Virus record (IMG/VR): IMGVR_UViG_3300033273_000219
Coordinates: 1 to 51,572 of that record
Source of the DNA: a virus
Strand: one strand, 5' to 3'
Length of the DNA stretch: 51,572 nucleotides
This document shows positions 1 to 51,572 of this stretch, piece by piece. A model generated the notes under the pieces. That model did not search any database. It was not told where the DNA came from and saw only the letters and a list, made by a program, of their open reading frames with translations. Every line of letters begins with the position of its first letter. The first letter of the stretch is position 1. The position numbers and the translations under genes were made by a program.

Positions 1-2688
1 AATACCAATAGATTTTTACCTTCAAGTCGCGGTGGAGCACTTGCAACAACAAGACCAACAGCAACTCTTGTTCCTTACAAGAAACCTGCTGGAGGGGCAC
101 TTGTAAAACAACCTACTCCAGATGATGAGGGAGACACAAAACCATCATTGGAAGAAGATGTTGCTGCCATTAGAGTAACAACAAAGAAGATTGAGAAGAT
201 TATTGGTAAGACATTAAAACTCAATAAGGACACGATGAGGTTCGAGGCAAGAACGAGTCAGAAGGATTCTCGTGCGGAGAGTGAGAAGAAGAGAGAGAAG
301 AAAAAATTTGGTATAAAGATGCCCAAAGGACTGAAGATCCCTAAGTCTGGATTTTTAGATAATATTAGAAACTTTTTGGGCACCGTAATTATGGGTAGAT
401 TTTTGGTGCTCCTTGTTGATCTTGCACCCAAAATTGCAGAGTTTATTAAATTTATTTCTCCTATTGCTACTTTTGTAGGTGATGTTGTCAGTGGACTTGT
501 TGACAAGTTGGTGACAGCAATTACATTTGGATATAAAGTAAAGGATAAAGTAGAAGAGGTAACTAAAAATTTATTTGGTGATGATGGACTGAAGAAATTT
601 AAAGACTTCCAAGGTCACTTTACCAAATTCATGAATCTGGCACTGATTGCCGTCATGATTGGAGCAACCGCTGCTAATGATGCTGGAATTGGTAAATCAA
701 AATTAGGTGGAAAACCAGGACGTGATTTAAAAGGTAGAAGAACCAGTACATCTGCTCAGCAGAGATACCGTCGTAGATTTGGTGATAGAAGGTTTGCTGA
801 TAGATTTGGCAGAAAAAATTTAAAGAGACTTACTAAGAATGTTGCTCAAAAGTCAACTGCTAAGATAGCTAAGAACGCTGCTACTGGTCTTGGTGCTAAG
901 TTCGCTAAGACAAGCGTAGGAAAGATCGCTGGCAAGATTCCAATTGTTGGTCCACTGATTGACTTTGGTGTAAGAGCATTTATTCTTCAAGAACCTTTGG
1001 GTAAAGCAGCAGCAGGTGCTGTTGGTGCTGGTGTTGGACAAGCATTGGGAACATTCCTTGGTGGTGCCATCGGCGGTATTGTTGGATCTGTTGTTCCTTT
1101 TGTTGGTAATTTGATCGTTGGTGGTGCTGGATCAACTATTGGTGGATTAATTGGTGGTGTTATTGGTGATCAGATTGGTGTCAGTCTGTATAATGTTATT
1201 GCTGGCAAAGAAGATGCTGGTGCTGTTGAGGAGGCTGGTCTTGAGGCGAAGGAGAAGGGTGGTGAAGTTGGCGTAGATTATGAAGAAGAACGTAAAAAGA
1301 GGGCAATGAATGCCCGAATAAAGAGAGTGATGCCAACATCTGATACTCATATGAAGGTTGGTAAAAAAGCTGCTAGTAAGGCAGAGGGTAAAAGGGGAAG
1401 TATTTTTAATAGAATGTTCTCTTTTATGGGTAACGTTGCTGAGAATGTTAGTCCATTTAAAAAGATTCAAGATGGTATTAAAAAATTAAGATCATCTAAT
1501 TCAAGCATAATAAGTAAGATCATGGCACTTGGTGCTGATCTTATTGCAGGTAAAAAACCAGATGCAAAGACACTTAAAGATATAATTGGGTCTTTAGTGT
1601 CGTTCTTTGATGCTGCTATTCCTGCTCCAGTAAACTTACTCAGAACCATTCTTCAAAAGTTAGTTGGTGGTGGATATATTCTTGAGACACCATCACAACA
1701 ACGAAGTAGAGTTAGAGATTTGACCAGAGTCATTGAGACTCAATTTTTACAAGAGGTCACTAAAGATACCACACAGGCGTTAAATATAATTAGAGGAATT
1801 GAAGGTAAAAAAGCAGGACAACCTTCAAGTAACAATAACAATAGTGGTAATGTTGCTACCAGAACTACTGGTGGTTCTAGTCCAATGATTCCTGGAGCTA
1901 GATTGCCCTCTGCTGGTAGAACATTGGGTGGATCTGATAAGTTGGCTGGTCTTACAGGTCAATCTGGATCTGTTAAGTATGATGGTCAGGCAGGTGCCAG
2001 ACTTGATATATCATATAGTCCTTTTGCTCAGTCAGATATTGAAGCGCAGGCATCTAAAGGTGGTATTGTAATTACATCTGGTAAAGGATACCGAGCAAGC
2101 ACTAACTCTGATCACAGGGGATATGATGTTGGTGCCGATCCTGGAACACCAATGTATGCTTATCTAGATGGTGAGGTAACTCACTCTAACACTCAACTTG
2201 GTGGTCCTTTAGATGGTGGGTATGGATATTGGGTCGTATGGAAGGACGATCCGCACGGTGCATATCACTTCTTCGGTCACCTAGATAGACCTCCTGCATT
2301 GAGTCCAGGTACAAAATTTAAAGCAGGTGCATTACTTGCCAATGTTGGTGGATCTGGTTCTGGTAGTTTGACAACATATCCACCACACCTTCACTGGGAG
2401 ATATCTACTTCTGCTCCTGCAGCAAACGGTCAGTTTAGTAGTTATGTTGATCCTGGTAAGTGGATTAATACTCATGGTGCTAATACTGAAGCACAAATTG
2501 CCACAAATACACCAACAAATAATGCTTCTCAGGTTTCACAGCAGACTTCTTATGAGGAGGCAGGATCAACTGTTGCAGTAATTGAGAAGACTGAGTATGT
2601 GAGAGTTCCCATTAAGAATTCTAGAGGTAGGACTACAGGATATAGATCTGTTCCTAAGGATACTCAAGTTATATCTGCAACTGCTTGA
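1..2688 (+). CDS. Virion structural protein with C-terminal M23 peptidase domain (5' partial)
   Basis: The reading frame is open from the first base, so the true start lies upstream; 895 codons are visible. The N-terminal third is basic and charged. The middle holds long Gly/Ala/Val-rich hydrophobic stretches (about nt 960-1190), as in tail proteins that approach or enter the membrane. Near the C terminus is an M23 (LytM-type) zinc endopeptidase domain: the HxxxD motif is at nt 2113-2127 (HRGYD) and the HxH motif at nt 2386-2394 (HLH), with the usual Gly-rich turns between. M23 enzymes cut peptidoglycan cross-bridges. The next genes encode the hub, so a tail-tip peptidoglycan hydrolase used at entry is the likely role. 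Exact T4 equivalence is unknown. Confidence 0.8.
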   Translation, partial: NTNRFLPSSRGGALATTRPTATLVPYKKPAGGALVKQPTPDDEGDTKPSLEEDVAAIRVTTKKIEKIIGKTLKLNKDTMRFEARTSQKDSRAESEKKREKKKFGIKMPKGLKIPKSGFLDNIRNFLGTVIMGRFLVLLVDLAPKIAEFIKFISPIATFVGDVVSGLVDKLVTAITFGYKVKDKVEEVTKNLFGDDGLKKFKDFQGHFTKFMNLALIAVMIGATAANDAGIGKSKLGGKPGRDLKGRRTSTSAQQRYRRRFGDRRFADRFGRKNLKRLTKNVAQKSTAKIAKNAATGLGAKFAKTSVGKIAGKIPIVGPLIDFGVRAFILQEPLGKAAAGAVGAGVGQALGTFLGGAIGGIVGSVVPFVGNLIVGGAGSTIGGLIGGVIGDQIGVSLYNVIAGKEDAGAVEEAGLEAKEKGGEVGVDYEEERKKRAMNARIKRVMPTSDTHMKVGKKAASKAEGKRGSIFNRMFSFMGNVAENVSPFKKIQDGIKKLRSSNSSIISKIMALGADLIAGKKPDAKTLKDIIGSLVSFFDAAIPAPVNLLRTILQKLVGGGYILETPSQQRSRVRDLTRVIETQFLQEVTKDTTQALNIIRGIEGKKAGQPSSNNNNSGNVATRTTGGSSPMIPGARLPSAGRTLGGSDKLAGLTGQSGSVKYDGQAGARLDISYSPFAQSDIEAQASKGGIVITSGKGYRASTNSDHRGYDVGADPGTPMYAYLDGEVTHSNTQLGGPLDGGYGYWVVWKDDPHGAYHFFGHLDRPPALSPGTKFKAGALLANVGGSGSGSLTTYPPHLHWEISTSAPAANGQFSSYVDPGKWINTHGANTEAQIATNTPTNNASQVSQQTSYEEAGSTVAVIEKTEYVRVPIKNSRGRTTGYRSVPKDTQVISATA

Positions 2689-2696
2689 TTAAATAC
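2689..2696 (+). promoter_or_regulatory. Possible late promoter (TTAAATAC)
   Basis: TTAAATAC lies just after the M23 gene stop and about 20 nt before the hub gene start. T4 late promoters read TATAAATA and marine T4-like phages use close variants. One mismatch and no other support, so this is tentative. Confidence 0.35.
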
Positions 2697-2716
2697 TTAA
2701 GTAATTAATAATTACC

Positions 2717-4339
2717 ATGCCAACAGCAAATTTAGCAACAAATTCTGGTAATATCTCAAAACTTGAGATATTTTCTAATAAAGTAAATGGCAGCAAAGAT
2801 ATTTCTGCTGGTGTTGTTGAGTGTGATTATTATGAGAGTATATTGGAACCAACAGTAAGATTCTCTATTTTAGTTGCAGATTCTGGACATGAAGTTGGTG
2901 GTGGAGACAAGGCAGTATCTGCAATTCAATACTTAAAATTATCTGGTTCAGAGAAGGTACATCTTACAATAGAAGATGCTTATGGTAATAAGCTGAAGTA
3001 TGAGGGTGATAATGCATTATATGTGGAGAAGGTAAGGAATATCACATCATCTCAAAGTGGGGTGACATATATTATTGATTTGTTCTCATTAGAAGCAGTT
3101 GCTAATGATCTTGCAGCATGTGAAGTTTATCGTAGATTTGATGGTGAAATTAGTGCAACAGCGAATTCTATTCTTACTGATTCATTGAAAACTAAAAAGA
3201 ATATTATTCTTGATACTACCGCTAATAAATTTAATGTTGAAGGTAGAGGTAAAAAACCATTTAGATTGATAGCAGAGATTGCTACTAGAGGAGTGTCTGC
3301 AAAGTCTAAGAGTAGTGCAGGATATCTCTTCTTTGAAACTTATGATGGATTTAATTTTAGATCAATTGATAACTTATTTGACGATTCTGAGGGTGCCAGA
3401 GCGTATATCTATAACAATAGTACAGAACTTCCTGTAGGATATGAGGCAAAAATTATTAGGTATGATGCAGATCAAAGTATAAGTGTGTCTAAAAATCTAC
3501 ATTCTGGTGCATACGGGTCATCATTGCAGACTTCCAACACATATTCTCATGTATATAATACCAAAGCACAAGAGATAACAACAGATGAGCAGAAGGTACA
3601 TGGTGGAATAGATGTACCAGAACTTGCAAAAGATTTTCTTGAACTGTTCCAAAGCACAGTATCAAAAACATTTAAGAAGAAAGACGACGTTGGAAATCTT
3701 CCTACAGGATCTGTAGAGGAGCAGGTAGATCAGGCAACAGAACCAAATCTGAAGTTGGATGAAGTCATACTGCAAAGTGCTATGACCTACAATAAGTTAT
3801 TCAGTTTAGATATTACTATTGCAGTTCCAGGAGACTATACACTAAGAGCAGGCTCTATTGTTCATGCCGATTTTCCTCAAAAAGATGCTAAAATGGAGAA
3901 AGGAGATGATTTTGATAAAGAGTTAAGTGGTCTTTATATCGTCGCTGATATCTGTACTCACTTGACGCAGAAGCATACCGTAACTAAAATGAGATTAGTT
4001 AGGGATTCGTATGGTAGGCAACCAAATAGAAGTACTGCGACTGCTGCAAAACCTGCTTTAGCGGGTCAAGAGAGTCCAAGGGGTATATTTGGTTCTAAGG
4101 ATACTAATCCATTCTCTGAATTTGGTAATACTGATGAAGAGATTGCAAAACGATTATCGGCAGAGGAGAAAGACCTCGTAAATAGATGGAATAGTGGCAC
4201 TTGGGAACCAAGTGGAACTACTGACACTGGCGGAAACGTTATAGATAGGACATCTGTTGGTAAAGAAGTCGATGTTGATCTAGATGCTGGGTATGATGAT
4301 CCTAACTTCAATCCAGATGATTATCTGGAATTATACTAA
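2717..4339 (+). CDS. Putative gp27-like baseplate hub protein
   Basis: This 540-residue protein lies between the M23 protein and the gp5-like gene. Its N-terminal half has the look of hub (gp27/late-control-D-like) proteins: a beta-rich start, then a segment reading FFETYDGFNFRSID (about residues 203-216), a typical hub signature in which the protein describes a torus under the tail tube. The C-terminal 100 residues are acidic and probably disordered. No strong Shine-Dalgarno is seen before the ATG, but a late-type TTAAATAC lies at 2689-2696. Hub assignment comes from position, length and motif style; sequence identity to T4 gp27 would be low. A perfect 10-bp inverted repeat sits in the first codons (2750-2772). 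Confidence 0.6.
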   Translation: MPTANLATNSGNISKLEIFSNKVNGSKDISAGVVECDYYESILEPTVRFSILVADSGHEVGGGDKAVSAIQYLKLSGSEKVHLTIEDAYGNKLKYEGDNALYVEKVRNITSSQSGVTYIIDLFSLEAVANDLAACEVYRRFDGEISATANSILTDSLKTKKNIILDTTANKFNVEGRGKKPFRLIAEIATRGVSAKSKSSAGYLFFETYDGFNFRSIDNLFDDSEGARAYIYNNSTELPVGYEAKIIRYDADQSISVSKNLHSGAYGSSLQTSNTYSHVYNTKAQEITTDEQKVHGGIDVPELAKDFLELFQSTVSKTFKKKDDVGNLPTGSVEEQVDQATEPNLKLDEVILQSAMTYNKLFSLDITIAVPGDYTLRAGSIVHADFPQKDAKMEKGDDFDKELSGLYIVADICTHLTQKHTVTKMRLVRDSYGRQPNRSTATAAKPALAGQESPRGIFGSKDTNPFSEFGNTDEEIAKRLSAEEKDLVNRWNSGTWEPSGTTDTGGNVIDRTSVGKEVDVDLDAGYDDPNFNPDDYLELY

Positions 4340-4345
4340 TAAATA
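4338..4345 (+). promoter_or_regulatory. Late promoter (AATAAATA)
   Basis: AATAAATA overlaps the stop of the hub gene and precedes a small gene and the gp5-like hub gene. It differs from the T4 late consensus TATAAATA only at the first base. The same octamer precedes the giant fibre gene at 13124, and GATAAATA precedes the fibre-tip pair at 36883, which supports a shared late-class signal for virion genes. Confidence 0.6.
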
Positions 4346-4367
4346 ATCAACAACTCGATAAACCATC

Positions 4368-4595
4368 ATGGAAAACATCGAAGCACACATCGAGAAGGAT
4401 AAGAAGATCCTTGAGGATCCTACCACTTCTCCACAGCAGCGTCGTCATGTCGAGGAAGAATTGCACGACCTCGAAGATTGGGTTGAGCATCATAAAGAAG
4501 AGATTGAGGCGGGGGATCACCACGATCCAAGTCCTTTAGAACTTTATTGTGATCAAAATCCATCCGCACTTGAATGCAAGATTCACGATAACTGA
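4368..4595 (+). CDS. Small acidic charged protein in the hub gene block
   Basis: 75 residues, rich in Glu, Asp, His and Lys, with a probable long helix in the N-terminal two thirds and a short Cys-containing tail. It is 28 bp after the hub gene and 8 bp before the gp5-like gene, in one late transcript. No family recognised; a virion accessory or assembly role is only a guess from position. Confidence 0.6.
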   Translation: MENIEAHIEKDKKILEDPTTSPQQRRHVEEELHDLEDWVEHHKEEIEAGDHHDPSPLELYCDQNPSALECKIHDN

Positions 4596-4603
4596 TTATA
4601 TAG

Positions 4604-7375
4604 ATGGCAACTTATCTAACACACCCATTTTATGATGAAGGCAGTTCCTCCATGTTTTGGACAGGAATTGTTGCACCCAGAGAAGTTTGGGCGAGAGATG
4701 ACGAACTCGTTGGATCTCGTGATCAAGTTAAGAACTGGGGATATAGGGTTAAAGTTAGAATAGAAGGTGTCCATTCTCCAGATAAAAATGTACAGTCCGA
4801 CGACCAACTCCCTTGGGTTGTAATCGGTTCTTCGAGTGCAGGGTCTGGTCATAAAAGAACGGGACTAACACCAGGAATCACTCAAGGTTCTAAGATTGTT
4901 GGTTATTGGGAAGACCCTGCAAAAAAAGAAGGTCCAGTGTATCTTTACACTGTACCAAATAATGATCAACTCCTTTTACCTAAAAAACAACCAGATAATA
5001 ACGGATTTATTCCTTATAGTGGATATAAGGATTGGGACACTGTTGCTAGTTACTCTATTCCTGCTTTAGCAGGTAAACCTTTGGAGGGAATGACCCTTCC
5101 AAATATCATGTCTCTTAGCGATAAGACAATGATGAAGGAACCTGCTGTTCCTCTGTCTTCTCCTACAGAGTGTGATAAAAATGAAATGAGTTCCATTGGA
5201 ATTTACATGAAGGAACTCATCGCAAAGATTGAGAGGGCAACCGATCAATTAAATACGTGGGAGACTGCTGCTCAGTCGTGGATTGCTGATAAGCAGCAGT
5301 GGATACAAGAAAAGTCCGCCGAGGCATCCGAATTCATATCTCTTGGGTTAAAAAACTTATTTAAAGATATTAGAAAGTTTGTTGAGGAGCAGATTAACGA
5401 ACAAACTAAAAAATTAATTGAACTTATTAATCCTCCAGATAGAGATAAGGCAAAAGGTGCTAAGGATGCACTTATTGAATTGATTACTTGCCTGTTCAAT
5501 AAAATGATTGGCAACCTTAAGGCAATGGTTGGCAACTTCTTGTCTCAGATGCTTGATCGCTACATTAATGTTCCTGCATGTGCTGTTGAAAATTTTGTTG
5601 GTAGTCTCTTAGGCAATACTCTTGGTGCTCTTACTGGAGCTATCAATTCTATTATCAATAATATATCTTCTTTACTTGGCGGTGCATTTAGTATCGCTGG
5701 ATCCATTCTTGGTATTCTTGGTGAAATCGCTGGATTCTTTGCTTGTGAAGAAAAACAAGAGTGTCCAGACACTAAGGAGTGGAATATCTTTGATGGTGGA
5801 TCTCCACCAATAACTTTGGATTTAGATAGTATCATTAATAAAGCAAAAGGCGTTGCTGGTGCAGCATCAAAATTGGTAGATATTGAAAATCTTGCATCTA
5901 TTGATTTTGATGGTTTGATTGCTGATGCTGCTCAGTCTGCGGGTGGATGTAATGTTGGTCCTGTGTTCTGTGGACCACCTCAAGTGACCTTCTGGGGTGG
6001 TGGTGGATCTGGTGCTAAGGGGAATGCAATTGTTAGTGCTGCTGGATCACTTTTAGGTATTGATTTAATTGCTGGTGGTCTGGGATATAAAAAAGCACCA
6101 AATATTCAAATTAAAGATAATTGTGGTAAAGGAGGTGGAGTCCGCGCCAAAGTTGTAACAGCACCTGATGGTGGTATAGATCCTTCAACTGGAGATCCTA
6201 CACTTAAAGTTGTGCAGGTTATTGTTCAAGATGAAGGTGGTGGATTTATATCTAGACCTAATGGTGATCTTGGTGGTGATGGTAGAGTTTGGGCACCAGC
6301 GGATTATACTGTAATCAAAAGAGCAGATGGTAGGTGGGAAAAATTCCCACCAGAAAGAGCTACCGATGAAAATCTTGATGTAAGAGAGGGTGATACTGTA
6401 ATTACTCCTGGTGACAGGACAGTTATTGAGGGTGGAGTGCCGATTATTGGACCAGGTGGCCGAGAAACTCCAGGTTCAGGTGGTCGTGATACGTTAGACC
6501 CTGGAAGCAGACTTCCTACTGGAGAGACTCAGGAAGAAAGACTTGCAAGACTTAGAAGAACAACTGTTCTTCCTGGAACTGGACCAAATGGTGCAACGGA
6601 GTTTGATGCATTCCCAACATTAGATATTGGAAGTTATCCTGCAGTATTGTATTTGTGTGGTATCAATATTGAGAATCATGGTATAAATTATAGTGATGGT
6701 GATAGAGTTGTTATTGAACCAAGTAATGGAACAGAAGTCGTTCCTACATTTGGACCTTTTGGTGTATTGCAGTCAATAAGGATTGTTAAAGCAGGAAAGG
6801 GTTTTATTGAGAGACCGCTAATTTACGTTGAGTCTGAAACAGGATATAATGCCATATTAAGACCAGTATTCTGTGTCGATAGAATTGGTGACGATACCGA
6901 TGGTGAGGTTCCAGATGATCCTATTCTTGGTGGAGTTGTATCTATAGTAAATTGTGTTGGTATTGTTGCCAACGATGAATTTGCAGGTTACATTAACGGA
7001 CAACCATACTATGGTCCAACACATCAACACAGAGGTGTGAAGATGGTTGGTGCTCAGCATACACAAAGACCACATCCATTGGTGTGGGATAGTGTTGCTA
7101 AGAGTTTGGATAACTATGATAATAGATTCCAGTGGGTAAATGGTAATCTGTTACAAGTAGTAAGATCTGCAACTCCAACTTTACCTATTTCTACTCAACC
7201 ATCTACAGCAACTCCTACTCCATCTAGTGGTGGAACTATGACAGCACCTTCTACAGGAACTGTTCTTCCTAATGCAAATACTGGAACTCCACCACCACCT
7301 CCGCCGCCACCATCGCCGTCTCCACCACCCCCAACCCCACCACCACCGTCTGGTGGCGGCGGATATGGATACTAA
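4604..7375 (+). CDS. gp5-like baseplate hub protein with N-terminal OB domain
   Basis: 923 residues. Residues about 18-117 match the pattern of the T4 gp5 N-terminal OB domain: FWTGIV, then RVKVRIEGVHSP, DDQLPWVVIG, and IVGYWED, in the same order as in T4. Gp5 trimers sit under the gp27 hub and carry the membrane-piercing needle. Residues about 200-380 are helical and hydrophobic. Later come Gly-rich beta repeats, including GGLGYKKAPNIQI near residue 490, a type common in cyanophage structural proteins. The C terminus is a low-complexity Pro-rich tail ending in Gly and Tyr. I see no T4-type lysozyme motif; the M23 domain two genes upstream may replace it. The OB-domain match is good; the function of the rest is inferred. 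Confidence 0.75.
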   Translation: MATYLTHPFYDEGSSSMFWTGIVAPREVWARDDELVGSRDQVKNWGYRVKVRIEGVHSPDKNVQSDDQLPWVVIGSSSAGSGHKRTGLTPGITQGSKIVGYWEDPAKKEGPVYLYTVPNNDQLLLPKKQPDNNGFIPYSGYKDWDTVASYSIPALAGKPLEGMTLPNIMSLSDKTMMKEPAVPLSSPTECDKNEMSSIGIYMKELIAKIERATDQLNTWETAAQSWIADKQQWIQEKSAEASEFISLGLKNLFKDIRKFVEEQINEQTKKLIELINPPDRDKAKGAKDALIELITCLFNKMIGNLKAMVGNFLSQMLDRYINVPACAVENFVGSLLGNTLGALTGAINSIINNISSLLGGAFSIAGSILGILGEIAGFFACEEKQECPDTKEWNIFDGGSPPITLDLDSIINKAKGVAGAASKLVDIENLASIDFDGLIADAAQSAGGCNVGPVFCGPPQVTFWGGGGSGAKGNAIVSAAGSLLGIDLIAGGLGYKKAPNIQIKDNCGKGGGVRAKVVTAPDGGIDPSTGDPTLKVVQVIVQDEGGGFISRPNGDLGGDGRVWAPADYTVIKRADGRWEKFPPERATDENLDVREGDTVITPGDRTVIEGGVPIIGPGGRETPGSGGRDTLDPGSRLPTGETQEERLARLRRTTVLPGTGPNGATEFDAFPTLDIGSYPAVLYLCGINIENHGINYSDGDRVVIEPSNGTEVVPTFGPFGVLQSIRIVKAGKGFIERPLIYVESETGYNAILRPVFCVDRIGDDTDGEVPDDPILGGVVSIVNCVGIVANDEFAGYINGQPYYGPTHQHRGVKMVGAQHTQRPHPLVWDSVAKSLDNYDNRFQWVNGNLLQVVRSATPTLPISTQPSTATPTPSSGGTMTAPSTGTVLPNANTGTPPPPPPPPSPSPPPPTPPPPSGGGGYGY

Positions 7376-7389
7376 AGGTATAATATAAA

Positions 7390-7974
7390 ATGTCACCAAA
7401 AATACATAACCCAATAGAATTAGGTAACGACTTCGGTCATATTAAGTTTGGGCATATAAGTCCCAACAACACTTATGCTGGAGTTCTAGTTCGTAATGGT
7501 CCTCCAGGACAGTCATCTGAGCATTACATGATGTTCATGTCCTCTGGAACGATGGCAGGAGGAACTATTAACAGATGTCCTGGTGTTTATCAAATTCACT
7601 GTGGTGAAGATCCAGTTAATGATACCGCTATGGTTGTAACTGCGGCAAGAGGTGATATAATATTCAAGGCACCAAAGGGTAGGATTAGATTAGATGCAAG
7701 AAATGTTGATATAAAAGCGACTGGTCCTACTAATTCCAGCGGACATATCAACATTGAGTCTAACGAAAAGATCACTATTAAATCTAAAAATATTGAAGTT
7801 AATGGTGATGCCATGGCAAAATTTTTGTCTTCTGGAACCTGTGAGTTAGTTGGCAACGCTGCTCTTAATTTTTACGGTGGATTGGTTGATTGTGCTGATT
7901 CTGGAACTACTATTAAACCATCTAAAGGAACATCTGCATTTGAATCTCAACAAAGAGGAGGAGGATTTTTATAA
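7390..7974 (+). CDS. Needle-like virion protein (gp5 C-terminal beta-helix type)
   Basis: 194 residues. The second half shows short alternating repeats (DARNVDIKAT, INIESNEKITIKSKNIEVNG) like the triple-stranded beta-helix or beta-prism needle that follows the lysozyme in T4 gp5. Directly downstream of the gp5-like gene, which has no such repeats, so the needle may be a separate chain here. The stop overlaps the next start by one base (ATAATG), which fits coupled translation. A TATAAT at 7379-7384 lies too close to the ATG to be convincing. Confidence 0.55.
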   Translation: MSPKIHNPIELGNDFGHIKFGHISPNNTYAGVLVRNGPPGQSSEHYMMFMSSGTMAGGTINRCPGVYQIHCGEDPVNDTAMVVTAARGDIIFKAPKGRIRLDARNVDIKATGPTNSSGHINIESNEKITIKSKNIEVNGDAMAKFLSSGTCELVGNAALNFYGGLVDCADSGTTIKPSKGTSAFESQQRGGGFL

Positions 7975-8744
7975 TGAAAGTACCTGATTTAGAAGTTAAA
8001 AAAACTCTATATGTTGGAGAAGGTGACCCCAGCATGGTTCTTGGTAAAGGTCCTCTTCAAATTAGGGGAGGTGCTTACATTGAATCTCCAGCAGTTTTTG
8101 GTGAGATTCCACCATTCTTGCTGGCCAATGTAAATATTGGACCAGCAATCAATCCCGATATTATAATTCCTCCCTTGATTCCTGGTGCTCTCTGTACAGG
8201 AATTAACAATCCATATTCTCTTGCTGTTCGAGGATCTACAGCATTTTTGGGTGTAGTTGATACTAATGCTAGCATTAATGCAGGACAGAATATCATTGCT
8301 CAGGGTGAGGTCATGTCTCGTTGTGGCGGACATATTCTGTCTGCTAAAAAGAACTTTGACATTCCTCACCCAACAAAAGAGGGATGGAGATTACGTCATA
8401 CTTGTCCTGAGGGACCAACAAATGACGTATACATAAGGGGTAAACTGAAGAATAATCACATCATTGAATTGCCTGATTATTGGAGAGAATTGGTTGATCC
8501 AGAATCTATCACCGTATCAATAACCCCTGTGGGTAGTAATAACAATATCATGATTCATGCTATTGAAGATAATAAAGTATTTCTCCATTCAACCAGACCA
8601 ATTAATTGCCATTATCATGTATATGGTGAGCGAGTAGATGGTGAGAAACTAATTCCAGAATATGAGGGTGCAACTCCCGCAGACTATCCAGGTAATAACG
8701 ATGAATATTCGGTATCTGGTTATCATTATGACACTAAGAGGTAG
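7974..8744 (+). CDS. Virion structural protein, paralogue A
   Basis: 256 residues. The C-terminal 130 residues align by eye with the next protein: FDIPHPTKEGWRLRHTCPEG, then YIRGKLK, IELPDYW, LVDPESITVS, and a shared ending EYEGATPADYPG. This module recurs in cyanophage structural proteins; its role is not known to me. The N-terminal part differs between the two, so the pair may attach the same beta-rich domain to different partners. Lies in the baseplate block. Confidence 0.6.
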   Translation: MKVPDLEVKKTLYVGEGDPSMVLGKGPLQIRGGAYIESPAVFGEIPPFLLANVNIGPAINPDIIIPPLIPGALCTGINNPYSLAVRGSTAFLGVVDTNASINAGQNIIAQGEVMSRCGGHILSAKKNFDIPHPTKEGWRLRHTCPEGPTNDVYIRGKLKNNHIIELPDYWRELVDPESITVSITPVGSNNNIMIHAIEDNKVFLHSTRPINCHYHVYGERVDGEKLIPEYEGATPADYPGNNDEYSVSGYHYDTKR

Positions 8745-8746
8745 AC

Positions 8747-9436
8747 ATGGCAGAATTTACACCACAACAGAGTAATACTACTAACTGTGCTGATGAAGGA
8801 GTATCTGGTCCTTTTTCATCTAAGTATGATTATATTTTGAAGTCCAGCACTGGTGATCCTGATTATCCAGCGGAGGCGTGTACTCCATGGATTCACTATA
8901 ATGTGAAGGTTGGTAACCTTGTGGCAGATCAAAATATTACTGCTAGTGGTACAATCAAGGCACCAACATTTAATGGGAATATTAACGTTCAATCCTGGAA
9001 GGGATTTGACATTAAACATCCCAATAGGGAAAATCATAGATTGAGACACATTTGTGCTGAAGGTCCAGAAGCAGGTGTTTATATTAGAGGAACACTGAAG
9101 GATAAAAATGTTATTGAACTTCCTTCTTATTGGGAAGGATTGATCGATCCAAACACAATTACTGTTACTTTGACTCAGATTGGATATTCTCAGGATCTCA
9201 TTGTGGATCGAGAAATTCCTGAATGGGGTAAAGTGATCAAGGTTAGATCTGGTTCTGGTGCTAATGTTTATTGCTTCTATGAAGTATGGGCAGCTAGAAT
9301 TGATGGAGAACCTTTGATTGTTGAATATGAAGGTGAAACTCCTGCTGATTATCCTGGCAGTGATGCTCAGTATTCTATATCTGGTTATGATTATGATGCA
9401 CGCGGTGATAAGAGCACTAAGGACATCAACTTGTAG
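8747..9436 (+). CDS. Virion structural protein, paralogue B
   Basis: 229 residues, 2 bp after paralogue A. Shares the C-terminal module (FDIKHPNRENHRLRHICAEG, YIRGTLK, IELPSYW, EYEGETPADYPG). The order and spacing of motifs match, so this is a tandem gene duplication followed by divergence. No enzyme motif seen. A tail or baseplate role is inferred from position. Confidence 0.6.
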   Translation: MAEFTPQQSNTTNCADEGVSGPFSSKYDYILKSSTGDPDYPAEACTPWIHYNVKVGNLVADQNITASGTIKAPTFNGNINVQSWKGFDIKHPNRENHRLRHICAEGPEAGVYIRGTLKDKNVIELPSYWEGLIDPNTITVTLTQIGYSQDLIVDREIPEWGKVIKVRSGSGANVYCFYEVWAARIDGEPLIVEYEGETPADYPGSDAQYSISGYDYDARGDKSTKDINL

Positions 9437-9445
9437 GAGTAACTT

Positions 9446-10195
9446 ATGGGAGTTGTAGTAGATAGATTATCTGAAGATAGAGATGATCTTCTTAAGGCAA
9501 ATGGTACTATTCCTGATAGGCGTGCCCGTGCTGAGAAAGACATTGCAACATATGGTCCTCCAGCAGAAGCAACGACTAACAATACTCTTACGAATATAAA
9601 TTCTGGAAATGATCTAAAGAATGATATTATTGCCATAGGTGGTAATGTTGGTCTTGGTTCTGTCAGATATGGATCTAGCACGAGCAATATAACCTCACAA
9701 TATGGATCTATTGTTGTAGGAGTTGCTACGACGACAGGACAATACACTTCTATCACTGGGATTGGATCTACTCAAGTGATTGCATTTGGTACAATTAATG
9801 CTGATCTAGCAAAGATCTATGATTATCCAAACATCACTAATTACACCAGTGATTTGGTATTTGATGGTGAAGGATTTGTTAATTTGACAGCATCAAATGT
9901 GGGTAAAGGTGTCAGTACCAGAGTTTATCAATCTGCTGGATCTCAACTAGGTCTTGTTTATGACATTACTGGACCAGCAGTTGATGTATCTTCATTAGTA
10001 TCTCAGTATAATTCTGTCTGGTCTAAGTCTCAGGATTATGCTGATGTTGCTACTAGGTGCCAAGACTTTCATAGTGAGGCACAGTTTGCTCTCTGGGGTC
10101 TCTACAGACAAGAGGCAAAAAATAATACTGAGATTGGTAAACTAAATACTTCTATTGGGATTGCTTCTGATGCTACATATGGTGGTCCTTGGTAG
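9446..10195 (+). CDS. Putative baseplate/tail structural protein
   Basis: 249 residues, Ser/Thr/Gly-rich in the middle with repeated GIGSTQ- and GVATTTG-like beta segments, and a helical C-terminal region. Last gene of the baseplate block: its stop is followed within 3 nt by a consensus sigma70 promoter, so a new transcription unit starts there. Family not recognised; structural role inferred from context and composition. Confidence 0.5.
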   Translation: MGVVVDRLSEDRDDLLKANGTIPDRRARAEKDIATYGPPAEATTNNTLTNINSGNDLKNDIIAIGGNVGLGSVRYGSSTSNITSQYGSIVVGVATTTGQYTSITGIGSTQVIAFGTINADLAKIYDYPNITNYTSDLVFDGEGFVNLTASNVGKGVSTRVYQSAGSQLGLVYDITGPAVDVSSLVSQYNSVWSKSQDYADVATRCQDFHSEAQFALWGLYRQEAKNNTEIGKLNTSIGIASDATYGGPW

Positions 10196-10197
10196 GG

Positions 10198-10226
10198 TTG
10201 ACAACATTATTTGATCATTGTATAAT
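10198..10226 (+). promoter_or_regulatory. Consensus sigma70 promoter of the tRNA/small-gene region
   Basis: TTGACA at 10198-10203 and TATAAT at 10221-10226 with exactly 17 nt between, a perfect match to the bacterial housekeeping consensus. It starts immediately after the structural block and reads into tRNA-Gly, the hairpin region and tRNA-Leu. Expected to be used by host RNA polymerase early in infection. Confidence 0.85.
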
Positions 10227-10288
10227 ATAAAGGTAATCGGTTGAGGGGTCGCCCAAGTCTCAGTCTAGATCTCTTACAGATTACACTC

Positions 10289-10360
10289 GCGGAGTTAGTT
10301 CAGCGGTAGAACGCTATCCTTCCAAGTTAGATGTCGTCGGTTCGATTCCGATACTCCGCT
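10289..10360 (+). tRNA. tRNA-Gly(UCC)
   Basis: 72 nt cloverleaf. Acceptor GCGGAGT pairs perfectly with ACTCCGC; D stem GTTC/GAAC; anticodon loop CTTCCAA gives anticodon UCC; T loop TTCGATT. One T-T mismatch in the anticodon stem. The 3' CCA is not encoded. It would read GGA codons, which are very common in the Gly-rich structural proteins here. Confidence 0.93.
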
Positions 10361-10362
10361 TA

Positions 10363-10502
10363 ACGGACTTGGCAAACGTCCGTACTCACGTCTCCAGGAG
10401 AAAAAAGAACTGGAATCCAACCCATGTGAGTGAGAAGTGGGATCCTTCTCGATGCCCGTCAGTGCTAGCCTGACGTAACCTGCCAGGTTGGAATACCTGG
10501 CG
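10363..10502 (+). ncRNA. Multi-hairpin structured RNA between tRNA-Gly and the next gene
   Basis: Consecutive perfect or near-perfect stems tile this stretch: ACGGAC/GTCCGT (10363-10368 with 10378-10383); ACTCACGT/ATGTGAGT (10384-10391 with 10424-10431, one G-U) enclosing TCCAG/CTGGA; GAGAAG/CTTCTC (10432-10437 with 10445-10450); CGTCAG/CTGACG (10457-10462 with 10470-10475); GCCAGGT/ACCTGGC (10482-10488 with 10495-10501). There is no good ORF and no U-run terminator. It is either a free small RNA cut from the tRNA transcript or a structured 5' leader of the gene at 10517. I do not recognise the family; cyanophage RNA motifs such as manA and wcaG are candidates to compare. Confidence 0.6.
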
Positions 10503-10516
10503 CATTTAAAAGGTCT

Positions 10517-10717
10517 ATGCGTCCAGAAACACGTCAATCGATGGAGATGCTGTTCACTGCAAAGTGGAATGTTCCTAAAGCAGCAGAGAATTGTAATCTC
10601 TCCTGGAAGGAGATGAAGATCACCTTCAATGAGTATTGTGCTTTTCACCCGCCAACCTACGATGAAAGTACCGAACTGGCAACATCACTCAAAGAAAGAG
10701 AAAAAGAGGACACTTAA
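10517..10717 (+). CDS. Small conserved-looking protein with a possible helix-turn-helix
   Basis: 66 residues. Residues about 7-43 (from SMEMLFTAKW to FNEYCAF, including VPKAAENCNLSW) look like a small helix-turn-helix. AAAAGG lies 4 nt before the ATG and may be its ribosome site, but the ATG itself can pair with 10501-10505. It sits between two tRNA genes. Function unknown; a DNA- or RNA-binding regulator is possible but not shown. Confidence 0.55.
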   Translation: MRPETRQSMEMLFTAKWNVPKAAENCNLSWKEMKITFNEYCAFHPPTYDESTELATSLKEREKEDT

Positions 10718-10793
10718 ACCTCAAGCAATTCGTGCTGCCAAAAAACGCTTACAAGTATTAAAGAATAAATTGGGAGTGTGGCGGAATCGGTAG
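10662..10793 (+). CDS. Possible 43-residue basic protein overlapping two genes
   Basis: An ATG at 10662 opens a Lys/Arg-rich frame (KKEKKRTLKPQAIRAAKKR, then LQVLKNKLG) that overlaps the previous gene out of frame and stops inside tRNA-Leu. The helical, basic composition looks protein-like, but there is no clear ribosome site and the end inside a tRNA argues against it. Weak call. Confidence 0.25.
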   Translation: MKVPNWQHHSKKEKKRTLKPQAIRAAKKRLQVLKNKLGVWRNR

Positions 10794-10856
10794 ACGCACC
10801 AGACTTAAAATCTGTTGGGAGTTAATCCCGTGGGGGTTCAAGTCCCCCCACTCCTA
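10772..10856 (+). tRNA. tRNA-Leu(UAA)
   Basis: 85 nt class II tRNA with a long variable arm (GTTGGGAGTTAATCCCGT region). Acceptor GGGAGTG pairs with CACTCCT (one G-U at the end); anticodon loop CTTAAAA gives anticodon UAA; T arm GGGGG/CCCCC with loop TTCAAGT. No encoded CCA. It would read TTA and TTG codons. Confidence 0.93.
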
Positions 10857-10858
10857 TC

Positions 10859-10902
10859 GGGAAGGAGTACCCAAAGACTCTATGTAGAAAGAGCGCCTTC
10901 CC
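10859..10902 (+). other. Hairpin downstream of tRNA-Leu
   Basis: GGGAAGG at 10859-10865 pairs with CCTTCCC at 10896-10902 around a 30-nt loop. There is no U-run directly after it, so it is more likely a processing or stability element than a classical terminator. Confidence 0.4.
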
Positions 10903-10909
10903 CCAAAAA

Positions 10910-10916
10910 CTAAATA
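10910..10916 (+). promoter_or_regulatory. Possible late promoter (CTAAATA)
   Basis: CTAAATA lies 19 nt before the ATG at 10935. It resembles the late-type ATAAATA signal seen before virion genes; the same heptamer occurs at 38055. No -35 element is needed for T4-type late promoters, so evidence is limited to this motif. Confidence 0.35.
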
Positions 10917-10934
10917 TTAGGAAACGGTAACAGT

Positions 10935-11237
10935 ATGAGTACGAAGCTCAAGCTTACTAAAGCATACTGCTGGTATGATTCAATGGAACTTGGATCTCCA
11001 GAACGAATAGTTAAAATGTACTTTATAAATGGTATTCCTTTTACCTGGGATGAATTGACAGAAGCAGAAGAACAAAATTATTCTTGTAAAATTGCTGCTG
11101 ATACACATAAACTTCGTTATACCCCAGAATTTTTATTCCAGTCTTCTGGATACCTAGTAATGGAAGAGTGCCATCCATGCTTTTTTGAGATGGAATTAGA
11201 AAATCCTGAGATACTTGCAGAGATTGATGAATCTTGA
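10935..11237 (+). CDS. Hypothetical protein
   Basis: 100 residues, mixed alpha/beta composition, ending in an acidic stretch (ELENPEILAEIDES) with a CHPC motif near the C terminus. Overlaps the start of the following 2OG oxygenase by 11 nt, so the two are probably translated together. Family not recognised. Confidence 0.55.
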   Translation: MSTKLKLTKAYCWYDSMELGSPERIVKMYFINGIPFTWDELTEAEEQNYSCKIAADTHKLRYTPEFLFQSSGYLVMEECHPCFFEMELENPEILAEIDES

Positions 11238-11778
11238 TTATTCTAGAGAACCACATGCAATGTTCTCTGTGCCATTTTTTGTTGAACAAGTTGATCTAGA
11301 TAAGATTGACTTCAATGACAATCCTAAATTTGCTCCATCTTTTTTGAGTGGAGTAAATACAAGTCTTTCGGGAGATTCTTTGACTGATGAGTCCTACGAA
11401 TACTTGGGATCTATAATCTCAGAATGTATTGGTAGATTCTCTGATAAACCATTTGCTATTGGGCAAGTATGGAGGAATGAATATAATAAAGAGGATTGGC
11501 AAGATCCTCATATTCATTCTGGTGCCCAGTGGAGTTTTATCATATATGATACCGTTGAATGTTCCAAAACCGTGTTCATGAATCCTGCTAGGAAGGAGTA
11601 TATGAATCAATGGGGAATGTATGCCCAGACTATTCCAATGGACTTCATTCCAGAAATTCCCTCTGGTGGAATGATTATATTCCCTTCCTGGGTAGAGCAC
11701 TTTGTAATGTCTGGTAATGAAGGATCAACAATATCTGGTAACATTTACCTCGTGGACCCACCAATGGGACCACAATAG
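11227..11778 (+). CDS. Putative 2OG-Fe(II) oxygenase (phage Oxy_5-like)
   Basis: 183 residues from the ATG at 11227; an upstream TTG is possible but lies deeper in the previous gene. The fold pattern fits small phage 2OG-Fe(II) oxygenases: HIH at residues 95-97 for iron, a beta strand WSFIIY, then GGMIIFPSWVEH with the distal His at 158. The usual Arg that holds the 2OG carboxylate in the final RISISFN-type strand is replaced (STISGN, residues 167-172), which may mean altered co-substrate use or loss of activity. Substrate unknown. One of about twelve such domains in the window. tRNA-Thr follows 2 nt after the stop. Confidence 0.6.
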   Translation: MNLDYSREPHAMFSVPFFVEQVDLDKIDFNDNPKFAPSFLSGVNTSLSGDSLTDESYEYLGSIISECIGRFSDKPFAIGQVWRNEYNKEDWQDPHIHSGAQWSFIIYDTVECSKTVFMNPARKEYMNQWGMYAQTIPMDFIPEIPSGGMIIFPSWVEHFVMSGNEGSTISGNIYLVDPPMGPQ

Positions 11779-11780
11779 AC

Positions 11781-11852
11781 GCCCTTGTAGCTCAGTGGTA
11801 GAGCAGCTGTCTTGTAAACAGCAGGTCGTCCGTTCAAGTCGGGTCGGGGGCT
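11781..11852 (+). tRNA. tRNA-Thr(UGU)
   Basis: 72 nt cloverleaf. Acceptor GCCCTTG pairs with CGGGGGC using two G-U pairs; D stem GCTC/GAGC; anticodon stem GCTGT/ACAGC with loop CTTGTAA, anticodon UGU; T loop TTCAAGT. No encoded CCA. The next protein gene starts only 3 nt after the 3' end. Confidence 0.92.
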
Positions 11853-11855
11853 TTT

Positions 11856-12971
11856 ATGTTTGACGCAGAAATATACAATTATGATTCTAATAAATATCGC
11901 TTCCGTGATATTATATTGGATTCTATTCGCAAGTATTATCCTGATGTAGTTGATCTGGAATATCTTCATGAAGTAGTTCCATACAAGCATGTTGGTGATC
12001 TTGTCAAAAAAATTGGCAAGGATATTGCAGACACCGACTTCTATCAAAGATTTGATGAACTAATTGCTGAGAAAGTTCTTCCACTATTACCAACTGATGT
12101 TTTGGTGCAGAGGTTTGGTAATATTAGAATAACTGTTCCAGATCAAGATAAGGTTGGTACAGTTCTTCCATTCCACCAGGGTAAATGGGTCGGTAATGGT
12201 TTGGGGTTGAGAACAATATGGTTACCTTTTACTGATGCATATGAATCTAATTCTCTACAGATACTTGATCTAGAGAAGAGTAGGTGGATTACTAAGGGTT
12301 GTCTCAAAGAGAACTGGAGTTATCAGAGATTCCAACACTTTTGTTTGAATCATTGTAAACCTGTTAATATAACTCAGAATCAGTTTTTGCTGTTCACTCA
12401 AGAGAACATTCATGGTGCTGTTCCCAATAGAACTGGCAAGACCAGAATAAGCATTGATGTCAGGGTCCTTTTGAGGGGTGGACAACCTCATAGGAAATGG
12501 CCAGGAGCATACTTTAGAATCCTTGGTGACACAGATATTCAGTCAAGGGGGGTTCCCATTCTTGATCATGAGAATGTGGTCATGTATGCAGAATATGAGG
12601 GATTTAAAACTCAATACATAGATTTGTACTTCCAGACATTGACAGTAAAAGAATACTGCAATAGAATGGGATATACGTTCCCTCACCAGACAGGAGACAA
12701 TGAGGGAAGAAATCATGTGTATTTGGAATATTTGATCAAACAAGGTAATGTTGATCATATACTGATGTTCAGTATATTCTCTCTACCCGATGATAAGGAG
12801 AGGAGGGAGCATATTATGGAATTGGCTTTATCTTTTAGAGTTAAACTCCACTTCGCTAACGAGGAGTTTGTTCTCGATAGTCAAGATAGCTTGGATAAGA
12901 TTGAATATATACGCAATTTCACTCACGATTGGAGCAACCCAACGCATGAAAATAAATCTCTGGTACTCTGA
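11856..12971 (+). CDS. 2OG-Fe(II) oxygenase fused to a sporadic-carbohydrate-cluster-like domain
   Basis: 371 residues in two parts. Residues about 80-210 resemble phytanoyl-type 2OG oxygenases of carbohydrate clusters: LPFHQGKW with His107, IWLPFTDA, NIHGAVPNRTGKTRISID with His186 and Arg197. The expected HxD acid is Gly109 (HQG), an oddity. Residues about 218-352 match the small sporadic carbohydrate cluster family (LIC12192-like) as I remember it: VKEYCNRMGYTF, YLEYLIKQ, ILMFSIFSLPDD, LHFANEEFVL. In bacteria these two are separate neighbouring genes in surface-polysaccharide loci, so a fusion supports a linked step. The ATG is 3 nt after tRNA-Thr and the only ribosome-site-like G run is inside that tRNA. 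Confidence 0.65.
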   Translation: MFDAEIYNYDSNKYRFRDIILDSIRKYYPDVVDLEYLHEVVPYKHVGDLVKKIGKDIADTDFYQRFDELIAEKVLPLLPTDVLVQRFGNIRITVPDQDKVGTVLPFHQGKWVGNGLGLRTIWLPFTDAYESNSLQILDLEKSRWITKGCLKENWSYQRFQHFCLNHCKPVNITQNQFLLFTQENIHGAVPNRTGKTRISIDVRVLLRGGQPHRKWPGAYFRILGDTDIQSRGVPILDHENVVMYAEYEGFKTQYIDLYFQTLTVKEYCNRMGYTFPHQTGDNEGRNHVYLEYLIKQGNVDHILMFSIFSLPDDKERREHIMELALSFRVKLHFANEEFVLDSQDSLDKIEYIRNFTHDWSNPTHENKSLVL

Positions 12972-13128
12972 GGGTATGTCTCAGTGGAGATGGACATTAT
13001 GCACTGAGAGGCATAATAAAAACCATCCAGATGAACAGCATTCTGGTCAAAGACCATTCCTTAGGGATGCAATGAATGATGTTGCTAACACTGTAGAATA
13101 TATTTTAGATGCAAAAGAGAATGAATAA
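12946..13128 (+). CDS. Small hypothetical protein
   Basis: 60 residues from an ATG that overlaps the end of the previous gene by 26 nt. Longer upstream starts in this frame would lie fully inside that gene and are unlikely. Trp-rich N terminus (NLWYSEGMSQWRW) and a helical acidic C terminus. Family not recognised. Confidence 0.6.
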   Translation: MKINLWYSEGMSQWRWTLCTERHNKNHPDEQHSGQRPFLRDAMNDVANTVEYILDAKENE

Positions 13129-13131
13129 ATA
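13124..13131 (+). promoter_or_regulatory. Late promoter of the giant fibre gene (AATAAATA)
   Basis: AATAAATA overlaps the stop of the preceding small gene and lies about 30 nt before the ATG of the 1966-residue virion gene. Same octamer as at 4338-4345 and one mismatch from the T4 late consensus. Confidence 0.65.
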
Positions 13132-13161
13132 AATCATAGCAAAAGCATCTAGTGGAATAAA

Positions 13162-16100
13162 ATGGGTCTTAGTCGCTTAGATAATTTCCTCAAGAATAGT
13201 AAAGGTGATATCCTTTACGTCGATCCTTCTAGTATTGACTCGACGGATAGTATTGAAAATCAGGGTAATTCCCTTGTTAGACCCTTCAAGACTATTCAAA
13301 GAGCACTCTTAGAAGCAGCGAGATTCTCTTATCAGAAGGGTCTGGATAACGATAGATTCAGTAGAACTACAATCATCGTTTATCCTGGTGAGCACGTCAT
13401 TGATAATAGACCTGGATGGATTCCAATTCATGATAACCCATTAACTGGTAATAACTGGTTAACACGTAGTGGATCTACTTCAAATGCTTTAGATCAGTTT
13501 ACATTAGATGCAAACTTTGATATTGATGATCCAGAGAACGATCTTTATAAGATGAACTCCGTCTACGGTGGTGTAATTATCCCCCGTGGTACATCTATTG
13601 TTGGTATGGACCTTCGTAAGACGAAGATCCGTCCGATGTTCGTTCCTGATCCTGCAGATGCTGATATTAAGCAAACTTGCTTGTTCCGTGTAACTGGTAC
13701 TTGTTACTTCTATCAGTTCACATTTTTTGATGCCAATCCAAACTCATCAGTCTTTAAAGATTATGGACTGACAAAGTACGTTCCTAACTATTCTCACCAC
13801 AAAGTTACTTGTTTTGAGTATGCTGATGGTGTAAACAATGTTGGATTTAATGATAGTTTCTTAAATTACACCTCCGAGAGAACTGACCTCGATATTTACT
13901 ACGAGAAGATTGGTCTCACCTTTGGACCTTCTAGTGGAAGAGATATTTCTCCAGACTTCCCAAGCACAGCACTTGATATTCAAACCAAGATTGACGAATT
14001 TAGAATCGTTGGATCTAAGGGTGAGAATGTTGGTATTAACAGCATCAAAGCAGGTGATGGTATTAACTCTAGCACCACCATTGAAGTAGAGCTGACAGAA
14101 GCACTTGGTGGTCTTGATGTAGATACTCCAATTAGAATTGAGGGTGTACCTACTGGTGGATATAATGGATCCTTCGTAATCAGTGAGGTTCAAGGACCTA
14201 CTAAGATTAACTATGAGGTATCCACTCCTCCGTCAAATGCACTGCCATCTATTGTTGCGGGTGCTCCAACACTGAATATTGTTGTTGACTCTGTAACTTC
14301 TGCATCCCCATACATCTTTAACTGCTCACTCCGTTCTGTATACGGTATGTGTGGTCTGCACGCTGATGGTAGCAAGGCAGATGGATTCAAGTCCATGGTT
14401 GTTGCCCAGTTCACTGGTATTGGACTTCAAAAGGATGATTCTGCATTTGTAAAATATAATGCAATCTCTGGTGTATACGAAGATTCTACTGCAGTAAGTA
14501 ACTTACATACAAATACTTCTGCAGTATACAAACCAGACTACGAGAACTTCCACATCAAAGCATCGAATGATGCATTCTTGCAGTTGGTGTCTGTGTTCGC
14601 TATTGGATATGCGAACCATTTTGTTGCGGAGTCTGGTGGTGACCACTCAATTACAAACTCTAACTCTAACTTTGGTGCAAGGGCACTTGTATGTTCTGGA
14701 TTTAGAAATAATGCATTCCCTAGAGATGATACTGGATATATTACTCATATCATCCCACCTCAAAAAATCAGTGGTGACGAGGTAACAATTGAATTCGCAT
14801 CGATTGATGTTCAAAAGACTATTGATGCCGCTAACGATAATAGACTCTATCTCTACAATGAGATCAATCAGAACGTTCCTCCAAAATCTGTACTTGAAGG
14901 ATATAGAATTGGTGCAAAAGTTGATGATAAACTGAAGGTTATCATCAATGAGAACAATGTACCTCAAACAAAGACTGCTAAAATTATTATGCCAGACACC
15001 CAAGGAACGGGTGTTTATGAAGTAACTTCTAAGAAGTTATCTACTGTTGGTAGAACTTCTATTGGTATTAATAGTATTACCTCTAACATCTTTACCCTGA
15101 CTCAGAGTCACCAGTTTAAGTCTGGTGAATCTTTACGTGTCCTTAGTGATGATGGTGAACTTCCAGATGGTCTGGATCACAATAGAGTTTATTATGCTAT
15201 TACTGCTGGTATTAACACTGACCAGATTAAATTAGCACAAACTCTGAATGATACTATTAGTGCATCTGCTGTTACTGTAAACAGTAAGGGTGGTATTCTT
15301 CAGATTGAATCTAGAGTATCTGATAAGAAGTCTGGTGATATTGGTCACCCAGTTCAGTACGATACTGCTATTGGGCAATGGTATATTACTGTTAATGATA
15401 ATAATGAGATCTACAACACTGTTGTAGGGCTTGGAACAACTTCTCTTGGTGCAGCAACACCAAAAACCTTCATCAGCAGAACTCCAGACAATAGAGGTCT
15501 TGATGATGGACTCTATAAGGTAAGATATGTTGTACCAAAGGATTCTACAGTCCTTGGTAGACCACCTGAAGACTCCTTTGTCATGCAGGAATCTAGTACT
15601 ACTGTTGGATTTACCAATAATGAAGTTGCTAAGTTTAAGAATACAACTCCAGTAGTTCTTTCCAATACGTCTGAGATCAGAAACCCAAGATTCATCTCTG
15701 GAACTGATTGGGATGCTATTGTTGGTATTGCTACGATTAAAACTGAGATTCCACACGACTTGTCTGTAGGATCTAAAGTTGAGATCAAGAATATTGTATC
15801 TACTGCTAATACAACTGGACTTGGTAATACTGGATTCAATGGTGTCTTTGAGGTCACTGCAACTCCAGATAGAAAGTCATTTAGTGTTGGTCTCACTACT
15901 AATCCTGGTCTATTTGACAACAACATTAACCTTAGAACTGTAGATCTTCCTAGATTTGAGCGTAAAGAATTCAACACCACGCTGTTTGTTTACAGAAAGG
16001 AAGAGATACAAGAGTATATTCCCAATGCAAAGGACGGTGTTTATCACTTGACCCTTGTTGCCGCAGATTCCCAACCACAGGTTGCGCCATTCCAAAATCT

Positions 16101-19062
16101 TAGATTTAGTCAACCACTTAAGAATCTCTATCCACAACTTGATAGAGATAATCCAATCTCTGACCCTGAACAGACAAGAACGTTTGCTCTACCAACACCA
16201 CTTGGTCTGACTGAGGTTAATAATCCTAAGAACAGCCTTACAAAAGAGGTTATTAACAAGAGAACCAAGGATTTTGTAAGTGGTATTAACGTAACAGATA
16301 TTCTGTCTTCTTCTGGAATTGCTCATACGGTAACAACTTCTGGTGACCATGGTCTAAACTATATTACCAGAGTTGGTATTGCTAGTGTTGGTGCTAATTA
16401 TGGTGATGGATCTGGTAGTGTTCAGACTCTCTATAACGCAAAATTAGTTGGATTTGCTGGTTCTACAACTGGTAAGTATGCTACTGCTAACGTTGAGATC
16501 GATGCTACAGGTTCTATCTCTGACATCAAGATTGTTGATGGTGGTTCTGCATATGGAATTGGTAACACACTTGCAGTTACTGGCATTGGCACAACTGTAG
16601 GACATATTGTAGGTCATGTTATTGTTGAGCAGATTCACAATAGTATTGGTGATGTTCTGCGTATTGATGGCATTAGAGATGATAGATTTAAAGATTACAA
16701 TAACCTCTACAGAATTACCAGTGTTGATACTGGCGATGATGTAAACATAAATGTTGCATCTGCAAGCACTGTTTACTATAAGGAGCAATTTGCTGCTCCT
16801 TCGGCAATCACTGGTATTAATACTGGTGGATTGACTCAGATTAGCTCTGCTATCTTCTCTGACGTTACTGCATACTTAACTGGTGAGGCAATCGGCATCA
16901 GTTCTATCACATATGACAATGTATCTGGTATCTCCAGTATTACTACTGTTGATTCTCATGGTCTGTTGGTTGGTAACTCCATTGTAATTGGTGGAGCAGG
17001 CAACTCTCTGATTGATGGTCACTGGAGTGTTGATACTGTTTACAATGTCAATAGTCTTGCAGTTAAGATTGGCATTGGAACCACAACTGTTACCCCAACT
17101 GGTGGTGGATTTATCTATCCGACAGGTGTTAATGCTCAAGCGTCTGGAATTGATAGAGCAGATGAAGCAGCATCCTCTAGACTTGTTCCAACTTATGCTG
17201 GTATTACCTCAACCATTGCTACTGCCCTTAACGATCCAACACTTAATACGTTGACTGTTACCAACGCATCTCATATGGGATGGGATGTTGGTGACTATCT
17301 CGTGATCGATAATGAGATCATGAGAATTAGTGAGTCTGTAACTAGTGACACTGCAATTGACGTATTCCGTGGACTCTTTGGATCTCAGAAGCAGAACCAC
17401 CCAATTGGTTCAGTCATGCGTAAGGTTAAGTTTGAGCCAGTTGAATTTAGAAGAAACTCTATTATTCGTGCATCTGGTCATACTTTTGAATATCTTGGAT
17501 TTGGACCTGGTAACTACTCTACCGCTCTTCCAGAGAGACAAGATAGACAATTCAAGCAGGTTGAGAGACTTCTGTCTCAGTCGGTATCGTTAAATGCTGG
17601 TACGCCGTTCTATAATGGTTTGGATGACCAGGGTAATGCATATACTGTTAATAAGTTTACTAGTGGTACTACTGGTCAAGACTTGATCACTAATGCACCA
17701 GTTCCTACTGTAACTGGCGAGGACATTACTAGTGATAGTGGTGCTGTTGGATTTGATGTAGATCAGACCGAACAACTCTCTGTCACCAGAGGTATCAAGG
17801 TTGATGGTGGTAAAGATAATGTTATCATCTCTCAATTCAATGGTCCTCTGATTGTCAATAAGAAGTTGACAGTCAATGATTCCCTGGAAGGTAATAGTGT
17901 TCTGATCCAGGGTGATCAAACTATTGCTAGAGAATACACGGTTGGTATCTCTACACCACAAATTGCTGGTAACGTTGGTAATGCTGTCTTTGATGCAGAA
18001 CCAAATTCTGGTGGCGAACTTGGATGGGTCTATACTAATGATAATAACTGGAAGAAGTTTGGTCCTATTCAATCAAACCCAGACAACTACTATGTTGGTC
18101 TTTGGAGTGGAACCTTCAGGGGCGATGGTTCTGGACTGACAAACGTATCTGACGTTTGGGTATTTGATGGCGTTGGTATCTCTACCACTGCAAACGTTGG
18201 TATTGAGACGACCTCAGCAAAACCAGGGTATTCCTTGTATGCCAGTGGTCCTGTTCTCTTTGAGAACAACGTTGAATTCAGAATGCAATCTCTGATATGG
18301 AACGTTACAGGCGGATTCCTGGTTAATACAGGTATAAGTACGTTCAATCAGCAGGTTAATGTTAATACCTTCAATGCAATTGGTATATCTACATTCTTAG
18401 AGAATATCATTGTCAGTACTGACCCTGCTGTAACTAATGATGTGTCGGACAATGATGGTAACTTTATCAGATTTGTTCAGACTGACCCCGCACTTAACTC
18501 TGCTTATGGATATGGTGGTCTTAAGTTTGAAGGCAATGACATTGGTAACACGGGTGAGCGTGGATACATCAAGGGCGTATCCGAAGGTACTTCTGGTCAG
18601 TTTGGTCTGATCTTTGGTACAATGGAGAATGGAGTCTCTAATCCACAAGAGAGACTCAGGATCAACGCCGCTGGTAATGCCAACTTCTCTGGCACTGTCA
18701 CTGCTAACTCTGACGAGAAACTGAAGGAGAATGTTGTTGGCATCACCAACGCACTTGAGAAGGTCATGGATCTTAGAGGCGTATACTTCAACCGCATTGG
18801 TAAGACTTATGATGATCGCGAGATTGGTGTAATTGCACAAGAGGTCGAGAAGGTTCTTCCTGAACTTGTTAAGGAAGGTCCAGATGGAACTAAGGCAGTT
18901 GCTTACCAGAACATGGTTGCAGTTCTGATCGAGGCAATCAAGGAACAGCAAGAACAGATCAATGAATTGAAACAGACAGTTAAGTGTCAATGTATGGATA
19001 ATGAAGAATTAAAAGATCTGATCAGGAGAGTTTGTATAGCAGAGAGATTGGACAATCTCTAA
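13162..19062 (+). CDS. Giant virion fibre-type protein with C-terminal S74 chaperone domain
   Basis: 1966 residues. The N terminus (MGLSRLDNFLKN, then a parallel-beta-like region) is typical of very long cyanophage structural proteins. The middle 1500 residues are Gly/Ser/Thr-rich beta repeats with many GIGT- and VTTSGDHGL-like segments. The last ~120 residues are an intramolecular chaperone of the peptidase S74 type: SDEKLKENV begins with the Ser1850-Asp1851 cleavage dyad, followed by YDDREIGVIAQEVEKVLPEL and a coiled coil. Such domains trimerise fibres and spikes and then cut themselves off. The protein is probably a tail fibre or long baseplate appendage that contacts the host. It ends just before a strong terminator. 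Confidence 0.8.
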   Translation: MGLSRLDNFLKNSKGDILYVDPSSIDSTDSIENQGNSLVRPFKTIQRALLEAARFSYQKGLDNDRFSRTTIIVYPGEHVIDNRPGWIPIHDNPLTGNNWLTRSGSTSNALDQFTLDANFDIDDPENDLYKMNSVYGGVIIPRGTSIVGMDLRKTKIRPMFVPDPADADIKQTCLFRVTGTCYFYQFTFFDANPNSSVFKDYGLTKYVPNYSHHKVTCFEYADGVNNVGFNDSFLNYTSERTDLDIYYEKIGLTFGPSSGRDISPDFPSTALDIQTKIDEFRIVGSKGENVGINSIKAGDGINSSTTIEVELTEALGGLDVDTPIRIEGVPTGGYNGSFVISEVQGPTKINYEVSTPPSNALPSIVAGAPTLNIVVDSVTSASPYIFNCSLRSVYGMCGLHADGSKADGFKSMVVAQFTGIGLQKDDSAFVKYNAISGVYEDSTAVSNLHTNTSAVYKPDYENFHIKASNDAFLQLVSVFAIGYANHFVAESGGDHSITNSNSNFGARALVCSGFRNNAFPRDDTGYITHIIPPQKISGDEVTIEFASIDVQKTIDAANDNRLYLYNEINQNVPPKSVLEGYRIGAKVDDKLKVIINENNVPQTKTAKIIMPDTQGTGVYEVTSKKLSTVGRTSIGINSITSNIFTLTQSHQFKSGESLRVLSDDGELPDGLDHNRVYYAITAGINTDQIKLAQTLNDTISASAVTVNSKGGILQIESRVSDKKSGDIGHPVQYDTAIGQWYITVNDNNEIYNTVVGLGTTSLGAATPKTFISRTPDNRGLDDGLYKVRYVVPKDSTVLGRPPEDSFVMQESSTTVGFTNNEVAKFKNTTPVVLSNTSEIRNPRFISGTDWDAIVGIATIKTEIPHDLSVGSKVEIKNIVSTANTTGLGNTGFNGVFEVTATPDRKSFSVGLTTNPGLFDNNINLRTVDLPRFERKEFNTTLFVYRKEEIQEYIPNAKDGVYHLTLVAADSQPQVAPFQNLRFSQPLKNLYPQLDRDNPISDPEQTRTFALPTPLGLTEVNNPKNSLTKEVINKRTKDFVSGINVTDILSSSGIAHTVTTSGDHGLNYITRVGIASVGANYGDGSGSVQTLYNAKLVGFAGSTTGKYATANVEIDATGSISDIKIVDGGSAYGIGNTLAVTGIGTTVGHIVGHVIVEQIHNSIGDVLRIDGIRDDRFKDYNNLYRITSVDTGDDVNINVASASTVYYKEQFAAPSAITGINTGGLTQISSAIFSDVTAYLTGEAIGISSITYDNVSGISSITTVDSHGLLVGNSIVIGGAGNSLIDGHWSVDTVYNVNSLAVKIGIGTTTVTPTGGGFIYPTGVNAQASGIDRADEAASSRLVPTYAGITSTIATALNDPTLNTLTVTNASHMGWDVGDYLVIDNEIMRISESVTSDTAIDVFRGLFGSQKQNHPIGSVMRKVKFEPVEFRRNSIIRASGHTFEYLGFGPGNYSTALPERQDRQFKQVERLLSQSVSLNAGTPFYNGLDDQGNAYTVNKFTSGTTGQDLITNAPVPTVTGEDITSDSGAVGFDVDQTEQLSVTRGIKVDGGKDNVIISQFNGPLIVNKKLTVNDSLEGNSVLIQGDQTIAREYTVGISTPQIAGNVGNAVFDAEPNSGGELGWVYTNDNNWKKFGPIQSNPDNYYVGLWSGTFRGDGSGLTNVSDVWVFDGVGISTTANVGIETTSAKPGYSLYASGPVLFENNVEFRMQSLIWNVTGGFLVNTGISTFNQQVNVNTFNAIGISTFLENIIVSTDPAVTNDVSDNDGNFIRFVQTDPALNSAYGYGGLKFEGNDIGNTGERGYIKGVSEGTSGQFGLIFGTMENGVSNPQERLRINAAGNANFSGTVTANSDEKLKENVVGITNALEKVMDLRGVYFNRIGKTYDDREIGVIAQEVEKVLPELVKEGPDGTKAVAYQNMVAVLIEAIKEQQEQINELKQTVKCQCMDNEELKDLIRRVCIAERLDNL

Positions 19063-19073
19063 ACTGTACACCA

Positions 19074-19099
19074 GGGGGAGCACTGCTCCCCCTTTTTTT
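19074..19099 (+). terminator. Intrinsic terminator after the fibre gene
   Basis: Perfect 8-bp stem GGGGGAGC/GCTCCCCC with a 3-nt loop, followed by seven T. It lies 12 nt after the fibre stop and ends directly at the next promoter. Confidence 0.93.
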
Positions 19100-19100
19100 G

Positions 19101-19109
19101 TGCTATAAT
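19101..19109 (+). promoter_or_regulatory. Extended -10 promoter (TGCTATAAT)
   Basis: TGC followed by TATAAT at 19104-19109, starting 2 nt after the terminator U-run. There is no good -35; the extended -10 TG would compensate. Drives the ParB-like gene. Confidence 0.65.
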
Positions 19110-19114
19110 ACTCG

Positions 19115-19145
19115 TATCGATCACAACCCATAAACACGATCGATA
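19115..19145 (+). promoter_or_regulatory. Inverted repeat in the 5' leader of the ParB-like gene
   Basis: TATCGATC at 19115-19122 is exactly complementary to GATCGATA at 19138-19145, with 15 nt between. It begins just after the -10, so it could be an operator (perhaps for the ParB-like product) or an mRNA hairpin. Confidence 0.5.
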
Positions 19146-19184
19146 TTTAAAACCTTGAATTTAGCAAAAACACAGGAGGCTAAA

Positions 19185-20330
19185 ATGGTATTTAAGGAAT
19201 TGCTTCGAGTCTATGAATGTTATGAAAACAAAGTAGATGAGAAGACGAAAGTGTATTTACAAGGTTTTGGAACCGTAGACAATCCTCCAGATGGTCTTCC
19301 TCTTATGGAAGACGTAGTTAAAAAGTACAACTCTGGAGAGATTGCTGAGGGATCCACTGTCATATGTTCTGGTAGAGTAGGTGATCTTTGGAGTGATCCT
19401 ACTTACAACCGTATTGATGAACTTCGATATGGTAATCAGAAACGTCACATCGAAAGTCGTGGTGGATTCTCTCATGATGCAGCAGATACTCTGTCTGCAT
19501 ATTGCCGACCCGAACTCAGGGTCGTACTGACTAAGGGAAACAATCGTGCATCTAAGCGATATGCTTGTGGACGTAATACTGAGGACAGAGTTGTTATCTC
19601 TTTGAAACTCCATCGCAAAAACATCTCACATGCAGAGATGATCCGTATTGAATCTCTTGATCACAATACTGATTGTAATTATCGTACTAATCAAAGCGGT
19701 GATGATAAGTTTAAGTCTGCGTATTATGCTGAAGAAGAGTGGGCAGTAAATCTATACAAATATCTTGAACCATTTTCTATTGGTATCGCGGGAACTCTTG
19801 AAAATGCTAAGTTTGTTTGTCCCTCACATTCTTATCTCAGCACGTCAATTCGCCTTGCTGGAAAAGCATACACAACTAAGTATCTCACTGCATTTACGAA
19901 ATGGGATTGTGCTAAGGAAGTTCAGGGGAATGCTACTGTTGCAGGTTCTTTGTTCTTAAAGACTTTCCACACTTATATTGACGATGTGGATAAGAAGAAT
20001 GATATTGATTCATTCTCTGAAATGATGAAGTGGTTCTTTACTGAATATGGTCCTGCTGCTCAAGCATTTGACCCTGACGCAAGGAACCTTCAGCAATCTG
20101 ATATTGTTCAAGGTAATGGTGTTTACAAGGGTAATGAACCTGCTGTCGCACGTTTTGTTTTCCTTTATAATGATTTCTGTCGTATCAAACGATTGAAGTT
20201 TAATGGAACTCACAAAACTGCCATTCCATTTGAAGGATCTGATAGCACTGCTTGGAATAAGTTTCTTGCAGATTCAAATCCTTTGATGAAACCAGCATTG
20301 GGTGGGCTTGCGACCACTAAGTTTTTCTGA
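19185..20330 (+). CDS. ParB-like protein of the helicase/methyltransferase module
   Basis: 381 residues. The start is fixed by a perfect AGGAGG at 19174-19179, 5 nt before the ATG. Residues about 56-135 follow the order of ParB/sulfiredoxin-fold domains: a strand, YNRIDELR at 74-81, a helix, GGFSHDAADTL, then RPELRVVLTKGNNRASKRYACG where KGNNR stands in for the GxRR phosphate-binding box. The rest is helical and unrecognised. ParB-like domains bind or cut DNA or serve as nucleotide-dependent clamps in plasmids, phages and defence systems. The gene has its own promoter and terminators on both sides and precedes a helicase-methyltransferase, so a DNA-recognition or regulatory partner is a reasonable inference. 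The ParB assignment is by pattern only. Confidence 0.6.
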   Translation: MVFKELLRVYECYENKVDEKTKVYLQGFGTVDNPPDGLPLMEDVVKKYNSGEIAEGSTVICSGRVGDLWSDPTYNRIDELRYGNQKRHIESRGGFSHDAADTLSAYCRPELRVVLTKGNNRASKRYACGRNTEDRVVISLKLHRKNISHAEMIRIESLDHNTDCNYRTNQSGDDKFKSAYYAEEEWAVNLYKYLEPFSIGIAGTLENAKFVCPSHSYLSTSIRLAGKAYTTKYLTAFTKWDCAKEVQGNATVAGSLFLKTFHTYIDDVDKKNDIDSFSEMMKWFFTEYGPAAQAFDPDARNLQQSDIVQGNGVYKGNEPAVARFVFLYNDFCRIKRLKFNGTHKTAIPFEGSDSTAWNKFLADSNPLMKPALGGLATTKFF

Positions 20331-20351
20331 ACCAATTCTATAAGTGGCACG

Positions 20352-20375
20352 GGGGGGCATTGCCCCCCTTTTTTT
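20352..20375 (+). terminator. Intrinsic terminator after the ParB-like gene
   Basis: Stem GGGGGGC/GCCCCCC with a 3-nt loop and seven T. The U-run ends at the first base before the next ORF. Confidence 0.92.
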
Positions 20376-23300
20376 ATGGTGTATAATGACTGTGTTCTAA
20401 ATCATTTGCCTGTGACTACTTCTGTTCTTGAAAAGCAAACAGAGTTTGACCTAAGTGGTGGTAAGATTAATACTTGGATTTATTTGCTAATTAACTTGGA
20501 CACTAAAGCGTTCTTTTTTGGACAAACTATTGATTCTAGGAAAGAAAAGCGGCATAATGATCCAGAGTATACAAAACTCATTGGATATTGGAATCTTTTG
20601 GGTCAAAAACATACAACTTATTGGTTTGGAATTTCTGCAACTGGATCTGGTTGTGATAAAAAAGGTCATAAAGAACTTAAATTGTTTCCAAATTGTCGTA
20701 CAAATCCTGGTAGGGGTTCAAACGAATGCTTTATCCTCACTGGGTATTCTGTAGATCAAATTGTACAAACTTGTACTCTTATTGTTCGTAAATTGTTTGA
20801 TGACGTTTTTGTTGAACCTGCAAAAGAACTCAATCTTATGCATTTTCAAGAAAAATTTCTTGTAAAAATTAAATCTGCATGGGAAATTTGGAAAGAGTTT
20901 CTCCTGAACGCTAAATGTCGTTCTGGGAAATGTATCATGACACTCAGTCATGTCGTAAGTGCTAATTATAAGTTGACTCTTCTTTGTTGTCGGACAACTT
21001 CTCCAGAAGAAGGTTGGATTGATGATCAAGAATATTTTCCATCTGTTAAACTTATTAATGTTCAAGACAGTAAATGGGAAAAGGATCTTGAGTTTTGGAT
21101 GGAACAGGATGGTGTAAATATTGTTCTTTGGGGAACGGTTCAAAGTATTTCTAATCGTATTGAATCAATTTGTAACTATAAAATTGACTTTATTGCACTA
21201 GATGAGGCACACGTTGGTGGTAGGGCAGAGCAATTTACAACTTTGCGTGAAAAACTCAATGCTGCCAATGGTGAGACAGTTAAACTTCTTTTAATCACTG
21301 GCACAGCAGATAAACTGTCTCCTGATTTTAATAATGAGAATAGTTTTGTATATTCGTATTGGCATGAGCAATTGGATGTTCGTAGGGGACTTTTTGAAAA
21401 ACCTCGTCCTAAAATGAGGATTCATTTTGCTAAGTATGAATGTGAAGAATATAAAAAGATTTTTGGTGATGATCCAGATGCCATGAGTAATATTTTTACT
21501 CTGAAAGAAAAGAAAAAAGGAAAAGATTCTGAGTTTCTTTATGATTCTCTTCCTCGTGCTTACGCTGTAAAATTTTATGGACCAGAAACATCTAGACTTC
21601 GACTTAATAATCGTTTGTTCCAAGGTAACTATCAAATGATGGCGATGAAAGGAGTTGGTGAGTGTCATGCCTTTAAAAAAATTGTAGAGTGTTATATTCC
21701 AACTCTTGTGGTTACTGGAGATACTAATGAAGATCAAGATACGATCAATAATTTTTGTGCCCGCAATTCTAAAGCACTTATTCTTACATGTAGTGCTAAT
21801 GTTCTTGGTATGACTTGCAAATACATTGATACTGTTATCAATTGTCGTGGAGGAGAATCAAAAGAGTTTTGGGAGCAATTTTCTTTTCGTGGAGGATCTG
21901 CAGATCATGATTGGGATGTTATTGATTTTGATGCAGAACGTGGACTTCGTGTTATTTCCGAATCCTATCAAAAAGCAACTGATATTGAACCAGAATTGGC
22001 ACAATATGAAATGGTAGACTTTGTTGATAGTATTAATGATTGGATGAATGGGTTTATCCAATTAGATCAGAATAAGATTGATGAAATTTTGTGTACAATT
22101 TGTGATAATACAAATTCTAGTTTTGCTAATATTGTAAGTAGACTTGATCTTAATGATGTTGATTTTTCCGATTTTGCTTTGGAAACAAATCTAATCGATG
22201 AGATTGATAACATCCAACTTAATACTAATAATGTGGGTGTTAATAATAAAAGTTGTGAATCCAGGCAAAAAGAAAATAAAGAAAAATCGGACAATCCAGA
22301 AACACAACGGGTAAAGACGGTTAAGGCACTTTTAGAGTCTATTCCTCTTGTTATGACTTATCTTATTTCTGAAGACATTAAAGTGTGTACAATCAACTCT
22401 ATTATTGAAACTGAAGTTTATAAAAATATTACTGGCGATCATTATAAAATTCTTGAGAAAGTTATTGCCAAAAATCCTAGTGGTGAGAATGCAATCAATG
22501 GCAAAATCCTGATGCTTAGTTCTTCTATAAAAATGCAGCTTAAAGAGTCTAAGGCAAAAACATTAGATAAGTACAGTGTGTCTTCACAAATGCAAAAGCA
22601 TATTCCCACAGATCTTTTGGATTCTATGCTTGATGATTGTAAAGATTTATCTAAAATTTATATGTTTGGGGATCCCAGTGGTTCTCACATTGCTCGTCTT
22701 CTTGAACGTGGTCTGGATTCTAGCAATCTCACCGTGTGGGAGAGTTGCGATGCTCACCGTAATCGTGTAAAATATATTAGTGATGAAGTAAATGTTGTAG
22801 ATACTAATCCTAATATGAAGTTCACTGCCATTCTTGCCAACCCCCCATACAACGACCCCACTAAGAAGGCGAAGAACAATAAACTTTGGACTAAAATTGT
22901 TGAACAACACCTTGAGTTGCTTGCTCCTGGTGGAGATATGTGTGAGGTGACTCCTGCATCTGTGCTTGGTAACACTGGTAAGGGTAAGAAGTTCCTCCAA
23001 CTCTTCTCTACGGTTTATAATCTCAAACTCATTGACTACACTGCTGGTGATTACTTCACTGAAGGTGTTGCTATCTGCCGTTGGCATCTTGTGAATGAAC
23101 CTTATCAGGGCAAGACTGTTGTCATCACTCACGATGGTTCCTTTGCTTGGGATTTGCGTGATGGTCTGCCTCTGGTTGGAGATGCTGCACTTAAGCATTC
23201 TATTCTCAACAAGATTGCCAACTCAAACCATCCTCGGATCCCCCTGAAGATGGGTCAGGATATTGCTGCTGAGGACTACACTCCTAATGGCAAGTATGAG

Positions 23301-23660
23301 ATCTATAAGTCTGCAGATAAAGTGGGGCGTACTGATGTTGTTCCTACCACTGGTGATGTTCTGAAGTTTATTGTTCCCTTCTCATCCACTTACAAAAAGA
23401 GGTTTATCTCTAATGGATATGTTGGTATGCTTAATTGCTGGTGCCCTATTACTTCGCAAGAAGAAGGGAATCGTCTTAGTGCGATCTTTGATAATCCGAC
23501 TATCAAGTTTTTTGTGGACAATTATAAAAAGACTGCAGGATTTACTCCTGCTATTAAAAATGCGGAAGTACCTGACATCACGGACTATCAGAATCTATCT
23601 GACCAATTTGGTTTTACCAGCGACGAGGTAGAATATTTGGAGCGTTATAATGCCATCTAA
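20376..23660 (+). CDS. Single-chain nuclease/helicase/N6-adenine methyltransferase-like protein
   Basis: 1094 residues as an ORF. Residues about 31-60 resemble a GIY-YIG nuclease (WIYLLINLDTKAFFFGQT, then R and H), though degenerate. About 178-500 is an SF2 helicase: Walker A AKCRSGKC near 179-186, DEAH at 276-279, TGTAD at 308-312, and a C-terminal helicase stretch ending EQFSFRGGS. About 720-960 is a class I methyltransferase with FGDPSGS at 764-770 and the N6-adenine motif NPPY at 822-825. The tail may be a target-recognition part. This order recalls single-polypeptide type I/ISP and Eco57I-like restriction-modification enzymes. The ATG at 20376 overlaps the -10 element, so TTG at 20406 or GTG at 20412 may be the real start. 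Overlaps the next gene by 11 nt. Confidence 0.72.
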   Translation: MVYNDCVLNHLPVTTSVLEKQTEFDLSGGKINTWIYLLINLDTKAFFFGQTIDSRKEKRHNDPEYTKLIGYWNLLGQKHTTYWFGISATGSGCDKKGHKELKLFPNCRTNPGRGSNECFILTGYSVDQIVQTCTLIVRKLFDDVFVEPAKELNLMHFQEKFLVKIKSAWEIWKEFLLNAKCRSGKCIMTLSHVVSANYKLTLLCCRTTSPEEGWIDDQEYFPSVKLINVQDSKWEKDLEFWMEQDGVNIVLWGTVQSISNRIESICNYKIDFIALDEAHVGGRAEQFTTLREKLNAANGETVKLLLITGTADKLSPDFNNENSFVYSYWHEQLDVRRGLFEKPRPKMRIHFAKYECEEYKKIFGDDPDAMSNIFTLKEKKKGKDSEFLYDSLPRAYAVKFYGPETSRLRLNNRLFQGNYQMMAMKGVGECHAFKKIVECYIPTLVVTGDTNEDQDTINNFCARNSKALILTCSANVLGMTCKYIDTVINCRGGESKEFWEQFSFRGGSADHDWDVIDFDAERGLRVISESYQKATDIEPELAQYEMVDFVDSINDWMNGFIQLDQNKIDEILCTICDNTNSSFANIVSRLDLNDVDFSDFALETNLIDEIDNIQLNTNNVGVNNKSCESRQKENKEKSDNPETQRVKTVKALLESIPLVMTYLISEDIKVCTINSIIETEVYKNITGDHYKILEKVIAKNPSGENAINGKILMLSSSIKMQLKESKAKTLDKYSVSSQMQKHIPTDLLDSMLDDCKDLSKIYMFGDPSGSHIARLLERGLDSSNLTVWESCDAHRNRVKYISDEVNVVDTNPNMKFTAILANPPYNDPTKKAKNNKLWTKIVEQHLELLAPGGDMCEVTPASVLGNTGKGKKFLQLFSTVYNLKLIDYTAGDYFTEGVAICRWHLVNEPYQGKTVVITHDGSFAWDLRDGLPLVGDAALKHSILNKIANSNHPRIPLKMGQDIAAEDYTPNGKYEIYKSADKVGRTDVVPTTGDVLKFIVPFSSTYKKRFISNGYVGMLNCWCPITSQEEGNRLSAIFDNPTIKFFVDNYKKTAGFTPAIKNAEVPDITDYQNLSDQFGFTSDEVEYLERYNAI
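20382..20387 (+). promoter_or_regulatory. -10 element downstream of the terminator
   Basis: TATAAT preceded by ATGGTG. TTGCCC at 20360-20365, inside the terminator stem, could be a -35 at 16 nt spacing (4 of 6 matches). The same GGTGTATAAT string follows the terminator at 24072. Confidence 0.55.
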
Positions 23661-24066
23661 GAACAATCACAACAAACTTCATGGGTCTACTCTTGATCGC
23701 TCTGATGAGAGGATCAAACAGACCCAAGAGGTTTTCACTCCTCCTGATTTGATCAACCAGATGATTCAGGAGATTCCAATTGAGAACTTGAAGAATCCAA
23801 ACTCCAGGTTTATGGATAACTGTGCTGGTGATGGTAATTTCATTGTCTGTCTTTATGAAGAATTGAAGAAGTGCCATAGTGAACAGCATGTGATTGATAA
23901 TATGTTGTATGCTGTTGAACTGATGGAAGACAATCATAAAGAGATGTGTAGGAGACTTGACGTTCCTACGAATCATCCACACTATGTCTGTGCAGATGCT
24001 CTTACATATCACTATCGATTCGATGGTACAGATGGACCAGTGACTCTTGACCAATTCTTAAATTGA
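23650..24066 (+). CDS. Truncated N6-adenine methyltransferase-like protein without catalytic motif
   Basis: 138 residues. It begins like the methylase subunit of type I/Eco57I systems: QTQEVFTPPDLINQMI at about 24-39, then the SAM-binding motif MDNCAGDGNF at about 55-64 and the acidic motif II region (YAVELMEDN). It stops before any NPPY-type motif, so it could bind SAM but not transfer a methyl group alone. It overlaps the large helicase-methyltransferase gene by 11 nt and a terminator follows 5 nt later, so the short length is not a window artefact. It could be a partner subunit, a SAM sensor or a decayed gene. Confidence 0.65.
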   Translation: MPSKNNHNKLHGSTLDRSDERIKQTQEVFTPPDLINQMIQEIPIENLKNPNSRFMDNCAGDGNFIVCLYEELKKCHSEQHVIDNMLYAVELMEDNHKEMCRRLDVPTNHPHYVCADALTYHYRFDGTDGPVTLDQFLN

Positions 24067-24071
24067 CACAT

Positions 24072-24094
24072 AGACCCCTGCTAGGGGTCTTTTT
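24072..24094 (+). terminator. Intrinsic terminator of the methyltransferase operon
   Basis: Perfect 8-bp stem AGACCCCT/AGGGGTCT with a 3-nt loop and a run of five T. Confidence 0.9.
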
Positions 24095-24098
24095 GGTG

Positions 24099-24104
24099 TA
24101 TAAT
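24099..24104 (+). promoter_or_regulatory. -10 element of the second helicase gene
   Basis: TATAAT within GGTGTATAAT, 4 nt after the terminator U-run. The expected RNA start is about 6 nt before the ATG at 24117, so the mRNA would be nearly leaderless. A TTGACA at 24063 is 30 nt away, too far to serve as its -35. Confidence 0.55.
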
Positions 24105-24116
24105 ATTTCTATCGCC

Positions 24117-25352
24117 ATGACACCCATGCAACTTCGCCCTCACCAGTCAAAGGCACTTGATGTCATGACCCAGTGGTCTAACGGCATCATTGTTGTTCCC
24201 ACTGGTGGGGGCAAGACTTTTATTGCCATCTCTGACGCTAAGCGTGAGCTTGCTACCCCTGGTCGCAAGACTATTGTGGTGGTTGCTCCTCGCCTGCTGC
24301 TGGCACAGCAGTTGTCTGCCGAGTTTACTGAGCATATCACTAACGCTGCTGTTCTCCATGTCCACTCTGGCAGTGGATCGCATCACACAACAACCAACCC
24401 TGAAGAGATTCGGTTGTGGCAGGAGTATACCCCTGGTCATTTGTTAATATTTACTACATATCATTCCCTGCATCGTATCCAAGAGTCTAAAATTGATGTA
24501 GATGTAGTTTACTTTGATGAAGCGCACAACTCAATCAAGAAGAACTTCTTTGGTCCTACCAGGTTTATCTCTGCTGGTGCTCGCCGCAGTTACTTCTTTA
24601 CTGCTACTCCTAAGTACACTGCCACTTATCGCAAGTATGGCATGAATGATCCCATCTATGGTGGAATCATCTACAATGTGCCTGCTACTGAGTTGGTAGA
24701 GAATGGATCTATCCTCCCCCCTAAGATCAATGCTATTCCTATTGCTGGTCACAGGGAGAAGGGAGAGGATGCTGCACAGGGAGACTGTGATACTCTCCTA
24801 GATACTTTGAAGTATGAAGACTGCATGGATAAGGTGCTGATTGCAGCACCTAATACAAAGGTCATGATGCGTATGCTTGCAACCACAGACTTCATGTCTG
24901 AGGTTCGTGCTTTAGGTTATGACCTGCTCTGGATCACCAGCAAGCATGGTGCCTTCCACAATGACCATAAGGTTACTCGTGAGCACTTCTTCAACCTTGT
25001 TCGCGCTTTTGGTGCTGACCCTGATAAGAAGTTTGTTGTTCTCCACTACTCTATTCTGAGTGAGGGTATCTCTGTTCCTGGTCTGACTTCTCTTGTTCTC
25101 ATGCGTCAGATGAACGTCATTGAGATGTGTCAGTCTGTTGGACGTGTTATTCGTCTGCACCTGGATGACATTCAAGGTATCAAACAGGGCACTCTCATCC
25201 CTGGTGATACCAAGCAATACTCTAAACCATTCGGTCTGGTTCACGTTCCTGTTTACAGCAACGTTGGAATCTCCACAGTCAAGCGACTTGAGAAGGTCGT
25301 CAACACTGTATTTGTACAGGGTCAGCCCGCTATCGCCACTATCAAACGATGA
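24117..25352 (+). CDS. SF2 (ResIII/DEAH-type) helicase
   Basis: 411 residues from the ATG at 24117; a longer frame opens at 24063 but would run through the terminator and promoter. Motif I PTGGGKT at 28-34, motif II DEAH at 134-137, motif III TATP at 162-165, motif VI QSVGRVIR near 340. This is a compact two-domain SF2 helicase of the kind found as restriction subunits and repair helicases. T4 UvsW is also SF2, so a repair or recombination role cannot be excluded. Base composition is more GC-rich than the large gene upstream, which suggests a different recent history. Overlaps the next start by 4 nt. Confidence 0.8.
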   Translation: MTPMQLRPHQSKALDVMTQWSNGIIVVPTGGGKTFIAISDAKRELATPGRKTIVVVAPRLLLAQQLSAEFTEHITNAAVLHVHSGSGSHHTTTNPEEIRLWQEYTPGHLLIFTTYHSLHRIQESKIDVDVVYFDEAHNSIKKNFFGPTRFISAGARRSYFFTATPKYTATYRKYGMNDPIYGGIIYNVPATELVENGSILPPKINAIPIAGHREKGEDAAQGDCDTLLDTLKYEDCMDKVLIAAPNTKVMMRMLATTDFMSEVRALGYDLLWITSKHGAFHNDHKVTREHFFNLVRAFGADPDKKFVVLHYSILSEGISVPGLTSLVLMRQMNVIEMCQSVGRVIRLHLDDIQGIKQGTLIPGDTKQYSKPFGLVHVPVYSNVGISTVKRLEKVVNTVFVQGQPAIATIKR

Positions 25353-25783
25353 TTCAATATACTTACCATAAGAAGCAATACTTATTTGCCACGAACATCA
25401 GTTGGTTAGATGTTCAGAAGCAGATTGACTTGGAGAAGGAGAATGAGACTTACAGGGCAATTAGTGATGATACTGACCTGTGTATTGACTGTGGTTGTAT
25501 CCCTGGATTCATGCAGAATATTTACAGTAAGTTTTTAAAAGAGCATGGATATGAAGCAATGCATATGTATACCTCTCGTAAGGTAGGTGCAGAGACTCTG
25601 GGTAGACACAATGATGATCAAGATGTTCTCATTGTGCAGTCAAGGGGTAGGATGACATACAAATTTGACGATGATAATGTGGTAACATTGTACCCAGGTG
25701 ATGGATTATATATTCCTGCCTGGGTATACCATAACCCAATCACTATTGAACCACGAATTACCCTAAGTTTGAGCAGAGGATGA
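25349..25783 (+). CDS. Cupin/JmjC-like Fe(II) oxygenase
   Basis: 144 residues. A cupin core is visible: GRHNDDQDVLIVQSRG with His87 and Asp89 or Asp90, then LYPGDGLYIPAWVYHNP with His128, and Arg136 on the last strand. That is the metal-binding and 2OG-binding pattern of small JmjC-like hydroxylases. Cys-rich CIDCGC at 45-50 is unusual. ATGA overlaps join it to the genes on both sides. Substrate unknown. Confidence 0.65.
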   Translation: MIQYTYHKKQYLFATNISWLDVQKQIDLEKENETYRAISDDTDLCIDCGCIPGFMQNIYSKFLKEHGYEAMHMYTSRKVGAETLGRHNDDQDVLIVQSRGRMTYKFDDDNVVTLYPGDGLYIPAWVYHNPITIEPRITLSLSRG

Positions 25784-26007
25784 CCACTGACAAAGAACTA
25801 AAAGAAATTTACAATTTTTACAAGGATTGTGATGAGGGATTTGTGACCAGGGACGGTTATGCTGCTGTCCCACTTATGGGTTCAAAATCCCTTGTAGTAG
25901 TGTATAATGGAAAGCAACTAAAGGTGTGTAAGACCGAGAAGTCTGCTCATACCTTTATCAAAAAACATCGCACTCAAGTCAAAAAAGGAACTGTTTTTGT
26001 ATCATGA
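25780..26007 (+). CDS. Small hypothetical protein
   Basis: 75 residues, beta-rich centre (SKSLVVVYNGKQLKVCKT) and a basic C terminus. Overlaps both neighbours by 4 nt, so it belongs to one coupled transcript. Family not recognised. Confidence 0.6.
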   Translation: MTTDKELKEIYNFYKDCDEGFVTRDGYAAVPLMGSKSLVVVYNGKQLKVCKTEKSAHTFIKKHRTQVKKGTVFVS

Positions 26008-26225
26008 TGAACGCTGATCCACATCCAGACACCCTGGTGACAATCACATGTGACAAGGAAGGTCTCAAGACAATGATCCAGGCTGCTATTGCTGCTATTC
26101 AGCAGGCAGATAACTGGAACTTTGGTGATGAGTATGATCTGGATCTTACACCATATCACGATATGCGAGATTCTCTGATTAAAAAGTATGTGGAGGTGTA
26201 TGGTGACGAAGATATCACGATCTGA
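26004..26225 (+). CDS. Small hypothetical protein
   Basis: 73 residues with a helical Ala/Ile-rich middle (MIQAAIAAIQQA) and an acidic second half. Overlaps the previous stop and carries the ribosome site of the next gene near its end. Family not recognised. Confidence 0.55.
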   Translation: MMNADPHPDTLVTITCDKEGLKTMIQAAIAAIQQADNWNFGDEYDLDLTPYHDMRDSLIKKYVEVYGDEDITI

Positions 26226-26400
26226 GTTAGTACATCTTCAACTACAGGCAATGCTCAGGGAGAATAAGTTCCCTAGTAGTGAGATTATGTACTGTGGTGA
26301 GAGAAATGGTGAACACTGGTATTTGTTTGGTGGTGAGCATGAAGTACCAGTGTCTCAGATTGTAGACATTAATCCAGTAGATGAAGATCAAGAAGTTTGA
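26200..26400 (+). CDS. Small hypothetical protein
   Basis: 66 residues. GGAGG at 26192-26196 fits either the ATG at 26200 or the GTG at 26203, the latter with better spacing. Contains a beta segment MYCGERNGEHWYLFGGEHEV. Overlaps both neighbours. Family not recognised. Confidence 0.55.
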   Translation: MVTKISRSELVHLQLQAMLRENKFPSSEIMYCGERNGEHWYLFGGEHEVPVSQIVDINPVDEDQEV

Positions 26401-26872
26401 AGTCGATGAAAAAGTAACAGAGTATTTTACTTTGTTATTGAAGGTTTGTATGGCAAATCCTGAAGTAATTGACTATAAACAGAGCTCTCTATCTCCAAGT
26501 TGCTTTGCTACTTTAAACTTACTGGATTTTAAGATGCCTGAAAAGTTTTATAACTATACTGGCAGATTACTAAGAAAGTCTGAAGAAGCTACTGGTGAGA
26601 TATTAAGATACCATTACATGCATATGGTAGACTACACTAATGGTGGTATAATGTCAGTACATTCACACAAACACAACGAGGACTATAGTTTTATACTGTA
26701 TCTTAACGACTGCTCTGACGGGCATACTGTTCTTCATCTAGAGAATCAGTATAGAGTATCTCCAAAAAAGGGTACTGTTCTATTATTCTCCTCGTTAATT
26801 CCACACTCGTCTGAATACTCAAAAAGTAAACAGGTTTTTGTGGGTGGACTCAAAGTTACAAAGGAGATTTAA
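26381..26872 (+). CDS. Putative 2OG-Fe(II) oxygenase
   Basis: 163 residues. Beta-core motifs of the 2OG oxygenase fold: MSVHSHKHNEDYSFILYL with candidate iron ligands His96/His98 and Glu100, and PKKGTVLLFSSLIPHSSEY with His142. The usual 2OG-binding Arg after the distal His appears as Lys150 (SKSKQVFVGGLKV). The N-terminal 60 residues are helical. First of the oxygenases of the island. Substrate unknown. Confidence 0.55.
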   Translation: MKIKKFEVDEKVTEYFTLLLKVCMANPEVIDYKQSSLSPSCFATLNLLDFKMPEKFYNYTGRLLRKSEEATGEILRYHYMHMVDYTNGGIMSVHSHKHNEDYSFILYLNDCSDGHTVLHLENQYRVSPKKGTVLLFSSLIPHSSEYSKSKQVFVGGLKVTKEI

Positions 26873-27064
26873 ATGGATTGGGAAAACACAACAAAACAAG
26901 AGAAGCGTAAGGATGCATTCTACATCTTTTACGAGAGTGTGCTTAAGCCCGACCATGAGTTGCGTCAAGATGCTCATGAGCAGAAGTGCTATCATGAACT
27001 TTTAGAATGGCGTGCAGAAATTATTGAGTACCTTGATCGTCGAAGGAATGAAGAATTTTATTGA
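26873..27064 (+). CDS. Small helical protein
   Basis: 63 residues, almost wholly helical and charged (KQEKRKDAFYIFYESV, WRAEIIEYLDRRR). Starts directly at the stop of the previous gene and overlaps the next oxygenase by 17 nt. Family not recognised; may be an accessory to its oxygenase neighbours. Confidence 0.55.
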   Translation: MDWENTTKQEKRKDAFYIFYESVLKPDHELRQDAHEQKCYHELLEWRAEIIEYLDRRRNEEFY

Positions 27065-27578
27065 GAAGTTTGCTATTCCCTTTTATCAAACAAAGATTGA
27101 GAATTGGGAAGAGAAGAAGCAAAAACTCCTGGACATCTATGATAAGTTTGCTCAGGACAATATGGATGAGGGTGAGCAAAATTCTGATTTTCAACAGGGT
27201 AACTATCATTTCTTGATTGAAACTATTCTGTTTGAAGAGATCAGAAAAGGTGCTAGGGAAATGACCAGCTATAAAAGAGCACCAAGAGTTGGTAATGCCT
27301 GGTTCCAAACTTATGACATAGCACATTCTCATGCTATTCATAATCATGGACTTGGGAACTTGAGCCTGGTTTGCTACATAATGTATGATCCTGAGCATCA
27401 CAGACCAACCACATTTGTATGTCCTTTTATGAGTCTTGAAGATGGTAATGTTTTAGAGTGGGAACCAGAAGGTGTTGAGGAAGGGACTTTAATCATGTTC
27501 CCATCTGGGTTGGCACACTATGTACCGACTAATCAGTCTGATGTTAGAAGGATGATTTTATCCGCAAATATGCAGTAA
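27048..27578 (+). CDS. 2OG-Fe(II) oxygenase (phage Oxy_5-like)
   Basis: 176 residues from the ATG at 27048; a GTG at 27012 would add 12 residues. This is one of the clearest oxygenases here: AIHNHG gives His98 and His100, a strand LSLVCYIMY, then GTLIMFPSGLAHYVP with His157 and Arg167/168 before the final strand MILSANM. The layout fits the phage and marine-bacterial 2OG-FeII_Oxy_5 group of about 180-200 residues. TAATG couples it to the radical SAM gene. Confidence 0.7.
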   Translation: MKNFIEKFAIPFYQTKIENWEEKKQKLLDIYDKFAQDNMDEGEQNSDFQQGNYHFLIETILFEEIRKGAREMTSYKRAPRVGNAWFQTYDIAHSHAIHNHGLGNLSLVCYIMYDPEHHRPTTFVCPFMSLEDGNVLEWEPEGVEEGTLIMFPSGLAHYVPTNQSDVRRMILSANMQ

Positions 27579-28396
27579 TGTTAAAAGTACCTCATGAATT
27601 ACAGTTGCATTTAACTCATTCATGTAATCTTACATGTGAGGGATGTACTCACTATATGAACCAGGGACACTCTGGTAAGGTTAGTTTAGAGACTACCTCT
27701 GAATGGTATGACAACTGGAATAAAAGAGTTTTACCAAAAAGAATTACTTTGATGGGTGGAGAACCAAGTCTTCACCCAGATCTTACTGAGTTTGTATATC
27801 TGACTAGAAGGAAATGGCCAAACTCTTACATTGAGATTGTATCTAACGGATTCTTCCTGCATAGGCATCCTGATTTACCAGTAGCGTTAAAAGAAACTAA
27901 TACAACACTTGCTGTATCTGTTCATGATGATAGTCATCCAGACTATCGTAATAAGTTTGAACCAATCTATAGATTAATGAAGGATTGGATCACTAAAGGT
28001 GCTCCTGTTGAGATGAGACCATCTGTTGTTCATTGGTTGGCACAATACAAGGGGTTTGGTGATAAGATGGAACCCTTTGAGGATAATAATCCTAAAGCAA
28101 GTTGGAAGGCATGTGTATCAAGATTATGTGTGCAACTGCATGAAGGTAAGTTGTGGAAGTGCCCTGCATTGGCATATCTTCCTATGCAAGCAGAGAAGTA
28201 TAATCTATCTGAGAAGTGGGATCCTTATTTAAAATATGTTCCTCTTGAGCATACTTGTGATGATAAAGAATTAAAGGACTTTTTTACAAGGAGAGAGGAA
28301 TCGTTTTGTTCTATGTGTCCTGCTACTGAGCAATATTTTAGTCCATCTAATCCCCTTCTACCTGTGAGTTATTGGAAGAAGAAATATGATACTTGA
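27578..28396 (+). CDS. Radical SAM enzyme A
   Basis: 272 residues. The 4Fe-4S motif CxxxCxxC is at Cys16, Cys20 and Cys23 (HSCNLTCEGC), followed by the SAM-binding GGEP near residue 65. A second Cys set near the C terminus (CVSRLC, KCPALAYL, FCSMCP) may hold an auxiliary cluster as in SPASM proteins. Radical SAM enzymes use a 5'-deoxyadenosyl radical for modification of peptides, sugars or RNA. It sits between oxygenases and has a close paralogue at 31457-32308 sharing long motifs such as GKLWKCPALAYLPMQA. Substrate unknown; the context suggests a tailoring pathway. Confidence 0.85.
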   Translation: MLKVPHELQLHLTHSCNLTCEGCTHYMNQGHSGKVSLETTSEWYDNWNKRVLPKRITLMGGEPSLHPDLTEFVYLTRRKWPNSYIEIVSNGFFLHRHPDLPVALKETNTTLAVSVHDDSHPDYRNKFEPIYRLMKDWITKGAPVEMRPSVVHWLAQYKGFGDKMEPFEDNNPKASWKACVSRLCVQLHEGKLWKCPALAYLPMQAEKYNLSEKWDPYLKYVPLEHTCDDKELKDFFTRREESFCSMCPATEQYFSPSNPLLPVSYWKKKYDT

Positions 28397-29141
28397 TGGT
28401 GAACTTTTAGATCTTTTAGAAAAACTTGCAGCAAAAGCAGGAGTGTCTCCATCTGAACGTTTAGATGAGATCATAAGAGATGAATACTATAGAATTAACA
28501 GGGTAGTTCCTCAGGAAATAACAACAGATCCTTATTGGAAAGATAATAGGGATGTGGAACATTTTGATTTTTGTGGTAATACGATTTACAGAGCATATAA
28601 TATGCTCAGTCGTCACCATATGGATTATCTTTTAGATGATATTGATGATGAACTAAGAACCAGTAGGGATAAATGGGATAGATCTGTAGAAGCGACTAAT
28701 GAACTACCACATAGGAAGTTGATGCACTATACCAGTTGGTATGTGTTCTTTAGTATGGTTAAAAAGCATCTTCATAACTATGCAAGAATAACCAATAATC
28801 CTAGGGTTAAAGAGTATAAGGTTCAGTCCTACTGGGTAAAGAGGATGAAGGGAACGAACCCAGAAGATTATAAGAATGAATTAGATATAAATTATAGGAA
28901 TAGTCACAGTCATGAGAACTTTGACTTAGGAATGATATATTATCTTAATAATCCATCAAGGATGTTTGGCACATTGATTGAGAATAAGGATAGGGAGATC
29001 ATTGTTCCAGGTGATGAGAACTCTTTGCTAATTCATCACTCACACATTAACCATCAACCAGTAATGCCCCCCAAACAAATTGCCAATAAGTATTATAGAT
29101 GTGTTATTGTTGTTGATTTTATGCATCCATCAAAAATATGA
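28386..29141 (+). CDS. Putative 2OG-Fe(II) oxygenase with helical N-terminal part
   Basis: 251 residues, longer than its neighbours. The last 80 residues carry the oxygenase core: NSHSHENFDLGMIYYL with His174/His176, VPGDENSLLIHHSHINHQP with several candidate distal His (217-223), and KYYRCVIVVDF with Arg238. The N-terminal 160 residues are mostly helical and unrecognised. Overlaps the radical SAM gene by 11 nt and the next gene by 4 nt. Confidence 0.6.
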   Translation: MILDGELLDLLEKLAAKAGVSPSERLDEIIRDEYYRINRVVPQEITTDPYWKDNRDVEHFDFCGNTIYRAYNMLSRHHMDYLLDDIDDELRTSRDKWDRSVEATNELPHRKLMHYTSWYVFFSMVKKHLHNYARITNNPRVKEYKVQSYWVKRMKGTNPEDYKNELDINYRNSHSHENFDLGMIYYLNNPSRMFGTLIENKDREIIVPGDENSLLIHHSHINHQPVMPPKQIANKYYRCVIVVDFMHPSKI

Positions 29142-29371
29142 GAGCTTCCGACAGGATTAAATACTTTAGTATAGTATCAAAGATAAACAAGGGTCAGTTT
29201 GATGACATTGCACCAGATGAATATGCCTGGTTGCAGAGTAATCCACATGTCTTGAAGGATATGAATCTAACAAGAAAAAAAGAAGAGATTCTCCAAAGGT
29301 CTGTGGGTTGTCATGGCACTGTTGAAGAGATCCTGTTTTCTTTAGACTTGTCAGATAGAATGTATCGGTGA
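29138..29371 (+). CDS. Small hypothetical protein
   Basis: 77 residues, helical, starting with RASDRIKYFSIVSKI. Overlaps the previous gene by 4 nt. The promoter of the HNH gene begins inside its last codons. Family not recognised. Confidence 0.55.
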   Translation: MRASDRIKYFSIVSKINKGQFDDIAPDEYAWLQSNPHVLKDMNLTRKKEEILQRSVGCHGTVEEILFSLDLSDRMYR

Positions 29372-29377
29372 TATAAT
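29348..29377 (+). promoter_or_regulatory. Sigma70 promoter of the HNH gene
   Basis: TTGTCA at 29348-29353, 18 nt spacing, and TATAAT at 29372-29377 with an extended -10 TG (TGATATAAT). Splits the enzyme island into two transcription units. Confidence 0.7.
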
Positions 29378-29398
29378 GTCCACAATGCCCTTGCAAGT

Positions 29399-29875
29399 AT
29401 GGAACATCTCAAGATACAACCACACCAGACAGTATTAGTTCTTAATTCTAGCTATGAACCAATTAATTTTACTAACTGGAAGAGAGCAGTTGTGTTAGTT
29501 CTAAAAGATAAGGTACAGGTGTTATCCTCAAGAGTTGTTAGATTGTTGAATTATATTAGAATTCCCGTGAGGAGTATTATGCAGAACCGTCCAACTAGAA
29601 GTCAGATTTATAAGAGGGATAAGAATTCTTGTCAGTATTGTGGAGCAACGACTAGACTGACTATTGATCATGTTATTCCAAAGAGTAAGGGTGGACAGGA
29701 TACTTGGGAGAACTTGGTAGTCGCATGTTCTTCATGCAATGTTAAAAAGAGTGATAAATTACTTGAGCAGACTAAACTAAATCTCAGGAAGGAACCAAGA
29801 GCACCATTTAATACAGTTGCTATTGACCTTGCAGAATCCAATGTCCCTGAATGGAGGGAGTACAGTTATACCTAG
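29399..29875 (+). CDS. HNH endonuclease
   Basis: 158 residues. Zinc ribbon CQYC at 78-81 and CSSC at 110-113 frame the HNH core: TIDHVIPKSKGG with Asp90-His91, and WENLVVAC with Asn105. The N-terminal 60 residues (TVLVLNSSYEPINFTNWKRA) match a common cyanobacterial-type HNH protein. Such proteins are often free-standing homing-type or restriction nucleases. There is no sign of an intron here. Confidence 0.85.
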   Translation: MEHLKIQPHQTVLVLNSSYEPINFTNWKRAVVLVLKDKVQVLSSRVVRLLNYIRIPVRSIMQNRPTRSQIYKRDKNSCQYCGATTRLTIDHVIPKSKGGQDTWENLVVACSSCNVKKSDKLLEQTKLNLRKEPRAPFNTVAIDLAESNVPEWREYSYT

Positions 29876-29883
29876 GAGACAGT

Positions 29884-30438
29884 ATGTTTTTTCGTAAATT
29901 GAATGAGAAGTTTGTAATCGATCATTATACCAAAACTGGTAAGAAGATTGAGTATGGATTGGATAGTCCCATAGGTTTTATGGGAATTAAGTATTCATAC
30001 ATCAATACCACTAATGACGAGGATCTTCTGCAGGTAATTCCACGGGAGTATAGATCCCAGTGTACTTTTTCATTGATGGAATTAAATTATCAGATCCCTC
30101 CTCATACTGATAGTGATATTGAGGCAATCATTAACTTCTATATTACTACTGACGATTGTATCACTCAGTTCTACTATCCTCCTGATGATAGTGTTCCTCG
30201 CCAACAGATTGACAATCAGACTGATGGTGCTATATTCCATGAAGGATACTTGAAGAAGGCAGTCAGGTTCATGGCAAAACCTGGCGATGCATATCTTCTG
30301 GACGTATCAAAACCACATTCAGTTATTCCTACTAATCCTGGGATTACAAATCGTAAGTGTATTTGTTTACAGATTCTGCATAAGTCATTTGATGCTGCTG
30401 TAGAGATGCTCAAATCTACTGGTTATATTGATGATTAG
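29884..30438 (+). CDS. 2OG-Fe(II) oxygenase
   Basis: 184 residues. AGGAG at 29874-29878 is 5 nt before the ATG at 29884 and fixes the start. PPHTDSD gives His74 and Asp76; the distal His is 145 in LDVSKPHSV; Arg157 follows in the last strand. The whole facial triad plus Arg is intact, so an active enzyme is likely. Substrate unknown. First of three oxygenase genes in a row. Confidence 0.65.
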   Translation: MFFRKLNEKFVIDHYTKTGKKIEYGLDSPIGFMGIKYSYINTTNDEDLLQVIPREYRSQCTFSLMELNYQIPPHTDSDIEAIINFYITTDDCITQFYYPPDDSVPRQQIDNQTDGAIFHEGYLKKAVRFMAKPGDAYLLDVSKPHSVIPTNPGITNRKCICLQILHKSFDAAVEMLKSTGYIDD

Positions 30439-30955
30439 AGTTTATGATGACTTTTTAAGTGAAGAAGACTACGAAGGTATTCGTGCATTTTATAATAGTG
30501 AGATGGACGATGGAACTTTAGAGGGTTCTTGTGTCTGGTTATATTCTGATGGATGCACCTTGAAGGGTGATGGGCATTATCACTTCACGTCATTAGTTTT
30601 TGCTGCGAATTATGTTTTAGTCCCAAAAGCATTTCATTTGCTCCAACCTCTGATTGATAAAGCAGGAATGACATCGATCGCTAGGATCAAAACAAATTGT
30701 ATGTTACAGACTCCTGAATTGATGGTATTTAAGGATGGATTCCATACAGATTTTCCTAAAGATTTGATGACAGGTATATACTATATCAACACAAATGATG
30801 GATACACTTTGTTTGAAGATGGGCAAAAGTGCGATAGTGTTGCAAATAGATTTGTTGTGTTCCCTTGTACTACAAAACATACGGCAACAACATGCACAAA
30901 CACCAGACGTAGGTTGTTGATTAACTTTAACTTTACTACCTGTGAATACTTATGA
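30431..30955 (+). CDS. 2OG-Fe(II) oxygenase, tandem copy 1
   Basis: 174 residues from ATG 30431, overlapping the previous stop. GFHTDFP gives His105 and Asp107; FPCTTKHTATTC gives His150; Arg159-161 precede LLINFNF. The next gene is a clear duplicate, with shared strings such as GIYYINTNDGYTLFEDG and CTTKHTATTCT. The DDGTL-GSC segment at about 27-34 is also conserved between the copies and may mark the substrate pocket. Confidence 0.68.
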   Translation: MIRVYDDFLSEEDYEGIRAFYNSEMDDGTLEGSCVWLYSDGCTLKGDGHYHFTSLVFAANYVLVPKAFHLLQPLIDKAGMTSIARIKTNCMLQTPELMVFKDGFHTDFPKDLMTGIYYINTNDGYTLFEDGQKCDSVANRFVVFPCTTKHTATTCTNTRRRLLINFNFTTCEYL

Positions 30956-31473
30956 TTGAGATTATTGACGATTATCTACCTCAACATGAGTTTGAGAATA
31001 TTCGTGCATATTTTGAAGGTGACAATGATGATGGGACATTGAATGGTTCATGTCCTTGGGTATTCTTCCCTGGATGTGTTGGATTAAACGACCCAGATGA
31101 TCATTTTCACTTCACTCATTTGGTATTTGCTCAGCATAGTATTATTAGTCCTGCATTTAATTTGATGACACCAATCATCAAGAAGGAGGGTATGTCTTCT
31201 ATTGCTAGAATTAAAGCAAATTGTATGGTTAGGACAGAGAAGTTAAAGGTATTGATTAAAGGATTTCATACTGACTTCCCACAAACATTAACGACTGGTA
31301 TATACTACATTAATACCAACGATGGATATACCTTATTTGAAGATGGAACAAGATGTGATAGTGTTGCGAATAGATTTTGTAGATTTCCATGCACTACAAA
31401 ACATACTGCTACAACATGTACTACAACTGATCGTAGACTGTTGATTAACTTTAACTATGCAACTTACGACTAA
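30952..31473 (+). CDS. 2OG-Fe(II) oxygenase, tandem copy 2
   Basis: 173 residues, overlapping copy 1 by 4 nt. His106, Asp108, His151 and Arg161/162 are kept, so both copies look active. DNA similarity over the core is high by eye, pointing to a fairly recent duplication. Its 3' end overlaps the second radical SAM gene by 17 nt. Confidence 0.68.
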   Translation: MIEIIDDYLPQHEFENIRAYFEGDNDDGTLNGSCPWVFFPGCVGLNDPDDHFHFTHLVFAQHSIISPAFNLMTPIIKKEGMSSIARIKANCMVRTEKLKVLIKGFHTDFPQTLTTGIYYINTNDGYTLFEDGTRCDSVANRFCRFPCTTKHTATTCTTTDRRLLINFNYATYD

Positions 31474-32308
31474 GCAGATAGAACTACATGTAACTCATGC
31501 ATGTAATTTTACATGTGAGGGTTGCTCTCATTACTCCAATCATGGACACTCTGGTAACTTATCTTTAGATACTGCCAGAGAATGGCTATATAATTGGAGT
31601 CAAAGGGTGGTGCCTGATACATTTGTCATCTTAGGTGGAGAACCAACATTAAACGAAGAATTAACAGAGATTGTATATTTGGTTAGGATGATATATCCTG
31701 ACCCATCAACTAAAATCGATTTAGTATCAAACGCTAGTTTCCTACATAAACACCCTAGACTCCCTCAAGCATTACTAGCAACGCAGACAAATCTAGCGAT
31801 ATCGATTCATAGTACCAAACATAAAGACTATGTGAGGAGGTTCAAGAGAGGATATAAACTTGCAAAGGAATGGAAGCATGACCTGGGCGTACATGTAGAG
31901 TTTTGGGACTTTACAAATACTCACTGGATACCTCAATATAAAGGGTATGGTAATAATCTTATGCCATATGAGGACAATAATCCTAGATTGAGTTGGGAGA
32001 AGTGTGTATCTAAACATGCCATGCAAATACATGAGGGTAAGTTATGGAAGTGCCCCGCGTTAGCATATCTCCCTATGCAAGCAAACAAGTATAATCTGAG
32101 TCAAAAGTGGGATCCTTATCTAAAATATGAACCATTGAGTTCAGATTGTACTGACGAAGAGTTAAAAGAGTTTTTGAATAGAGAGGACGAATCGTTCTGT
32201 TCTATGTGTCCAGCAAACAAGACTGAACCTTACATCAAACAAGATCCAACACTACCTGTCAGTTATTGGGAGAAGCAATATGATAACATGGGGGATATCA
32301 TCAAATAG
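31457..32308 (+). CDS. Radical SAM enzyme B
   Basis: 283 residues. Cys16, Cys20 and Cys23 (HACNFTCEGC), GGEP near residue 60, C-terminal Cys set (KCVSKHA, KCPALAYL, FCSMCP). The same numbering of the cluster motif and nearly identical C-terminal strings show that it is a paralogue of the protein at 27578-28396. One difference: copy A has two Cys in CVSRLC, copy B only one (CVSKHA). The pair may act on two positions or two substrates of one product. Overlaps the carbamoyltransferase gene by 29 nt. Confidence 0.85.
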   Translation: MQLTTKQIELHVTHACNFTCEGCSHYSNHGHSGNLSLDTAREWLYNWSQRVVPDTFVILGGEPTLNEELTEIVYLVRMIYPDPSTKIDLVSNASFLHKHPRLPQALLATQTNLAISIHSTKHKDYVRRFKRGYKLAKEWKHDLGVHVEFWDFTNTHWIPQYKGYGNNLMPYEDNNPRLSWEKCVSKHAMQIHEGKLWKCPALAYLPMQANKYNLSQKWDPYLKYEPLSSDCTDEELKEFLNREDESFCSMCPANKTEPYIKQDPTLPVSYWEKQYDNMGDIIK

Positions 32309-33704
32309 TCATAACGCTGCTTTAGCGGTGTTTTCTAATGACTCTCTCATGTTTGCCAGTCAGAGTGAACGTTTTAGCAGAAAGAAGAACGATCCATATA
32401 TCTGTGAAGAATTGATTCACCATGCCTTAAAGTATGGTGAACCTGAACTGATCTGTTGGTATGAGCAACCACTTAGGAAGAAGTTGCGACAGATTAGAGC
32501 AGGTCAAGGGCCATTTCAAGATAACTTCACCAAGTATTTTGACTGTAAGCATAAGTTTATTGACCATCACTACAGCCATGCTTGTGCTGGATACTTCACT
32601 AGCAAGTTCCAAAGTAGTGCCATTCTTGTGATTGATGGTATTGGTGAGACAACCACCATGAGCATTTGGATTGCTAAAGGTAAAAATATTACACGACTTT
32701 GGAGACTTAAGTATCCGAATAGTATTGGTCTTTGGTACTCTGCAATGACTCAGCGTTGCGGATTCAAACCAAATGAAGAAGAATACCTGATGATGGGTCT
32801 ATCAGCATATGGCAAGGGTGGTGATTATGTTAGTAAGATCTTTAATGAATTGATTGGGATGGATTTTGAGTGCAAACAAAATATGCACAGAGGTATAGGT
32901 GATTGGCAACCAGAGGCATGTCCTGAAGAGATTGCTGCTGCATCTCAAACTGTTTACACTGCATTGTTCTGCAATGCACTCTCACTCACAAAACGATTGA
33001 CTGGTAGTGATAACATTGTGATCATGGGTGGATGTGCATTAAATTGTGCTGCAAACACACATGCATATGACTTCTTTAAACGAGTGTGGATTATGCCAGC
33101 ACCAGATGATGCTGGATCTGCTATTGGTGCAGTGCTTGCCCATAAGAAGATAAGAATACCATTCACTCCTTATTTGGGGTACAAGATTCTACAAAAGGAT
33201 ACTAATGCTTCAATTGTGGAATACCTGAGGTATCATAAGGTATGTGGTCTTGCTAGAGGTAGAGCAGAGTTTGGACCCAGAGCACTTGGTGCTAGGAGTT
33301 TATTGGCAGATCCAACGGTCCATAATATCAAAGACGTTGTTAATACTATCAAACATAGACAGTCGTTCCGACCATTCTCACCAGTGGTTCCAATTGAATA
33401 TGCTTCAAAGTATTTTGATATGCATGATGACATGGTGGAGAGTCCATTTATGCAGTATACTGTCAAGTGTAAGATGCCAGAGTTATTACCTGGAGTGGTG
33501 CATGTTGATGGGACTAGTAGAGTGCAGACAGTGAAGAAGTCTGATGCACCAAGATTGCATGATTTACTGCTTCGTTGGGGTAAAGTATCTGGTCACCCAG
33601 TTCTTCTTAATACCAGTTTAAATATTAAGGGACAACCAATAGTTAATGATGAGCATGATGCCAAGGTTTGGTCTGATACACATGGTATAAAAGTATTTCA
33701 ATGA
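32280..33704 (+). CDS. NodU/CmcH-type carbamoyltransferase
   Basis: 474 residues. The N-terminal Kae1-like domain shows ISSNSHNAALAVF, DHHYSHACAGY with the metal-binding His set at 96-100, and DGIGETTTMSIW. The C-terminal YrdC-like part shows EFGPRALGARSLLADP near 330, the hallmark of O-carbamoyltransferases, and RPFSPVVP. These enzymes move a carbamoyl group from carbamoyl phosphate to a hydroxyl on a sugar or natural product. The family is known in cyanophages. Following a radical SAM enzyme and oxygenases, it supports a tailoring pathway that makes and caps hydroxyl groups. Confidence 0.88.
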   Translation: MITWGISSNSHNAALAVFSNDSLMFASQSERFSRKKNDPYICEELIHHALKYGEPELICWYEQPLRKKLRQIRAGQGPFQDNFTKYFDCKHKFIDHHYSHACAGYFTSKFQSSAILVIDGIGETTTMSIWIAKGKNITRLWRLKYPNSIGLWYSAMTQRCGFKPNEEEYLMMGLSAYGKGGDYVSKIFNELIGMDFECKQNMHRGIGDWQPEACPEEIAAASQTVYTALFCNALSLTKRLTGSDNIVIMGGCALNCAANTHAYDFFKRVWIMPAPDDAGSAIGAVLAHKKIRIPFTPYLGYKILQKDTNASIVEYLRYHKVCGLARGRAEFGPRALGARSLLADPTVHNIKDVVNTIKHRQSFRPFSPVVPIEYASKYFDMHDDMVESPFMQYTVKCKMPELLPGVVHVDGTSRVQTVKKSDAPRLHDLLLRWGKVSGHPVLLNTSLNIKGQPIVNDEHDAKVWSDTHGIKVFQ

Positions 33705-34414
33705 ACATTTACGAACTTGAGGATAGACCTGATAAAAGTGGTTCTTGGTTTGATCAAGACAGTAAGGAACTGTTTATAAAGAACGCTAAGTCACAACCAG
33801 CTAGTTGGAGGTATAGGAACATTGGTGTAAGTTATCGGTTGAATTCTATGGGATATAGAACTCAAGAGTTTGATCGTATTCCATGGCACAAGTGTATTGT
33901 TTTGTTTGGATGTTCTTACGTCTTTGGTGTTGGATGTGAGTTAAGTTCAACCATTGCTGCACAGTTAAGTGGGATAACTGGACGACCAGTTATCAACATG
34001 GGAGCACCTGGATCATCTCCTATGTTTTCTCTACATAACTCTGCTAAATTGAAGGCATTATACCCTGAACCACTTGCAGTGGTGTTCTCATGGTCTGCAT
34101 CCCAAAGATGTCCACTATATTTGAACGATTCTGTGGTTCATTGCGGTCAGTGGAAGGAAGATATTGGTGGACTTGGTAAAGCATGGAGAAGGTTTGATCA
34201 TCATAATGAAGAGCATCTAAGGATGACAAGGTTGACTGCACAGATGATGTGGAGCAGCACAAAATACTATGATTTTACACTCTATCCATCAAATAGGAAG
34301 GCAATAGATTGTGATTACATCAAGCAAGTAGATACTGCCAGGGACTTAGTACACTCTGGTATCGTTACTAATGAAATAATTGCGAAGAAGATTGCACAAT
34401 CACTAGATATGTGA
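33701..34414 (+). CDS. SGNH-like hydrolase
   Basis: 237 residues. Block I VLFGCSYVFGVG has Gly-Cys-Ser (70-72) in place of GDS; NMGAPGSS at 99-106 fits the next block; a DLVH motif near the C terminus fits the Asp-His block. SGNH proteins de-acetylate or acetylate glycans. Overlaps the carbamoyltransferase by 4 nt. Last gene of the enzyme island. The Asp-to-Cys change in block I is common in phage versions, so the enzyme may still work. Confidence 0.55.
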   Translation: MNIYELEDRPDKSGSWFDQDSKELFIKNAKSQPASWRYRNIGVSYRLNSMGYRTQEFDRIPWHKCIVLFGCSYVFGVGCELSSTIAAQLSGITGRPVINMGAPGSSPMFSLHNSAKLKALYPEPLAVVFSWSASQRCPLYLNDSVVHCGQWKEDIGGLGKAWRRFDHHNEEHLRMTRLTAQMMWSSTKYYDFTLYPSNRKAIDCDYIKQVDTARDLVHSGIVTNEIIAKKIAQSLDM

Positions 34415-34420
34415 TAAAAT
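34392..34420 (+). promoter_or_regulatory. Sigma70-like promoter
   Basis: TTGCAC at 34392-34397, 17 nt, TAAAAT at 34415-34420. Overlaps the end of the SGNH-like gene and precedes a run of small genes leading to talC. Confidence 0.5.
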
Positions 34421-34441
34421 TCAGACAGTCAGGAGAGAACA

Positions 34442-34603
34442 ATGACTAAACGAACTTTTACTGGTAAAGGTGGAGAGACCTGGGAGTGGGATGAGACTCC
34501 TGAGGTTGTTGCTGCAATTAAACAACTCCACAAGACCTCTGCAGAAAACCGTATTATCAAACCACACCCGTATAAAGATGAGCAACGCACCACTGACTCC
34601 TGA
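34442..34603 (+). CDS. Small hypothetical protein (53 aa)
   Basis: ATG at 34442 preceded by AGGAGAG at 34431-34437, a good ribosome site. Starts MTKRTFTGKGGETWEWDETP. Overlaps the next gene by 26 nt. Family not recognised. Confidence 0.6.
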   Translation: MTKRTFTGKGGETWEWDETPEVVAAIKQLHKTSAENRIIKPHPYKDEQRTTDS

Positions 34604-34805
34604 AGAAGTAGCAGAAGCTGTAGATCAGTTCTTCCCTCTGTTTGATATTGTTCATCGTAACATGCCAGAGGGATCTAATACTGAAGATACACTTAAAGTG
34701 ATGGAAACAGTCTGCACTCTTGCACATAAACTCCGTGCAGAGAAGGAAGAACAGGCAACACCTTTTGGATTTAACAAGAAAACTGATGACGGAACAGAAG
34801 ACTGA
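34578..34805 (+). CDS. Small hypothetical protein
   Basis: 75 residues from the ATG at 34578. Helical, acidic N-terminal part (LTPEEVAEAVDQFFPLF). Overlaps both neighbours by 20-26 nt, typical of coupled small genes. Family not recognised. Confidence 0.6.
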   Translation: MSNAPLTPEEVAEAVDQFFPLFDIVHRNMPEGSNTEDTLKVMETVCTLAHKLRAEKEEQATPFGFNKKTDDGTED

Positions 34806-35091
34806 GACCGAAGTGCGTAAACCACGCCTTCAAGATTCCTTTGGTGGGACTGTTGAGAAGGATATTCCTGAAGATGTAGAGTGGATTGATGATGCATTCT
34901 ATATTAAGAAGACTCGCTTTGGTATGCATACCAGCATTCTAAAAAATCCCTTGGGTCAACACTTTATCACTGGAATGGAATATGATACTGTTCTCAATGT
35001 GACTCGTTGGCATCTTAAAGCATTGCAAGAAGGAACTCTTGATGAGTACACTCGTGTTGTAAATAGTGGGGTTGTTGGAGGTAAACTATGA
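34786..35091 (+). CDS. Hypothetical protein
   Basis: 101 residues from the ATG at 34786. Acidic/Trp segment EDVEWIDDAFYIKKTRFGMH and a helical C-terminal half. ATGA overlap with the next gene. Family not recognised. Confidence 0.6.
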   Translation: MTEQKTETEVRKPRLQDSFGGTVEKDIPEDVEWIDDAFYIKKTRFGMHTSILKNPLGQHFITGMEYDTVLNVTRWHLKALQEGTLDEYTRVVNSGVVGGKL

Positions 35092-35327
35092 AACCAACTG
35101 AGAATTATGAACAACTGATTGAACGGTTCACTAAAAGAATTTTTCAACTTCGTGCCAGAGCAGGGGAATTGAAAGAAGCATATGATGAGTATGTAAAAAT
35201 TCAAGAAGATTTGAATCGTCTTGTTGGATCTCTTCAAGCAGTAGAGTATCTTGCATATGGTAAACTGCCAGGTGATGGTAACCATGATGGTATGAAGGAT
35301 CACCAACCTATGAGGAAGTGGCGATGA
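35088..35327 (+). CDS. Small coiled-coil protein
   Basis: 79 residues; residues about 6-55 form a long charged helix with heptad-like leucines. ATGA overlaps on both sides. Function unknown. Confidence 0.6.
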   Translation: MKPTENYEQLIERFTKRIFQLRARAGELKEAYDEYVKIQEDLNRLVGSLQAVEYLAYGKLPGDGNHDGMKDHQPMRKWR

Positions 35328-35404
35328 GGAAACTAATTAATAAGGTCAGAGATTTTATCCAAAGGTTTAGGAATAAAAACCGTGACCCATTCATCTACAA
35401 GTGA
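35324..35404 (+). CDS. Possible 26-residue basic peptide
   Basis: ATG overlaps the previous TGA; reads MRKLINKVRDFIQRFRNKNR, an amphipathic basic helix, then a short tail. Very short, supported only by the ATGA coupling and composition. Confidence 0.3.
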   Translation: MRKLINKVRDFIQRFRNKNRDPFIYK

Positions 35405-35555
35405 TTACCCATACCATGAGTTAGATCCTACTACACCATGGTATGAATGGTTATGTTACTGTGAGATATGCCATCAATTAGATGCACCAAATCAACCAAG
35501 TCTAAGAAGATATATGGCATATCGTAACTATCTAAAATCTGTTGGAGTGTTATGA
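35382..35555 (+). CDS. Small hypothetical protein (57 aa, GTG start)
   Basis: Frame opens at GTG 35382 and ends overlapping the next ATG. Aromatic-rich, with PYHELDPTTPWYEWLCYCEI and a CxxxxC pair, then a basic helix. Composition is protein-like; the exact start is uncertain. Confidence 0.5.
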   Translation: MTHSSTSDYPYHELDPTTPWYEWLCYCEICHQLDAPNQPSLRRYMAYRNYLKSVGVL

Positions 35556-35788
35556 AACAAAATCCATACTGGTTTCTTGAGAAGTGGGGAATTAAAGAAC
35601 AGGCACCTCTCAATGATATTCAGGATAAAGTAGAAGAACTTGAAGAGCGTGTAAAGTATCTTGAGTTAGAACGAATCAGTTTAATCAATGATTTGTATGA
35701 ACTTGAGAACAGACTTCAAGCACAAATTGACAAACATCACCCCCACACGTATAATTTGGGGGAGAATTATTCTCTAGAAGACAAATGA
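35552..35788 (+). CDS. Small coiled-coil protein upstream of talC
   Basis: 78 residues. Residues about 22-63 are a strong coiled coil (VEELEERVKYLELERISL). Overlaps talC by 4 nt (ATGA), so translation is coupled. Family not recognised. Confidence 0.6.
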   Translation: MKQNPYWFLEKWGIKEQAPLNDIQDKVEELEERVKYLELERISLINDLYELENRLQAQIDKHHPHTYNLGENYSLEDK

Positions 35789-36444
35789 AAATCTTTCTTG
35801 ACACCGCAGATACTGAAGAAGTCCGTAAATATTTTGCGACTGGACTTGTTGATGGTGTTACTACTAACCCTTCCCTGATTCGCAAGGCGGGTCGTGATCC
35901 TGAGGAAGTATATCAGGAGATGATTGATATTGGTGTACCTGATGTCAGCATGGAAGTTGTTGGCACTGTGGGTGAGATGTATAGTGATGGTGTTCGCCTT
36001 GCTGAGAAGTTTGGCACTGCTGCTACTATCAAACTCCCCTGCACCCCAGATGGTCTTATGGTCTGCAAAGATTTGACTAAATTGGGTATCAAGACTAACG
36101 TCACTCTTGTCTTCTCTGTTGCACAAGCATGTATGGCAATGAAGGCAGGTGCCACTTATCTGTCTCCCTTTGTTGGGCGTTGTAATGACAATAGTTTTAG
36201 TGGTGTTGAGCTTGTACGTGCTATTGCTACTACTAGGACTGTTCATGGCATGAAGACTGAGGTTCTTGCTGCATCTCTGCGTGATGTACATCATGTCTCT
36301 CGTTGCTTCATGTATGGTTCTGACATTGTTACCATGCCAACCAAAGTGTTCAATGCAATGTATGACAGCGTGTTGACTCGTGAGGGACTTGCTATCTTCC
36401 AGCGCGATTATGAAGCATCTCTTGAGGCACTGAACAATGTATGA
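35785..36444 (+). CDS. talC: Transaldolase (TalC/FSA-type)
   Basis: 219 residues, the usual length of the short TalC class. MKIFLDTADTEEVRKY, GVTTNPSL at 24-31, and the Schiff-base Lys83 in TIKLPCTPDG are present, as is SPFVGRCND. It moves a dihydroxyacetone unit in the pentose phosphate pathway. Cyanophages carry this form as a metabolic gene that works with gnd, zwf and cp12 to turn the cycle toward NADPH and pentose for nucleotides. gnd is 6.6 kb downstream here. Overlaps the next small gene by 8 nt. Confidence 0.93.
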   Translation: MKIFLDTADTEEVRKYFATGLVDGVTTNPSLIRKAGRDPEEVYQEMIDIGVPDVSMEVVGTVGEMYSDGVRLAEKFGTAATIKLPCTPDGLMVCKDLTKLGIKTNVTLVFSVAQACMAMKAGATYLSPFVGRCNDNSFSGVELVRAIATTRTVHGMKTEVLAASLRDVHHVSRCFMYGSDIVTMPTKVFNAMYDSVLTREGLAIFQRDYEASLEALNNV

Positions 36445-36619
36445 AGAACTAAATTGTTTTGAAGAAGCACTGAAACACTTTGGCACCCGTGTTGAAGTCA
36501 TCTGTGCTATGGAATTTGCACGAAAGATCACTGCTGAGGATGCCTACCAACAAATCAAGGATGAACTCAAAGAAGTGAAGAAGTGTCGTAAACAGTTTAA
36601 TAAGGACAATGACTGCTAA
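36437..36619 (+). CDS. Small helical protein next to talC
   Basis: 60 residues, helical and charged (FEEALKHFGTRVEVICAMEF, AEDAYQQIKDELKEV). It is not CP12: the CP12 AWDxVEEL signature and its paired cysteines are absent. Position suggests shared regulation with talC. Family not recognised. Confidence 0.55.
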   Translation: MYEELNCFEEALKHFGTRVEVICAMEFARKITAEDAYQQIKDELKEVKKCRKQFNKDNDC

Positions 36620-36884
36620 AATCTATGAGTCACCTGATGGTGGCAAGACAGTTTATGTTCGTGAGATGGGTAGTGATGAACCACGTCGTCAGATCTACCC
36701 TGATCTCATGAATGAGGTGCAGGCAACATCCCCATATAATGATGGATGGACACAGCAATTCTACAGAGAGCAGTGGCCACCTTTTGTACCTGATGGGTTA
36801 AAAGATAAATATGAGAACTATCAAGCAGTTCTTGCAGATGGTTGGGAGTTCACTGATGATGGATTCTGGATTAAATGTACTTGA
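36609..36884 (+). CDS. Hypothetical protein
   Basis: 91 residues with a beta start (KIYESPDGGKTVYVREMG) and a Trp-rich end. Overlaps the previous gene by 11 nt. A late promoter begins at its stop. Family not recognised. Confidence 0.6.
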   Translation: MTAKIYESPDGGKTVYVREMGSDEPRRQIYPDLMNEVQATSPYNDGWTQQFYREQWPPFVPDGLKDKYENYQAVLADGWEFTDDGFWIKCT

Positions 36885-36890
36885 TAAATA
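36883..36890 (+). promoter_or_regulatory. Late promoter of the fibre-tip pair (GATAAATA)
   Basis: GATAAATA overlaps the previous stop, 28 nt before the ATG at 36918. GTAAATA follows at 36892-36898. Same class as 4338 and 13124. Confidence 0.6.
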
Positions 36891-36917
36891 AGTAAATAAA
36901 GGAAGTATGGTTGTAAG

Positions 36918-37481
36918 ATGGCAGCACAATTAACCGCCACTGGGGTTACTTTTAGTGATGGTACATCATTATCTTCTAAGTATTCCGTATTAGCACAAAA
37001 TACTGTAAGTGTATTCTATCAGGCAGCAGCACCAACTGGGTGGACTCAGGTAACTGCTCATAATGATAAGGCGTTGCGCTTAGTTAGTGGTGCTGGCGGT
37101 GGATTTGGATTTGGTGGAACTTCTGGTGCGGGTGGTAGTAACTTCAGCACAGTATTCCCTTCCTCGAATTCAAACATTACTGTCAACTTTAACACTACTG
37201 CACCTGTAACTGGTACTGTTGGTGGTCACACTCTGACTACTTCTGAGATTCCAGATCACACTCACAACTCTAATATGGGTGGAACTGCAAACGCATCTAG
37301 TGGTGGTAGTAGTTTTAGAACCCCAGGTTCTAACAATACTGGTGGTGTTCTATCTCCTGGTGGTATTGGTCAGGCGCACGATCACCCATTCTCTGGACAG
37401 GTTAGTCTTACTGCTACTGGATCAGGTAATATTGACCTGAGAATTCAGTATATCGATGTAATCATCTGCTCGTTCGCTTGA
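36918..37481 (+). CDS. Tail-fibre tip/collar-like protein, copy 1
   Basis: 187 residues. Contains the phage fibre-tip signature APTGWTQ, KALRLVSG, GGHTLTTSEIPDHTHN and HDHPFSG, with Gly-rich loops, ending in a strand IQYIDVIICS. The His pairs probably bind metal in a trimer, as in T4-type long fibre tips. Directly followed by a paralogue. Likely a host-contact or capsid-decoration fibre, late-expressed. Confidence 0.68.
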   Translation: MAAQLTATGVTFSDGTSLSSKYSVLAQNTVSVFYQAAAPTGWTQVTAHNDKALRLVSGAGGGFGFGGTSGAGGSNFSTVFPSSNSNITVNFNTTAPVTGTVGGHTLTTSEIPDHTHNSNMGGTANASSGGSSFRTPGSNNTGGVLSPGGIGQAHDHPFSGQVSLTATGSGNIDLRIQYIDVIICSFA

Positions 37482-37482
37482 T

Positions 37483-38058
37483 ATGGCACGTTTAACAGGC
37501 AATGGGGTTCTATTCGATCTGCTGGACCCAAATAATAAGATAGATTCCTACTATTGGATGTATCCTGCAGGGACTAAGAAGTTATTCTTCCAAGCGACTG
37601 CACCAGTTGGGTGGACCCAAGATACCACATATGGTGATAGAGCATTGAGGGTTGTATCTGGTACTGGTGGCGGAACTGGTGGTAGTACTTCATTTGTTAC
37701 TGCTTTAAGTTCCAGTAGTGGTAATATAAACGTTGGCATCAATACTACATTACCAGTAGAGATTCCTCCTGGTGCTGGTCAATTCATTGGTAACCATACT
37801 CTGTCAATAACAGAACTGCCAGATCACGTTCACCCATCAATTTATGGTCCTACTGGTGGTGCTAACGCTACACCATTTAGTAACACTGGTGCTCGTACTG
37901 TCTCTGGTAATCTTGCCACAGGAACTATGAATGAGTCAAGTGGTGGTGGAGCACACAATCACCCATTCAGTGGATCAACAACGATTAATACTGCATTCAA
38001 CGATGGAATAGACCTCGGCGTTCAATACGTCGATGTTATTGTTTGTACGCTGAACTAA
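37483..38058 (+). CDS. Tail-fibre tip/collar-like protein, copy 2
   Basis: 191 residues, one base after copy 1. Shares APVGWTQ, RALRVVSG, GNHTLSITELPDHVHP and HNHPFSG and the same final strand. Gly-rich loops differ, which is where receptor contacts would diverge. Tandem duplication. Confidence 0.68.
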   Translation: MARLTGNGVLFDLLDPNNKIDSYYWMYPAGTKKLFFQATAPVGWTQDTTYGDRALRVVSGTGGGTGGSTSFVTALSSSSGNINVGINTTLPVEIPPGAGQFIGNHTLSITELPDHVHPSIYGPTGGANATPFSNTGARTVSGNLATGTMNESSGGGAHNHPFSGSTTINTAFNDGIDLGVQYVDVIVCTLN

Positions 38059-38070
38059 ATATGGTATACT
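38043..38070 (+). promoter_or_regulatory. Mixed early/late promoter region
   Basis: TTGTAC at 38043-38048, 16 nt, TATACT at 38065-38070; in addition a late-type CTAAATA at 38055-38061 lies between them. The next gene could be transcribed in both phases. Confidence 0.45.
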
Positions 38071-38091
38071 AAATTAACAAAGTGATTCGTT

Positions 38092-38424
38092 ATGGCACAA
38101 ATTAGACCTGGTAATTTTTGTCCTTTGATTGGCGAGGACTGTAAGGGACTTGAATGTTCTTGGTATACTCAAATCAGAGGAACTAATCCACAAACAGGTG
38201 AACCTGTAGATGAATGGGGATGTGCGATTACATGGATGCCCATGTTACTCATTGAGAACTCTCAGCAGCAACGTTCAACAAGTGCTGGTGTGGAGTCTTT
38301 TAGGAATGAGATGGTGAAAGCAAATTCAACTAACATTGATGTCTTATCTGCTGCAGCACAGATGCTGAGTCAGGCAAGAGATCAAAAAGTAATCCCAGCA
38401 GATGTAAAAGAGGTAGAAGAATGA
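38092..38424 (+). CDS. Hypothetical protein with N-terminal Cys cluster
   Basis: 110 residues. Cys at 10, 17, 22 and about 43 (FCPLIGEDCKGLECSWY, WGCAITW) could bind zinc or an iron-sulfur cluster. The C-terminal half is helical. ATGA overlap with the next gene. Family not recognised. Confidence 0.6.
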   Translation: MAQIRPGNFCPLIGEDCKGLECSWYTQIRGTNPQTGEPVDEWGCAITWMPMLLIENSQQQRSTSAGVESFRNEMVKANSTNIDVLSAAAQMLSQARDQKVIPADVKEVEE

Positions 38425-39305
38425 AGAAGTTTACCTTAATTGAGGCAGATAAGTATATTAATATTGATGGACTAGGAATCTTCTTTACTGAAGAGAATTG
38501 GCCATTTGCTGATATCGAACATCTATGGGCAATTCAGTGGAAGGATGATGGTACTGAAGATGGTGTTGGTGAAGTAGAGTATGACTCTGGTGCTGTTGCT
38601 AATACTCCTGCGACTCGTGCGATGATTGACCGATATGTTGATCATTTTAATGAAGAGAAGGAGCGTCAGACGCAAGAGAGACTTAAGAGAGAAGAAGAAG
38701 AGAAGAAGCAGGCATTGTCTTGGCAAGAGGCAATGGCAGAATTAGAAGGTCAAATGGAGGAGATGCAGAAGAGGCATGAAGCTAATCTTCGTGGCATGAC
38801 TGCTGATCATGATTCACAAATGGAAAGAGTTCATCAACGTGTTGCTGAGGCACACGAAAACTTATTCTATGGTGAACAAAGAATCAAAGAGAATCTCGGT
38901 GAGAGTGAAAGATCTTTTGAATTTGAAGCAGGATATGAGAATCTAACAGTATTTGATGGTAATGTTGATCCATCATTGTTTGATGATTCTGTAGATGAGT
39001 CTATGTTTGAAGTTGAAGAGGCAACGGTGGTAGATGCTGAGACTGTTAAGAGTATTGCATCTCAACCACTCATTGAGTATGAAGAAGATGATGTTAATGT
39101 AGAAGAAGATGAGGTTGCTCTCAACACTGTGAGTGAATTTGATGATATTGACATGAGTATGCTTGACAGTGAGTTCAGTCTTGAGTTATTATTTGAAGAA
39201 GACAGCACGGAGCAAGTCGTCTCTGAGATCGAAGAACTGATCGCAGAGGAAGAGTCTGAAGTCCCTGACGCCTCAATCCCTGATAATGAATCAACAACTG
39301 ATTGA
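38421..39305 (+). CDS. Acidic coiled-coil protein
   Basis: 294 residues. Residues about 1-70 form a small globular part (TLIEADKYINIDGLGIFF), 72-165 a long charged coiled coil, and 175-294 a very acidic, probably disordered tail rich in Glu and Asp with repeated DDS/DES motifs. Such tails bind basic proteins or mimic DNA. No family recognised. Overlaps the next oxygenase gene by 20 nt. Confidence 0.6.
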   Translation: MKKFTLIEADKYINIDGLGIFFTEENWPFADIEHLWAIQWKDDGTEDGVGEVEYDSGAVANTPATRAMIDRYVDHFNEEKERQTQERLKREEEEKKQALSWQEAMAELEGQMEEMQKRHEANLRGMTADHDSQMERVHQRVAEAHENLFYGEQRIKENLGESERSFEFEAGYENLTVFDGNVDPSLFDDSVDESMFEVEEATVVDAETVKSIASQPLIEYEEDDVNVEEDEVALNTVSEFDDIDMSMLDSEFSLELLFEEDSTEQVVSEIEELIAEEESEVPDASIPDNESTTD

Positions 39306-40428
39306 CAACAATTACATCATTGTTCCTAATTTTATATCTAAAGAAAGAGCAGATAGTTTAGCAAAACAATTTAAGGAGTATTGCAATACTCATGAACTCC
39401 CAAGTGACCCTCAAGTCTTTGGGAGTTCTGCAAAGTATGAATTTAAACCATTCATTGAACTGTTGGTTGAAAAGAACCAGCATGTATGTGACATGGTTGG
39501 AGAGTCTGTATTACCAACGTACTCTTATGCCAGACAGTATAAGAATGGTAATATTCTTGTAGGTCATGTAGATAAACCACAATGTGAGATATCACTCACT
39601 ATTAACTTAGAGTGTGATGAAGTTTGGACTATTTGGATCTATACGCCTTCAGGTGAGAAGAAGTCTGTTGATTTGAATCCAGGCGATGCCATGTTGTATC
39701 TGGGCATGGATGGTGAGCATGGTAGAGATGCTTTTAAAGGAGAGTCTTGTACGCAAGTATTCTTACACTATGTTAGGTCACATGGTCCATGCTTCAAATA
39801 TTACTTTGATAAGGATCATCGATACAAAGAAGACTTGATTAAGACTACTACAACAATCTCTGGTGAGAATAAGTTGCTAGAGTATATAAAAGTTTATGAC
39901 AACATTTTCACACCAGAAGAGTGTGAGATGATTCTTGATGAGTATCAGGATTGTGAGCATTGGTTACCTGCAGGCGTTAGTTCTAATAATACACAGAATC
40001 CTAGTGTTCGTAACTGTGACATTATATCCATCTCTACGCCACGGATCATCAATAAGAATAGATTGCATCGTGATATGATCGATAAGATGATCTTCAAGAA
40101 GGCAAATGAAGCAGCTCAGATGTATATCAAAGACTTCCCTGCCTGCTTCTTGAAGTCTGATAGTGGTTACGACCTGCTGCGCTATCAAAAAGGTGGATTT
40201 TATAGAGAACATACTGATAGTTTCAAGGAACAACCAAGAACCGTTGCCATGTCTATCAATCTAAATGATGACTATGAAGGTGGTAGTATGGCATTCTTCA
40301 ATAAAGAAGTGCAGATCAGAGCAGGTGTAGGTAGTGTAATACTATTCCCTGCTAATTTCATGTATCCGCATCAGATCATGGATGTTATGGAAGGAACACG
40401 TTACTCTATTGTAACTTGGTTTACTTGA
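39286..40428 (+). CDS. Double-domain 2OG-Fe(II) oxygenase
   Basis: 380 residues with two oxygenase domains. Domain 1 (about 8-175): GHVDKP gives His94 and Asp96, distal His145 in GMDGEHGRD. Domain 2 (about 200-380) is prolyl-4-hydroxylase-like: YREHTDSF gives His309 and Asp311, distal His362 in FMYPHQI, Arg372. Both triads look complete. Two linked sites may act on successive positions of one substrate, or one may be a binding domain. The family is a known marine phage feature; the tandem layout is less usual. Its stop is followed by an early promoter. Confidence 0.72.
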   Translation: MNQQLIDNNYIIVPNFISKERADSLAKQFKEYCNTHELPSDPQVFGSSAKYEFKPFIELLVEKNQHVCDMVGESVLPTYSYARQYKNGNILVGHVDKPQCEISLTINLECDEVWTIWIYTPSGEKKSVDLNPGDAMLYLGMDGEHGRDAFKGESCTQVFLHYVRSHGPCFKYYFDKDHRYKEDLIKTTTTISGENKLLEYIKVYDNIFTPEECEMILDEYQDCEHWLPAGVSSNNTQNPSVRNCDIISISTPRIINKNRLHRDMIDKMIFKKANEAAQMYIKDFPACFLKSDSGYDLLRYQKGGFYREHTDSFKEQPRTVAMSINLNDDYEGGSMAFFNKEVQIRAGVGSVILFPANFMYPHQIMDVMEGTRYSIVTWFT

Positions 40429-40437
40429 TGCTATAAT
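40409..40437 (+). promoter_or_regulatory. Strong sigma70 promoter with extended -10
   Basis: TTGTAA at 40409-40414, 17 nt, TATAAT at 40432-40437 preceded by TGC (extended -10). The -35 is inside the end of the oxygenase gene. Confidence 0.75.
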
Positions 40438-40458
40438 AGTAAAAAATGGAGTTAATTG

Positions 40459-40689
40459 ATGGCATTGTCCGAATCTGTAAAAGAATCTCTTGAGGATGCA
40501 AGCGCATCACTTCGCAACGCTCTAGCATTTGCTGCTCGTGGTGAAAAACCACATGTGTGCAAAGGAATTGCTGAGATGATTGCTAACATTGAGAATCTTA
40601 CCACTATTGAGGATATCTTTGATAAGTTGGATAATCGTAAGGATGGTGATTCTGGTAGGTGGGGTCCATTGACCGATATTGGTGAATAA
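40459..40689 (+). CDS. Small helical protein
   Basis: 76 residues from ATG 40459, preceded by GGAG-like bases. Helical with KESLEDASASLRNALAFAAR and a Gly-rich end. First gene of the early-type unit. Family not recognised. Confidence 0.62.
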   Translation: MALSESVKESLEDASASLRNALAFAARGEKPHVCKGIAEMIANIENLTTIEDIFDKLDNRKDGDSGRWGPLTDIGE

Positions 40690-40711
40690 TTAAGCGATCC
40701 CAAAGAAATCT

Positions 40712-40760
40712 GGCACCTCTTATAGATACTGTTATAATATGAACACACGACAGAGGTGCC
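40712..40760 (+). promoter_or_regulatory. Hairpin with internal promoter controlling the gene at 40762
   Basis: GGCACCTCT at 40712-40720 is exactly complementary to AGAGGTGCC at 40752-40760. The second arm contains the GAGG ribosome site of the next gene, 5 nt before its ATG. TATAAT at 40733-40738 lies in the loop. RNA read through from upstream would hide the ribosome site; RNA started at the internal promoter would lack the first arm and leave it free. Confidence 0.65.
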
Positions 40761-40761
40761 C

Positions 40762-40974
40762 ATGCCAGTCAATCTTCATCAAAAATTCAACCACTATCTT
40801 CATACTCCTAGAAAATTGGATCTGCAAGATATTGATGAGCGTGTCATTGGTTATGGTTGGACTGATGATGGTAAGGATCTGACTGGTTACTACGTCCAAA
40901 CAGAGAATCATCGTATGTACTTTGATTTGAAGGAGAACTTTAAATACAAAGAAGTATGGGAAAAGTCTGCATAG
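40762..40974 (+). CDS. Small hypothetical protein under hairpin control
   Basis: 70 residues from the ATG at 40762 with GAGG 5 nt upstream. Beta-rich (ERVIGYGWTDDGKDLTGYYV). The ribosome site is in the 3' arm of a perfect 9-bp inverted repeat. Family not recognised. Confidence 0.62.
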   Translation: MPVNLHQKFNHYLHTPRKLDLQDIDERVIGYGWTDDGKDLTGYYVQTENHRMYFDLKENFKYKEVWEKSA

Positions 40975-40997
40975 ATACTATATTACGATAGTGATCT

Positions 40998-41399
40998 ATG
41001 GAATGGGATGATCAAAAAAGAAAAGTCTTAAACAAGGTGGGGTTATTATGCCTCGCCCTTACTAATGACTATAGAAGAGAGAACTACTGGCGTATCAACA
41101 GGATTGAAGAGACTCAGGGTGTCACGCTTGAGACAAAGTTTGCGCGTAGAGAACTTGATAATAACCTAGACATTGGTCTATTTGTTATTGATTGTGAGAA
41201 GCGCAACAAAAAATACTTCAAAGTAAGTATGATTAATGAGGATCTTGAACTGACTCCTCATGCCTTTGTAGACTTTACCACATCCAGAGTACATAGAGTA
41301 AAGGGTAAAAACGCAGACAAGAATGTACACTGGGACCTTGATGATTGCATACGATTGTGTGATTGGAGAGGGTATTATTTAAATAAAGATCCTGATTAA
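40998..41399 (+). CDS. Hypothetical protein
   Basis: 133 residues, mixed alpha/beta, with a basic N-terminal helix and an acidic/aromatic C terminus (DDCIRLCDWRGYYL). Preceded by an AT-rich stretch with a weak -10. Overlaps the next start by one base. Family not recognised. Confidence 0.58.
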   Translation: MEWDDQKRKVLNKVGLLCLALTNDYRRENYWRINRIEETQGVTLETKFARRELDNNLDIGLFVIDCEKRNKKYFKVSMINEDLELTPHAFVDFTTSRVHRVKGKNADKNVHWDLDDCIRLCDWRGYYLNKDPD

Positions 41400-41779
41400 T
41401 GGGGAAGTTTAGTATGGGAATGTATGACACTATCATAAATCATTATGATATGGGACCAGGGTTCAATGGGAAGAAGTTGCAGACAAAGGGCATATACAAT
41501 ACACCAACAATGAGTGTGTATTGGTTAGATCCTGCAGGACAGTTCTGGGTTCTTAATTGTGATGGCACTCATGACTTCTGTGAAGATCAGGAGCATCCAC
41601 TAAAGTTTAAATGGGTGAAGAATGGTAATCATGGTAAGTGTTCGCCATTTCGATACAATGGTTTGATCACAGTATATCCTGAGGTTTGGGACTGTAAGTA
41701 TGCACCATTCCCAGAAGTTAGAGTTTTGTTTCGTGACGGAGTTGTAGAAGTATTAACTCATATTACGAAGTGCAAATAA
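41399..41779 (+). CDS. Hypothetical protein
   Basis: 126 residues from ATG 41399; ATGs at 41414 and 41420 are alternatives. Starts of the type MYDTI are common in small cyanophage proteins. Beta-rich with HDFCEDQEHPLKFKW. Family not recognised. Confidence 0.55.
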   Translation: MGKFSMGMYDTIINHYDMGPGFNGKKLQTKGIYNTPTMSVYWLDPAGQFWVLNCDGTHDFCEDQEHPLKFKWVKNGNHGKCSPFRYNGLITVYPEVWDCKYAPFPEVRVLFRDGVVEVLTHITKCK

Positions 41780-41811
41780 TTTACAAATGTTAGTGAATTA
41801 ACACAAAAGTG

Positions 41812-41858
41812 TCTACATAGTGTAGAATATGGATATGACTTAGGAGGTCGCCATGTAA
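41812..41858 (+). promoter_or_regulatory. Palindrome over a -10, then a strong ribosome site on a start-stop ORF
   Basis: TCTACA (41812-41817) and TGTAGA (41821-41826) form a perfect inverted repeat that overlaps a possible -10 TAGAAT at 41823. Downstream, a perfect AGGAGG at 41842-41847 is 5 nt before ATG 41853, which is followed at once by TAA. An overlapping ATG at 41858 opens a six-codon frame ending at 41878. Confidence 0.5.
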
Positions 41859-41912
41859 TGATGTTACCTACATTATGAATCATCTATTTGTCCATGCGTG
41901 AGGTAAAAAACC

Positions 41913-42110
41913 ATGCATAACCTAATTTCTTACAATCAACTATCAGGATGGAGAGAATTTGAGGAGACTGTTGAACGTGCAAATGCAATGGAGGATGCAA
42001 TCAATGACTACTATGAATGTTTGATTGAGTGTGACGACGATCAGCCTACTTGCAAGAGGATCTGCAAACAGATTCTAGCTGATAGGACACTAGATTCTAA
42101 ACTCATTTGA
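41913..42110 (+). CDS. Small acidic protein with Cys pairs
   Basis: 65 residues. GAGGT lies about 10 nt before the ATG. Helical N-terminal part (WREFEETVERANAMEDAIN) and a Cys-rich, acidic C-terminal part (CLIECDDDQPTCKRICKQ). Zinc or disulfide binding is possible. A terminator follows. Confidence 0.6.
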   Translation: MHNLISYNQLSGWREFEETVERANAMEDAINDYYECLIECDDDQPTCKRICKQILADRTLDSKLI

Positions 42111-42138
42111 TCATACATTAAAATCTTTATGTCAATCG

Positions 42139-42172
42139 CCCCCTTGACTTTTGGTCAGGGGGGTTTTATAAT
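42139..42172 (+). terminator. Intrinsic terminator overlapping a sigma70 promoter
   Basis: Stem CCCCCTTGAC/GTCAGGGGG(G), 10 bp with one G-U, loop of 5, then TTTT. The DNA of the 5' arm contains TTGACT (42144-42149), and the U-run opens TATAAT (42167-42172), giving a promoter with 17-nt spacing in the same 34 bp. Confidence 0.85.
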
Positions 42173-42196
42173 GGGACGTATACCATGTGAGTAGAT

Positions 42197-42346
42197 ATGC
42201 AACCCTGGGAGCGCATTGAACTTAGACTCAAGGAAATTGAGAAGAAGATCGAAGACATTCGTGAGGATGTAAATTCTTGGAGACCTTCTGAATGGGAATC
42301 ATACTACGAGAACGATCCTTTTAACAAGACTAATCATGAATCCTGA
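42197..42346 (+). CDS. Small helical protein (49 aa)
   Basis: ATG at 42197, about 18 nt after the expected RNA start. Helical charged core (LRLKEIEKKIEDIREDV) with aromatic residues at the end. Overlaps the next gene by 11 nt. Confidence 0.58.
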   Translation: MQPWERIELRLKEIEKKIEDIREDVNSWRPSEWESYYENDPFNKTNHES

Positions 42347-42521
42347 CGACATAAAACTGGAGAGTATGGGCAAATCTTTTGAATATGAGAAGGTTGCCCG
42401 TGAGATTGACAGCATTGAGGATGTGAAGATGCTGCGGAAGGTAGCAAAATCATATGTCAAACTGTTCCTCAAACAGAAGGAGACTATCGCATCTATAGCA
42501 AATATGAAGATTGAGGACTAA
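42336..42521 (+). CDS. Small helical protein
   Basis: 61 residues, helical (FEYEKVAREIDSIEDVKMLR, KSYVKLFLKQKETI). I recall similar short cyanophage proteins of unknown role. Overlaps the previous gene. Confidence 0.58.
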   Translation: MNPDDIKLESMGKSFEYEKVAREIDSIEDVKMLRKVAKSYVKLFLKQKETIASIANMKIED

Positions 42522-42574
42522 GGGTTGCTCAATTGGATACATATGTTAGACTTGTATCGCAAAGGGCAAATCAA

Positions 42575-42796
42575 ATGATTCCAAAGTTCGACAAGCGTCA
42601 ATGGAAACTCATCCTTGGTTCTCTTAAACAGCATCAAAGGCATGAGATGTGCGGTACTAAGTGGTATCAAGAGTATTCAGACATCATTGTTGCTATTGAG
42701 AATGGCATGAGCAACATCAGTGAAGCAACTGAAGATGATTGGGAAGACTTTTGGTCCAGTGATTCACCAGGACTTACTTCTAATGGCATGTACTAA
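42575..42796 (+). CDS. Small hypothetical protein
   Basis: 73 residues from ATG 42575 with AAGGG 9 nt upstream; an upstream TTG at 42533 is less likely. Helical, Trp-rich acidic end (DDWEDFWSS). Stop and next start overlap (TAATG). Confidence 0.58.
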   Translation: MIPKFDKRQWKLILGSLKQHQRHEMCGTKWYQEYSDIIVAIENGMSNISEATEDDWEDFWSSDSPGLTSNGMY

Positions 42797-43026
42797 TGAT
42801 ACCATTTTATATTGAGGAACCTAACACTTGGAAGCAGGTGGAGGTTCCTCCTGACATTATTGAATATTGTGACGAGTTCACACTTGATGCAGATCGTGAA
42901 GATCTTCGTTATATTGACTGTGTTTGGATGCATATGGGTTACTATGGCACTCCAAAGCACATTATGAAGGCGGTTCGTGAGGAATATCGTCAACGAATCA
43001 TGACAGTAACCCCAATTTTTAATTGA
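42796..43026 (+). CDS. Small hypothetical protein upstream of gnd
   Basis: 76 residues: beta N terminus (FYIEEPNTWKQVEVPPDII) and a helical basic C terminus. Coupled to the previous gene by a one-base overlap. Family not recognised. Confidence 0.58.
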   Translation: MIPFYIEEPNTWKQVEVPPDIIEYCDEFTLDADREDLRYIDCVWMHMGYYGTPKHIMKAVREEYRQRIMTVTPIFN

Positions 43027-43059
43027 TTCTTTATAGATAGACTGAACCAAAAGGTGACT

Positions 43060-44124
43060 ATGAAAGTAGGAATGATTGGACTTGGACGAATGGGAGAAGG
43101 TATGTCCCGTCGTCTCATTAAAGCAGGTCACGAAGTACACGGTTATAGAAATAATTATGCAAAAGCTCAAGAACAATTTGAAAAGGGTTATATCAGTGGA
43201 TGTACCACTTCTCTGGAAAGCCTTGTTCAAGTAGTACATGAAGGAAAATCAATTTATGGCGAGAAGTCAGGTGAGACTGTTTATCAACCTGGCGTCTTCA
43301 TGATGGTAGTTCCAGCAGAAACTGTAGAGGAGACACTCAATGAGCTACTACGATATTGTCGTGAAGGCGATATTATTATTGATCATGGCAATAGCAATTT
43401 TAAGGACAGTCGGAAAAGAGCAGAGCGCCTTGCAAAACTTGGCATCGCGTATATTGACTGTGGCACTAGCGGTGGTGTTTACGGTCTGGAGCGTGGATAT
43501 TGTCTTATGGTTGGTGGCGGAGATTATGCGGTCGCCACTTGTCAAAGCATTTTTGATGCCCTCGCCCCAGGCATCAAGTCTGCCCCCAGGACTCAACCTG
43601 ACAGCAACTTTACCTGGTATCCAGAGGAATATGGATGGATGCATTGCGGTGGTCCAGGCGCTGGTCACTTCGTAAAGATGGTGCATAATGGCGTAGAGTA
43701 TGGTATCATGCAGGCATATGCTGAAGGATTCAACATCCTACATGAAGCAAACGCAGGTGCCAAGTACGTCAAAGCAGGAGACGCAGAGGTCGCCCCAATG
43801 GACAACCCTGCCGATTATCAGTACGATATTAACGTTGCTAAGGTTGCTGAGTTATGGCGTCGTGGTAGCGTGGTTGGTTCTTGGTTACTTGACCTTACCG
43901 CTGATGTTTTACGCAGCGATCGAGAGCTTAGCAAGTTCGATGGTGGAGTATCAGACTCTGGTGAGGGTCGTTGGACGGTTCACTCTGCTGTGGATCTTGG
44001 CGTACCCGCTCCTGTCATCAGCAGTGCGTTGTGGGCACGTTTTGAGTCGCGCCGTCTTGGTGCTTTCGCAGCCAAGATTTTGAATGGAATGAGATCTATG
44101 TTTGGAGGACATGACGTTCGATGA
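43060..44124 (+). CDS. gnd: 6-phosphogluconate dehydrogenase, short form
   Basis: 354 residues from the ATG at 43060 (AAGG 5 nt upstream); shorter than the ~470-residue classical enzyme, as in the YqeC/short GndA group. Rossmann GLGRMG at 7-12, DHGNSNFKDS at 108-117, GTSGGVYGLERG at 135-146, and the catalytic Lys206 and Glu213 in HFVKMVHNGVEYG. It oxidises 6-phosphogluconate to ribulose 5-phosphate with reduction of NAD(P). Known as a metabolic gene in cyanophages, with talC (35785 here). The first third is AT-rich and the rest clearly more GC-rich. Overlaps the next gene by 4 nt. Confidence 0.93.
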   Translation: MKVGMIGLGRMGEGMSRRLIKAGHEVHGYRNNYAKAQEQFEKGYISGCTTSLESLVQVVHEGKSIYGEKSGETVYQPGVFMMVVPAETVEETLNELLRYCREGDIIIDHGNSNFKDSRKRAERLAKLGIAYIDCGTSGGVYGLERGYCLMVGGGDYAVATCQSIFDALAPGIKSAPRTQPDSNFTWYPEEYGWMHCGGPGAGHFVKMVHNGVEYGIMQAYAEGFNILHEANAGAKYVKAGDAEVAPMDNPADYQYDINVAKVAELWRRGSVVGSWLLDLTADVLRSDRELSKFDGGVSDSGEGRWTVHSAVDLGVPAPVISSALWARFESRRLGAFAAKILNGMRSMFGGHDVR

Positions 44125-44264
44125 GTGATACTGAACAACTTCTTCGCATTCTTGCAGATCAACTTGGTGGTGTGTTAAAACATTATGAGTGTTCTGACAG
44201 AACTACCAGACACAAGAAGTATGTGATAGAATATGCCAAGGAGACCAAAGAAAACAATGTATGA
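44121..44264 (+). CDS. Small hypothetical protein (47 aa)
   Basis: ATGA overlap with the end of gnd. Reads SDTEQLLRILADQLGGVL, then a basic helical end. Supported by coupling to gnd and composition. Confidence 0.5.
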   Translation: MSDTEQLLRILADQLGGVLKHYECSDRTTRHKKYVIEYAKETKENNV

Positions 44265-44529
44265 ATCTTCTGATGAGCAATTGACCACGAGTTACGCAGA
44301 ACAACGTAAACAGCGTTTGCAGAGTGCAATCTCTGAGTGGACGCTTGATGATGACATTACTGCTGATGTTACCTATGATAGTATCATTAAAATGATAAAA
44401 GATGATGCTCTGTATTTTAAAAAGCAGTATGACAAGCAAATGAGCATCCTATTCAAGATGGGATACTATGGTCCATTGGATGATGTAAAACCAAAACCTC
44501 ATCTTAAATCCGTCCCAACTGAAGCGTAA
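44233..44529 (+). CDS. Hypothetical protein
   Basis: 98 residues from ATG 44233; ATG 44257 is the alternative. Helical with DDDITADVTYDSIIKMIKDD and a basic start. Overlaps the previous frame by 32 nt. Family not recognised. Confidence 0.52.
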   Translation: MPRRPKKTMYESSDEQLTTSYAEQRKQRLQSAISEWTLDDDITADVTYDSIIKMIKDDALYFKKQYDKQMSILFKMGYYGPLDDVKPKPHLKSVPTEA

Positions 44530-44531
44530 TC

Positions 44532-44540
44532 TGCTATGAT
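44532..44540 (+). promoter_or_regulatory. Extended -10 promoter (TGCTATGAT)
   Basis: TGC plus TATGAT at 44535-44540, overlapping the end of the previous gene and 23 nt before the next ATG. No clear -35. Confidence 0.45.
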
Positions 44541-44563
44541 ATGGGGGTAACGCACAAGACACC

Positions 44564-44734
44564 ATGTCTTATCCCCTTGGCATTGACAACCCCATCGTCG
44601 TTAAGCAGGTGATGGGTAGCACCTCCTGGGCACTGTACTGGAGGGAAGATTGGATCAAGATCGGCACCTTCCCCAATCAGATTGTTGCCATGGGTGCTCG
44701 TCGTGCTATTTTGTCAGGAATGGGATACATTTGA
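44564..44734 (+). CDS. Small hypothetical protein (56 aa)
   Basis: ATG at 44564. Compact beta-like protein with STSWALYWREDWIKIGTF and a helical end (QIVAMGARRAILSGMG). The pattern looks like a small globular domain. More GC-rich than its neighbours. Confidence 0.58.
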   Translation: MSYPLGIDNPIVVKQVMGSTSWALYWREDWIKIGTFPNQIVAMGARRAILSGMGYI

Positions 44735-44761
44735 CCTCATATGAGTATCATCTAACACTTT

Positions 44762-44780
44762 TTGTATCACAATGATACAA
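44762..44780 (+). repeat. 8-bp perfect inverted repeat upstream of the tiny membrane protein
   Basis: TTGTATCA and TGATACAA with a 3-nt spacer, in a non-coding stretch of 86 nt, followed by AT-rich sequence with TAAAAT and TTAAATA. Could be an operator or an RNA hairpin. Confidence 0.5.
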
Positions 44781-44820
44781 TAAAATGTTAAATAGTTGTG
44801 TACTTTAAGGAGGATGGACT

Positions 44821-44904
44821 ATGAATTACACTATCGCCACCTTTTTAATTGGAACTTTAACCTCTCTTTTTAGTTGGGCACTCCTGTCACCTGCACTACC
44901 CTAA
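44821..44904 (+). CDS. Tiny single-span membrane peptide (27 aa)
   Basis: AAGGAGG at 44807-44813 with 7 nt to the ATG is one of the best ribosome sites in the window, so this 27-residue frame is very probably translated. Residues about 4-22 are hydrophobic (TIATFLIGTLTSLFSWALL), one membrane span. It has its own leader and a terminator after it, so it is a stand-alone gene. I could not match it to any photosystem small subunit. Role unknown. Confidence 0.6.
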   Translation: MNYTIATFLIGTLTSLFSWALLSPALP

Positions 44905-44941
44905 CGCACCGCCCACAGACAACTGAATAACTGTCACAAGG

Positions 44942-44974
44942 GGGTTGCCAGGACGCTGGCAACCCTTTATTATT
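44942..44974 (+). terminator. Intrinsic terminator after the tiny membrane gene
   Basis: Perfect 10-bp stem GGGTTGCCAG/CTGGCAACCC with a 4-nt loop (44942-44965), followed by the T-rich TTTATTATT. Confidence 0.85.
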
Positions 44975-44995
44975 AGATCAGTTCAGACATCCACC

Positions 44996-45364
44996 ATGCG
45001 TTCCACATTCATTGAGTACAAAGAGACCCAGCAAGCGCGTGAAGACATTGCCGCTGCTGTCCTCAAGCACACTCATTCTCTGTGCCGTGCCTTGGAGCAG
45101 AACTTTAAGCAGCGTCATCCCAAGTCTGATCCTTACACATTCTCTGTTGAGACTGGTCGTAAGTATCACAAGATTCTGATGGAGACTGGATCTCAGTCCC
45201 GATCTGTTCATGCATTTGTGGACAAGAAGACTGGTGAGGTCTACAAAGCAGCATCCTACAAGGCACCTGCCAAGGGTGTTCGCTTTGATCTTCGCATCAT
45301 TGAACAACGTGAATGGTTGTTCGACAATGCAGACTGGGCAGGTAGCTACCTTTACATCCGCTGA
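44996..45364 (+). CDS. Hypothetical protein
   Basis: 122 residues from ATG 44996; upstream in-frame starts would run through the terminator. Helical N-terminal half (EYKETQQAREDIAAAVLK), then a beta-like part with VHAFVDKKTGEVYKAASYKA and KGVRFDLR. I recall similar cyanophage proteins without known function. Confidence 0.62.
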   Translation: MRSTFIEYKETQQAREDIAAAVLKHTHSLCRALEQNFKQRHPKSDPYTFSVETGRKYHKILMETGSQSRSVHAFVDKKTGEVYKAASYKAPAKGVRFDLRIIEQREWLFDNADWAGSYLYIR

Positions 45365-45367
45365 ATC

Positions 45368-45535
45368 ATGAAAAAACGTATGCGTAGAGCAATCAAGCGT
45401 TCCCTGCTTGTTGCCTCAATCGTTCCTGCACTCGCCGCTCTTGTATATTTGGTGGCATTGGCACCAGCACCCATTGCCTTTGGTGCTATTCTTGGTCTTG
45501 TTGCGTTCCCATTCTTCTACTTCTTTGCGCGATGA
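45368..45535 (+). CDS. Small two-span membrane protein (55 aa)
   Basis: Starts 4 nt after the previous stop. A basic N terminus (MKKRMRRAIKR) is followed by two hydrophobic stretches (SIVPALAALVYLVALA and AFGAILGLVAFPFFYFFA), as in small inner-membrane proteins with positive-inside topology. Role unknown. Confidence 0.6.
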   Translation: MKKRMRRAIKRSLLVASIVPALAALVYLVALAPAPIAFGAILGLVAFPFFYFFAR

Positions 45536-45536
45536 G

Positions 45537-45635
45537 ATGACTACTACACAGAAACTAATCTTTGTAGCATCCTTCATGTGGATGCTACAATGGGGCACAA
45601 GAGTTACCACGGTAGCGATCAATGCTCTATTTTGA
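45537..45635 (+). CDS. Possible 32-residue hydrophobic peptide
   Basis: ATG one base after the previous stop, ending inside the next gene. Reads TTTQKLIFVASFMWMLQWG, one short hydrophobic segment. Only position and composition support it. Confidence 0.35.
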   Translation: MTTTQKLIFVASFMWMLQWGTRVTTVAINALF

Positions 45636-46053
45636 GACAAGTGGGTATGGTTATCCAAAGCATCTCTGTGAGGATATACTTTGGTGGTTTGCCAAATCAT
45701 TCTACCCACGACATAAGATTGACATCACTGTGAACCATCGTGGCATGAAGCGCGAGGGTGTCTATGGTTGGTGTGACATCATGGAGAAGGAGCGTAAACC
45801 ACGCACGTTCCTGATTGAGATCCAATCTAATCTGGATAAGAGAACCTATGCAGAGACATTGGTGCATGAACTTATTCATGTAGGACAGTGGATCGATGGT
45901 GATCTTACCTTGAAGCAAGGCACACTTTGCTACAAGGGACGCCAGGTCAGTGGTGACATGAATGCACCACATGAGATTGAGGCACATGCGGGCGAGAGGG
46001 ATCATCTTCTCAAGTTCATGTGTGACAGTGGTAGGGTGTGGGCGGGGTTATAA
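45622..46053 (+). CDS. Zincin-like metallopeptidase
   Basis: 143 residues. The zinc motif HELIH is at 82-86 (AETLVHELIHVGQW) and the third ligand is probably Glu120 in PHEIEAHAGE, the arrangement of SprT-like and other small zincins. Trp-rich N-terminal part. No signal peptide. A cytoplasmic protease acting on host or phage proteins is likely. Family name uncertain. Confidence 0.72.
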   Translation: MLYFETSGYGYPKHLCEDILWWFAKSFYPRHKIDITVNHRGMKREGVYGWCDIMEKERKPRTFLIEIQSNLDKRTYAETLVHELIHVGQWIDGDLTLKQGTLCYKGRQVSGDMNAPHEIEAHAGERDHLLKFMCDSGRVWAGL

Positions 46054-46066
46054 GTGTCACAATCAC

Positions 46067-46095
46067 TTGGCCGCGGCGACCACACCATGTATAAT
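46067..46095 (+). promoter_or_regulatory. Sigma70 promoter
   Basis: TTGGCC at 46067-46072, 17 nt, TATAAT at 46090-46095. Starts in the gap after the zincin gene. Confidence 0.6.
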
Positions 46096-46129
46096 GAAGG
46101 AGTGGAGGGGAGACCCGACACAAACACAC

Positions 46130-46178
46130 AGAGAGGCAAAACAGTAAGAGGGATCGACAAACAGATCTCCGCCTCTCT
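46130..46178 (+). promoter_or_regulatory. Leader hairpin before the gene at 46189
   Basis: AGAGAGGC (46130-46137) pairs exactly with GCCTCTCT (46171-46178). The 33-nt loop contains a weaker inner pairing (GGATC with GATCTCC, bulged). It ends 10 nt before the ATG, so it probably affects translation. Confidence 0.5.
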
Positions 46179-46188
46179 CACCGACCCC

Positions 46189-46344
46189 ATGGAGAATCCC
46201 ATGTTTGAAGATCAAGTCAACTCTGAACTCAACATCATCGAGGACGAAGAGATGATCGATCTCAGCGTACCTGATGAGTACAACGAGTACATCTACGAGC
46301 AAGTTGTGCTCGCTTGGCGCAATGGCAGTCCCCTGTCCGAGTGA
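46189..46344 (+). CDS. Small acidic protein
   Basis: 51 residues from ATG 46189; the frame is open upstream to GTG 46054, but that would cross the promoter. ATG 46201 is another option. Very acidic (NIIEDEEMIDLSVPDEYNEY). Family not recognised. Confidence 0.5.
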   Translation: MENPMFEDQVNSELNIIEDEEMIDLSVPDEYNEYIYEQVVLAWRNGSPLSE

Positions 46345-46347
46345 CAC

Positions 46348-46376
46348 TTGACACTCTGACCTTTATAAATTAAAAT
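46348..46376 (+). promoter_or_regulatory. Sigma70 promoter
   Basis: TTGACA at 46348-46353, 17 nt, TAAAAT at 46371-46376, directly after the previous stop. Precedes the gene at 46399, whose ribosome site AAGGAG is at 46378-46383. Confidence 0.7.
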
Positions 46377-46398
46377 CAAGGAGTCTAATCACCGAGCA

Positions 46399-46644
46399 AT
46401 GGCATCTAAGTATCTTTACATCGTTGAGCACTACGTTCCCTTCCCACAATCCGAATACGGTGGTATCTGGAATGTGATCGCTGACAATGATGAAGAGTGT
46501 TTTGATCTGATCACAGCAGCAGACAGTTCCGACTTCAATATGCAATACTATGGCGATCTTCGTGAGAATATCACCAATGCTCAAGTTTACAAACTTGATG
46601 AAGAGAGTGTTGTCTCTGGTATTGTAGAGGAGTTCACAACATGA
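46399..46644 (+). CDS. Small hypothetical protein
   Basis: 81 residues, ferredoxin-like alternation of strands and helices (KYLYIVEHYVPF, WNVIADNDEECFDLI, AQVYKLDEESVV). The last strand and acidic composition suggest a small globular protein. ATGA overlap with the next gene. Confidence 0.62.
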   Translation: MASKYLYIVEHYVPFPQSEYGGIWNVIADNDEECFDLITAADSSDFNMQYYGDLRENITNAQVYKLDEESVVSGIVEEFTT

Positions 46645-46784
46645 ACATCACTACGTTGGATCCACAATTCGTCAAATCACAAAAAGATCGTATGCAGCAT
46701 CTCCAATCACAACTGGAGAAGATTGTCACTGAGATGAAGAACATTCAGGAGTTTTTAAATGAATTCGACCGACCCAAAGCATGA
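46641..46784 (+). CDS. Small coiled-coil protein (47 aa)
   Basis: ATGA-coupled to the previous gene. Residues about 10-42 form a coiled coil (DRMQHLQSQLEKIVTEMKN). Overlaps the next gene by 26 nt. Confidence 0.55.
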   Translation: MNITTLDPQFVKSQKDRMQHLQSQLEKIVTEMKNIQEFLNEFDRPKA

Positions 46785-46947
46785 TGAGTCTATGCTAGAG
46801 ATTGAGGAGTTCTATATGGGACGACTCGGTGATCTGGTAGAGAACAGTCGCTTCAATGATGCAGACGCTATCTTTGAAGAATTCGTCATTAATGGCGAAG
46901 AACCAACTGAGTATCTCTTCATCTCTGATATGACCAATGCTCTATAG
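46759..46947 (+). CDS. Small acidic protein
   Basis: 62 residues, acidic and helical (MLEIEEFYMGRLGDLVEN, DADAIFEEFVINGEE). The overlaps on both sides show a tightly packed unit. Family not recognised. Confidence 0.55.
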   Translation: MNSTDPKHDESMLEIEEFYMGRLGDLVENSRFNDADAIFEEFVINGEEPTEYLFISDMTNAL

Positions 46948-47173
46948 TCCGCGTGTCGATGATTATGTAATCTGGAATACGACACCCCATCCCTTACAGG
47001 GGTGGGTTTATTTTGTATCCGAGCATTACATAACAATAGAGATTGGTGTCAAGTGTAAGGATGAGGAGAACATCGCTGATTGCCCCATACATAAGAAGAC
47101 ACATTGTTTGGTATTATGCTTCCCAGACAAATGGGAAGAACTTGAATATGTGAAGAACAGGAGACGAGAATGA
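46937..47173 (+). CDS. Small beta-rich protein with Cys pairs
   Basis: 78 residues. Starts as a small barrel-like domain (DDYVIWNTTPHPLQGWVYFV), with Cys and His in CKDEENIADCPIHKKTHC that could bind zinc. ATGA overlap with the next oxygenase gene. Family not recognised. Confidence 0.55.
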   Translation: MLYSPRVDDYVIWNTTPHPLQGWVYFVSEHYITIEIGVKCKDEENIADCPIHKKTHCLVLCFPDKWEELEYVKNRRRE

Positions 47174-47967
47174 TTACATCAGGCATTTTAGATGTTCTAG
47201 ATCAGGAAGGGATTGATAACACTCTTGAGCGCATTGATTTGTTGCAAGAGTGGTGGATTCCCCGTGGCATCTATAGTGGTAAAGAGAAGAAGTTTGCTCC
47301 TGATGAGGACAATCCGATTGACTTCCATACCATTGGTGCTGCCACATACATGGATGATCCTATGATCTATGAGATGATCAAGGAAGAAGCATCTCCAATG
47401 ATGAAGGAATATTTTGAATGGTTGTATGGTGTGATTGAATATCATCTATATGATGCCATTGGTCCATGTAGAATAAGTGGTGATCTTGCACCACCTGGAT
47501 TCCATATCTTTGGTGCAAAACCAGAGCAAGAACCAAAACCTGCAAGTAAAGAATATCTTGAGCGTCCATGTGCTACAATTCATTATGATGAGCAGCATTT
47601 GTCTCATCAAGGTCTTTGGTCTGATTATGAGAAGAGTGGTGCAACTGTAGATCTTACTAATACTTTGTCATTTACTTTGTGCCTCACTGCACCTGAGACT
47701 GGTGCTGGTTTGAGTACATGGGAAGAGGATTCTCTCAAATGCTACGACTTGGGTGACGATTATAGTAATCACGTCAAGTCTCTTGAGTATGGTGGATATG
47801 GACCACCAGATGCGGTGATTCCTTATATTCCTGGTAAAATGTTCTATTGGATTGGTGCATTGAAGCATCAAATGTCCCCAGGATTTAATCTTGGTTTGCA
47901 CGATAAGCGTATCACCTTGCAAGGACATGGTGTTAAAGTTAATGATACTTGGGAGCTTTACTTCTGA
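47170..47967 (+). CDS. 2OG-Fe(II) oxygenase
   Basis: 265 residues. TIHYDEQ gives His138 and Asp140; distal His233 in GALKHQMSP; Arg247 in DKRITLQG. A long helical N-terminal part and an inserted loop (TGAGLSTWEEDS) distinguish it from the short oxygenases upstream. Overlaps the glycosyltransferase gene by one base, so a shared glycan-related task is plausible. Confidence 0.68.
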   Translation: MITSGILDVLDQEGIDNTLERIDLLQEWWIPRGIYSGKEKKFAPDEDNPIDFHTIGAATYMDDPMIYEMIKEEASPMMKEYFEWLYGVIEYHLYDAIGPCRISGDLAPPGFHIFGAKPEQEPKPASKEYLERPCATIHYDEQHLSHQGLWSDYEKSGATVDLTNTLSFTLCLTAPETGAGLSTWEEDSLKCYDLGDDYSNHVKSLEYGGYGPPDAVIPYIPGKMFYWIGALKHQMSPGFNLGLHDKRITLQGHGVKVNDTWELYF

Positions 47968-49085
47968 TGATTAGATATCAACAAGAATACAGTACGAGTG
48001 GTAGTGGTCTGGGTTGTCAGATCTCTGCATATGTTTTAATGATATCTCTTGCAACAGACACTGACTATAATTGGTCTATTACAAGTAAGGACTTTAATCT
48101 GTTCCGCAACACATTTGATCCACAAAGTACAGCATTTGTAATTGATGACGGTGATTCAACAGAGTATGTGGATTTAGAATTAGATGATGAAGCGGGATAT
48201 GCACAAATTAAAGATAGTGTAAAAGATAAATCCAGATTGTTTGTATATCCAACTCCAGCAAATATTGCATCAGAGCACACTGATAGCATTGTGGAGTCTT
48301 TAAAATTTAGGCAGGATATTGTAGATAAGTGTCGTGCATTTAGAGACCAGTTTGATGGTGAAGTCATTGCTATGCATATTCGCAGAGGTGATTTCCTGGA
48401 ATTGAGTAGTGGCATGTTTGTATGTGGTAATGATTACTATTCTGCGGCACTTGATCAACTCCCTGATGATATTCCTGTTCTTATCTTTACCAATGATAAG
48501 GATAGTGTCATTGCAGATAATCAATTAATTGCCAGTAATCCAACACGATTCACTTTTATCACTGACTTATACAATGACAATGAATTGATTAATTGTGACG
48601 TTGGTCAAGAGTTAGATCGTTTAGTTGATAACGATGGTAAGTACACACAATTCAATTATATGAATGGTCTTACCAAAATGGCACACAATGAACTTCAAGA
48701 GTTTGCTGCGGATACTAATGGATATACAATGGATCAGTTGAAGACCACAATCAAAGAACTATCATCACAACTGCATCCTACATACAGACAAAAGATTAAA
48801 TCCAAGTCATATAATGCATCATACGACTTGTGCTTGATGAGTATGTGTGATTACGTTATTATGGCAAATAGTACATTTAGTCTTTGGGGTGCTACACTGG
48901 GTAATCCCAAAAAAGTGATTTATCCAATGTATTGGATGCAAGGACATCCTGAAGGTGGAATTGCAGCAATTCAAACCGATCTTGGTGAATTTAATCAAAC
49001 TGCATCTCTTGGAGGCAGTTTTATCACTGATAAGTTTGTTCCACTTGAGAATCCAGACCCCCGTTCGTTTGAGGTTGTAAGTTGA
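47967..49085 (+). CDS. GT11-type (fucosyltransferase-like) glycosyltransferase
   Basis: 372 residues from ATG 47967. HIRRGD at 137-142 is the donor-phosphate motif of alpha-1,2- and alpha-1,6-fucosyltransferases; the C-terminal CDYVIMANSTFSLWGATLG motif is the second family mark. Glycan-binding Gly-rich start (STSGSGLGCQIS). Length is about 70 residues above the usual ~300, with an insertion around 180-270. The likely role is addition of a deoxyhexose to a host lipopolysaccharide or phage structural glycan. Confidence 0.72.
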   Translation: MIRYQQEYSTSGSGLGCQISAYVLMISLATDTDYNWSITSKDFNLFRNTFDPQSTAFVIDDGDSTEYVDLELDDEAGYAQIKDSVKDKSRLFVYPTPANIASEHTDSIVESLKFRQDIVDKCRAFRDQFDGEVIAMHIRRGDFLELSSGMFVCGNDYYSAALDQLPDDIPVLIFTNDKDSVIADNQLIASNPTRFTFITDLYNDNELINCDVGQELDRLVDNDGKYTQFNYMNGLTKMAHNELQEFAADTNGYTMDQLKTTIKELSSQLHPTYRQKIKSKSYNASYDLCLMSMCDYVIMANSTFSLWGATLGNPKKVIYPMYWMQGHPEGGIAAIQTDLGEFNQTASLGGSFITDKFVPLENPDPRSFEVVS

Positions 49086-49086
49086 C

Positions 49087-49293
49087 ATGTCTGATAGAGC
49101 AAGAAGATTAGAAAATGAATACCTGAAGCAAATGCACGCTTTGATGGTTACCACTCATGAGAAGAAGGCAAAGATTGGTGTTCGATCACTGGGTGGATTC
49201 GTTCGCGCACTGGTAGATGAGTGTTCTACCATGAATTTGAAGACTGCACGGGAATTATTCCAAATTGCTGACGAACTAGAGGATCTTACCTAA
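49087..49293 (+). CDS. Small helical protein
   Basis: 68 residues, helical and basic at the N terminus, one base after the glycosyltransferase. Contains KIGVRSLGGFVRALVDEC and ARELFQIADELEDL. Family not recognised. Confidence 0.6.
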   Translation: MSDRARRLENEYLKQMHALMVTTHEKKAKIGVRSLGGFVRALVDECSTMNLKTARELFQIADELEDLT

Positions 49294-49320
49294 CCAGTTA
49301 AATAAGTGGCACACAGGCGC

Positions 49321-49349
49321 TTGCAGGGGTCTCTCAGGGCACATATACT
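49321..49349 (+). promoter_or_regulatory. Sigma70 promoter
   Basis: TTGCAG at 49321-49326, 17 nt, TATACT at 49344-49349, in the 80-bp gap before 49374. Confidence 0.6.
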
Positions 49350-49373
49350 ATAAGGGTAGTCAACACACCACAC

Positions 49374-49832
49374 ATGACCACCGCCACGCACTCTGCTGCT
49401 ATTGCCTTCTACGAGGAGAATCTATCCTACGTTGAGGCATTTGGTTTGTTCAATCTTGACCGTGAGGATCGTATTCTCTTCCGCACGGGTAAAAAACTGA
49501 TTGAGGATGCTCTGAACGCTCAACAGACTAAGAATGAGCGTATCCCCTTTACTGAAGAGGAGATTGCTCCTGTTCTTGAGGAGTATCTGATATCTTACAC
49601 TGTAGATGGTCAATCTAAAGTGTTTGATCGTCGTGTTGCTGCTCGCAGTATGCAACCGTTCCGTAAGGATCCTATTGCATCTGCCATGGGTCTGCATGGT
49701 CAGATTGTGTTCCTTGACAAGGAGAACAAGACCATTGTAAAGTCGTTCGACCGCACAGGCAAAACTCTTAAGGAGATGCTGAAGCGTTACAATGAGTCGG
49801 TTGGTTATGACCGATTCAACATTCAAGACTGA
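49374..49832 (+). CDS. Hypothetical protein
   Basis: 152 residues, mainly helical (AFYEENLSYVEAFGLFNLDR) with a basic C-terminal half. Mild GC enrichment. No motif recognised. First gene of the last unit. Confidence 0.6.
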   Translation: MTTATHSAAIAFYEENLSYVEAFGLFNLDREDRILFRTGKKLIEDALNAQQTKNERIPFTEEEIAPVLEEYLISYTVDGQSKVFDRRVAARSMQPFRKDPIASAMGLHGQIVFLDKENKTIVKSFDRTGKTLKEMLKRYNESVGYDRFNIQD

Positions 49833-49986
49833 GTACACCTTTACCACCATGAATGGCATGTTTGAAGATCACAACGAGTTCCAATTCCGCACTCTGGTTC
49901 TTGATCGTGATGAAGAACTGGAGAACCTGCTTGAAGAGCAGTGGCCAGTTGAAGAACTACCCCAGGACCTGCTAAATGAGTACTGA
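49807..49986 (+). CDS. Small acidic protein
   Basis: 59 residues from ATG 49807; ATG 49849 is the alternative. Acidic C terminus (DEELENLLEEQWPVEELPQD). Overlaps the previous gene by 26 nt and the next by 11 nt. Confidence 0.52.
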   Translation: MTDSTFKTEYTFTTMNGMFEDHNEFQFRTLVLDRDEELENLLEEQWPVEELPQDLLNEY

Positions 49987-50194
49987 AGATTGGCGCTACA
50001 GCGATGAGCGCATGGACGTTAGAACACAGGGACTGAACATTCTACTGAAGAAGTTCGGATCTGAACTGTGTTCTGACGGTTCACCGCGCTATTCAAACCA
50101 AAGTATCTACGAGTGCGTTCACGACTGGGTATCTCAGGGTAACGCGACCACAAGTGGTATCGTGGCATACTACAAGGCATATTATGGGAATTAA
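49976..50194 (+). CDS. Small hypothetical protein
   Basis: 72 residues, helical (RTQGLNILLKKFGSELC, SIYECVHDWVSQGNATTSG). Looks like a small DNA- or protein-binding helical domain. Overlaps the membrane peptide gene by 11 nt. Confidence 0.55.
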   Translation: MSTEDWRYSDERMDVRTQGLNILLKKFGSELCSDGSPRYSNQSIYECVHDWVSQGNATTSGIVAYYKAYYGN

Positions 50195-50336
50195 ACTCCC
50201 AGGACCTAAAAATGGTGCTGGGTTGATCCCCATCGCACTTTGCTTCGTTTTTGCTATTGCAATTATCGTCGCAGGGTACTATCATGGCAACATGCACCTG
50301 ATCACGGTGCTCAAAAACACTGGATTCCTCAAATGA
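50184..50336 (+). CDS. Small single-span membrane protein (50 aa)
   Basis: ATG 50184. One hydrophobic segment at about 13-32 (GLIPIALCFVFAIAIIVAGY) after a basic start and a short polar tail. ATGA overlap with the next gene. Role unknown. Confidence 0.55.
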   Translation: MGIKLPGPKNGAGLIPIALCFVFAIAIIVAGYYHGNMHLITVLKNTGFLK

Positions 50337-50590
50337 TTGCCGACACCACCATCGTCAAGCACTCCTACTACAAGATCGAGATCGACACCGTGGACGCTCC
50401 CCAGCACCCCATCGTGTACTTCCGCAAGTGTGGCAAGTGCAAGACTGCCAAGGGCATGGATCGTCAGCATAACCGCATCGTCAACGAGACTGTTGATGCA
50501 TGGCGACCGTTCTCGCAGCAGATCCGTCGCTACACCATCTCCCGTGTGCCAGCTGACGTAGTGGTCAAAGGTGAGATCCGCAACGCCTGA
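50333..50590 (+). CDS. Small protein with unusual codon use
   Basis: 85 residues from ATG 50333. CGKC near residue 33-36 suggests a metal or redox site. Most codons in the first two thirds end in C or G (for example ATC, GAC, AAG, CGC), in contrast to the A/T-ending codons of neighbouring genes. This suggests recent gain from a GC-richer source or selection on high expression. Family not recognised. Confidence 0.58.
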   Translation: MIADTTIVKHSYYKIEIDTVDAPQHPIVYFRKCGKCKTAKGMDRQHNRIVNETVDAWRPFSQQIRRYTISRVPADVVVKGEIRNA

Positions 50591-50626
50591 TCCACTCTAT
50601 ACTATGAGCATCAACACAAAAGACCA

Positions 50627-50818
50627 GTGACTCTCTCCTTCCCATCCAAACAACATCATCTTGCAGCATTGTATGATGCATGTGCTTTGATTGTTGACAC
50701 ATATCGTCAAACCGCTGTGTTTGATGTGTATGCTAAAGAGGGTCTTGAGGACCACATCAACTTTGCTGCAACTGCCCGTGAAGTCATGGGATTGATTGCA
50801 GAAGGCGAAATCAAGTAA
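50627..50818 (+). CDS. Small helical protein (GTG start)
   Basis: 63 residues. The GTG overlaps the TGA of an eight-codon frame that begins at ATG 50604, so it may depend on coupled translation. Helical throughout (LAALYDACALIVDTYRQ). Family not recognised. Confidence 0.5.
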   Translation: MTLSFPSKQHHLAALYDACALIVDTYRQTAVFDVYAKEGLEDHINFAATAREVMGLIAEGEIK

Positions 50819-50841
50819 CACCACGATTGGGAGTATGCATC

Positions 50842-50997
50842 ATGAAGCGTATCACTGTACGATTAACCTATCTTGATGGTAGGATTGAAGAGAAGTCAGT
50901 TCCAGTGGCATGTAGTGCTGATGAATTGATTAACATTTTGATGGAGACAGTTCCTAGGATCATGAATGTTGAGTTTATCAGTGAGGGACCAGCATGA
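50842..50997 (+). CDS. Small hypothetical protein (51 aa)
   Basis: ATG at 50842; beta-alpha pattern (KRITVRLTYLDGRIEEKSV, then a helix). ATGA overlap with the next gene. Family not recognised. Confidence 0.58.
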   Translation: MKRITVRLTYLDGRIEEKSVPVACSADELINILMETVPRIMNVEFISEGPA

Positions 50998-51257
50998 AGT
51001 ATGTCATAGAGCTGGATAAGGAGACATACGAATACTTTAAGGGTATTGTATTGTCTGATGATGGATTGCCCATGTTCTCCAATGCATATGCTGACGAAGG
51101 ATATAAACTCCGTGTTGCAATGAAGCGAGCAGAGGCAGAAGTTGCATGGGAGAAGTACATTGAACTGATGCCACCAGATCCTCAGTTTAGGGAGTATAAT
51201 AGCAAGGAAGAGTTCTTCGCCAACGAATACTTTATTAATCCTCATGAAGTGGTTTGA
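50994..51257 (+). CDS. Small hypothetical protein
   Basis: 87 residues. Beta start (YVIELDKETYEYFKGIVL) and a long helix (EGYKLRVAMKRAEAEVAWEK). After its stop the same frame stays open for 32 codons and carries a Cys-rich stretch. Family not recognised. Confidence 0.6.
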   Translation: MKYVIELDKETYEYFKGIVLSDDGLPMFSNAYADEGYKLRVAMKRAEAEVAWEKYIELMPPDPQFREYNSKEEFFANEYFINPHEVV

Positions 51258-51438
51258 TCCCCCCAAGACAATAGAAGCATTAAAGAAGCGTGGTCAGTTG
51301 TATTTGCTGCTGATCAATGTTATCATTGCAACGACAAACTTCTTTGTACTGGTTGACAGGTTAGAACGACCGCAAGGTAAACTGATTCTTCTTTGTCGCA
51401 CTGTTGATTTTACCAACACTATTTGTTTAGAACAATGA
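51244..51438 (+). CDS. Small hydrophobic protein
   Basis: 64 residues, Leu/Ile-rich, possibly one membrane span at about 19-37. Overlaps the previous gene by 14 nt and the next by 4 nt (ATGA), which supports it. The alternative frame has a Cys motif, so a frameshift here cannot be excluded. Confidence 0.45.
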   Translation: MKWFDPPKTIEALKKRGQLYLLLINVIIATTNFFVLVDRLERPQGKLILLCRTVDFTNTICLEQ

Positions 51439-51572
51439 CTTACGAAGCAACTGTTGAATTCAAATTTGATGCCACCTACACTCCCACCTATAGTGGATTT
51501 GGTTCTACCATTGATGATGACTTCATTCCAGAAGAGCACTTTGTAATCACTGCTCCTGCTGCTGATCTCAGT
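51435..51572 (+). CDS. Partial gene cut by the window end
   Basis: ATG at 51435, coupled to the previous stop. 46 codons visible, with YEATVEFKFDATYTPTYS and DDDFIPEEHFVIT. 3' end missing; not recognised. Confidence 0.5.
   Translation, partial: MTYEATVEFKFDATYTPTYSGFGSTIDDDFIPEEHFVITAPAADLS

What the first reader, a model, noticed from the sequence alone, without database searches (positions are those of the whole stretch)
19185..25352. Phage-borne helicase/methyltransferase module with restriction-modification-like parts
Sequence: four adjacent genes encode a ParB-like protein, a chain of ~1094 residues joining a GIY-YIG-like region, an SF2 helicase (Walker A, DEAH, TGTAD) and an N6-adenine methyltransferase (NPPY), a truncated methyltransferase-like protein, and a second SF2 helicase. 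Known: single-chain restriction-modification enzymes of type I/ISP and Eco57I kind join helicase, methylase and nuclease. Inference: this could be a phage weapon against competing phages, a self-protecting DNA modification system, or a DNA-repair machine. The ParB-like partner and the second helicase make the set unlike the standard systems.
Basis: partly seen in the sequence, partly recalled or inferred. Interest (0 to 1): 0.78.

Follow-up and report, generated by a model that had tools for sequence, protein, structure and literature searches.

The report
Phage two-part DNA methylase with translocase
A cyanobacterial virus carries what looks like its own restriction-modification machine, whose DNA-methylating enzyme is split over two overlapping genes, one holding the catalytic half and the other the cofactor-binding half; the same pair recurs throughout ocean and lake phages, and I found no credible relative in bacterial genomes.

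Summary
The genes are real, but the set is three parts, not four. The 1094-residue chain (20376-23660) is a GIY-YIG-like domain, an SF2 translocase, a linker, then an N6-adenine methyltransferase half with NPPY and a recognition region (alpha); its own motif I is a shortened variant (GDPSGSH). The 'truncated' 138-residue product (23650-24066, beta) is not debris: it holds canonical motifs X and I-III, never NPPY. All 95 testable of 97 distinct betas have an ORF abutting upstream, 80 with a motif-IV match, usually overlapping by 4-20 nt. Fourteen alphas begin at motif IV, leaving no room for motif I; one (L163, 60% identical, same locus) is the window's core without helicase or pseudo-half. Aeromonas phages fuse alpha and beta, and that model matches beta-class methyltransferases across both halves (Z about 10). 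In the window, alpha's catalytic half, TRD and beta share one recombination block. In a helicase-seeded scan, beta is present in 39 of 40 testable contigs; the 'ParB-like' gene in 0 of 46. The second helicase is the UvsW-like core gene. Mechanism proposed: a split methyltransferase marks phage DNA while the attached translocase-nuclease attacks unmarked DNA. The split is well supported; nuclease activity and biological role are inferred.

The parts
20376..23660 (+). Nuclease-like/translocase/alpha chain, 1094 aa (PHROG 22930 fused to PHROG 3689)
   Evidence: AlphaFold2 mean pLDDT 79; Foldseek best hit LlaBIII
20469..20825 (+). GIY-YIG-like (T5orf172/MUG113 type) N-terminal domain, residues ~32-150; catalytic Glu position is Asp
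   Evidence: beta-beta-alpha-beta-alpha-alpha pattern in the model
20826..22055 (+). SF2 helicase-like ATPase/translocase, residues ~151-560
   Evidence: RadD Z 24.9, rmsd 4.2, 328 aligned
22056..22580 (+). Linker/coupler-like helical region, residues ~561-735
   Evidence: model secondary structure; position as in type ISP enzymes, inferred
22581..22814 (+). Alpha pseudo X-III half, residues ~736-813, variant motif I GDPSGSH (DPSG invariant in 12 homologues)
   Evidence: missing altogether in L163/L168
22815..23135 (+). Alpha catalytic half, motifs IV-VIII, NPPY
   Evidence: purifying selection pN/pS 0.06-0.18 in three comparisons
23136..23657 (+). Presumed target-recognition region and C-terminus of alpha, residues ~921-1094
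   Evidence: position; swapped with the catalytic half and beta
23650..24066 (+). Beta subunit, 138 aa: motifs X (EVFTP), I (DNCAGDGNF), II-III; no NPPY (PHROG 4376)
   Evidence: overlaps the alpha gene by 11 nt
24063..25352 (+). UvsW-like SF2 helicase; core-gene neighbour, not part of the module
   Evidence: profile matches T4 UvsW 2oca E=7.8e-11; in 423 phage records, nearly all cyanophages
19185..20330 (+).
   Evidence: 0 of 46 helicase-seeded contigs; elsewhere in Syn1 and S-CREM1

Best explanation
A phage-encoded, restriction-modification-like system with a split N6-adenine methyltransferase. Alpha gives the catalytic NPPY half and target recognition; beta gives the SAM-binding half (motifs X, I-III) in trans, and together they methylate one sequence in phage DNA. 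The translocase and GIY-YIG-like nuclease on the same chain act when the site is found unmethylated, as in type ISP enzymes, and so attack host or competitor DNA. Shown by sequence and comparison: complementary motif content, strict gene pairing with overlap, alphas with no room for motif I, natural alpha-beta fusion whose model is a beta-class methyltransferase fold, and a shared recombination block. Inferred: physical assembly in the window's phage, methylation and its target, DNA cleavage, and the role in infection. Open: how beta fits an alpha that still keeps a variant X-III half.
For: Motifs: distinct betas carry FTP and DxxAGxGNF-type motifs and none has NPPY. Pairing: of 97 distinct betas, 95 have an abutting upstream ORF (the other 2 are cut by the contig start), 80 of them with a motif-IV match; overlaps mostly 4-20 nt. 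Independent helicase-seeded test: alpha in 45 of 46 contigs (22 fused, 23 separate), beta in 39 of 40 testable. Fourteen alphas begin within 20 residues of motif IV; L163 is 60% (alpha) and 65% (beta) identical to the window at the same tail-uvsW locus, without helicase or X-III. Aeromonas fusion (L090-L093): beta-class enzymes match across both halves (MboIIA Z 10.0, rmsd 3.0, 144 aligned; CcrM Z 9.2, rmsd 3.7, 159 aligned; RsrI Z 8.9, rmsd 4.0, 166 aligned), gamma-class ones mostly only one half at Z about 5-7. Mosaic: 91-99% to L094 over 20451-22600 then about 75%; about 40-70% to L104 there but 93-98% over 22850-24050, then 65-86%; partial r(alpha,beta)=0.60 against r(helicase,beta)=-0.12. 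Nuclease: conserved GIY-YIG-like residues in 35 domains; other lineages carry a separate PD-(D/E)xK-like cistron instead; KpV477 carries a clear GIY-YIG (LEM-3, E=1.9e-15). Whole-chain match to LlaBIII.
Against: The window's alpha keeps a confidently predicted X-III half of its own with invariant DPSG, so it might not need beta for SAM; two other alphas (L079, L081) even have a near-canonical motif I. The catalytic Glu of the GIY-YIG-like domain is Asp throughout, and the window's own domain matches no Pfam GIY-YIG model. Walker A in the window ends GKC instead of GKS/T. The minimal alpha-beta loci without nuclease show that modification alone can be kept. The Aeromonas model is of middling confidence (pLDDT 66, pTM 0.61; alpha part rests on 6 sequences). 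A metagenome assembly chimera cannot be fully excluded for the mosaic.
Confidence: 0.62

Rival explanations
1. Pure modification system: alpha-beta methylate phage DNA to escape host restriction; the translocase only helps the methylase move, and the GIY-YIG-like domain is a non-cutting DNA-binding relic.
For: Minimal alpha-beta loci without helicase or nuclease exist (L163, L168, P-SSM2). Catalytic Glu replaced by Asp in all 35 domains. Jumbo phages use methylases against restriction (PMC7824862).
Against: The nuclease position is filled by unrelated-looking domains in different lineages (GIY-YIG-like; PD-(D/E)xK-like cistron with invariant D and QxK; clear GIY-YIG in KpV477), hard to explain without selection for cutting. 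Tyr, Gly, Asp and Glu are invariant.
Confidence: 0.3
2. Alpha is a complete methyltransferase using its variant motif I; beta is an accessory or regulatory copy that arose by duplication of its X-III half, with a heterodimer in the manner of METTL3-METTL14.
For: Alpha's X-III region aligns by eye with beta and folds onto the catalytic half with pLDDT about 90; DPSG and VWE are conserved; L079 and L081 alphas keep a near-canonical motif I.
Against: Many alphas lack X-III entirely and still have beta; motif I is short by a residue and lacks the second Gly in the window's subfamily, while beta's is canonical in nearly all.
Confidence: 0.22
3. Recombination or DNA-repair machine: nuclease, helicase and UvsW act together at forks or ends.
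For: The second helicase is UvsW-like and adjacent in most loci.
Against: UvsW-like helicase is in 423 phage records, the module's big chain in 35; a methyltransferase with a recognition region is the constant core, and helicase and nuclease are optional.
Confidence: 0.07
4. Homing-type selfish element: a GIY-YIG endonuclease spreading its cassette among phages.
For: Strong mosaicism at the locus; KpV477 alpha matches a homing-endonuclease PHROG.
Against: The recombining block is alpha's catalytic half plus beta, not the nuclease; a homing enzyme does not need a methyltransferase or translocase.
Confidence: 0.06

Closest known systems
Type ISP restriction-modification enzymes (LlaGI, LlaBIII)
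   Same: Nuclease, SF2 ATPase, coupler-like helical region, N6-adenine methyltransferase and recognition region in that order in one chain; best whole-chain fold match.
   Different: GIY-YIG-like instead of Mrr nuclease; canonical SAM-binding half in a second gene; helicase and alpha are separate genes in half of the contigs; phage-borne.
Beta-class amino-methyltransferases (MboIIA, CcrM, RsrI)
   Same: The Aeromonas alpha-beta fusion matches them across both halves, in the order IV-VIII then X-III.
   Different: Single chains; here the halves are separate overlapping genes in nearly all cases, with recognition region between.
Naturally split cytosine methyltransferases M.AquI and M.EcoHK31I (PMC3404938)
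   Same: One methyltransferase made of two polypeptides from adjacent genes, each lacking essential motifs.
   Different: Those are C5-cytosine enzymes split near motifs IX-X; here an N6-adenine-type enzyme is split between SAM-binding and catalytic halves, in permuted order, and tied to a translocase.
Type IIG/Eco57I-like enzymes and CamA
   Same: Eco57I-type catalytic half; beta matches CamA motifs X and I (E=1.6e-4).
   Different: Single chain, no split.
Chlorovirus-encoded restriction-modification (PMC7019647)
   Same: A virus encoding both methyltransferase and nuclease; proposed to degrade host DNA.
   Different: Simple type II pairs in algal viruses; no translocase and no split.

Membership tests
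Type ISP R-M enzyme | Single chain with nuclease, SF2 ATPase, coupler, methyltransferase and TRD (PMC4666363) | tested here: not met
   Canonical motifs X/I lie in a second gene (beta); helicase and alpha separate in 23 of 45 contigs
Type ISP R-M enzyme | Mrr-family nuclease at the N-terminus | tested here: not met
   N-terminus belongs to a family with T5orf172/MUG113 (GIY-YIG) matches, not Mrr
Type ISP R-M enzyme | SF2 helicase-like ATPase with intact motifs | tested here: met
   K185, DEAH, R505 conserved; RadD Z 24.9, rmsd 4.2, 328 aligned; caveat GKC in the window
Type ISP R-M enzyme | Methylation of one strand; cleavage on collision of two translocating enzymes | not testable with these tools
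   needs biochemistry
N6-adenine (amino) DNA methyltransferase | Motif IV N/D-P-P-Y/F/W in an Eco57I-type catalytic half | tested here: met
   NPPY in alpha; Pfam Eco57I 28.7 bits, cut-off 25.3
N6-adenine (amino) DNA methyltransferase | SAM motifs X and I present | tested here: met
   only with beta counted; alpha alone has a shortened variant
Beta-class arrangement | Order IV-VIII, TRD, X-III | tested here: met
   Aeromonas fusion model, Z 8.9-10.0 across both halves; gene order alpha then beta in the window
Naturally split methyltransferase | Two polypeptides, each without essential motifs, from adjacent genes | tested here: met
   Clear for alphas that begin at motif IV; for the window's alpha a variant X-III half remains
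Naturally split methyltransferase | Activity needs both chains | not testable with these tools
   needs expression and methylation assay
GIY-YIG nuclease | Catalytic Tyr, Arg and Glu of the superfamily | tested here: inconclusive
   Tyr and Gly invariant, Arg common, Glu replaced by invariant Asp; 6 of 35 relatives match T5orf172
UvsW helicase (second helicase) | Profile relation to T4 UvsW and core-gene distribution | tested here: met
   2oca E=7.8e-11; 423 phage records; LlaGI/LlaBIII also match the profile
ParB (19185-20330) | ParB/sulfiredoxin domain match | tested here: inconclusive
   No Pfam ParB match at E<=1; no fold prediction was made

The most novel reading that the evidence does not exclude
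A phage-restricted, mix-and-match restriction-modification family: one conserved SAM-binding subunit (beta) completes many interchangeable catalytic/recognition subunits (alpha), which are in turn coupled or fused to different nucleases and translocases, and which lytic phages use to protect their own DNA and destroy unmarked DNA inside the infected cell.
Probability: 0.4. Interest if true: 0.85.

Novelty: new variant of a known kind. Interest (0 to 1): 0.72.

Why it matters
It gives a testable function to several PHROG families of unknown function (4376, 22930, 5172, 7683) that recur in cyanophages and many uncultured phages. It would be an N6-adenine-type methyltransferase naturally split between its cofactor and catalytic halves; I know of no described case, and the searches made here did not turn one up. 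Because alpha's recognition half and beta move as one cassette while nuclease and translocase are exchanged separately, the family is a natural experiment in how restriction enzymes are assembled and change specificity. If the nuclease is active, lytic ocean phages carry restriction systems of their own, which bears on host DNA breakdown and on competition between phages in one cell.

Tried and rejected
Four-gene unit: rejected, ParB-like gene absent from all 46 relatives and UvsW-like helicase is core. Beta as a truncated pseudogene: rejected by conservation in 97 distinct sequences and dN/dS 0.05-0.12. Direct GIY-YIG match in the window by Pfam models: none; profile of 35 N-termini against PDB: none. 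Foldseek's tables for the 1094-aa model are filled by helicases and methyltransferases, so the N-terminal fold was not tested by structure. PD-(D/E)xK/Mrr identity of the alternative nuclease cistron rests on invariant D and QxK in 6 sequences and a weak Pfam Mrr_cat match (E=0.12); PDB profile search gave nothing sensible. Scan with the KpV477 small subunit: nothing. PADLOC and NCBIfam: only generic weak matches. First alignment for the fusion model mixed alphas into the beta region and was discarded. Literature searches found no description of this system, but only open-access papers are held.

Full report
What the window is. A 51.6-kb virus record of T4-like cyanophage type: the UvsW-like gene, and nearly all named relatives of the genes studied, are from Kyanoviridae and related Synechococcus/Prochlorococcus phages.

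Observation. The four ORFs exist. The 1094-aa product is a fusion of PHROG 22930 (E=5.5e-151, residues 35-752) and PHROG 3689, DNA methyltransferase (E=2.5e-35, residues 762-1085); Pfam sees Eco57I above its cut-off. The 138-aa product is PHROG 4376, unknown function (E=2.7e-58). The last gene belongs to PHROG 16, DNA helicase. The first gene is PHROG 15918, unknown function; no ParB match was found.

Beta is a half enzyme. In the betas (67 distinct) motif X (EVFTP), motif I (DNxAGxGNF, or DPSCGDGQF in a second group), the acidic motif II (VELMEDN) and a motif III-like stretch are conserved; no beta has NPPY. A profile of 17 betas matches CamA (E=1.6e-4) and M.BseCI at motifs X and I. Window beta against L104 beta: dN/dS 0.05; against L094: 0.12.

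Alpha is the other half. NPPY or a near variant is present, but in the window's subfamily motif I is GDPSGSH, one residue short and without the second glycine, although DPSG is invariant in 12 sequences. Fourteen distinct alphas begin within 20 residues of motif IV, so they cannot hold motif I; the longest ORF was always used. L163 and L168 are the clearest: at the same locus, between the tail gene and the uvsW-like gene, they have an alpha of about 280 aa that begins MNFTILSNPPY (60% identical to the window's residues 814-1094 in L163) overlapping a beta 65% identical to the window's. Caveats: the window's own pseudo X-III half is predicted to pack normally (pLDDT about 90), and a few distant alphas (L079, L081) have a nearly normal motif I. 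How beta works beside such alphas is not settled.

Pairing. Seeded with beta, 95 of 97 distinct betas have an ORF abutting upstream (the other two are cut by the contig end), 80 with a motif-IV match; the remainder are mostly truncated ORFs or loci with another gene between, and in three the abutting ORF is an oxygenase. Some of the 80 matches were picked up at secondary sites by the loose pattern, though the same proteins are alphas by profile. Seeded with the helicase, an independent test, alpha is next or fused in 45 of 46 contigs and beta present in 39 of 40 testable. Beta is encoded by at least 449 stretches in IMG/VR against 3 weak partial matches in 84,980 bacterial and archaeal species.

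Natural fusion and fold. Aeromonas T4-like phages (PX29 and three others, L090-L093) carry one 415-aa chain: an NPPY half first, then a beta-like half 25-34% identical to the betas. Its AlphaFold2 model (pLDDT 66, pTM 0.61) matches beta-class methyltransferases over both halves (MboIIA Z 10.0, rmsd 3.0, 144 aligned; M.BceJIV Z 9.8, rmsd 3.5, 157 aligned; CcrM Z 9.2, rmsd 3.7, 159 aligned), while gamma-class enzymes (TaqI, CamA, EcoKI) match only one half (Z about 5-7). Foldseek alone gives no match under E 0.001.

The big chain. The 1094-aa model (pLDDT 79, pTM 0.64) has LlaBIII, a type ISP enzyme, as best Foldseek match (E=1.6e-17, 1349 columns) and LlaGI at rank 4. The helicase part resembles RadD and Snf2-type motors. 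The N-terminal domain shows the beta-beta-alpha-beta-alpha-alpha order of GIY-YIG domains; in 35 homologous domains Tyr, Gly, Asp and Glu are invariant, and six match T5orf172.

Module exchange. At the equivalent locus other phages have a separate PD-(D/E)xK-like nuclease gene with helicase, alpha and beta (Bellamy gp85-88; ACG-2014f C90 gp51-54; L061, L063, L068, L175), GIY-YIG-like/alpha fusions without helicase (S-SKS1, KpV477), two alphas with one beta (L052, L056, L059, L074), or alpha-beta alone. Two strains of the same species ACG-2014f carry different sets beside the same beta.

Mosaic in the window. Against L094 identity is 91-99% over about 20451-22600 and about 75% after; against L104 it is about 40-70% there, 93-98% over about 22850-24050 and 65-86% beyond. 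The uvsW-like protein is 99% identical to a third relative, L115. Alpha's catalytic half, TRD and beta thus form one exchanged block. Over 16 loci the partial correlation of alpha with beta identity is 0.60, of helicase with beta -0.12. An assembly chimera is unlikely given divergence on every side, but not excluded.

Mechanism and rivals. Best supported: split methyltransferase (about 0.8 for the split itself), with a translocase-nuclease that makes it restriction-like (about 0.55). The main rival is modification only, for self-protection. Chloroviruses are a precedent for virus-encoded restriction enzymes that are thought to degrade host DNA (PMC7019647), and R-M systems in jumbo phage genomes have been suggested to serve in conflicts with other phages (PMC7824862); that review also lists circularly permuted phage methylases, single chains as far as described.

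Novelty. It is not a type ISP enzyme by the tests made, though it probably works like one. Natural splitting is known for cytosine-5 enzymes (M.AquI, M.EcoHK31I; PMC3404938). I found no account of an N6-adenine-type enzyme split this way, within the limits of an open-access library.

Noticed in passing
window 20451-25352: Three-way mosaic: nuclease/helicase nearest L094, alpha catalytic half plus beta nearest L104, uvsW-like gene nearest L115 (99% aa).
   Followed up: yes
L052, L056, L059, L074: Two different alpha genes in tandem before a single beta, suggesting that one beta may serve several alphas.
   Followed up: partly
L002 (S-CAM7) 14117-15561 and 21462-22477: Two complete alpha-beta pairs of different type in one phage genome.
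   Followed up: no
L010 (ACG-2014f C90) and L003 (ACG-2014f C16): Strains of one phage species carry different nuclease/helicase/alpha sets beside the same beta: an allelic swap.
   Followed up: partly
window 20376-23660, residue 186; L109 alpha: Walker A ends GKC in the window and its 90% relative instead of GKS; L109 has NAPY in place of NPPY. Possible loss of activity in single members.
   Followed up: no
L006 (P-SSM2) 5538-6926: A 462-aa protein beside the alpha-beta pair has a weak C-terminal match to the DpnI winged-helix domain (E=0.014); its N-terminus reads ParB-like by eye.
   Followed up: no
L192, L195, L198: Betas preceded by a 2OG-oxygenase-like gene instead of an alpha; their alpha, if any, lies elsewhere.
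   Followed up: no
window 25349-30438: Downstream run of cupin/2OG-Fe(II) oxygenase-like genes (25349, 26381, 27012), a CxxxCxxC radical-SAM-like protein (27578-28396) and an HNH-like protein (29399-29875), similar in order in L094 and L109.
   Followed up: no
L138 3194-3484: A contig binned as Clostridiales encodes a weak (31%) beta relative; possibly a phage or a full methyltransferase.
   Followed up: no
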